This document shows positions 1 through 32,669 of a stretch of DNA of 32,669 bases, one piece after another (position 1 is the first letter of the stretch; each line of letters begins with the position of its first letter). The stretch comes from Rhodopseudomonas sp. BR0M22 (GTDB taxonomy: Bacteria > Pseudomonadota > Alphaproteobacteria > Rhizobiales > Xanthobacteraceae), in the NCBI RefSeq assembly GCF_010907035.1, contig NZ_QUMK01000069.1, forward strand, positions 1 through 32,669, written 5' to 3'. The notes under the pieces were generated by a model that saw only the letters and a program-made list of their open reading frames with translations, was not told the origin of the DNA and made no database searches. The position numbers and the translations under genes are program-made.

Positions 1-711
1 GATCAGCAGCATCACCTCGCCGAGCGGCGCGCCCTCCGGCATCTTCGGCACGAAGAAATCGTGCGCCAATTGCGGCAGCGGCGGATGCACCATCACGGCA
101 ACCGGGATCAGCAGCAGGCTGCCGGCGACCAGCACCAAGGCGAACCGCTCGAACCGGCGGAAATCGCCGGTCGAGACCGCGAAGGTGATGATCACCGCGG
201 CCGCGATCACGCCCCAGAACTGCGACAGGCCGAGATATTGCAGCGCCAGGCTGATGCCGATGAACTCGGTCACCAGCGTCAGCGCGTTGAGCAGGAACAG
301 GTCGGCGACGCTGAACGCGCCCCAGAACTTGCCGAACCGCGCGAAGATCAGCCGCGCGTGGCCGACCCCGGTGACGGCGCCGAGCCGCACCACCATCTCC
401 TGGTTGACGTACAGCACCGGGATCAGCAGCAGCAGCGTCCACAGCAGCGTGGTGCCGTAATTCTGGCCGGCCTGGGTGTAGGTGCCGAATGCGCCGGCGT
501 CATTGTCGCCGACCATCACGATCAGGCCGGGCCCGGCGATCGCCAGCAGCGTTTGCAGCCGGGCCTTGAACGTTCGCCGCGGCGCGCGATCATCGGCCGC
601 GATGGTGCCGAGCGCGCCGCGGATCTCGCCGAGATGGGCGCTGTCGAGCACCGCGCTCGGTGGAACGGCGGCGCAGGCCGACGTCGCCTGCAAGGGGATG
701 TGCTTGGTCAT
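1..711 (-). CDS. Divergent NRAMP-family metal transporter (3' end outside window)
   Basis: The visible 237 residues are the N-terminal part of a polytopic inner-membrane metal-ion transporter; the gene continues past the window edge. After a hydrophilic N-terminus of about 50 residues comes GPG (60-62) and then GDNDAGAFGTYTQAG. This aligns with NRAMP transmembrane helix 1, where the hallmark DPGN becomes DAGA (71-74). The first Asp is kept, but the metal-binding Asn is replaced by Ala. Further hydrophobic helices follow (about 88-105, 125-155, 160-175, 190-207). The ATG at 711 is preceded by AGGAGAG at good spacing. Upstream on the same strand are two small ORFs, so this is probably the last gene of a short operon. 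Canonical NRAMPs move Mn2+/Fe2+ with protons. With this changed site the substrate is uncertain, and Mg2+ or another ion is possible. Family assignment is firm, substrate is not. Confidence 0.8.
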   Translation of the reverse strand, partial: MTKHIPLQATSACAAVPPSAVLDSAHLGEIRGALGTIAADDRAPRRTFKARLQTLLAIAGPGLIVMVGDNDAGAFGTYTQAGQNYGTTLLWTLLLLIPVLYVNQEMVVRLGAVTGVGHARLIFARFGKFWGAFSVADLFLLNALTLVTEFIGISLALQYLGLSQFWGVIAAAVIITFAVSTGDFRRFERFALVLVAGSLLLIPVAVMVHPPLPQLAHDFFVPKMPEGAPLGEVMLLI

Positions 712-762
712 TTGACTCTCCTGATCCGGCTTGCGCGCAGAGGCCGGACGCGGAGAGCGGCG

Positions 763-882
763 CTAAGCGCCCTCGCCCGCCCGGCGCCGATGCGGCGCGG
801 CCACGTCTGTTGCTGATTTTGGGACTGGCAGGCCCGCCGCACGCACGAAGGCGGCAGCGGGCAATCTGGGTTGATGGTCCAT
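763..882 (-). CDS. Possible 39-residue small protein upstream of the NRAMP gene
   Basis: A short ORF starts at ATG 882, about 8 bases after AGGAG, and ends at TAG 763-765. It lies 40 bases after the preceding small gene and 51 bases before the transporter start. The product begins MDHQPRLPAAAF and is Ala/Arg/Pro rich with no membrane segment or known motif. The ribosome-binding site and position between two co-directional genes are the only support. The high GC of the genome makes random ORFs of this size common, so this may be a leader peptide or chance. Confidence 0.3.
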   Translation of the reverse strand: MDHQPRLPAAAFVRAAGLPVPKSATDVAAPHRRRAGEGA

Positions 883-922
883 CGGAATGGCTCCTGCCCG
901 GCGCGCAGCCGGGCGTTGGGAA

Positions 923-1189
923 TTACGCCGCGCGCGAGGGCGGCTGGTACACGCGGTCGCCGGTGTCACCGCCTTCGGCGTCCGCCACATCGCCCGACGG
1001 CACCAATGTCCAGCCAGCCACCAGCGTGCCGGCCGAGCCGACATGCCAATGCAGTGCGAGCGCGGGACGCTGCGCCCTGCGCGGCGTGCTGCGGACGTTG
1101 TCGTTGGCGTGGGCGCGGCGGCTCTCGGCCGGGCGCGCGGCGCGGCCGGTCCAGGCCGGCAACCATGCGGTTTTGAAGTTGATCGACAT
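923..1189 (-). CDS. Small hypothetical protein (88 aa)
   Basis: The start ATG at 1189 (a GTG at 1192 is an in-frame alternative) sits five bases after an excellent GGAGGT, which decides the start. The 88-residue product begins MSINFKTAWLPAW, has a basic middle with an ANDN tetrapeptide, then ALHWHVGSAGTLVAGWTLV. The ANDN tetrapeptide and a short Trp/His segment recall small uncharacterised proteins of Bradyrhizobium-type bacteria, from memory. There is no signal peptide or transmembrane helix. A GC-rich inverted repeat (896-914, 7-bp stem) lies nine bases downstream without a U-tract. The gene is co-directional with the NRAMP transporter and may be co-transcribed. Function is unknown. Confidence 0.55.
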   Translation of the reverse strand: MSINFKTAWLPAWTGRAARPAESRRAHANDNVRSTPRRAQRPALALHWHVGSAGTLVAGWTLVPSGDVADAEGGDTGDRVYQPPSRAA

Positions 1190-1192
1190 CAC

Positions 1193-1496
1193 TCACCTCC
1201 ACGGCCGCAACGCGGCGGGACGGTGAGATCAGGCGGCTAGCAGCGCACCTTGCTCACGCGGCCCGACACGGTCGCGGTCCGATGTGTTGCGGTCGCGTTC
1301 GCCCGGCCTATCGCGGGGGGAAGGCGGCCAAAGCTGCTAGGGCCCATGTGCTCTTCGTTGGATGAGAAGGAAAGATCGCGCCAAAGGCTCGACCCGGCCG
1401 GAGCCCTACGCCCGCACCTGCGATCGAGTCAACACCGTTTATGGCCGGTCACGCCGCCGTGTTCAGCGGGGTGACAAGCCCACTTCGTCTGCGTCG
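1193..1496. other. Gene-free leader/intergenic stretch upstream of the small protein
   Basis: No convincing ORF is present on either strand. Read on the minus strand this is the 5' region of the 88-aa gene. An 8-bp inverted repeat (CTAGCAGC near 1238-1245, GCTGCTAG near 1333-1340) could pair across about 90 bases. I could not match the region to the manganese (yybP-ykoY), M-box or other riboswitch consensus that I know. A structured leader is possible but not shown. Confidence 0.35.
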
Positions 1497-1540
1497 CCCT
1501 CATCCTTCGGGGCGCGCTACGCGCACACCTCAGAATAACA
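1497..1540. repeat. Degenerate REP-like intergenic palindrome
   Basis: The segment starts CCCTCATCCTTCGGGGC, has an inner GCGCG-CTA-CGCGC hairpin (1512-1524) and ends ACCTCAGAATAA. It resembles one arm plus core of the short palindromic repeats that end in CCTCATCC/GGATGAGG and are dispersed between genes in Rhodopseudomonas and Bradyrhizobium genomes, but the second arm has decayed. It lies about 33 bases beyond the livF stop and may help end or stabilise that transcript. Confidence 0.5.
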
Positions 1541-1572
1541 GCCGAGCGTCGACCGACACTCGCCGAACCGCG

Positions 1573-2321
<749 letters not shown>

Positions 2322-2325
<4 letters not shown>

Positions 2326-3092
2326 ACTTGCTCCTCGCCGAGATAGGCTTCGATCACTTTCGGGTTGCCCTTGATCTCGTCGGGCACGCCCTGCGCGATG
2401 ACGCGGCCGCCGGCCAGCACGGTGATGCGGTCCGCGAGCGAGAACACGACGTGCATGTCGTGCTCGATGATCACGATGGTCATGCCCGACTGCTTGATCT
2501 GCCGCAGGATGTCGATGGTGGCGTTGGTGTCGGCGCGTGCCATGCCGGCGGTCGGCTCGTCGAGCAGCAGCAGCTTCGGCTTCTGCACCAGCCCCATCAC
2601 CAGTTCGAGCCGGCGCTTGTCGCCGCGCGAGAGCGCACCTGCCAGATGGTACAGATGCTCGCCGAGGCCGCGCTCGCGCAGCGCCTGCACGGCGCGCTGA
2701 CCGATCTCGCCCTGTTCGTCGAACCGCGACACCAGCTTGAGCCGGAACGCGCCGTCCTGATGCGACAGCATCGCCATCATGACGTTTTCCAGCACGGTGA
2801 GATCGCCGAAGATCTCCGGCGTCTGAAACACCCGCGCCACGCCGAGCTGGTTGATCTCATAGGGCTTCAGCCCGGTGAGCTCGGTGCCGTGGAACATCAC
2901 CTTGCCCTGCGTCGGCGGCAGCACGCCAACGCAGACGTTGAGCAACGTCGATTTGCCGGCGCCGTTCGGACCGATGATGGCGTGAGTTTCGCCCTCACGG
3001 ATGTCGAGATGCACGTCCGCCAGCGCGTGCAGACCCGCGAACGTCTTGTGGACGTGATCGATGTGCAGAACGATGTCGCTGTTCACCTTCAT
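2322..3092 (-). CDS. livG: HAAT-type ABC importer ATPase, LivG-like
   Basis: Second nucleotide-binding subunit (256 aa) of the importer. Walker A is GPNGAGKST (about 41-49). The signature region reads [13 protein letters not shown] (about 150-162), the degenerate LSRGDKR form common in LivG-like proteins of aromatic-acid importers. Walker B is [11 protein letters not shown] and the switch loop is [14 protein letters not shown], with the switch histidine present. The C-terminus [14 protein letters not shown] is the typical LivG tail. ATGA overlaps join it to livM upstream and livF downstream. It would form a heterodimeric ATPase with LivF on the inner face of the membrane. Confidence 0.93.
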
Positions 3093-4312
3093 GGCGCGGT
3101 GGCTCTCGCTTGTTGCTCGGCGGCATTCTTCTCGATCTCGGCGGTGCGGTCGTGCGTCGGCATCTCCTCGATCACCATTTCGCCGAGACCGTCACGCTGC
3201 GGCGAGTCGCCGAGCGACCTCACCTTCGGCGTATGCTTCAGGCCGATCAGCCGGTTGATGCCTTCCATCACGCCGCCCGGCAGGAAGATGACCACCGCCA
3301 TGAACAGCAGGCCGAGGGTAAGCTGCCAGCCTTCACCGACGAACAGGCTCAGCGTCTTGACCACCGGCTCGCGCAGCCCGTCGGGCACGAAGGTGAACAT
3401 CGCCTTGAGCTGGGCTTCGTTGTAGGCCGAGAAGATGTTCTCGAAATACTTGATGATGCCGGTCCCGAGCACCGGACCCAGCAGCGTGCCGGCACCGCCC
3501 AGGATGGTCATCAGCACCACCTCGCCCGACGCGGTCCACTGCATCCGCTCGGCGCCCGCGAGCGGATCGGTGGCGGCGAGCAGCGCGCCGGCGAGACCGG
3601 CGAACATGCCGGAGATCACGAACGCCGACAGTAGGTACGGCCGCGTCGAATAGCCGGTATAGCCCATCCGGTTCTGGTTCGACTTGATGGCGCGCAGCGT
3701 CATACCGAACGGCGAGCGGAAGATCGCGATCGACAGGCCGAACGCCGCCACCAGCACCGCGCCGCAGATGTAGAACCCGGTCCAGCCGGTGATCTGCATG
3801 CCGAACAGCGACGGCGTCGGCGAGACGTAGCCGATCGCGGCGTCGAGATAGCGCGGGTCCTGGCGCAGCACGCGCAGGCCGGTTTCGCCGTTGGTGATCG
3901 GCGTCAGCACCGAATATGCCATGTTGTAGCACATCTGCGCGAACGCCAGCGTCAGGATCGAGAAGTAGATGCCGGAGCGGCGCAGGCTGACAAAGCCGAT
4001 CGCCAGCGCCAGCACTCCGGCCAGCACCACCGACATCGCCACCGCGGGCAACAGATCCATCGACAGCAGCTTGAACGACCACACCGCGGCGTAGGACCCG
4101 ACGCCGAGGAACGCGGCGTGGCCGAACGACAGGTAGCCGGTGAGACCGAACAGGATGTTGAAGCCGATCGCGAAGATTCCGTAGATCGCGAACTTCTGCA
4201 GCAGGTCCGGATAGCCGGCGCCGATCGGGGTGAAGATGATCGGCCCCAGCGCCACCACGATGGCAAAGCCGATCAGCAACGCGATGTCGGCGAGTTTGGA
4301 GGTATGCTTCAT
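3089..4312 (-). CDS. livM: HAAT-type ABC importer permease, LivM-like
   Basis: An inner-membrane permease of 407 residues with eight to ten hydrophobic helices. The family segment [21 protein letters not shown] lies near residues 57-77, and [20 protein letters not shown] occurs in the second half. The C-terminal 55 or so residues (after [14 protein letters not shown]) form a charged cytoplasmic tail, somewhat longer than in typical LivM. It pairs with LivH to form the translocation channel. It overlaps livG by four bases and follows livH after a four-base gap. Confidence 0.92.
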
Positions 4313-4316
4313 CGGA

Positions 4317-5324
4317 TCAGCTCTCCATCACGCCCTTGCGGCCGAGCAATCCGCGCGGACGCACCAACAACACCACCACGGCGACCAGATAGATGATGAT
4401 CTGATCGATGCCGGGCAGCAGGCCCTTGATCTCGTTCATCGAGGCGAACGACTGCAGGATGCCGAGCAGAAAGCCGGCCAGCACCGCACCCGGCAGCGAG
4501 CCCATGCCGCCGACCACGACGACGACGAACGACAGCACCAGGAAGTCCATCCCCATGTGATAGTCGGGCGGCACGATCGGCGTGTACATCACGCCGGCGA
4601 GGCCGGCGACGATCGCCGCGAGCCCGAACACGATGGTGAAGCGCCGCTCGATATTGATGCCGAGCAGGCCGACGGTCTCACGGTCCTGCATGCCGGCGCG
4701 CACCACCATGCCGAAGGTGGTGAGCTGCAGGAACGCGAACACCGCGCCGATCACCACCAGCGAGAAGCACAGATAGACGATGCGCCAATACGGATAGACG
4801 ATCGCCTCGGTGATCTGCAGCGAACCGGAGAACAATGCGGGAGCCGATTGCGCGATCGGATTGGCGCCGAAGAAGTGCTTGACGATCTCCTGAAGCACGA
4901 TGGCGAGGCCGAAGGTGACCAGGATCTGGTCGGCATGCGGACGCTTGTAGAAGAACCGGATCAGGCCGCGCTCGATCAGGATGCCGATCAGCAGCATCAC
5001 CGGGATTGCCAGCAAGATCGAAACCGGTACCGAGTAATCGATCAGCACCTTGCCCCAATCACCGAGCATCGCCTGCACGTAAGGCGTCTTGATCTCCAGC
5101 GGCGAGCCCCAAGGCGTCGTCCGCGTCGGGTCGATTTTGACGATTTCCAGCGTCAGCAGCTTGTTGAACACCACGGCGCAGAACGCGCCGAGCATGAACA
5201 GCGCGCCGTGGGCGAAGTTCACCACGCCGAGCGTGCCGAAGGCCAAGGTCAGCCCGAGCGCGATCAGCGCATAGGCCCCTCCTTTGTCGAGGCCGTTCAG
5301 GATCTGCAGAACGATCGCGTCCAT
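4317..5324 (-). CDS. livH: HAAT-type ABC importer permease, LivH-like
   Basis: An inner-membrane permease of 335 residues. It begins [20 protein letters not shown] and has the family motif [19 protein letters not shown] near 30-48, followed by several more helices. The conserved coupling segment [20 protein letters not shown] lies at about 272-291. An insert at about 60-80 ([20 protein letters not shown]) is predicted to be periplasmic and makes the protein slightly longer than E. coli LivH. It follows the binding-protein gene after 245 bases that contain two hairpins, which may set its expression below that of the binding protein. Confidence 0.92.
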
Positions 5325-5488
5325 GCGTGGTCAATCTCCCCCTGTGTCCGCGGCCCAAGGCGCGCGTCCATCGAAATACCCCGGCGACCGACCCCGGCCG
5401 GTGGGCCAATACGAACTTTGCAGTGCCTGTCGCCCCGACCATCGGTCGCGGACGGTACGCGAATTATTGCTGCTCAAGAGACACGTGG

Positions 5489-5560
5489 CGGTCGGCTGTG
5501 CCCCGAGGCTCAGCCGACCGGTCACGATTCTGCTCGCCGGGCCGCAACGCGCAGCCCGGC
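5489..5560 (-). other. Two tandem intercistronic hairpins between binding-protein and permease genes
   Basis: Hairpin one (5536-5560) starts ten bases after the binding-protein stop: GCCGGGCTGC pairs with GCGGCCCGGC with one G-U. Hairpin two is a perfect 10-bp stem (CGGTCGGCTG 5489-5498 with CAGCCGACCG 5511-5520). Neither is followed by a U-tract, so they are more likely 3'-end protectors or partial attenuators than full terminators. The rest of the 245-base gap holds no convincing gene. Confidence 0.65.
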
Positions 5561-5569
5561 TGGATCAGA

Positions 5570-6922
5570 TCAGCCGCACGCCTTGGCGTCCTTGGAGCCG
5601 AGTTCGCCGCCGAAGATGCTCGGGTCGTAAGTGACCTGCGACGCCGGCACGACCTTCTTGACTTCGAGCAGGTCGAACTTGTCCTTCGGCTTTTCCTTGC
5701 CCTGCACCACCAGCACGTCCTTGAAGCACTGATGGTCGGCGGCGCGGTACAGCGTCTTGCCGTTACCGAGGCCATCGAACTCGAAGCCTTCGAGGGCCGC
5801 GATCACCTTCGACGGATTGAAAGTGCCGGCACGCTCGACGGCGTCGGCATACAGGATCGCCTGGACGTAGCAGGTCTGCGCGGCCTGCGACGGCGGGGTG
5901 CCGTAGGCGGCGCCGAACGACTTGGTGAAGGCGCTGGTGGCGGCGTCCTCGAGCTTCCAGTCCCAGTTCGCGGTGCCGTAGATGCCCTTGATCGCATCGC
6001 CGGCGCCTTGCGCCATCAGTTCGGAGAACAGCGGCACGACGATCTCGAACTTCTTGCCGTTCGCCATCTTGTCGCGCAGGCCGAACTGAACCGCCTGGGT
6101 CAAGGAGTTGATCATATCCTTGCCGTAATGGTTCAGCACCAGCACGTCGGCGCCGGAGTTCAGCACCGGGGTGATGTATTGCGAGAAGTCGGCGGCGCCG
6201 AGCGGGGTGCGAACCGCCTTGACGGTCTTCCAGCCCTGCTTCTCGGTGGCGTCCTTCATCGACTCTTCCTGAGTCCAGCCCCAGGTGTAGTCGGCGGTCA
6301 GGTGGTACGCCGCACGATCCTTGCCGTAGGCCTCGGCGAGCACCGGGCCGAGCGCGACGCCCGACATGTAGGCGTTGAAGAAGTGGCGGAAGCCGTAGGC
6401 GCGCTTGTCCTTGCCGGTGGTGTCGTTGGAGTGGGTCAGGCCGGCCATGAAGATCACGCCGACGTCCTGGCACAGCGACTGCACCGCGACCGCTTCTGCC
6501 GACGACGAGCCGCCGGTGATCATGATCGCGCCGTCCTTTTCGATCATGCGCTTGGCGGTGGCGCGCGCCTGATCGGCCTTCGTCTGGGTATCACCGGACA
6601 CGAAGGTAACCTTCTTGCCGAGCACGCCGTTGCCCTTGAGCGCCAAGGGCTTCATGGTCTTCAGCATGCCGCCGTCGCCCTCGCCGTTGAGGTGCTTGAC
6701 CGCGAGCTGATAGGCCTTGAGTTCGTCCATGCCTTCGTCGGCATAAGCGCCGGACTGCGGGACATTGAAGCCGAAAACGACGTCCTTGCCTTTCGGGATG
6801 TTACAGAAATCGTCGGCCCAGGCGTCGCGGATGAAAAAGCTCGGCGTGGCAAGGGCAGCAGCACCGGCCAGGCCGGTCTTGAGCGCAGTTCTGCGGTCGA
6901 TGATAAATTTCTTGTCGGCCAT
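5570..6922 (-). CDS. HAAT-type ABC importer substrate-binding protein
   Basis: A 450-residue periplasmic solute-binding protein of the Leu/Ile/Val receptor type. The N-terminus has a twin-arginine-like signal (DRRTALK at 9-15, then a hydrophobic Ala/Leu/Gly stretch, likely cleavage near AWA-DDF at about 36-37). Export already folded is therefore probable. The mature part shows family features: FGFNVPQSGAYADEG, GKKVTFVSGDTQTKADQ, ITGGSSSAEAVAV and the later Asp/Tyr-rich second lobe. The ATG at 6922 follows GAGGAG. It is first in the livKHMGF-like unit. An adjacent CoA ligase and thiolase cluster suggests an organic acid ligand; the fold alone does not say which. Confidence 0.9.
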   Translation of the reverse strand: MADKKFIIDRRTALKTGLAGAAALATPSFFIRDAWADDFCNIPKGKDVVFGFNVPQSGAYADEGMDELKAYQLAVKHLNGEGDGGMLKTMKPLALKGNGVLGKKVTFVSGDTQTKADQARATAKRMIEKDGAIMITGGSSSAEAVAVQSLCQDVGVIFMAGLTHSNDTTGKDKRAYGFRHFFNAYMSGVALGPVLAEAYGKDRAAYHLTADYTWGWTQEESMKDATEKQGWKTVKAVRTPLGAADFSQYITPVLNSGADVLVLNHYGKDMINSLTQAVQFGLRDKMANGKKFEIVVPLFSELMAQGAGDAIKGIYGTANWDWKLEDAATSAFTKSFGAAYGTPPSQAAQTCYVQAILYADAVERAGTFNPSKVIAALEGFEFDGLGNGKTLYRAADHQCFKDVLVVQGKEKPKDKFDLLEVKKVVPASQVTYDPSIFGGELGSKDAKACG

Positions 6923-7114
6923 GGGGCGTCTCTCCTCGGGTTCCTCGGGAAGTCGTGTTGTTAGTCTCAGGCTCAGCGGCGCATCGGCGCGCGTGTCGGT
7001 GCCTGGGCTGCTCTTGGTGGCAGCGAGCCCGAAGTCTTGGAGAGCGGGCCAACCAGGGTCAACCGCTCCTTTTGTCTAAGGAGGACTCCACGCGGGAGTT
7101 GCGTAGGTAATTAC

Positions 7115-7153
7115 TAGTTCAATTGACAGAACTAATCGTCACGCTGTCGTGAC
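7115..7153. promoter_or_regulatory. Two palindromes upstream of the importer operon
   Basis: TAGTTC-N8-GAACTA occupies 7115-7134 and the perfect GTCACG-CTGT-CGTGAC occupies 7138-7153. They lie about 200 bases upstream of the binding-protein ATG in the 542-base gap 6923-7464. GATGCAAT (about 7160) and ATTGCATC (about 7227) form a further inverted pair. These look like regulator-binding sites for the importer promoter. I could not fix a -35/-10 pair with confidence. Nothing in the gap looks like a gene. Confidence 0.45.
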
Positions 7154-7397
7154 AGATCATGATGCAATGCGGCACGACGTTTGGGAAAACCCTCATCCAA
7201 CAACGCGGCAATCAAATTGTCACATATTGCATCGCGTCAAGCATGATGCGACGTCCGGATTGAGCCTCGTGAAGACCCTCAGTTTTCCTCTGTGACGTTT
7301 GGTCGCGAGCGCCGCACACGGCTGTGCAACGCAACGCCACGTTTCCGGGAACGCTCAGAATTTCTGCTCGCCTCAACGGTAGCTATCGCGAAGCGCA

Positions 7398-7423
7398 GGC
7401 CCGGCACCGAGTGGCGCCGAGCC
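7398..7423 (-). terminator. Candidate terminator after the acyl-CoA ligase gene
   Basis: On the minus strand, 42 bases after the ligase stop, an 11-bp stem with two G-U pairs encloses the loop ACTC (arms 7413-7423 and 7398-7408). No clear U-tract follows, so this may be a Rho-assisted or mRNA-stabilising hairpin. Confidence 0.4.
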
Positions 7424-7464
7424 CGCACGACGATTCGATGTGGTCTGCGCGGACGACGCAGCGA

Positions 7465-9021
7465 TCAGCTCACCCGACGTTCGCGGCTCTCCCAATACGG
7501 CTGGCGCAGCTCGCGCTTGAGGATCTTGCCGGCGCCGGACAGCGGCAACGGCGTCTCGGTGATCTCGACGCTGCGCGGGCACTTGTAGCCGGCGATCAGC
7601 GCCTTGCAGTGGGCGATCAGTTCCTCCGCCGTCACGGTGGCACCGGCCTTGGTGACGACGACGGCGTGAACCTGCTCGCCCCACGCCTCGTGCGGAATAC
7701 CGATCACCGCGCATTGCGCCACCGCCGGATGCTGGGCCACCGCGTTCTCGACCTCGACCGAGTACACGTTTTCACCGCCCGAGATGATCATGTCCTTGAC
7801 CCGGTCGACGACATAAACGAAGCCGTGCTCGTCCATGTAGCCGCCGTCGCCGGTGTGCATCCAGCCGCAGAGAAGCGCCCGCGCGGTTTCCTCGGGCCGC
7901 TCCCAATAGCCCATCATCACGTTGTCGCCGCGGACGCAGATCTCGCCGACCGTCCCGTAAGGCACGGTGCGGTCTTCCGCATCGACGATGCGCACCTCGC
8001 AGCCAAGCGTCGCCCGGCCGGCGGCACGCTGCCGGCCCTTGGCCTTGCCATCGCCGATGTGCTCCTTCCAATGCAGCAAGGTCGCGATCGGCGAAAGCTC
8101 GGTCATGCCGTAGGCCTGGGTGAACTGAACGTTGGGCAGCGCCGCAGACGCGCGGCCCAGCACCGCCTCGCTGATCGGGGACGCGCCATAGACGATGTTC
8201 TTCAGCGACGACAGGTCGTAAGTCTTCAGCGCCGGGTGATCGACGAACATCTGGATCATGGTCGGCACCAGCAGCACGTCGGTGACCCGATCGTTCTGCA
8301 TCGCCTGCATCACGCCTTCCGGCGTGAACGACGGGATCATCACGTTGGAGCCGCCCGACAACAGCAGCGAGTACATCGCGGCACCATTGGCGAGGTGGAA
8401 CATCGGCGCGGCGTGCAGATACACAGAGGTGCCGGGAAACAGCCCCTCGCCCAGCGCGTTGAGCGCGTTCGCCATCAGATTGCCGTGGCTCAGCATCACG
8501 CCCTTGGAACGGCCGGTGGTGCCACCGGTGTAGAAGATGCCGGCGAGATCCTCGGCCTTGCGCATTGCATCCGGGATCGGCGCGTGCGTGGCGATCAGAT
8601 CCTCATAGCTCTGCATCCCGGCCGGGACGTCGCCGTCATCGGCATAGATCATCGCCATCGACGGGATCGCCTTTGCCAGCACAGCGCCGGTCGCAGCAAA
8701 CGCCTTGTCGACCACCAGCGCCACCGCGCGGCAGTCCTTGAGCGCGTCTTCGTTCTCCAGCGCGCTCCAGCGGATGTTGAGCGGCACGATCACGCCGCCG
8801 CACCAGCCGGCGGCGAGATACATTTCGAGATAGCGGTCCGAATTCAGCGACAGGATCGCAACGCGCTCACCCTCGCCGACGCCGCTGGCGCGAAGGCCGG
8901 CAGCGAGCCGCGCAACGCGATCGCCGACCTCGCGCCAGTTACGACGGCGGCCGGCGCAGACGGTGGCCAGCCCTTCCGGGTTGATCTGCAGCGCGCGCCG
9001 CAGGCCGTGGGTGATGTTCAT
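7465..9021 (-). CDS. Acyl-CoA ligase (AMP-forming, ANL superfamily)
   Basis: A cytoplasmic 518-residue adenylate-forming enzyme that would activate a carboxylic acid to its CoA thioester using ATP. The P-loop-like A3 motif FYTGGTTGRSKGVMLSHGN is at 163-181. The A5 motif is YGMTEL, the A7/A8 hinge is MHTGDGGYMDEHGFVYVVDR followed by KDMIISGGENVYSVEVE, and the catalytic Lys motif is GKILKREL near the C-terminus. The ATG at 9021 follows GGGAGGACTTC. Its first 83 bases overlap the 3' end of the TetR gene. Substrate could be a fatty, branched or aromatic acid. The adjoining importer and beta-oxidation genes suggest a shared pathway. Confidence 0.92.
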   Translation of the reverse strand: MNITHGLRRALQINPEGLATVCAGRRRNWREVGDRVARLAAGLRASGVGEGERVAILSLNSDRYLEMYLAAGWCGGVIVPLNIRWSALENEDALKDCRAVALVVDKAFAATGAVLAKAIPSMAMIYADDGDVPAGMQSYEDLIATHAPIPDAMRKAEDLAGIFYTGGTTGRSKGVMLSHGNLMANALNALGEGLFPGTSVYLHAAPMFHLANGAAMYSLLLSGGSNVMIPSFTPEGVMQAMQNDRVTDVLLVPTMIQMFVDHPALKTYDLSSLKNIVYGASPISEAVLGRASAALPNVQFTQAYGMTELSPIATLLHWKEHIGDGKAKGRQRAAGRATLGCEVRIVDAEDRTVPYGTVGEICVRGDNVMMGYWERPEETARALLCGWMHTGDGGYMDEHGFVYVVDRVKDMIISGGENVYSVEVENAVAQHPAVAQCAVIGIPHEAWGEQVHAVVVTKAGATVTAEELIAHCKALIAGYKCPRSVEITETPLPLSGAGKILKRELRQPYWESRERRVS

Positions 9022-9721
9022 GAAGTCCTCCCTTGGGTCGTTTCCTGTTGTTGTTGCCGTCCGGCGCCGTGAGGGCGCTCTTCTTCTTGATTGGTCGATT
9101 GGCGAGCCCCTCGGTGAGGCGCACCGCGAATTCGTCCGCGATCGCATCCGGCGACAGCGCACCGTCGCGCTGATACCAATGACCGATCCAGTTCAACGAA
9201 CCGGCGATCGCGAACGCTGTCAACTTCGGATCGCACGGTTTGATTGATCCGTCGGCGACGCCGTCCGCGATATAGCGCCGGAACGTGCGATCGATGCCGC
9301 GCTTGGCGGCGCGCACTGTCTTCTCGTTGTCCGGCGACAGGTCGCGCGGATTGAACCGCACCATGCTGGCACCAAACTCGGTCGCCATCGTCGCGGCATA
9401 GGCGCGCACCAGCGCGCGCAGCTTGCCGAGCCCGTCCGCGCCCGAGCCGTTGATGCCGGCGATGATCTCGTCGACCCGCTCCTGCCCCAGCGCCCAGCAT
9501 TCGAACAGAATGTCCTCCTTGCTGCGGAAGTAATTGTACAGCGCCGGCTTGGTGATGTTCAGCCGCTCCGCCACGTCGTTCAGCGTGGCGCGATGATAGC
9601 CCTGTTCGAGAAACAGATGTACCGCGGTCCGCAGCACCGCCTCGCGCTTTTCGTCGCGGGCGCGGCGGCGGCTTTCGAACGGCATCCAGGGCGAATGATC
9701 GTCGGTGACGCGTTCGTTCAT
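8939..9721 (-). CDS. TetR-family transcriptional regulator
   Basis: A cytoplasmic DNA-binding repressor type, about 260 residues from ATG 9721. Another in-frame ATG at 9763 and an internal Met at about residue 13 are alternatives, and none has a strong ribosome-binding site. The helix-turn-helix is RATLNDVAERLNITKPALYNYFRSKEDILFE (about 44-74), with the typical YFRSKEDIL ending. The C-terminal half is a ligand-binding helical domain. A basic tail of about 50 residues (from IKKKSALTA) extends past the usual TetR length and runs 83 bases into the ligase gene, so the original stop may have been lost. It faces the thiolase operon across a short gap holding a palindrome, so it likely represses both directions until an acyl-CoA accumulates (inference from FadR/PaaR-like systems). 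Confidence 0.88.
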   Translation of the reverse strand: MNERVTDDHSPWMPFESRRRARDEKREAVLRTAVHLFLEQGYHRATLNDVAERLNITKPALYNYFRSKEDILFECWALGQERVDEIIAGINGSGADGLGKLRALVRAYAATMATEFGASMVRFNPRDLSPDNEKTVRAAKRGIDRTFRRYIADGVADGSIKPCDPKLTAFAIAGSLNWIGHWYQRDGALSPDAIADEFAVRLTEGLANRPIKKKSALTAPDGNNNRKRPKGGLHEHHPRPAARAADQPGRAGHRLRRPPS

Positions 9722-9773
9722 CACAAATTCCGCAAGCAGAAATTCGACAAGTAATCGATCCATCGCCGATCGA

Positions 9774-9802
9774 TTGACTCGCGAACGGCTCGCATATATT
9801 AC
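9774..9802 (+). promoter_or_regulatory. Sigma-70-type promoter of the thiolase operon
   Basis: TTGACT (9774-9779) and TATTAC (9797-9802) are separated by 17 bases, 45 bases before the thiolase ATG. The ATG itself follows AGGGAGG. Confidence 0.6.
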
Positions 9803-9824
9803 TCATGGGTAATAAAAAGTCCAA
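9796..9824 (-). promoter_or_regulatory. Sigma-70-type promoter of the tetR-ligase unit
   Basis: On the minus strand TTGGAC (9824-9819) and TAATAT (9801-9796) are separated by 17 bases. The -10 box overlaps the -10 of the divergent thiolase promoter, so the two polymerases would compete. Confidence 0.6.
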
Positions 9825-9831
9825 TGGGTAA
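9799..9831. promoter_or_regulatory. Probable TetR operator with a repeated half-site
   Basis: TTACTCATGGGTAA (9799-9812) is a near-perfect palindrome (TTACYCATGRGTAA). The sequence ATGGGTAA recurs at 9824-9831, 19 bases from the first copy. The palindrome covers both -10 boxes, ideal for simultaneous repression of both arms by the adjacent TetR protein. Confidence 0.6.
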
Positions 9832-9846
9832 GTTAGGGAGGAAACG

Positions 9847-11031
9847 ATGGTGTCACCCGTCCACGTCGCCGGCGTCGGCATGATCCCGTTCGTCAAGCCG
9901 GGCGCGAACGAGCCGTATCACCTGATGGGCGCCGAAGCGGCGCGCCTAGCGCTGCGCGATGCAGGCGTCGGTTACGATGCGATCCAGCAGGCCTTCGTCG
10001 GTTACGTCTACGGCGACTCCACCTGCGGCCAGCGCGCGCTGTACCAGGTCGGCATGACCGGCATCCCGATCGTCAACGTCAACAACAACTGCTCGACAGG
10101 CTCGACCGCCCTGTTTCTGGCGCGGCAGGCGATCTCCTCCGGCGCCGCCGACTGCGTACTGGCGCTCGGCTTCGAGCAGATGAAGCCCGGCGCGCTCGGC
10201 GCGGTGTTCGCTGATCGTCCCAGCGCGTTCGACGCTTTCGATGCCGCCGCCAACGAGCTGATCGACGCGCCCGGCGTACCGCTGGCGCTGCGCTATTTCG
10301 GCGGCGCCGGCCTCAGCCACATGCAGAAATACGGCACGCCGCTGGCGTCGTTCGCGGCAGTTCGCGCCAAGGCCAGCCGCCACGCGGCGAAGAACCCGCT
10401 GGCGCTGTTCCGCAAGGAGCTTTCGGCCGACGATGTGCTGAACGACCAGGTGATCTGGCCGGGCGTGATGACGCGGCTGATGGCGTGCCCGCCGACCTGC
10501 GGCGGCGCCGCCGCGGTGCTGGTGTCCGAAACCTTCGCCAAGAAGCATGGTCTCGACACCCGTGTCCGCATCGCCGCACAGGCGATGACCACCGACACGC
10601 CGTCGACCTTCGAGGCGCACGACATGATGCGCGTGGTCGGCTACGACATGGCGCGTGCCGCGGCCACCAAAGTGTACGAAGATGCCGGCGTCGGGCCGGA
10701 CGACATCGACGTCGTCGAGCTGCACGACTGCTTCGCCCATAACGAGTTGATCACCTACGAGGCGCTTGGTCTCTGCCCCGAAGGCGGCGCCGAGAAGTTC
10801 ATCGCCGACGGCGACAACACGTATGGCGGAAAGTTCGTTACCAACCCGTCGGGCGGTCTGCTGTCGAAGGGCCATCCGCTCGGCGCCACCGGCCTCGCAC
10901 AATGCTACGAGCTGACCCGGCAACTCCGCGGCACCGCGGAGGCGACCCAGGTCGACGGCGCCAAGCGCGCGTTGCAGCACAATCTCGGTCTCGGCGGCGC
11001 CTGCGTGGTGACGCTGTACGAGCGTGCGTGA
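9847..11031 (+). CDS. SCPx-type thiolase / acetyl-CoA acyltransferase
   Basis: A 394-residue cytoplasmic thiolase-superfamily enzyme of the sterol-carrier-protein-X/lipid-transfer type. The nucleophile is Cys82 in NVNNNCSTGSTAL. HDCFAHNE (about 298-305) and GGLLSKGHPLGATG (about 336-349) supply the His residues, and the C-terminal LGLGGACVVTLYE supplies a second Cys. It would cleave a 3-ketoacyl-CoA to a shortened acyl-CoA and acetyl- or propionyl-CoA. Relatives such as Ltp2 act as retro-aldolases with a DUF35 partner, but no DUF35 gene is present here, which favours true thiolysis. The first gene of the plus-strand operon has a strong ribosome-binding site. MaoC, SDR and crotonase genes follow. 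Confidence 0.9.
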   Translation: MVSPVHVAGVGMIPFVKPGANEPYHLMGAEAARLALRDAGVGYDAIQQAFVGYVYGDSTCGQRALYQVGMTGIPIVNVNNNCSTGSTALFLARQAISSGAADCVLALGFEQMKPGALGAVFADRPSAFDAFDAAANELIDAPGVPLALRYFGGAGLSHMQKYGTPLASFAAVRAKASRHAAKNPLALFRKELSADDVLNDQVIWPGVMTRLMACPPTCGGAAAVLVSETFAKKHGLDTRVRIAAQAMTTDTPSTFEAHDMMRVVGYDMARAAATKVYEDAGVGPDDIDVVELHDCFAHNELITYEALGLCPEGGAEKFIADGDNTYGGKFVTNPSGGLLSKGHPLGATGLAQCYELTRQLRGTAEATQVDGAKRALQHNLGLGGACVVTLYERA

Positions 11032-11041
11032 GGCAAATCTG

Positions 11042-11488
11042 ATGGTCGATCAATCCGCTGTCGGTCGCCGGTTCACACCGGTGACCGCCCATGTCGAAGC
11101 CGGCCGGCTGCGCTATTTCCTCGACACCCTCGGCGAGACCAATCCGGTGTATCGCGACACCGCCGCGGCCAAGGCCGAAGGCTTCGCAGCGCCGCCGATC
11201 CCGCCGACCTATCTGTTTTGCCTCGAGATGCTCGACAACGAGAAGCCGTTCGAGTTCCTCGAAGCGCTCGAGATCGATCTCGGCCGGGTGCTGCACGGCG
11301 AGCAGAGCTTCACCTACCACGCCCCGGTGATGGTCGGCGACAGCCTCACCTTCAGCCCGCAGGTGACCAGCGTCACCGACAAGAAGGGTGGCGCAATGAC
11401 GCTGATCGGCGTCGAGACCACCGTCACCAATCAGCACGGGGTTCACGTCGCCGATACGACGCGGACCATCGTGGTGCGCAACGGATGA
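11042..11488 (+). CDS. MaoC-like dehydratase N-terminal-type protein (probable non-catalytic partner)
   Basis: A 148-residue hot-dog-fold protein resembling the MaoC_dehydrat_N/HadA type. In the hydratase-2 position it reads LGETNPVYRD (30-39): the catalytic Asp is Glu32 and the catalytic His is Tyr37. The partner gene right behind it, overlapped by ATGA, has the intact site. By analogy to mycobacterial HadAB or ChsH1/ChsH2 the two products probably form one heteromeric enoyl-CoA hydratase in which this chain holds the acyl tail. ATG 11042 is chosen because it follows TGAGG and keeps a natural N-terminus; a GTG at 11024 that overlaps the thiolase stop is less likely. Confidence 0.83.
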   Translation: MVDQSAVGRRFTPVTAHVEAGRLRYFLDTLGETNPVYRDTAAAKAEGFAAPPIPPTYLFCLEMLDNEKPFEFLEALEIDLGRVLHGEQSFTYHAPVMVGDSLTFSPQVTSVTDKKGGAMTLIGVETTVTNQHGVHVADTTRTIVVRNG

Positions 11489-11910
11489 CCGAGACGATGG
11501 ACATGACCACCTCCCCCGCGGTCGGCGACCGTATCGTCCACGAACGCTTCCCGGCGATCAACCGTCACCGGCTGGCGCTGTATTGTGGCGCCTCCGGCGA
11601 TCACAATCCGATCCATGTCGATATCGACTTCGCCAAGGCGTCGGGTTTTCCCGACGTGTTCACTCACGGCATGCTGGTGATGGGCTATCTCGGCCAGGCA
11701 CTCAGCGACGCCGTGCCGCCGAACCGGATCCGCAGCTTTTCGACGCGGTTCGCGGCGATCACCCAGCTCGGCGCCGAGATCACCTGCGAAGGCCAAGTCA
11801 CCGAGCTGATCGAAGCCGGCGGCGAGCGCCGCGCCCGGCTCGCCCTCACCGCCCGCGACCAGACCGGCGAGATCAAGCTCGCCGGCGAAGCGATCGTCGC
11901 CCTGTCATAA
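11485..11910 (+). CDS. MaoC-family (R)-enoyl-CoA hydratase (catalytic partner)
   Basis: A 141-residue single hot-dog-domain protein. The hydratase-2 motif YCGASGDHNPIHVD (33-46) has catalytic Asp39 and His44 intact and is followed by ASGFPDVFTHGML. It would add water to a trans-2-enoyl-CoA to give the (R)-3-hydroxyacyl-CoA. The start ATG overlaps the stop of the preceding degenerate MaoC gene, so equimolar coupled synthesis is likely. It precedes an SDR that could oxidise the hydroxyacyl-CoA. Confidence 0.88.
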   Translation: MTETMDMTTSPAVGDRIVHERFPAINRHRLALYCGASGDHNPIHVDIDFAKASGFPDVFTHGMLVMGYLGQALSDAVPPNRIRSFSTRFAAITQLGAEITCEGQVTELIEAGGERRARLALTARDQTGEIKLAGEAIVALS

Positions 11911-11933
11911 CAACAAGCATTCGAGGAAAGCTC

Positions 11934-12761
11934 ATGGGCAAACTGCAAGGCAAGGTAGCGCTGGTCACCGGATCGGGCCGCGGCATCGGCCGCGCCATCG
12001 CGCTGAAGCTCGCGTCCGAAGGCGCGCGCGTCGTCGTCAACGATCTCGACGCCGAACCGGGCGACGCCGTCGCCGCCGAGATCAAGGCGATGGGCAGCGA
12101 TGCGATCGCCATCAACGGCAGCGTCTCGGAGGCCGGCTTCGCCGATCGCTTCGTCGGCGCGGCGGTGGAAAAATTCGGCGGCCTCGACATCATCGTCAAC
12201 AACGCCGGCTACACCTGGGACTCGACGATCCAGAAGATGACCGACGAGCAGTTTCAGGCGATGCTCGACGTACATCTGGTGGCGCCGTTCCGCATCCTGC
12301 GTGCCGCCGCCGAGCCGATCCGGATCTTTGCCAAGAAGGAAGCCGAGGCCGGCCAGGAGGTGTTCCGCAAAGTCGTCAACATCTCGTCGATCGCCGGGCT
12401 CTACGGCAATGCCGGGCAGGCCAGCTACTCGTCGGCGAAAGCCTCGCTGGTTGGGCTGACGCGGACGCTGTGCAAGGAATGGGGCCGCTACAAGGTCAAC
12501 GTCAATTGCGTCGCGTTCGGCCTGATCAACACCCGCCTCACCCAGCCGATCGAAGCGCAGCAGAAGACCATCGACGTCGCCGGCCGCGACATCAAGGTCG
12601 GCGTGCAACCGCAGATGCTGGATGCGATGGCGCGCATGATCCCGCTCGGGCGCGGCGGCACGCCGGAGGAAGCCGCCGACGCAGTGTATCTGTTCTGCAG
12701 CCCGGAATCGAACTACGTCAGCGGCCAAGTGCTGGTCTGCGGCGGCGGCTTGATCCTGTAA
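11934..12761 (+). CDS. Short-chain dehydrogenase/reductase, probable 3-hydroxyacyl-CoA dehydrogenase
   Basis: A 275-residue classical-to-complex SDR. The cofactor motif TGSGRGIG is at 12-19, and an acidic VVVNDLD (33-39) at the end of beta-2 predicts NAD over NADP. NNAG is at 89-92 and the catalytic Ser151/152-Tyr165-Lys169 lie in NISS and YSSAK. An insert around 128-145 (EPIRIFAKKEAEAGQEVF) resembles the peroxisomal type-4 17-beta-HSD group. Start ATG 11934 follows GAGGAAAG, 23 bases after the MaoC gene. The (R)-hydroxyacyl stereochemistry from a MaoC hydratase matches this SDR type. Activity is inferred from context. Confidence 0.88.
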   Translation: MGKLQGKVALVTGSGRGIGRAIALKLASEGARVVVNDLDAEPGDAVAAEIKAMGSDAIAINGSVSEAGFADRFVGAAVEKFGGLDIIVNNAGYTWDSTIQKMTDEQFQAMLDVHLVAPFRILRAAAEPIRIFAKKEAEAGQEVFRKVVNISSIAGLYGNAGQASYSSAKASLVGLTRTLCKEWGRYKVNVNCVAFGLINTRLTQPIEAQQKTIDVAGRDIKVGVQPQMLDAMARMIPLGRGGTPEEAADAVYLFCSPESNYVSGQVLVCGGGLIL

Positions 12762-12777
12762 GCAGGGGATTTCGGCA

Positions 12778-13554
12778 ATGACCCTCGTTCTATCTGAGCG
12801 GCGCGGCGCCGTCGCGGTGCTGACGTTGAACAACCCGGCGCAATACAACGCGATGCGCCGCGGTCTGCTCGGCGAGCTCGGCGCCGCCTTGATCGCGGCG
12901 CTCGCCGACGATGCGGTGCGCGCCATCCTGCTCTCCGGCGCCGGCAAAGGCTTCTGCGCCGGCGCGGCGCTCGGCAGCGAGACGTTCGGGGCCGGCGCGG
13001 ACGTCGCGCCGTGGATGCGTGCCGAACTCAGCCCGGTGCTCGAGGCGATGCGCGGCGCGGCGAAGCCAATCGTCGTCGCGGTCAACGGCCCCGCGGCCGG
13101 CGCGGGCGTCGGCCTGGCGCTCGCCGGCGACATCGTTCTGGCGGCGCGCTCGGCGAAATTCGTGCTGAGCTTCGTCAAGCTCGGCGCCGCGCTCGATGCC
13201 GGCACCTCGCTGTTCGTACAGCGCGCGATCGGCGTGGCGCGTGCGCGCGCCCTGGCGCTGCTCGGCCGTCCGCTGTCCGCCGAACAGGCCGAACAATCCG
13301 GCCTGATCTTCCAGGCCGTCGACGACGAGCGCCTGATGGATGAGGCGATGGCCATCGCCGAGCAGCTCGCGGCCGGCCCGCCGATCGGCATCGGCCTGAT
13401 CAAGCGCCAGATCGAAGCCGCATGGGCAGCCCCGCTCGCCGAGGTGCTGGACGACGAAGCCGAACAGCAGGGCCGCGCCTTCGTCACCGCGGACCTGCGC
13501 GAAGGCGCTGCCGCCTTCGTCGAGAAACGCGCGCCGAACTTTACCGGCGTGTGA
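12778..13554 (+). CDS. Crotonase-fold enoyl-CoA hydratase/isomerase, PaaG-like
   Basis: A 258-residue crotonase. The oxyanion-hole segments are GKGFCAGAAL (57-66; the usual GADL is GAAL here) and NGPAAGAGVGLALAGD (103-118). At the second catalytic position it has Asp140 in KLGAALDAGTS rather than the hydratase Glu, as in PaaG-type isomerases. This predicts delta3-delta2-enoyl-CoA or ring-epoxide isomerisation more than hydration. It is the last gene of the operon. Its stop overlaps the eutC stop from the opposite strand by 14 bases, with no visible terminator between them. Confidence 0.88.
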   Translation: MTLVLSERRGAVAVLTLNNPAQYNAMRRGLLGELGAALIAALADDAVRAILLSGAGKGFCAGAALGSETFGAGADVAPWMRAELSPVLEAMRGAAKPIVVAVNGPAAGAGVGLALAGDIVLAARSAKFVLSFVKLGAALDAGTSLFVQRAIGVARARALALLGRPLSAEQAEQSGLIFQAVDDERLMDEAMAIAEQLAAGPPIGIGLIKRQIEAAWAAPLAEVLDDEAEQQGRAFVTADLREGAAAFVEKRAPNFTGV

Positions 13555-14284
13555 GAAGCGCCACGCCGCTCGTTTCCGTCCGGATCATGTCCAGCACGAG
13601 AGCGACCACCGACTCCGCCGCCGCTTCGATCGAGAGTCCGCCGCGGCGGATGTTGGAGATACAGTTGCGCCGCGAGTCTGGCGTCCCGGTTTTCGGGCCA
13701 TAGGTGATGTAGACGCCGAGGCTGTCGGCCGCCGACAGACCGGGCCGCTCGCCGATCATCACGATCGAGATCCTGGCACCCAGCGCCTCCCCGACCGCGT
13801 CGCCGAGCGCCACCCGCGCTTGCGACGCGAGCACGATCGGCGCCACCGCGAGCCGGTGCAGCTGCAGCCGCCCGATCACGGCGCGGATCAGCGGCGCGGC
13901 GTTGAGATCGATCGCGCTCGCCGAGAGGCCATCGCCGACGACGATCGCGACGTCGCTGCCGCGGGGCATCCCCGCAAGGCAATGGCTCGATCTGTCGGAC
14001 AGCTTACGGCCGAGATCGGGGCGGCGTACAAACGTGCTGCGGTCATGCGCCGCGCTCTCCACCGCCACTGTACCAACCGGAAGATCCGCCAAGCGCTCGA
14101 CGAGGCGGTCCCAATCCACCACCGACCACACCGCTTCGCGGGCGCGCGCATGATCGAGCAGAAATGCTTGCGCCGCGCGCGTCGGCAGGCCGGCGCCGAA
14201 CCGGCCAAGCTGAACGCGCGCCTCGGTCATCCGCCGAAGATCGATCGCAGGCGGTTCGCGCCTCGTCAGGCTGTCCTCAGCCAT
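13541..14284 (-). CDS. eutC: Ethanolamine ammonia-lyase small subunit
   Basis: The light chain (247 aa) of adenosylcobalamin-dependent ethanolamine ammonia-lyase, which with EutB converts ethanolamine to acetaldehyde and ammonia. Hallmarks are LGRFGAGLPTRAAQAFLLDHARAR near 26-49, VVGDGLSA and IGERPGLSAADSLGVYITYG, followed by DSRRNCISNIR. The N-terminus is shorter than in enteric EutC (about 295 aa), as often outside microcompartment systems, since the enteric extension helps target the shell. The start overlaps the eutB stop by eight bases. It is the last of eleven co-directional genes. Confidence 0.95.
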   Translation of the reverse strand: MAEDSLTRREPPAIDLRRMTEARVQLGRFGAGLPTRAAQAFLLDHARAREAVWSVVDWDRLVERLADLPVGTVAVESAAHDRSTFVRRPDLGRKLSDRSSHCLAGMPRGSDVAIVVGDGLSASAIDLNAAPLIRAVIGRLQLHRLAVAPIVLASQARVALGDAVGEALGARISIVMIGERPGLSAADSLGVYITYGPKTGTPDSRRNCISNIRRGGLSIEAAAESVVALVLDMIRTETSGVALLTRR

Positions 14285-15677
14285 GCCGCGCCTCCAGCAG
14301 TCGCAGTGCGGCGATGTCGTTCGTCAATTTCAGCGGCGAGTCCAGCAGCCGGCCGCTGGCATCGGTCAGGCCGATTTCGCCGAGCCAGCGTTCGAACTCC
14401 GGCGCAGGCGGACGCCCCAATGTCTCGCGGCAATACTCGGCGTCGTGATGTGCCAGCGACTGATAGTTCAGCATGACATCGTCGGCACCTGGCACCGTGA
14501 TGACAAAATTGACGCCGGCGGCACACAGCAGCGTCAACAGCGCGTCCATATCCTCCTGGTCGGCGTCGGCGTGGTTCGTGTAACAGACGTCGACGCCCAT
14601 CGGCAGGCCGAGCAGCTTGCCGCAGAAGTGATCCTCCAGCCCGGCACGGATGATCTGCTTGCCGTTGAACAGATATTCCGGACCGATGAAGCCGACCACA
14701 GTGTTGACCAGCAGCGGCTGAAATTCACGGGCGATTGCATAGGCACGCGCTTCCATGGTCTGCTGATCGACGCCGAAATGCGCATCCGCCGACAGCGCCG
14801 CCCCCTGCCCGGTCTCGAAATACATCAGATTGGCACCAGCAGGCGCACGCTTGAGCCCGCGCACCGCCTCGTGTGCCTCGCGCAGCATCGCCAGATCGAC
14901 GCCGAATCCGTCATTGGCCTTCTGCGATCCGGCGATCGACTGAAACACCAGATCGACCGGCGCCTCGGCCGCAATCGCCTTGATGGCGGTGCTGACGTGG
15001 CCGAGGCAACAGGTCTGGGTCGGGATCGCCAACCGCGACCTCAGTTCGTCGAGCAGCTCGACGATGCGGACGTAGTCGGACACGGTGTCGGTCGCGGGAT
15101 TGACTCCGATCACCGCATCGCCCGTCCCCATCAATAGCCCGTCGATCGCAGAGGCGGCGATGCCCAGTGAATCGTCGGTCGGATGATTGGGCTGGTTACG
15201 CGTCGACAACCGCCCCTTCAAGCCGATGGTCGAACGGAACCGCGTCACGACTTGGCGCTTGGCGGCGACAGCAATCAGGTCCTGTAGCCGCATGATCTTC
15301 GACACCGCAGCAACCATTTCCGGCGTGAGCCCGAAGGTCAACGCTTCGAGCTGTGGCTGTTGGACTTCCGGCCGCAGCAACCATTCACGGAACTGCCCCA
15401 CGGTGAACGACGACACCGCCGCGAACGCCGCCGGATCGTGCTGCGCCGCGATCAACCGCGACACCTCGTCGTCGTCGGACGGAATCAGTTCTTCGGCCAG
15501 AAACGCCTTCAGCGGCAGGTCGGCAAGCGCCATCTGCGCCGCTAGCCGCTCGACCGGCCCCTCCGCCGAGATGCCGGCGAGCTGATCACCCGAGCGCTCG
15601 GGCGTGGCCTTGGCCATCAATTCCTTGAGGTCGGCAAAGCTGAAGGTCGTCCGCTCGATTGTGGTCCGATACGGCAT
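14277..15677 (-). CDS. eutB: Ethanolamine ammonia-lyase large subunit
   Basis: The heavy chain (466 aa) carries the radical-B12 active site in a TIM barrel. Family segments run through the whole length: TFSFADLKELMAKATPERSGD at the N-terminus, STIGLKGRLSTRNQPNHPTDD, GLLMGTGDAVIGVNPATD, FQSIAGSQKAN, MYFETGQGAALSA, PMGVDVCYTNHADADQED and VPGADDVMLNYQSLAHHD. Length matches E. coli EutB (453) closely, so it is complete. It has no eutA reactivase, eutH or shell gene beside it, unlike enteric clusters. It lies six bases after the phosphatase gene. Related amino alcohols such as 1-amino-2-propanol are known alternative substrates for the family. Confidence 0.96.
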   Translation of the reverse strand: MPYRTTIERTTFSFADLKELMAKATPERSGDQLAGISAEGPVERLAAQMALADLPLKAFLAEELIPSDDDEVSRLIAAQHDPAAFAAVSSFTVGQFREWLLRPEVQQPQLEALTFGLTPEMVAAVSKIMRLQDLIAVAAKRQVVTRFRSTIGLKGRLSTRNQPNHPTDDSLGIAASAIDGLLMGTGDAVIGVNPATDTVSDYVRIVELLDELRSRLAIPTQTCCLGHVSTAIKAIAAEAPVDLVFQSIAGSQKANDGFGVDLAMLREAHEAVRGLKRAPAGANLMYFETGQGAALSADAHFGVDQQTMEARAYAIAREFQPLLVNTVVGFIGPEYLFNGKQIIRAGLEDHFCGKLLGLPMGVDVCYTNHADADQEDMDALLTLLCAAGVNFVITVPGADDVMLNYQSLAHHDAEYCRETLGRPPAPEFERWLGEIGLTDASGRLLDSPLKLTNDIAALRLLEARHG

Positions 15678-15683
15678 CTCAAG

Positions 15684-16469
15684 TCACCGGTCGATCAACG
15701 CCAGGGCCTGCGCATGCAGGGCCGGCGTGGCGCTCGCCAATACGCGGCCGTCGGATTGCATCGACAACGGCGCGCCGTTCCAATCGGTGATGCAGCCGCC
15801 GGCCCCCTCGAGCACTGGCACCAGCGCCATGTAGTCGTAAGGCTGCAGCCCGGTCTCCAGCGCGATGTCGCAATGGCCGGACGCGAGCAATCCGTAGATG
15901 TAGCAGTCACCGCCGAACCGCCGCATCCGCGCGGCCCGTGACAGCCGCTCGTAGGCCGCAGCCTCCTCACCTACGAACATATCCGGCGAGGTGGTGTAGA
16001 ACCTTGCCTCGGCGATCGTCGAACAACCGCTGGTTTTGGCACGGCGACCGCCGAACATCGTCTCGCCCGGCTTGGCGATCCATCGCTCGCCGGTCACGGG
16101 AACATCGATCACGCCGCAGAAGGGGCGACCCTCGCGGGTGAGCGCAATCAGCGTACCGAACAATGGAAAGCCGGTGATGAAACTCTTGGTCCCGTCGATC
16201 GGATCGATGATCCAGGTCAGAGTTTGTCCCGGCTTGGCCCCCATCTCCTCGCCGTAGATGCCGTGATCCGGAAACCGCGCCTCGATGCGGTCGCGGAGCG
16301 CCCGCTCGATGGCTCGATCGGCGATCGTCACCGGGCTCTCGTCGGACTTCAGCACGACATCGAGCGAGGTGCGGAAGTACTTCATCACCATCGGCTTGAC
16401 AGCGTCGAGCAGTTCTCCGGCGAACGACAGATAGAGGTCGGCGTCGTCCAATAATTCGATATCGGTCAT
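15684..16469 (-). CDS. Inositol-monophosphatase-family phosphatase (HisN-like)
   Basis: A 261-residue Mg2+-dependent phosphatase. The metal sites are GEEMG (73-77) and DPIDGTKSFITG (89-100), plus the third-metal segment QPYDYMALVPVLEGAGG near the C-terminus. It resembles the IMPase-type histidinol-phosphate phosphatases most, including GVIDVPVTGERW. The start is ATG 16469, whose A is shared with the TGA of the preceding kinase gene; an in-frame upstream extension lies inside that kinase gene and is spurious. Its place between kinase and eutB genes suggests that it removes a phosphate from a pathway intermediate, or limits one, rather than serving histidine synthesis. Substrate is not known. 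Confidence 0.85.
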   Translation of the reverse strand: MTDIELLDDADLYLSFAGELLDAVKPMVMKYFRTSLDVVLKSDESPVTIADRAIERALRDRIEARFPDHGIYGEEMGAKPGQTLTWIIDPIDGTKSFITGFPLFGTLIALTREGRPFCGVIDVPVTGERWIAKPGETMFGGRRAKTSGCSTIAEARFYTTSPDMFVGEEAAAYERLSRAARMRRFGGDCYIYGLLASGHCDIALETGLQPYDYMALVPVLEGAGGCITDWNGAPLSMQSDGRVLASATPALHAQALALIDR

Positions 16470-17404
16470 CACAGGGCCTTCAGGAACAACGGCCATCGCG
16501 GGTCGTGGATAATCGAGCGTGCCCGCATGTGCTTCCAGATGCCGTATTTGTAAAAGTCGAAGTCGAGCGTCGACATCCGGTTCTGCACCATCGCCCAGGT
16601 GCTCCATTTGATATCGGCCAAGGCCTTGTGAACGATGAAGCGGGCGTGCAGGCTCTTGTCGTAGCGGCCGAAATAGTCCTCGATGATCTCCTGCTCGACG
16701 CTCTCCGGAAAGAAGTGCTCGCCGCTCCAGATCGCAAGGTCGTATAGTCGCTCGTTGTTCGAGGCGTATTCGAAGTCGATCAGCTTGATCGAATTGTCGG
16801 CTCCGACCAGAAAGTTGCCCGGCATCGGATCGTTGAAGCACGGCACGAGATCGAGCCCGGACGCCTCCAGCGCGGCGCGAGCCTCCTGATACTGCCGATA
16901 CAGCCAGGCGTGGTCGGCCGGCCAGTGACCGCCGAGCTCTTCGACCTGGGCATAGTGCTCGTCGATCATATCGAACACGGTCTTGGTCAGCGGCAACGGC
17001 GGCGCCTCGTGGAAGCGACGATAGATCTGCACCACGCCGGCGCGAAACGCCCGATCGATGCAGTCGCGATGCGTCGATGGCCGGCGGTCGCCGAGAAACT
17101 CCGACACTTCGATGTCGAGATGATCGAGATAATCGAAGGTGCGTGGCCCGACCGCCATGGTCTCGGCCTGCAGACTGGCGGCACGCGCCGCCTTGCGATC
17201 GATGAACATCTCGGTCCCGCGGCCCGGGATTTTGACGAAGTAGGCGTGCGGTTCGCCGTCGACCACAACTCTGAAATTGGTGTTGCTGATGCCCCCCGAC
17301 ACCGGATGATAGGACATCCGGCGTCCGGCCCAGGCCTCGACCTGGACGATGGCGGCTTCGAGGGTCCGTTCTGCCTCGGATCTGGCGGCTCCGATTTCGG
17401 CCAT
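16469..17404 (-). CDS. Choline/ethanolamine-kinase-like phosphotransferase
   Basis: A 311-residue protein-kinase-fold small-molecule kinase. SGGISNTNFRV (36-46) corresponds to the nucleotide-binding loop of choline kinases and Lys58 in YFVKIP to the ATP lysine. CFNDPMPGNFL (189-199) is the catalytic loop with Asp192 and Asn197. LIDFEYASNNERLYDLA (208-224) carries the metal-binding Asp210 and the choline-kinase signature. LicA and eukaryotic choline/ethanolamine kinases share this pattern. It probably phosphorylates the hydroxyl of an amino alcohol, which fits a cluster that ends in EutBC. It lies 15 bases after the other kinase gene and shares one base with the phosphatase gene. Confidence 0.85.
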   Translation of the reverse strand: MAEIGAARSEAERTLEAAIVQVEAWAGRRMSYHPVSGGISNTNFRVVVDGEPHAYFVKIPGRGTEMFIDRKAARAASLQAETMAVGPRTFDYLDHLDIEVSEFLGDRRPSTHRDCIDRAFRAGVVQIYRRFHEAPPLPLTKTVFDMIDEHYAQVEELGGHWPADHAWLYRQYQEARAALEASGLDLVPCFNDPMPGNFLVGADNSIKLIDFEYASNNERLYDLAIWSGEHFFPESVEQEIIEDYFGRYDKSLHARFIVHKALADIKWSTWAMVQNRMSTLDFDFYKYGIWKHMRARSIIHDPRWPLFLKAL

Positions 17405-17419
17405 TGTCGCGCTCTCTCG

Positions 17420-18385
17420 CTACAGGGTTCTCAATCGCTCTTCGAATCCGGGCAGCCCGAGCAGCATCCGGCATCGCAGGAAACGCCACCCGGCGTATTT
17501 CAGGAATTCAACGCCGGGCAACGACGAACGCGCATTCTGCAGCAGACTCCGCAGCGCCCAGTAGAAATCATCGGCCGCGGCATACAGGCGGCAGCGGCTG
17601 AAAGCGGCTTCGCTGTAGGTGCCGTCGTGAATTTCGAGCAGCGGCTTCATCTGACTCTCGAACTGGTACAGCTCGTTCATCTGCACACCGAGCTGGTAGT
17701 AGGGGTCGATGTCGCCGGCCATATCGAAGTCGACGAGTTGCAGCGCCCCGCCCGGCCCGATCATGACGTTGGAGGAATGCGGATCGCCGTGCGCCGGCTT
17801 GTAGGTTACGCCGGCCGCATCGATCGCCTGCCGGATCGCTCTGATCCACGCCATCATCCAATCGGCGTCGCCGGGCATTCCACTGGACTCTGCGGAGACG
17901 AGCGGCCACAGCCGATCAATGCCATCGAACACCGACCAGGGCCGGCCGAACGGTTCGCCCGCAGCGATGCACTTGTGCATCTCGACCAGCTGCGCAGCCG
18001 TTTCCAAGCTCATCAGATCGTCGATTCTCGCCGTTCGCCAGCCTTCGCCGAGCCGCGCGAACAGCGTCGCGCGCAGCTCGGGCAGATGCGCGACAGGTTC
18101 GGGCGACAGGCCGAGCGCATGCAGACGGCGCGCCGCCGCGATGGCGGCAGCATCGTCGACCAGTTCGGCCACTTCGTCGCTGGCGAGCCGCAAGAACAGA
18201 GCCGGCTCACCGCCGGCGGACGCAACTGCGAACGAGGTCGACTCCACGGCATGGTAGGATGGCGACGCGACCGGCAGCGTTGCCGGCGCATAGGTCACCG
18301 TCGCCGGGTCGATCGATGCGATGCTGAGCAATGCCCGCTCGGCACGCTGCTCCTGGCCGCTTGCCGGTTGGCCGAGAGGCTTCAT
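17420..18385 (-). CDS. Aminoglycoside/choline-kinase-fold phosphotransferase
   Basis: A 321-residue APH-superfamily kinase, clearly different from its neighbour. The Brenner loop AHGDPHSSNVM (198-208) has catalytic Asp201 and Asn206, and QLVDFDMAGDIDPYYQLG (216-233) carries the Asp219 metal site. The N-lobe is less conserved and lacks the GGxxN loop seen in the next kinase, though PALFLRLAS (61-69) may be the strand before the ATP-binding region, with Arg in place of the usual Lys. The ATG overlaps the M20 hydrolase stop (ATGA). It could phosphorylate a sugar-like or amino-alcohol intermediate. The substrate is unassigned. Confidence 0.8.
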   Translation of the reverse strand: MKPLGQPASGQEQRAERALLSIASIDPATVTYAPATLPVASPSYHAVESTSFAVASAGGEPALFLRLASDEVAELVDDAAAIAAARRLHALGLSPEPVAHLPELRATLFARLGEGWRTARIDDLMSLETAAQLVEMHKCIAAGEPFGRPWSVFDGIDRLWPLVSAESSGMPGDADWMMAWIRAIRQAIDAAGVTYKPAHGDPHSSNVMIGPGGALQLVDFDMAGDIDPYYQLGVQMNELYQFESQMKPLLEIHDGTYSEAAFSRCRLYAAADDFYWALRSLLQNARSSLPGVEFLKYAGWRFLRCRMLLGLPGFEERLRTL

Positions 18386-19671
18386 GTCGCGGCCTCCTTG
18401 AGGTCGACTGCCTGCAGGCCTTCACTGGCGATGGTGTACAGCATGTCCGCCAGGATCTGTGTCGCGCGCGTATAGTCCTCCGGACTGGTGAACTCGGTCG
18501 GATGGTGGATGACGCCGTCGCGCGAGCGCACCGCCATGACGATCGACGGACATACGCTCGACATTGCCACCGCGTCGTGGCCGCCGATGGTGTCGAGATG
18601 CCGCGCCGTCTCGCCGTAGTCCGCGGCGACCTGCTCCGCGAGCGCAACCAGTGGCGGCGCGAACCGGCCGGCCTTGCGGCGATCGATCGACCGCACCTCG
18701 TAGGTCACGCCGGCTTTGTCGGCGGCGGCTTCGATCCGCAACTTCATCTTGCGCTCGGCCTCGGCCAGCACCTCCGGCGAGCCCGATCGCAGCTCGATGA
18801 ACAGCACCGCTTCCGACGGCACGGTGTTCGGCGAGTTCGGAAACACTTCGAGCCGCCCCACCGAGGTGTGCAGATCGAGGCCGTGCTCGCCGGCAATCTC
18901 TTTGAGATCGCCGATCAGATAGGCCGCGGCGAGCAGCGCGTCCTTTCGCTCGGCCATCGGCGTCGGACCGGTGTGCGCCTGCCGGCCGAGGAATGCCAGT
19001 CGATACTTGGTGGCCCCCCAGTAGCGCGTGAACACGCCGAACAGCTCGCCCGCCTCGAACAGATGCTTGTCGCCTTCGATGTGAAGTTCGATCAGCGCGT
19101 CGGGCACTGGCACCTTGTCGCTGCCGGCGTAGCCAATCTCGGCCAGCGCCTGACGCACGGTCACGCCGTCGCCGTCGGCCCGGTCGAGTGCCCAATCGAG
19201 TTCGGCGGATCCGGCGAACACGCTGCTGCCGAGCAGGCTCGGCTGAAACCGGGCGCCCTCCTCGTTGGTCCAGTTCACCACCTGGAAATTGCAGGCCGAC
19301 AGCCGGTTCTCCGACTTCAGCTTCTCGGCCACAGCCAACACCGCCTCGCAGGCCGCCACCACGCCGAGCGCGCCGTCGAACCGACCGCCATTGGGCTGGC
19401 TGTCGATATGCGAGCCGACCATGATCACCGGCGCATTGGCGCCGGCCAGCGCAGCCTTGCCGAACTGATTGCCGATGGCGTCGATCGACTGAACAAAATC
19501 GTGCTCGGCGAACCATCGGCCCAGCCAGTCGCGCGCTTCGCCGTCGGTCCGGGTCAGGCTCATTCGGTTCATCGAGCCGTCGGGGCCGCCCCCGAACGTC
19601 GACAATTCCCCCATCATCGCGCGAAGCCGCGACGGATCGATGGGAGCACGAAGATGGGTCTTATCAGGCAT
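18382..19671 (-). CDS. M20-family amidohydrolase (carbamoylase/allantoate amidohydrolase type)
   Basis: A 429-residue binuclear-metal hydrolase of the HyuC/AllC branch. Metal ligands sit in VGSHIDSQPNGGRFDG (His88 and Asp99), NEEGARF (Glu137/138), ELHIEG and the C-terminal HHPTEF. IGGHDAVAMSS is the conserved dimer-domain segment, with RQAHTGPTPMAERKDAL as the lid region. These enzymes remove N-carbamoyl or similar groups from amino acids or ureides, releasing CO2 and NH3. In this operon it may free an amine before or after phosphorylation. It overlaps DeoR by eight bases and the kinase gene by four. Confidence 0.88.
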   Translation of the reverse strand: MPDKTHLRAPIDPSRLRAMMGELSTFGGGPDGSMNRMSLTRTDGEARDWLGRWFAEHDFVQSIDAIGNQFGKAALAGANAPVIMVGSHIDSQPNGGRFDGALGVVAACEAVLAVAEKLKSENRLSACNFQVVNWTNEEGARFQPSLLGSSVFAGSAELDWALDRADGDGVTVRQALAEIGYAGSDKVPVPDALIELHIEGDKHLFEAGELFGVFTRYWGATKYRLAFLGRQAHTGPTPMAERKDALLAAAYLIGDLKEIAGEHGLDLHTSVGRLEVFPNSPNTVPSEAVLFIELRSGSPEVLAEAERKMKLRIEAAADKAGVTYEVRSIDRRKAGRFAPPLVALAEQVAADYGETARHLDTIGGHDAVAMSSVCPSIVMAVRSRDGVIHHPTEFTSPEDYTRATQILADMLYTIASEGLQAVDLKEAAT

Positions 19672-20425
19672 GAATGATGTCCACGTTCAATTGACGGAAG
19701 CGATCGGTGAAGTCCTTGGTCAGCGCGCCGCCGGTGATCACCGCATCGACATCGCCGAGACCGAAAGTGTGGATCGAGCCGAGCCGGCCGAATTTGGAAC
19801 TGTCTGCGACGATCACCGAGCGCTTCGCCTGGTTGCGCGCGACGCGGCGGACGATGGCTTCGTCCTCGCCGTAATCCATGAAGCCGCGCTCGGCGTGAAC
19901 CGCGCTGATCGCGACGATGGCGAGATCGAAATAGTGATCCTTGATCGCCACCATGGTCTCCGGGCCGAACGTCGCCTGATAGTCGGCGCGCAATCGGCCG
20001 CCGAGCACCCGAACGCTCGGCGTCGACAGATAGTAGAAGTGCGCGGCCACGGCCAGCGAGTGGGTGACGATGGTCAGGTCCTTGCGGGACTCGAGATACT
20101 TGAGGCAGGCCAGCGCGGTGGTGCCCTCGTCCACGAAGATCTTCATGCCGTCCGCGACCAGTTTTGCCGCGGCTTCGCCGATCCTTGCCTTCTCGCGGGC
20201 GCCGACGCGCAGACGATCGGCGAACGGCTGATCGCTCTCCTGCCGATCGAGCACGGCGCCGCCATAGACCCGCCGGGCGAAGCCTTCGGTCTCCAACTCG
20301 CGCAAGTCGCGCCGGATCGATTCCTGGCTGACGCCGAGCTGCTCGACGAGGTCCTTCACGAGGACACGCTGCTTCTGCCGCAGCAGGTCCCGGATCAGCT
20401 CGAGCCGATTCTCGGTGAAACTCAT
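19664..20425 (-). CDS. DeoR-family transcriptional regulator
   Basis: A 253-residue repressor-type protein. The N-terminal winged helix is NRLELIRDLLRQKQRVLVKDLVEQLGVSQESIRRDLRELE, ending in the family motif RRVYGGAV. The C-terminal DeoRC sugar-phosphate-isomerase-like domain includes FVDEGTTALACLKYL, THSLAVA, VLGGRLRADYQATFGPET and VIVADSSKFGR. Most characterised members respond to a phosphorylated metabolite, which fits an operon with two kinases. The start ATG 20425 follows GGAG. It lies inside the operon, between transport and enzyme genes, so it is probably autoregulated. Candidate operators are at 25945-26059. Confidence 0.9.
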   Translation of the reverse strand: MSFTENRLELIRDLLRQKQRVLVKDLVEQLGVSQESIRRDLRELETEGFARRVYGGAVLDRQESDQPFADRLRVGAREKARIGEAAAKLVADGMKIFVDEGTTALACLKYLESRKDLTIVTHSLAVAAHFYYLSTPSVRVLGGRLRADYQATFGPETMVAIKDHYFDLAIVAISAVHAERGFMDYGEDEAIVRRVARNQAKRSVIVADSSKFGRLGSIHTFGLGDVDAVITGGALTKDFTDRFRQLNVDIIHA

Positions 20426-20487
20426 GGGTGCTCCACAATTCCCGGACGCTGGCGGGACCACGTCTCGACGCGCATCATCGTCGTCAT
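20422..20487 (-). CDS. Possible 21-residue bridging ORF between ATPase and DeoR genes
   Basis: An ORF starting MTTMMRVETW shares ATGA with the ATPase stop at its beginning and ATGA with the DeoR start at its end. It fills the 58-base gap exactly in a different frame. No separate ribosome-binding site is visible other than termination-reinitiation. It could carry ribosomes from one gene to the next; a chance ORF is equally possible. Confidence 0.25.
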   Translation of the reverse strand: MTTMMRVETWSRQRPGIVEHP

Positions 20488-22337
20488 GCTCCCGGCTGCG
20501 CCGCCGCAACAAAGTTGTTCGTGACTTCGTCGGCGATCACCGGCGGCGTCACCAGATGACAGGCAGCGAAATCCTGCGCACCGCGCACCGTCAAGCTCGG
20601 ATTGACGTGGCCGCATTTGTCCATCGCCTGCGGGCAGCGCGATTTGAAACTGCAGCCGTCGGGGATCGCCAGCGGGCTCGGGGGCTCACCCTCGAGCAGA
20701 TAGTCCTCGGGTTGATAGCGCCGCTGCTCCAGCGTCGGCATCGCGCTGAGCAGCGCCATGGTGTAGGGATGGCCGGGATCGAAGAACAACCTCTCGTTCT
20801 CGGCCAGTTCGAACACCTCGCCGAGATACATCACCGCCACGCGGTTACAGACCTTCCGCACCATCGCCAGATCGTGGGAAATGAAGATGTAGGTCAGGTC
20901 GTATTCCCGCTGCAGCCGCTGGAACAGGTCGAGCAGCTTGAACTGTTCGGCCTGATCGAGCGACGACAGCGTCTCATCCATGATCAGAATCTCCGGCTCC
21001 AACACCAGCGCACGGGCGACGTTGACGCGCTGGCGCTGCCCCGCGCTGAGCCCGAGCGGCAGCTCTTCGTACAGCTCCGGCGGGAGGCCGACCTCGGTCA
21101 TCACCCGCACGACACGTTCGCGAATTTTGGCGCGGTCGCGCCATCCGTGCGTGCGCAGCGGCTCTTCCAGCATCCGGCCGATCGCAGTCCGCGGCGGCAG
21201 CGAACCGAACGGATCCTGTAGCACGAGCTGAAGCTTGCCGCGGAACTTCAGCAACGCTTTGCCGCCGAGGGTCGCGATGTCCTGATCGTCGCACAGCACC
21301 TGCCCCGCACTCGGCAGCTCCAGCCGTGACAACAGCCGCATCAGCGTCGATTTCCCACAACCGGACTCGCCGACGATGGCGAAGCTGTCGCCGCGGTGGA
21401 CGTCGAAGGTGACGTTGCGCACCGCGCGGACCAGGTCGTGACCTCCAAGACCGGTCCTTCGCTTCACCTTGTAGGACTGCGATGCGTCGCGCAGACTCAG
21501 CACCACCTCGCGCGTGCCCTCAGGACGCGGCGGCACCTCCGCCTCGTTCCAGATCTTCGGCGTCTGCCCGACCAGTTCGCGGGTGTAGGGATAGATCGGG
21601 TTGGCGATCAGCGCCTCGGTCGCCTGCTCCTCGACGATCCGGCCGTGCTCCATCACCAGCGTGCGCGAGCACGCCTCGCGGACCACCGGGAGCGACGACG
21701 ACACGAACAGGATCGCGGTGTCGAAGGTCGCCGCGAGCTCCTTCATCAGCCGGATCACCTGCGCCGCGACGGTGACATCGAGCGGCTGGGTGACGTTGTC
21801 CGCCACCAACAGCACGGGATTGGTCACGAGCGCATCGACGATCAGCGCCCGCTGCATCATGCCGCCGGAAAATTGCGACGGATAATCGTGGAATCGGTTC
21901 CGGGCGGACGGGATGCGGACTGCCTCGAGCAGTTCGATCACCCGCTTCTCGGCGTCGCGCCGCGACGTTCCCGGCACCACCGCCCGCATCTTTTCGACGA
22001 TCTGGGCGCCGACCGGAAGCGTGGGATCGAGCGAACCCATCGGGTTGGCGCCGACATAGGACATCCGCTGACGCAGCGTCCGCATCTCGGCTTCGCCCAT
22101 CGCGTAGATGTCGCGCCCTTCGAATTTCACCTCGCCGGAGCGCCGCGTGAGCGGCGGCTCCAGCCAATTCACCACCGCGCGCGACAGCACTGTCTTGCCG
22201 GCACCGCTGGCACCGACCACGCCGACGATCTCGCGTGGCGCCAGCCGCAGCGATACGCGGTCAAGGATGACCTTGGCGCCGTCGCCGCTGCCGGCCGTCA
22301 CCGTCAGATCGGTCAAATCGAGAAGCGGCCGGGTCAT
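20484..22337 (-). CDS. Fused double ATPase of a Dpp/Opp-type ABC importer, first domain degenerate
   Basis: A 617-residue protein with two nucleotide-binding domains. Domain 1 (about 7-250) has Walker A GASGAGKT (42-49) and signature SGGMM, but the Q-loop Gln is Ala97, the Walker-B Glu is Asn181 (VADNVTQPLD) and the switch His is Ser214. Domain 2 (about 278-540) has Walker A GESGCGKS (323-330), Gln374, Glu455 in IMDETLSSLD and His488, all intact, but its signature is LSAGQ (430-434). The C-terminus carries the Cys-containing oligopeptide-transporter tail (CSFKSRCPQAMDKC). It energises the two adjacent permeases. The start follows GGAGG and lies two bases after the permease stop. Confidence 0.92.
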   Translation of the reverse strand: MTRPLLDLTDLTVTAGSGDGAKVILDRVSLRLAPREIVGVVGASGAGKTVLSRAVVNWLEPPLTRRSGEVKFEGRDIYAMGEAEMRTLRQRMSYVGANPMGSLDPTLPVGAQIVEKMRAVVPGTSRRDAEKRVIELLEAVRIPSARNRFHDYPSQFSGGMMQRALIVDALVTNPVLLVADNVTQPLDVTVAAQVIRLMKELAATFDTAILFVSSSLPVVREACSRTLVMEHGRIVEEQATEALIANPIYPYTRELVGQTPKIWNEAEVPPRPEGTREVVLSLRDASQSYKVKRRTGLGGHDLVRAVRNVTFDVHRGDSFAIVGESGCGKSTLMRLLSRLELPSAGQVLCDDQDIATLGGKALLKFRGKLQLVLQDPFGSLPPRTAIGRMLEEPLRTHGWRDRAKIRERVVRVMTEVGLPPELYEELPLGLSAGQRQRVNVARALVLEPEILIMDETLSSLDQAEQFKLLDLFQRLQREYDLTYIFISHDLAMVRKVCNRVAVMYLGEVFELAENERLFFDPGHPYTMALLSAMPTLEQRRYQPEDYLLEGEPPSPLAIPDGCSFKSRCPQAMDKCGHVNPSLTVRGAQDFAACHLVTPPVIADEVTNNFVAAAQPGA

Positions 22338-22339
22338 GA

Positions 22340-23254
22340 TCACGAACCTCCGTGGATCGCGTTGCGCGCGCGTTCGAGCGAGGCGCCCATCAGGTTGATG
22401 CTGGTGAGCGTGAGGCCCAGGAACATGCCGGGCATGGTCGCGATCCACCACGCGTTGATCAGATATTTGCGTCCGTCGGCGATGATGTTGCCGAATGTCG
22501 GTGTCGGCGGCTGCACCCCGAGGCCGAGAAAGCCGAGGGTCGATTCGAAGATCATCATCCGCGCGACGTCGAGCACCGAGGTGAACAGGACCGGTGGCAG
22601 CAGCAGCGGCAGCAGCAGCGTCACGATGATGCGCAGGTCGGTCGCACCGCCGATCTTCGCGGCGCGGACGTACTCACGCTGGCGCTCGGTCATCACGATG
22701 CTGCGCATGATCCGTGCGTAGACCGGCCAGTTCGACACCCCGAGCACCAGAATGATCGCCGGAATCGTCGGCCGCGACACGCCGAGCACGGCGATCGCCA
22801 GGATGATCATCGGAATCGAGAGCTGGGCATCGGTCAGGCGCATGATGACCGCGTCGATCCGGCCGCCGAAGTAGCCCGCAATGGTGCCGAGCGCGCATCC
22901 GATCGCAAGCATCACCGCGACGGAGGCAATTCCGATCAGGAACGAGTAGCGCAGACCGACCAGCGACCGTACCAGCATGTCGCGGCCGATCTGATCGGTG
23001 CCGAGCGGATGCGCCCAGCTCCAGTTGCTGCCGACCAGCAGCGGCGGCAGCAACCGTGCCTTGACGTTCATCTTGGTCGGATCGATGCCGCTGAGTTCGG
23101 GATACAATGCGGCGGCGAGCGCGAGCACGACGAACACCGCCAGCCCGATGCGGAAGCCCGGCGTCGAGGCCGCTTTGGCGAAGATCCGCCGCGAGATCGA
23201 TTGCGAGGTGCGGTGCGGGACCGCCGGCCCTGCGGTTGCGAGTGTGACTGACAT
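22340..23254 (-). CDS. ABC importer permease, DppC/OppC-like
   Basis: A 304-residue inner-membrane permease. An N-terminal cytoplasmic stretch of about 40 residues precedes helix 1 (FRIGLAVFVVLALAAALYP). The DppC hallmark HPLGTDQIGRDMLVRSLVGLRYS lies near 89-111 and the EAA coupling loop near KIGGATDLRIIVTLLLPLLLPPVL. The ATG at 23254 is the first Met that gives a normal DppC N-terminus; longer in-frame extension reaches into the upstream permease gene and is not real. Eleven bases separate it from the upstream permease. Confidence 0.92.
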   Translation of the reverse strand: MSVTLATAGPAVPHRTSQSISRRIFAKAASTPGFRIGLAVFVVLALAAALYPELSGIDPTKMNVKARLLPPLLVGSNWSWAHPLGTDQIGRDMLVRSLVGLRYSFLIGIASVAVMLAIGCALGTIAGYFGGRIDAVIMRLTDAQLSIPMIILAIAVLGVSRPTIPAIILVLGVSNWPVYARIMRSIVMTERQREYVRAAKIGGATDLRIIVTLLLPLLLPPVLFTSVLDVARMMIFESTLGFLGLGVQPPTPTFGNIIADGRKYLINAWWIATMPGMFLGLTLTSINLMGASLERARNAIHGGS

Positions 23255-23265
23255 CGGGGCGAACC

Positions 23266-24246
23266 TCAGTATTCGAGCCGGGGGTCGACGGTCGTTGCCA
23301 CGAGGTCGACGACGATATTGATCAGGACGAAGATCGCGCTGGTCACGATCGCAATTCCCTGGATCAGCGGGAAGTCGCGCTGCAGAACAGCGTTGATGGT
23401 GAGAAGACCGAGCCCCGGATAGTCGAAGATGTATTCGACGATGATCACGCCGCCGAGCAGGCTGGAGAACTGCACGCCGAGCAGATTGAGCAGCGGCACC
23501 GAGGCATTGCGCATCGCGTGGTTGGCGATGATCCGGCTGCGGCTGAGCCCGCGCACGCGTCCGACCGAGACGTAGGGCTCCATCATCTGCGCCGATACCG
23601 AGCTGACGAGCGTGCGGATCAGCACGGGCGACAACTCGACGGCCAGGACGATGGCGGGAAGGATGGTGTAGGCGAAGCCCTGATAGCCGATCGCGGGAAG
23701 CCAACCGAGCTTCACCGACAGCAGCAGCGCCAGGACGATGCCGAGCCAGAAGTTCGGCAGCGAAATGAACAGCGACGAGATGTAGAAAGCGAGCTTGTCC
23801 GGCCACCGGCCGATCGCGAGCCCCCCGGCGATTCCGACCACGCCGGAGAAAACCAGCGCAATCACCAGCGTCACCGCGGCGAGCTGCAGCGTCATGGGGA
23901 GCGCTTCGAGAATGAGGTCGAGCACTTCGGCCCGCTCACCGCGGGTCGAATCGTTGAAGGTCGCGCCTCCGGTCGCGGCGCCGTTGGCGGGGCGGACGAA
24001 CGACTGTCCGAGGTCGCCCCGCACGACATGGCCCATGTAGCGCCCGAACTGCACGATGATCGGATCGCGCAGCCCCATCTCCTTGGCGATCTTCTCGATC
24101 AGCGCGTCCGGCGCCATGCCACCCGCCATCATCCGCACCGGGTCGCCGGGCACGACCCGCAACAGCGTGAAGATCAGAAACGACACCAGGAAGATGATGA
24201 CCACGCCCTGCGACAGGCGGCGGATCAGAAAGTTGAGAACGAACAT
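23266..24246 (-). CDS. ABC importer permease, DppB/OppB-like
   Basis: A 326-residue inner-membrane permease starting MFVLNFLIRRLSQGVVIIFLVSFLIFTLLRVVPGDPV, the classical DppB N-terminus. The periplasmic loop before helix 2 includes LGQSFVRPANGAATGGATFN and is longer than usual by roughly 20 residues. The EAA loop is YVSVGRVRGLSRSRIIANHAMRNASVPLLNLLG. The C-terminal DPRLEY is typical. With the DppC-like partner it forms the channel for a di/oligopeptide-, nickel- or other small-solute-type importer. Confidence 0.92.
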   Translation of the reverse strand: MFVLNFLIRRLSQGVVIIFLVSFLIFTLLRVVPGDPVRMMAGGMAPDALIEKIAKEMGLRDPIIVQFGRYMGHVVRGDLGQSFVRPANGAATGGATFNDSTRGERAEVLDLILEALPMTLQLAAVTLVIALVFSGVVGIAGGLAIGRWPDKLAFYISSLFISLPNFWLGIVLALLLSVKLGWLPAIGYQGFAYTILPAIVLAVELSPVLIRTLVSSVSAQMMEPYVSVGRVRGLSRSRIIANHAMRNASVPLLNLLGVQFSSLLGGVIIVEYIFDYPGLGLLTINAVLQRDFPLIQGIAIVTSAIFVLINIVVDLVATTVDPRLEY

Positions 24247-24317
24247 GGCTTTGTTGCTCCGGATCGATCGAGTGACCTCACGGCCACGAGGCCCGCGCCG
24301 CGTGCGAGAATCTGCTT

Positions 24318-24333
24318 CGCGGCGCGCGCCGCG
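24318..24333. repeat. Perfect GC palindrome directly after the binding-protein stop
   Basis: CGCGGCGCGCGCCGCG is a perfect 16-base palindrome immediately downstream of the binding-protein TGA. A second GCGCCGCG...CGCGGCGC pairing is possible in the same 87-base gap before the DppB-like gene. It would stabilise the 3' end of the binding-protein message or slow read-through. Confidence 0.55.
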
Positions 24334-25917
24334 TCAGGCCGAGCGTTGCGAGGCGTCGATCGAGCCGTCCGGATAGATGTAGATGCCGGCGAACTCCTTC
24401 TGCATGGCGTGGATCATCACCGAGGTGAACAGCGACAGCGCCGGCACCTTGGAGGCGAGCAGCGGCATCGTCTCGGTCTGCAGAACCTTCTTCCGTTCCT
24501 CGAGCGTCGGTGCGTTGCGTTCCTTGTCGAGGCTGGCGTCGATATCCTTGTCGACGATGCCGCAAATGCGGTGCGAGCTCGAATGGAAGTGCGTGCGCAG
24601 CACGAGGTCGGGCTCGGGCGAGCCGGTCGACCAGCCGCAATCCACCATATGGCCGGGGCCACCGCCGGGCCGGTCGTACAACCGCTCGTTCCACGCCGCC
24701 GGCTCCAGCACGGTCAGGCTGACCTTGAAGCCCTGCTCGTTGAGCATCTCCGTGATGATCTCGCCGTATTCCTTGGTTTTCGGATAGAATCCGACCGAGG
24801 TGATGTATTCGAGCGGCGGCAAGCCCTTGCCCTTGGGAAAGCCGGCCTCGGCCAGCAGCGCCTGGCACTTGTCAGGATCGAATTTCGGATAGTTCGGCAG
24901 ATCGATGTAGCCGAACTTCACCGGCGAAACGTAGTTCGCCGAAGCGTGGCCCGCGGAGCCGAGCAGATCGAGGATGACGTCGCGATTGATGGCGTGGCAG
25001 GCCGCCATGCGGACCCGCACATCGTTGAACGGCGGCTTGGAGCAGCGGAACCAGAGATATTTGTTCTCCACCGACACCACGCGATTGATGTGGATATTCG
25101 GCTTGTCCTTGATGGTGTCGACCTGCTCCGGCTCGAGCCGTTCGACGATCGACGCCTGACCATTCATCAGCGACAGCATGCGCGTCGTGGAGTCGCCGGT
25201 GAAAGTGAAGTTGATCCCGGCGATCGCCGGCTTGCCCTTGAAGTAGTCGTCATAGGCCGTCATCACGGTGTCGTTGCCGCGCTGTTCGACGAATTTGAAC
25301 GGGCCGGTGCCGTTCAGCCGCTGCGACAGCACCCCGCCCGGACCACCTGCGATATCCTTTGCGGACATCATCGGCAGGAACGCGGCGAGAAACATGAAGA
25401 GATGCGCCGGGTAGCCGCCCTTCGAGGTGTCGACAATCACCGTGTAGTCGTCGGGCGTCTCGATCTTCAGCGTCTCTGTCGGGCCGGGGTACCACTGCGC
25501 CGGACGGTCGGACCTGGAGCCGTATTCGAAGGTCGCCTTCACGTCCTCCGCCTTGAACGGCTTGCCATCGTGGAATTTGATGCCTTCGCGCAGCTTGATC
25601 TGCAGCCGGTGGGGATCGAGCAGCTTCAGATCAGTAGCGAGCTCGTAAACGACCGCCGAGGGGTCCTCGAGCTTCATCGGCGTGCGGGTCAGAAAACCCA
25701 TCACGAAACCTTCGATGTTCTTCTGCGATAGCGTCGTATGTGCCGTCGGATCCCAGTTGCCGGTGATGTTCTCGGCCGACAGGAAGGTCATGGTCTTGCC
25801 GGCCTGCGCATGCGCCGGAGAGATGAAGAAGTCCGGATTGATCTGAACGTAACCTGCCGCGGCGGCAGCCCCCGCGGCTCCTTTCAGGAAGTTGCGGCGG
25901 CTAAGGTCCGAATGCAT
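24334..25917 (-). CDS. ABC importer substrate-binding protein (SBP family 5, peptide/nickel type)
   Basis: A 527-residue periplasmic receptor of the DppA/OppA class. The start ATG 25917 gives a twin-arginine signal, SRRNFLKG (6-13), a short hydrophobic Ala/Gly core and an AHA-QAG cleavage near 40; longer in-frame extension has no such sense. Mature-domain features include TTLSQKNIEGFVMGFLTRTP, GIKFHDGKPFKAEDVKATFEYG, GTGPFKFV and RMAACHAINRDVI. First of the eleven-gene unit. Tat export is common for this class in alphaproteobacteria. The ligand is not predictable from the fold. The eutBC, kinase and amidohydrolase genes downstream suggest an amino-alcohol derivative or ureide. Confidence 0.92.
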   Translation of the reverse strand: MHSDLSRRNFLKGAAGAAAAAGYVQINPDFFISPAHAQAGKTMTFLSAENITGNWDPTAHTTLSQKNIEGFVMGFLTRTPMKLEDPSAVVYELATDLKLLDPHRLQIKLREGIKFHDGKPFKAEDVKATFEYGSRSDRPAQWYPGPTETLKIETPDDYTVIVDTSKGGYPAHLFMFLAAFLPMMSAKDIAGGPGGVLSQRLNGTGPFKFVEQRGNDTVMTAYDDYFKGKPAIAGINFTFTGDSTTRMLSLMNGQASIVERLEPEQVDTIKDKPNIHINRVVSVENKYLWFRCSKPPFNDVRVRMAACHAINRDVILDLLGSAGHASANYVSPVKFGYIDLPNYPKFDPDKCQALLAEAGFPKGKGLPPLEYITSVGFYPKTKEYGEIITEMLNEQGFKVSLTVLEPAAWNERLYDRPGGGPGHMVDCGWSTGSPEPDLVLRTHFHSSSHRICGIVDKDIDASLDKERNAPTLEERKKVLQTETMPLLASKVPALSLFTSVMIHAMQKEFAGIYIYPDGSIDASQRSA

Positions 25918-25944
25918 CGCGATCCCCTTTTGCTGTGAACGACA

Positions 25945-26059
25945 GACCGACAAATCGGTCAAATCGGTCATGCACGCCGCGTGCCAGATCGAAATTGCTC
26001 TCTTCATCACGGAAAACAGGCCAACCGAGCCGTTCGAATCTGCCCTTTTTGACCGATTA
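25945..26059. promoter_or_regulatory. Candidate DeoR operator cluster upstream of the operon
   Basis: GACCGA-CAAA-TCGGTC (25945-25960) is a perfect inverted repeat. AAATCGGTC is repeated directly at 25952-25960 and 25961-25969, and a further copy in the opposite direction (GACCGATTA) lies at 26051-26059. All lie 28 to 142 bases before the binding-protein ATG. DeoR proteins often use repeated sites of this size. No -35/-10 pair stands out. Confidence 0.55.
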
Positions 26060-26464
26060 GGCATTTGCCGTCTTCGCAACAGAGGCGCGGAAGCAGTCAA
26101 TGGCGCCTCGGATGAGCACGCCGATGCACACATCGCGGGCAGTCCAGACCGCGCGGAGATCGTGTCGGCCGCAAAGAAGACGCCATCGGCTGTGCGGCGA
26201 CGCTCAGCAGACCAAGCCGGCTTCAACAGTGGTGATGGATGCCAGCCTTACTGAAGAGACGAGCACGCGTTGAAGACCGGGCAGGCAGAACGGCCGGGGA
26301 GCACTGCGCAGGATGCCGGCCAAGCTGGCGCGAAGCGCCGACTCGCAGATGCCAGCCTCGACGGATCCGGAAACGACGCGTTGTGGCGTGGGCCAGCGGA
26401 CTCTGCGTCTGAGCCGATCAACCGGCTTCGACAAAAAACAGAGTATTTTCAATCAAATAGAGAT
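26060..26464. other. Gene-free stretch between the operon and tRNA-Gly
   Basis: Short ORFs exist on both strands (for example minus-strand 26204-26452) but have poor starts and unconvincing composition. GATGCCAGCC occurs twice (near 26233 and 26347), and a GGCGC-GAA-GCGCC hairpin lies near 26333. Just downstream of the tRNA (minus strand) TATTT-N6-AAATA followed by a TTTTTT run (26432-26457) could be a weak terminator for the tRNA. Confidence 0.4.
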
Positions 26465-26538
26465 TGGAGCGGGTGAAGGGAATCGAACCCTCGTATTCAG
26501 CTTGGAAGGCTGCTGCTCTACCATTGAGCTACACCCGC
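26465..26538 (-). tRNA. tRNA-Gly (anticodon UCC)
   Basis: The 74-base gene reads GCGGGTGTAGCTCAATGGTA at its 5' end. It has the acceptor pair GCGGGTG/CACCCGC, anticodon loop CTTCCAA with TCC, T-arm GGTTCGATTCC, discriminator T and an encoded CCA (26467-26465). All arms pair as expected. It decodes GGA and probably GGG. A plus-strand ORF across it is a shadow. Confidence 0.96.
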
Positions 26539-26677
26539 GATGCAGCCCCCGTAACACGTTAGCCGCGGGCTCTCAACTCCCCTTGCCGGCGCACCACCAA
26601 CTTCCACGTCCTCGAGCGCTGCCCGATGTCCGGACCGCACGCGACCGCAGGCAGGTTGTCCGCCCCTGCCGCTTGGC

Positions 26678-26702
26678 GGAACGGAATCGACCGACCTTGG
26701 TT
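26678..26702 (+). promoter_or_regulatory. EcfG-type general-stress promoter of the DUF892 gene
   Basis: GGAAC (26678-26682) and GTT (26700-26702) are separated by 17 bases, matching the alphaproteobacterial EcfG consensus GGAAC-N16/17-GTT. It lies 45 bases before the DUF892 ATG, which itself follows GAGGGGAG. Confidence 0.6.
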
Positions 26703-26747
26703 CTCCGGACGAGTCGCAGGCCGCGCCTCGTCCGAGGGGAGACGACG

Positions 26748-27257
26748 ATGGGATTTTTCAGCAAGGATATTCAGACGATGGAGGACCTGCTGCTGCACGG
26801 CCTCCGCGACATCTATTACGCCGAACAGCAGATCACCAAGGCGCTGCCGAAGATGATCGAGCAGGCCACCAATCGCGAGCTGTCGCAGGGCCTGAAAGCG
26901 CATCTGGAAGAAACCGCGAAGCAGATCGAGCGCCTCGATCAGGTGTTCAAGAAGCTCGGCGAGAAGCCATCCGGGATCGACTGCCCGGCGATCGACGGCC
27001 TGATCAAGGAAGCCGACGACACCGCCGGTGAGATCGCCGACAAAACCGTTCTGGACGCCGCCATCGTCGCCAATGCGCAGGCGGTCGAGCACTACGAGAT
27101 CGCCCGCTACGGCACGCTGATCGCCTGGGCCGAGGCGCTCGGCCACGACGACATCGTTCGCTTCCTCACCACCAATCTCAACGAGGAAAAGGCCGCCAAC
27201 ACCAAGCTCAACACCGTGGCGCTCCGCAAGGGCGTCAACCGCAAAGCTGCAAGCTGA
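26748..27257 (+). CDS. DUF892 ferritin-like protein (YciF/YciE family)
   Basis: A 169-residue cytoplasmic four-helix-bundle protein. It begins MGFFSKDIQTMEDLLLHGLRDIYYAEQQI, the usual DUF892 N-terminus. Candidate di-metal ligands are Glu and His residues in YYAEQQ, HLEETAKQ, AVEHYEIARY and LNEEKAA. YciF-like proteins are linked to osmotic, oxidative and general stress. An in-frame upstream extension crosses the tRNA and is not coding; ATG 26748 has a good ribosome-binding site. The EcfG-like promoter in front and the DUF4142 gene behind point to the general stress response. Biochemical role unknown. Confidence 0.92.
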   Translation: MGFFSKDIQTMEDLLLHGLRDIYYAEQQITKALPKMIEQATNRELSQGLKAHLEETAKQIERLDQVFKKLGEKPSGIDCPAIDGLIKEADDTAGEIADKTVLDAAIVANAQAVEHYEIARYGTLIAWAEALGHDDIVRFLTTNLNEEKAANTKLNTVALRKGVNRKAAS

Positions 27258-27269
27258 AAGGAAACCACG

Positions 27270-27836
27270 ATGAACCGCACCGCACTCGTCCTCGGCTGCC
27301 TCCTGATTGCAACCCCTGCCCTGGCGGAATCGGTCACCGAGAAGACTGGCGTCAATTCGGTGCTCGGGATCGCACCCTCCACCGAGGACTTCGTCAAGCA
27401 GGTCGCCATCAGCGACATGTTCGAGATCCAGTCGAACCAGCTCGCCGAACGCAAGGGCAGCGCCGCACAGCAGGCGTTCGCCAAGCAGATGATCACCGAT
27501 CACACCAAGACGTCGAGCGAGCTGAAGTCGCTGGTGTCCGACGGCAAGGTCAAGGCGGCGCTGCCGACGGCGCTCGATTCCGCCCACCAGGCCAAGCTCG
27601 ACAAACTGAAGAACGCCAACGGCGCCGAGTTCAACGAGACATTCGACGAGCAGCAAGTCGCCGCCCACAAGGACGCGGTATCGCTGTTCGAGCGTTACGC
27701 CAAGGGGGGCGACAACGCGGCGCTGAAGAACTGGGCCGGCACCACATTGCCGAAACTGCAGCACCATCTCGAAATGGCGCAGCAGCTCGATCGCGACCGC
27801 ACCAACACCACCTCGGAATCGAAAGCCAACAAGTAA
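27270..27836 (+). CDS. DUF4142 exported protein
   Basis: A 188-residue protein with a Sec signal peptide (MNRTALVLGCLLIATPALA, cleavage after residue 19) and the DUF4142 domain: DFVKQVAISDMFEIQSNQLAERKG, FAKQMITDHTKTSSEL, then DEQQVAAHKDAVSLFERYA and LPKLQHHLEMAQQL. It is predicted to be a periplasmic helical bundle, a ferritin-like relative of unknown function. Twelve bases after the DUF892 gene and preceded by AAGGA, so the two form an operon that ends at a strong terminator. Similar pairs are frequent in stress regulons of Rhizobiales. Confidence 0.92.
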   Translation: MNRTALVLGCLLIATPALAESVTEKTGVNSVLGIAPSTEDFVKQVAISDMFEIQSNQLAERKGSAAQQAFAKQMITDHTKTSSELKSLVSDGKVKAALPTALDSAHQAKLDKLKNANGAEFNETFDEQQVAAHKDAVSLFERYAKGGDNAALKNWAGTTLPKLQHHLEMAQQLDRDRTNTTSESKANK

Positions 27837-27866
27837 ACGGCATTCGCCTGCATTTCGATGATGACC

Positions 27867-27894
27867 CGGCCCGGCGGCACGATCCGCCGGGCCG
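27867..27894 (+). terminator. Intrinsic terminator of the DUF892-DUF4142 operon
   Basis: A perfect 11-bp GC-rich stem (CGGCCCGGCGG with CCGCCGGGCCG) with loop CACGAT is followed by CTTTCGTT. Confidence 0.82.
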
Positions 27895-28121
27895 CTTTCG
27901 TTGCTGAGGCCGGAACAACCGCGGAAACTCTCGCGCGCGGTCATCGCGGCGCACTCCGCGCCGCACCGGCGATGGAACCGGAACCGCGCTCGTGCATTGT
28001 CGGCAGTCACGGGTGTGGGGCTTGTGCATGACGCGACCGTCGGCGCGCATCGTCCGTGGGCCGCGCTTTACGGAGCGCGCCACCACTCGGGTGAGTTGCC
28101 ATCGCATGTGCAGGAGCCGCA

Positions 28122-30323
28122 ATGACCGACACGACCGAAACGCTCGAGCTTCCGCCGGAGACCGAGGCGGCTGAACCCGCAGCGAAGCCGCAGACGGCCC
28201 CCGGCTACAACGTGGTGTACGACGCCGGCACGGTCCGCGAAGGCCTGCCTTATCCGCTCGGTTCCTGCTGGGACGGCAACGGCACCAATTTCGCCCTGTT
28301 CTCCGCCAACGCCACCAAGGTCGAAGTCTGCCTGTTCGACGGCGATACCGAGCGTCGGATCGAACTGCCCGAATACACCGACGAGGTGTTTCACGGCTAC
28401 ATTCCCGATGTCGGTCCCGGCACGTTCTACGGCTATCGGGTGTACGGCCCCTACGAGCCCGACAACGGCCATCGCTTCAATCCGAACAAGCTGTTGCTCG
28501 ATCCCTACGCGCGCGCCCACGCCGGCGAACTGACCTGGGACCCGGCCGTGTTCGGCTACGTGATGGAGAGCGGCGACGACACCACCTTCGACGAGCGCGA
28601 CAGCGCCAGGTTCGTGCCGAAGTGCGTGGTGGTCGATCCGGACTTCGACTGGAAGGGCGAGCCCGGCCGTCAGTTCGTGCCGTGGGACCAGACCATCGTC
28701 TACGAAACCCACGTCAAAGGTTTCACCATGCTGCACCCCGAGGTGCCGGACAATCTGCGCGGTACCTATGCGGGGTTCGGCACCAAGCCGGTGGTCGACT
28801 ACATCGCCTCGCTCGGCGTAACGGCGGTCGAATTGCTACCGATCCACACCTTCGTCAACGACAGCTACCTACTCGACAAGAAGCTGGTGAACTACTGGGG
28901 CTACAACACCATCGGCTTCTTCGCGCCCGACCCGCGCTACGCCGCCGACGTCCCGAACAGCTTGCGCGAATTCAAGGAGATGGTCGCACGGCTGCACGAT
29001 GTCGGTCTCGCCGTGATCCTCGACGTCGTCTACAATCACACCGCCGAAGGCAACGAGCTCGGCCCGACGCTGTCGTTCAAGGGCATCGACAACGCCAGCT
29101 ACTATCGGCTGCTGCCCGAACAGAAGCGCTACTACATCAACGACACCGGCACCGGCAACACCGTCAACCTCACGCATCCGCGCGTGATCCAGATGGTCAA
29201 TGACAGTCTGCGCTATTGGGCCGGCGAAATGCACATCGACGGCTTCCGGTTCGACCTCGGCACCATTCTGGCGCGCGAGCATTACGGCTTCGACGAGCAG
29301 AGCGGCTTTCTCAAAGCAGTGATGCAGGATCCGCTGCTCAGCTCGGTGAAGCTGATCGCAGAGCCGTGGGACTGCGGGCCCGGCGGCTATCAGGTCGGCG
29401 GCTTTCCGCCCGGCTGGGCGGAATGGAACGACAAGTTCCGCGACACCGTGCGCGACTATTGGCGCGGCGATGCGTCGGCCGCGGCACTGGCGCCGCGTCT
29501 GTCCGCCTCCGGCGATGTGTTCAATCGCCAGGGCCGGCGCGCCTGGTCCAGCATCAACTTCATCACCGCCCACGACGGCTTCACCCTGCACGACTGGGCG
29601 AGCTACAACGAGAAGCACAACGCCGCCAATGGCGAGGACAATCGCGACGGCCACTCCGACAACCGCTCCTGGAACTGCGGCGCCGAAGGGCCGACCGACG
29701 ACGAAGCGATCATGGCGTTGCGCGAGCGGCAGAAGCGCAACATGCTGGCGACCCTGTTGCTCGCCCAAGGCACGCCGATGCTGCTCGCCGGCGACGAATT
29801 CGGTCGCACGCAGAACGGCAACAACAATGCCTATTGCCAGGACAACGAGATCTCCTGGGTGCATTGGGACCACGACGAGGCCGCGCAGCACCTGCGGAAC
29901 TTCACGCAGCGGCTGATCGAGCTACGCCGAACCAATCCAACGCTCCGCCGCAGCAGGTTCCTCACCGGACATTACGACGAGGAACTCGAGGTTCGGGACG
30001 TCACCTGGATCAACGCCAATGGCGGCGAGATGCAGCAGGAGCACTGGGACGACGCCAATGTGAAGTGCTTCGGCATGCTGCTCGACGGCCGGGCGCAGAC
30101 CACGGGTATCCACAAGCAGGGTCAGGAGGCCACCGTTCTGCTGATCCTGAACAGCTTCGACGGCGTCGTCGACTTCACCCTGCCCGAGGTTCCGCACGGC
30201 TCGAAATGGTCGCTGCTGATCGACACCAACCTGCCTCACGGCACTTCAGACGAACAGTTCGATTGCGGCGAGGTGTATCAGGTCACGGCCCGCTCGTTGC
30301 TGCTGTTCGGGCTCTCCAAGTAA
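28122..30323 (+). CDS. glgX: Glycogen debranching enzyme
   Basis: A 733-residue cytoplasmic GH13 enzyme that hydrolyses alpha-1,6 branches of phosphorylase-trimmed glycogen. After an acidic/Ala-Pro linker (1-28) come a CBM48 domain (about 40-140), then the catalytic barrel with DVVYNH (301-306), the nucleophile Asp378 in DGFRFDLG, acid Glu414 in AEPWDCGPGGYQVG, and His484-Asp485 in FITAHDGFTLHD. FGRTQNGNNNAYCQDNEISW is a GlgX hallmark. The ATG follows AGGAG. The gene has its own terminator and no other glycogen genes beside it; the upstream 227 bases after the preceding terminator show no further gene. Confidence 0.95.
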   Translation: MTDTTETLELPPETEAAEPAAKPQTAPGYNVVYDAGTVREGLPYPLGSCWDGNGTNFALFSANATKVEVCLFDGDTERRIELPEYTDEVFHGYIPDVGPGTFYGYRVYGPYEPDNGHRFNPNKLLLDPYARAHAGELTWDPAVFGYVMESGDDTTFDERDSARFVPKCVVVDPDFDWKGEPGRQFVPWDQTIVYETHVKGFTMLHPEVPDNLRGTYAGFGTKPVVDYIASLGVTAVELLPIHTFVNDSYLLDKKLVNYWGYNTIGFFAPDPRYAADVPNSLREFKEMVARLHDVGLAVILDVVYNHTAEGNELGPTLSFKGIDNASYYRLLPEQKRYYINDTGTGNTVNLTHPRVIQMVNDSLRYWAGEMHIDGFRFDLGTILAREHYGFDEQSGFLKAVMQDPLLSSVKLIAEPWDCGPGGYQVGGFPPGWAEWNDKFRDTVRDYWRGDASAAALAPRLSASGDVFNRQGRRAWSSINFITAHDGFTLHDWASYNEKHNAANGEDNRDGHSDNRSWNCGAEGPTDDEAIMALRERQKRNMLATLLLAQGTPMLLAGDEFGRTQNGNNNAYCQDNEISWVHWDHDEAAQHLRNFTQRLIELRRTNPTLRRSRFLTGHYDEELEVRDVTWINANGGEMQQEHWDDANVKCFGMLLDGRAQTTGIHKQGQEATVLLILNSFDGVVDFTLPEVPHGSKWSLLIDTNLPHGTSDEQFDCGEVYQVTARSLLLFGLSK

Positions 30324-30330
30324 CGAGGGG

Positions 30331-30359
30331 ACGCCGGCGCGGCAACGCGCCGGCGTTTT
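30331..30359 (+). terminator. Intrinsic terminator after glgX
   Basis: A perfect 11-bp stem (ACGCCGGCGCG with CGCGCCGGCGT) around a GCAA tetraloop is followed by TTTTG, seven bases after the glgX stop. Confidence 0.88.
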
Positions 30360-30434
30360 GCCACAAATTTGCGCAGCCCTCTCCGCTGGGTAGAGGGAAC
30401 GCCAGGTTCGCTTCGCGATTGAGACTAACAATAC

Positions 30435-30459
30435 AGGCCGATCGATTATCGGCCTTTCT
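30435..30459 (+). terminator. Terminator-like hairpin in the leader of the transglutaminase gene
   Basis: AGGCCGAT (30435-30442) pairs perfectly with ATCGGCCT (30448-30455) around CGATT and is followed by TTCT, 24 bases before the GTG start. It may be an attenuator or end a short upstream transcript. A smaller CCCTCT/AGAGGG hairpin lies at 30377-30397. Confidence 0.45.
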
Positions 30460-30482
30460 CGATCAGCAACGGAGCTTTTCAG

Positions 30483-31325
30483 GTGATCATTCGCGCAGGC
30501 TACAATATCGCGTTCCACTGTTTCCAGGAAACGCCGATCAACCTGCTGCTCAGCGTGCACCCGTCGCGCGCGCAGCATGTGATCGGCGACCACGTCATCA
30601 AGTTTTCGCCGGACGTGCCGTCGCGCGACTTCACCGACATGTTCGGCAATGTCTGCACCCGGATCGTCGCGCCGCCCGGTCGCATCGACATCAGCAATGA
30701 CTTCCTGATCGAGGATTCCGGCCTGCCGGACGAGGTCGCGCCAGGAGCCCGGCAGATCCCGGTCGGCGAGCTCCCCGACGAGGTGATGGTCTATCTGCTC
30801 GGCAGCCGCTATTGCGACACCGACAAGCTGTCAAATCTCGCCTGGTCGCTGTTCGGCGGCATCAACTCGGGCTGGGAACGGGTGCAGGCGATCGTCGATT
30901 ACGTGCATAATCGGATCACCTTCGGCTATCAGTTCGCCCGCAACGATCGCACGGCTTCGGAAGGACACTTCGAGCAGATCGGCGTCTGCCGCGACTTCGC
31001 CCACCTCGCCGTCGCGCTTTGCCGCTGTATGAATATTCCGGCGCGTTACTGCACCGGCTATCTCGGCGACATCGGCGTGCCGATCGATCCGGCGCCGATG
31101 GATTTTTCGGCGTGGTTCGAAGTCTACCTCGACGGCCGCTGGTACACCTTCGACGCCCGCCACAACCCGCCGCGGATCGGCCGCATCGTGATCGCGCGCG
31201 GACGCGACGCCGCCGACGTTGCCATCTCGACCTCGTTCGGCGTCACCAATCTGCTGAACTTCGAAGTGATCACCCACGAAGTGACCGAGCAGGCCGCCGA
31301 CACGCCATTGTCGAAGGTGGCCTGA
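30483..31325 (+). CDS. Transglutaminase-like cysteine protease-fold protein
   Basis: A 280-residue protein. An N-terminal beta-rich half (about 1-95) precedes the transglutaminase core: GVCRDFAHLAVALCR with Cys169, IPARYCTGYLGDIG (185-198), MDFSAWFEVYLDGRWYTFDARHN (206-228) with Asp224. The His that normally precedes AW is Ser209 here; His227 in ARHN might substitute. There is no signal peptide, so it is probably cytoplasmic. The start is GTG 30483 with GGAG eight bases before it. Members act as peptidases or amide-forming enzymes; the true reaction is unknown and it may be inactive. Confidence 0.85.
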   Translation: MIIRAGYNIAFHCFQETPINLLLSVHPSRAQHVIGDHVIKFSPDVPSRDFTDMFGNVCTRIVAPPGRIDISNDFLIEDSGLPDEVAPGARQIPVGELPDEVMVYLLGSRYCDTDKLSNLAWSLFGGINSGWERVQAIVDYVHNRITFGYQFARNDRTASEGHFEQIGVCRDFAHLAVALCRCMNIPARYCTGYLGDIGVPIDPAPMDFSAWFEVYLDGRWYTFDARHNPPRIGRIVIARGRDAADVAISTSFGVTNLLNFEVITHEVTEQAADTPLSKVA

Positions 31326-31359
31326 GCCTCCAGGCGAAGCGCTTCGTCGCAGTGTCTCT

Positions 31360-31389
31360 GCCCGGACAGCGCGAAGCGCTGATCCGGGC
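31360..31389. repeat. Intergenic REP-like palindrome
   Basis: GCCCGGA...TCCGGGC (7-bp arms) encloses AGCGC-GAA-GCGCT. It is like dispersed intergenic palindromes of Bradyrhizobium-type genomes. It lies between the transglutaminase stop and the terminator. Confidence 0.45.
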
Positions 31390-31420
31390 TCCTCGCAAGG
31401 ATCAGCCTTCATAGCGGGAA

Positions 31421-31458
31421 AAATCGAGCGGTCGGGCCTTCGCCCCGCCGCTCGATTT
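31421..31458. terminator. Bidirectional terminator between convergent genes
   Basis: AAATCGAGCGG (31421-31431) pairs perfectly with CCGCTCGATTT (31448-31458), with an inner CGGGC-CTTC-GCCC stem. A-rich and T-rich flanks on opposite sides suit termination of the transglutaminase gene (plus) and the protease gene (minus). The remaining 31459-31571 holds no evident gene. Confidence 0.82.
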
Positions 31459-31571
31459 CTTGTGTCCATCTCTTCTTGGCTTCTGCACTTTTTTGCCCGG
31501 CGCAGTCATCTGCGTGCTCGCCGGAAACGATCGCATCCAATGCGGATGCTTGGGCTGCGCCCAAAGCTTCG

Positions 31572-32669
31572 TCAGGTCCGGCGGCGCTGTGAGATGTCGG
31601 TGACCTTTAAGGTGACCGTGCGGGTCCGGCCGTCGCGCTCGACCGTCAGCTTGACGTCTCGGCCGATTCCGGCGTCCTCCAGCGCAGCGGCAAGATCCGA
31701 CATGCCGTGAACCGGCTTACCGTCTGCGGCGGTGATGACATCGCGGACATAGCCGTCGTCGGTAGCGCCTTCCAGCCCGGCCTGCGCCGCCGGTGAGTCC
31801 GGCAGGGTCCGCAGGATCACCACTCCGTCGATCCCGAGCTGAGCGGTCTCGTTCTCTCGCGCCGCGATGATGCCGATGCCCGGCACCGGCACCGTGCCGT
31901 TGGTGATCAAGGCCGTGACGACGCGATTGACCGCATCGACCGGAATCGCAAAGCCGATGCCCGCCGAAGCGCCGGAGCCGGAGATGATCGCCGTGTTGAT
32001 GCCGATCAGCCGGCCGGCGCTGTCGAGCAGCGGGCCGCCGGAGTTGCCCGGATTGATCGCCGCATCGGTCTGGATCACGCCGCGGACCTCGTGTGCCGCC
32101 GCGGTCGGCAATCGGCGCCGCAGCGCGCTGACGATGCCCGTGGTGAGCGTCTGCTCGAGGCCATAGGGGTTGCCGATCGCAAAGGTCGCCTGCCCGACCT
32201 GGAGATCTTCCGAGCTGCCGATCGCGATCGGGCGCAGCGGCGTCTGCGGCCGCTCCAGCTGCAGCACCGCCAAATCGTAGTTCGGCGCCGCTCCGACCAC
32301 GCGTGCGGTGACGAACTCGCCGGACGCCAGCCGAACGCCGAGCTGGCTGGCGTTCTGGATGACGTGATTGTTGGTGACGACGTGGCCGGCGGCGTCCCAG
32401 ATCACACCGGAGCCTGACTGCACCGGCGCTTCCTGCTGGGCGAAGAACGGCGACACACGCTGCTGCGCTTGCGCAAACACATGCACCACGGAGGGCGACA
32501 CCTGCTTGAACAGCTCGATGGTGGCCTTCTCGGCCGGCGCCAGATCGCCGCGTGCGGTGACGGTGCGCGGGCCGGTGGCGGAGAACCAAAACGCACTGAG
32601 ATAAGGCTGTGCGACCCAGAGTGTCGCCAGCACCAGCAGCCAGACGATTGCGACGCGCAGCAACAGGTC
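31572..32669 (-). CDS. HtrA/DegP-like trypsin-PDZ serine protease (5' end may lie outside window)
   Basis: The frame is open to the window edge; the only in-window start near the edge is TTG 32663, giving 363 residues. An N-terminal membrane anchor or signal (VAIVWLLVLATLWVAQPYL) is followed by the S1C protease domain with His100 (VVTNNHVI), Asp130 (NYDLAVL) and Ser208 (NPGNSGGPLL), numbered from that TTG. A single PDZ domain (about 260-355) ends the protein, so it is of the DegS/one-PDZ layout rather than DegP with two. It would act in the periplasm on misfolded or regulatory proteins. The start and total length are uncertain. Confidence 0.9.
   Translation of the reverse strand, partial: DLLLRVAIVWLLVLATLWVAQPYLSAFWFSATGPRTVTARGDLAPAEKATIELFKQVSPSVVHVFAQAQQRVSPFFAQQEAPVQSGSGVIWDAAGHVVTNNHVIQNASQLGVRLASGEFVTARVVGAAPNYDLAVLQLERPQTPLRPIAIGSSEDLQVGQATFAIGNPYGLEQTLTTGIVSALRRRLPTAAAHEVRGVIQTDAAINPGNSGGPLLDSAGRLIGINTAIISGSGASAGIGFAIPVDAVNRVVTALITNGTVPVPGIGIIAARENETAQLGIDGVVILRTLPDSPAAQAGLEGATDDGYVRDVITAADGKPVHGMSDLAAALEDAGIGRDVKLTVERDGRTRTVTLKVTDISQRRRT

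What the first reader, a model, noticed from the sequence alone, without database searches (positions are those of the whole stretch)
13541..25917. Eleven-gene unit joining an ABC importer, amidohydrolase, two kinases, a phosphatase and EutBC
All eleven genes run in one direction with gaps of at most 87 bases and several overlaps, so they look like one operon. Known ethanolamine clusters use EutH or permeases, EutA, aldehyde dehydrogenase and often a shell. Here EutBC is combined with an M20 carbamoylase-type enzyme, two APH-fold kinases, a HisN-like phosphatase, DeoR and a Dpp-like importer. I infer a route for a modified amino alcohol (N-acyl, N-carbamoyl or phospho-linked) that ends in radical-B12 deamination. 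The substrate is unknown.
Basis: partly seen in the sequence, partly recalled or inferred. Interest (0 to 1): 0.75.

Follow-up and report, generated by a model that had tools for sequence, protein, structure and literature searches.

The report
Kinase-hydrolase operon that releases ethanolamine
A widespread set of bacterial genes seems to import an unknown ethanolamine-containing compound, tag it with phosphate, cut it with a modified amide-splitting enzyme and burn the freed ethanolamine, a route for which I found no description in the literature I could search.

Summary
The eleven genes are really there, on one strand, with gaps of at most 87 bases and four overlaps. They are no isolated oddity: the same order occurs in 15 of the 80 best KinB neighbourhoods in named genomes, and M20-KinA-KinB follow one another in 79 of 80. 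The unit is an eight-gene core (importer, DeoR, M20, KinA, KinB), often with a HisN-like phosphatase, to which EutBC was added. Other bacteria attach a different ethanolamine pathway (gamma-glutamylethanolamide) to the same core, so the core most likely releases ethanolamine. The M20 enzyme keeps the anion-binding residues of carbamoylases and carries three nearly invariant basic residues that are rare or absent in 30 control enzymes. I propose that a kinase phosphorylates the hydroxyethyl end of an N-acyl or N-carbamoyl ethanolamine, M20 recognises the phosphate and cuts the amide, the HisN-like enzyme removes the phosphate, and EutBC deaminates ethanolamine. The parent compound, the reason for two kinases and the order of steps remain unknown. 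Genome-wide co-occurrence of the core with EutB or any ethanolamine outlet is not significant.

The parts
24334..25917 (-). Dpp/Opp-type substrate-binding protein (Tat-type signal), 527 aa
   Evidence: SBP families, Tat signal 26.6 bits; solved relatives DppA (107 bits) and AccA (about 80 bits)
23266..24246 (-). permease PermB (DppB-like), 326 aa
   Evidence: BPD_transp_1 117 bits
22340..23254 (-). permease PermC (DppC-like), 304 aa
   Evidence: BPD_transp_1 86 bits
20484..22337 (-). fused two-domain ATPase (DppD-DppF type), 617 aa
   Evidence: two ABC_tran stretches, oligo_HPY
19664..20425 (-). DeoR-family regulator, 253 aa
   Evidence: DeoRC 139 bits
18382..19671 (-). M20 amidohydrolase of carbamoylase type with module-typical K222, R273, R332 and Gly at the usual Gln position 200, 429 aa
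   Evidence: AF2 model pLDDT 92.7
17420..18385 (-). KinA, APH/choline-kinase-fold kinase, 321 aa
   Evidence: APH 39.8 bits; 3dxq relative; KinA found in 79 of 80 KinB loci (in the other, L165, KinB lies at the contig edge)
16469..17404 (-). KinB, choline/ethanolamine-kinase-like kinase, 311 aa; W267, W270, Y287 invariant in a 26-row alignment
   Evidence: PF01633 76.4 bits over cut-off 29; C-terminal WxxW...DFDF..YG as in the P. vivax ethanolamine kinase chain
15684..16469 (-). HisN-like phosphatase of IMPase fold, 261 aa, second copy beside a better-scoring HisN
14277..15677 (-). EutB, ethanolamine ammonia-lyase large subunit, 466 aa
   Evidence: 682.8 bits; 15 of 16 checked positions as in E. 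coli (A249 is C there)
13541..14284 (-). EutC, ethanolamine ammonia-lyase small subunit, 247 aa
   Evidence: 274 bits

Best explanation
The operon is a catabolic route for a small, water-soluble compound in which ethanolamine is held by an amide or ureide bond. The ABC importer brings it in. KinB (perhaps with KinA) phosphorylates the hydroxyethyl end. The N-acyl-O-phosphoethanolamine so formed has nearly the shape of N-carbamoyl-beta-alanine, a substrate of the same M20 family, with phosphate in place of the carboxylate. The M20 enzyme binds that phosphate with its canonical R295/N282/H233 set plus K222, R273 and R332, and cuts the amide. The HisN-like phosphatase removes the phosphate from phosphoethanolamine, and EutBC turns ethanolamine into acetaldehyde and ammonia. 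Shown by sequence: the genes, their conservation, the altered M20 and HisN, and the repeated attachment of ethanolamine pathways. Inferred: the substrate class, the phospho-intermediate and the order of steps.
For: (1) M20-KinA-KinB in order in 79 of 80 loci, HisN directly after KinB in 39 of 80. (2) Different ethanolamine outlets beside the same core: a EutBC clade after HisN (KinB-HisN-EutB in 21 of 80; 21 of 22 module EutB rows form one clade, 100/100); an unrelated EutBC on pRi1724; FGase + GS-like + ALDH + Fe-ADH in L179, with the same layout by best hits in L170, the set assigned to ethanolamine in Phaeobacter (PMC10132767, passages), its GS-like protein 71.6% identical to one inside a TRAP-linked copy of that operon; SDR + ALDH + C26 hydrolase + GS-like in Arthrobacter, the GlnA4 set of S. 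coelicolor (PMC6529630, passages). (3) M20: K222 115 of 115, R332 115 of 115, R273 114 of 115; controls W 29 of 30 at 222, R 5 of 30 at 273, and F14, S5, I2, N2, K2 as the five commonest at 332. The AF2 model puts K222, R273, R295 and R332 on four of the five strands of segment 211-332. (4) The HisN-like gene is a second copy beside a better-scoring HisN; 54 of 60 module copies fall outside the clade spanning 30 housekeeping copies; histidinol phosphate is itself a 2-amino-alcohol phosphate (recalled). (5) KinB ends like an ethanolamine kinase. (6) In L074 a urea-ABC-type binding protein takes the place of the Dpp importer, which fits a small amide or ureide.
Against: Genome-wide, KinA-positive genomes carry EutB in 11 of 25 against 69 of 272 others (p 0.058) and any outlet in 20 of 25 against 182 of 272 (p 0.26) (overlaps counted by hand from their tables; test): no significant dependence. 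Five of the 25 show no outlet at these thresholds, and one of the 25 (G037) is a weak match with only a 28% KinB hit. Closeness of K222/R273/R332 to the active site was not measured (no coordinates). The controls are the best-scoring members of the carbamoylase model, so they are not a random sample. Two kinases are unexplained. In the canonical M20 mode the anion site reads a carboxylate, so an N-acyl amino acid substrate would also fit R295/N282/H233. HisN or IMPase is seen in only 45 of 80 loci. KinB's best solved relatives are 3dxq (88 bits) and a bacterial choline kinase (57 bits), ahead of the ethanolamine kinase (34 bits).
Confidence: 0.48

Rival explanations
1. The core releases ethanolamine, but hydrolysis comes first: M20 (and in other bacteria the amidase) cut an unphosphorylated N-acyl/N-carbamoyl compound, and the kinases act on the co-product or make phosphoethanolamine for other uses, with the phosphatase as overflow control.
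For: Same ethanolamine outlets. KinB resembles choline/ethanolamine kinases. Canonical carboxylate-binding residues are kept in M20.
Against: Leaves the three extra conserved basic residues of M20 unexplained. A kinase and a phosphatase acting on the same ethanolamine just before EutBC would be a futile cycle.
Confidence: 0.27
2. The product is another 2-amino alcohol (2-aminopropanol, serinol or similar) rather than ethanolamine, from a conjugate of that amino alcohol.
For: Ethanolamine ammonia-lyase also accepts 2-aminopropanol (recalled). The module EutB forms its own clade with a long stem of 0.56.
Against: EutB pocket residues are those of ordinary EutB, and the alternative outlets attached in other lineages are ethanolamine pathways.
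Confidence: 0.15
3. EutBC, kinases and M20 serve unrelated substrates and merely sit in one operon.
For: 58 of 80 core loci show no EutB. Genome-wide co-occurrence is not significant.
Against: Four apparently separate attachments of an ethanolamine pathway to the same core. The 11-gene order is kept in Bradyrhizobium, Tardiphaga, Neorhizobium, Agrobacterium and Methylobacterium.
Confidence: 0.1

Closest known systems
Short eut loci (permease + EutBC) and canonical ethanolamine utilisation
   Same: EutBC as the ethanolamine-consuming step; the eight named pocket residues identical.
   Different: No EutA, EutE, shell protein or ethanolamine permease family among the eleven proteins (each protein was scanned in at least one library). 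Importer, M20, kinases and phosphatase sit upstream. The module EutB is a clade of its own.
gamma-Glutamylethanolamide pathway (GlnA4 of S. coelicolor; ethanolamine operon of Phaeobacter MED193)
   Same: Consumes ethanolamine; attached to the same core in L070, L170 and L179.
   Different: Not in the window; no GS-like match at 1e-90 in G000.
M20 carbamoylase family (N-carbamoyl-beta-alanine / N-carbamoyl amino acid / allantoate amidohydrolases)
   Same: Zinc ligands and anion-binding H233, N282, R295 kept; NCBIfam PRK09290.2-1 697.8 bits over 424.
   Different: Gln200 replaced in 77 of 115; K222, R273, R332, W218 typical of the module.
Choline/ethanolamine kinases and the structural-genomics protein 3dxq
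   Same: Fold and C-terminal aromatic motif in KinB.
   Different: Two tandem paralogues in a catabolic operon; substrate unknown.
Histidinol-phosphatase HisN (IMPase type)
   Same: 288 bits over the equivalog cut-off of 275.
   Different: A second copy beside a 339-bit HisN; 40-47% identical to 30 housekeeping HisNs, with S45 (51 of 60), F104 (53) and S147 (54) where housekeeping copies mostly have D, W and R.
1-Amino-2-propanol kinase / phospho-lyase route (recalled)
   Same: Amino-alcohol phosphorylation as a catabolic device.
   Different: No PLP phospho-lyase among the eleven proteins; a phosphatase and a B12 lyase instead.
Agrocinopine Acc systems
   Same: Dpp-type importer; an IMPase-family phosphatase (recalled for AccG).
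   Different: No phosphodiesterase among the eleven; kinases and M20 instead.

Membership tests
Ethanolamine ammonia-lyase (EutBC) | EutB and EutC above curated cut-offs with intact active site | tested here: met
   682.8 and 274.3 bits; R160, Q162, N193, F258, E287, V326, F329, D362 (E. coli numbers; roles recalled) identical in 21 of 21 module-clade rows
Ethanolamine ammonia-lyase (EutBC) | Deaminates ethanolamine with adenosylcobalamin | not testable with these tools
   no assay
Canonical eut operon | EutH/permease, EutA, EutE or shell genes in the same unit | tested here: not met
   none of the eleven proteins matches such a family
gamma-Glutamylethanolamide pathway | GS-like ligase + ADH/SDR + ALDH + gamma-Glu-Gly amidohydrolase | tested here: not met
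   not in the window; GS-like 0 matches at 1e-90 in G000. Gene set present in L070 and L179
M20 carbamoylase | Zinc ligands and H/N/R anion site | tested here: met
   H88, D99, E138, H197, H389, H233, N282, R295 kept in at least 114 of 115 rows (roles recalled)
M20 carbamoylase | Gln of the HIEQG motif | tested here: not met
   G200 in the window; Q in 38 of 115 module rows, 30 of 30 controls
Choline/ethanolamine kinase | PF01633 above cut-off | tested here: met
   KinB 76.4 over 29; KinA 25.8, below 29
Choline/ethanolamine kinase | Phosphorylates free choline or ethanolamine | not testable with these tools
   no assay
Histidinol-phosphatase of histidine synthesis | Equivalog score | tested here: met
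   288 over 275.15
Histidinol-phosphatase of histidine synthesis | Groups with housekeeping HisN | tested here: not met
   window copy and 53 others of 60 module copies lie outside the clade spanning the 30 housekeeping copies; 6 lie inside (FastTree, midpoint root)
Amino-alcohol kinase / phospho-lyase pathway | PLP phospho-lyase in the unit | tested here: not met

The most novel reading that the evidence does not exclude
A catabolic logic not described in what I searched: bacteria phosphorylate the alcohol end of an ethanolamide or ethanol-ureide so that the phosphate serves as a recognition handle, replacing the carboxylate, for a rebuilt M20 carbamoylase, and then remove it with a repurposed histidinol-phosphatase. 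Two module types exist. In one, M20 has lost the carbamoyl-binding Gln; in the other it keeps Gln and works with an amidase.
Probability: 0.4. Interest if true: 0.72.

Novelty: new variant of a known kind. Interest (0 to 1): 0.57.

Why it matters
The core occurs in rhizobia, agrobacteria, Ri plasmids, methylobacteria, Pseudomonas, Caballeronia, marine alphaproteobacteria and an Arthrobacter plasmid, so its substrate is probably common in plant and marine settings. Current annotations (allantoate amidohydrolase, histidinol-phosphatase, phosphotransferase) hide a single pathway. Finding the ligand would name a natural ethanolamine reservoir and explain a repeated coupling with ethanolamine catabolism; the M20 residues give a direct test.

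Tried and rejected
Rejected: a plain ethanolamine operon (no permease; M20 and kinases are the conserved part). Rejected: HisN as a displaced histidine gene (better-scoring HisN elsewhere; separate group). Rejected as evidence: genome-wide co-occurrence of core and EutB or any outlet (p 0.058 and 0.26); the GS-like threshold of 1e-90 also lets in matches of 41-49% identity of unsure function. Tried without result: literature for this gene set. Searches returned no paper; one search found 177 papers with four of five terms, 15 listed, none of them about this gene set by title or opening lines; others (2 papers; 1; 3) gave nothing that describes it by listing; one search gave three papers on Ti plasmids or soil strains, seen as listing only. 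An own-genome search for the pRi1724 amidase gave 14 amidase-family matches at 27-42% identity, so no close amidase partner was found and none can be assigned. Thought of and dropped for lack of a fit: agrocinopine-like phosphodiesters, pantetheine, N-acyl homoserines, siderophores with ethanolamine, guanitoxin-like compounds (KinB scores 110 bits on GntI, far below its cut-off of 357). Not decided: N5-(2-hydroxyethyl)glutamine, 2-hydroxyethylurea, N-acylethanolamines (recalled candidates). The ORF caller gave some wrong-strand calls; counts come from tblastn. Rows: the 80 loci are the best of 306; 115 M20 rows come from 123 loci scanned (8 gave no near-full M20) and include the same genome twice in some cases (e.g. 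L037/L107, L065/L066). Three EutB rows (L066, L138, L037) were dropped before the tree. The Fisher tests treat related rows as independent.
Full report
What is there. The window lies in a 5.29 Mb assembly (G000, contig C125), by its relatives an alphaproteobacterium of the Hyphomicrobiales (inferred). Eleven genes at 13541-25917 run on the minus strand in the order SBP, PermB, PermC, fused ATPase, DeoR, M20, KinA, KinB, HisN-like, EutB, EutC. Intergenic distances are 87, 11, 2, 58, -8, -4, 15, -1, 6 and -8 bases. EutC overlaps a convergent enoyl-CoA hydratase gene by 14 bases at 13541-13554. The promoter scan found none inside; terminator-like matches were fewer than in shuffles. These scans are weak evidence; conservation of order is the stronger evidence for one unit.

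The unit is a core with add-ons. KinA hits 25 of 297 Hyphomicrobiales genomes at E 1e-20 (one of them, G037, is weak) and 90 plasmid records at 1e-5; KinB hits 85 plasmid records at 1e-30. A KinB alignment (A1, 26 rows) found 306 relatives in named genomes; the best 80 were kept with up to 10 kb on each side. In these 80, KinB is present in 80, KinA 79, M20 79, Dpp-type SBP 64, ATPase 65, DeoR 58 (a second DeoR type in 11), HisN 40 plus IMPase-labelled 5, EutB 22, EutC 19, amidase 16. By order of labelled genes, M20-KinA-KinB stand together in 79, the eight-gene core in 47, KinB-HisN in 39, KinB-HisN-EutB in 21 and all eleven in 15. An Allorhizobium S4 plasmid and an R. leguminosarum plasmid have the eight-gene core without EutBC (in another R. 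leguminosarum plasmid, L035, the permease/ATPase stretch is broken); Agrobacterium pAspH13-3a has all eleven. In L123 EutB survives only as a fragment and in L113 EutC does, so EutBC can be lost while the core stays. R. johnstonii 3841 has the core on pRL12 and a EutB elsewhere in its genome. Among the 25 KinA-positive Hyphomicrobiales genomes only G000 and G236 show EutB beside the core in the stretches fetched (a few stretches are short).

Why ethanolamine. EutB here matches E. coli EutB at 15 of 16 checked positions, the exception being A where E. coli has C249 (the functional roles of the residues are recalled). The tree of 53 EutBs puts 21 of 22 module rows in one clade (100/100, stem 0.56), while the pRi1724 EutB lies elsewhere, so EutBC seems to have joined the core at least twice. 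A third case is possible: L149 has a split EutB match divergent from the SBP, nearest to the pRi1724 EutB. Two further lineages attach another ethanolamine pathway. In Arthrobacter U41 the kinases, M20, amidase and IMPase share a divergent locus with SDR, ALDH, a C26-type gamma-glutamyl hydrolase and a GS-like ligase, the gene set of the S. coelicolor GlnA4 pathway (PMC6529630, passages; also PMC9397018, passages). In Oceaniradius L179 KinB is followed by FGase, GS-like, ALDH and Fe-ADH, and L170 shows the same layout by best hits, with the fourth ORF unlabelled. This is the set assigned to ethanolamine in Phaeobacter MED193 (PMC10132767, passages). The L179 GS-like protein is 71.6% identical to one in a Ruegeria plasmid operon with FGase, a TRAP transporter, ALDH and Fe-ADH. 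Four apparently separate attachments of ethanolamine catabolism to one core are hard to explain unless the core yields ethanolamine. Against this, presence across whole genomes is not significantly linked: EutB in 11 of 25 KinA-positive genomes against 69 of 272 others (p 0.058), any outlet in 20 of 25 against 182 of 272 (p 0.26) (tables, overlaps counted by hand; test).

The altered M20. Controls were 30 M20s, the best-scoring carbamoylase-model matches of other loci, whose fetched stretches hold no KinA/KinB match. Compared with them, 115 module M20s keep zinc ligands and the anion-binding H233, N282 and R295, but have K222 in 115 (controls W 29, R 1), R332 in 115 (controls F 14, S 5, I 2, N 2, K 2 as the five commonest), R273 in 114 (controls H 7, R 5 and others) and W218 in 115 (controls Q 28). 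The Gln of HIEQG, present in 30 of 30 controls, is kept in 38 of 115 and replaced by Gly in 72 and Cys in 5. Gln goes with an amidase gene within 7 kb of KinB: Q in 25 of 28 with amidase, 13 of 87 without (related rows counted as independent). Five of those 13 (L065, L066, L067, L178, L181) have an amidase further upstream. The AF2 model (pLDDT 92.7) places K222, R273, R295 and R332 on strands 219-228, 267-277, 287-296 and 323-332, four of the five strands of the segment that forms the lid domain (domain name recalled); proximity was not measured. Extra conserved positive charge next to a carboxylate site suggests a dianion. N-acyl-O-phosphoethanolamine is close in length to N-carbamoyl-beta-alanine (my inference), so a kinase-made phosphate would give this M20 its handle.

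Kinases and phosphatase. KinB is over the choline-kinase cut-off, its W267, W270 and Y287 are invariant in 26 rows, and its C-terminus aligns with an ethanolamine kinase chain, although 3dxq and a bacterial choline kinase score higher overall. KinA is a diverged neighbour; whether the pair is a heteromer or two steps is open. The HisN-like protein scores above the HisN cut-off, but the genome has a better HisN (339 bits), and 54 of 60 module copies group apart from 30 housekeeping copies, with characteristic changes at 45, 104 and 147. Histidinol phosphate is a 2-amino-alcohol phosphate, so a shift to phosphoethanolamine is chemically short (recalled chemistry).

Transport. The Dpp-type importer is exchanged elsewhere for Liv-type permeases with a binding protein that in the one case tested is of urea-ABC type (L074: TIGR03669 342 bits, below its cut-off of 494.8), or for a sodium-solute symporter. 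This fits a small amide or ureide.

Verdict. The best reading is an ethanolamine-releasing pathway using phosphate tagging, which I did not find described (open-licence PMC papers only, seen in part). The parent compound is unknown.

Noticed in passing
G000:C78, locus L063:6275-10300: The genome's second EutB and EutC are separated by a 583-aa B12-binding/radical-SAM/DUF4070 protein and preceded by a chemotaxis receptor, an unusual eut arrangement.
   Followed up: partly
window 13541-13554: EutC and a convergent enoyl-CoA hydratase gene (12778-13554 +) overlap by 14 bases at their 3' ends.
   Followed up: no
window 3089-13554: Left of the operon lie Liv-type permeases and binding protein, an AMP-binding ligase, a thiolase and an enoyl-CoA hydratase, which look like an acyl-CoA catabolic cluster.
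   Followed up: no
L065 (pRi1724 68943-97866): A hairy-root Ri plasmid carries the core with amidase, FGase-family protein and its own EutBC beside a sugar-type importer and glycerol genes.
   Followed up: partly
L071 (Pseudosulfitobacter pSMR1-3): The core sits about 8 kb from nadA, L-aspartate oxidase, nadC and panB genes; probably chance.
   Followed up: no
115 module M20 rows: The active-site Gln co-varies with the presence of an amidase gene, suggesting two functional subtypes of the module.
   Followed up: partly
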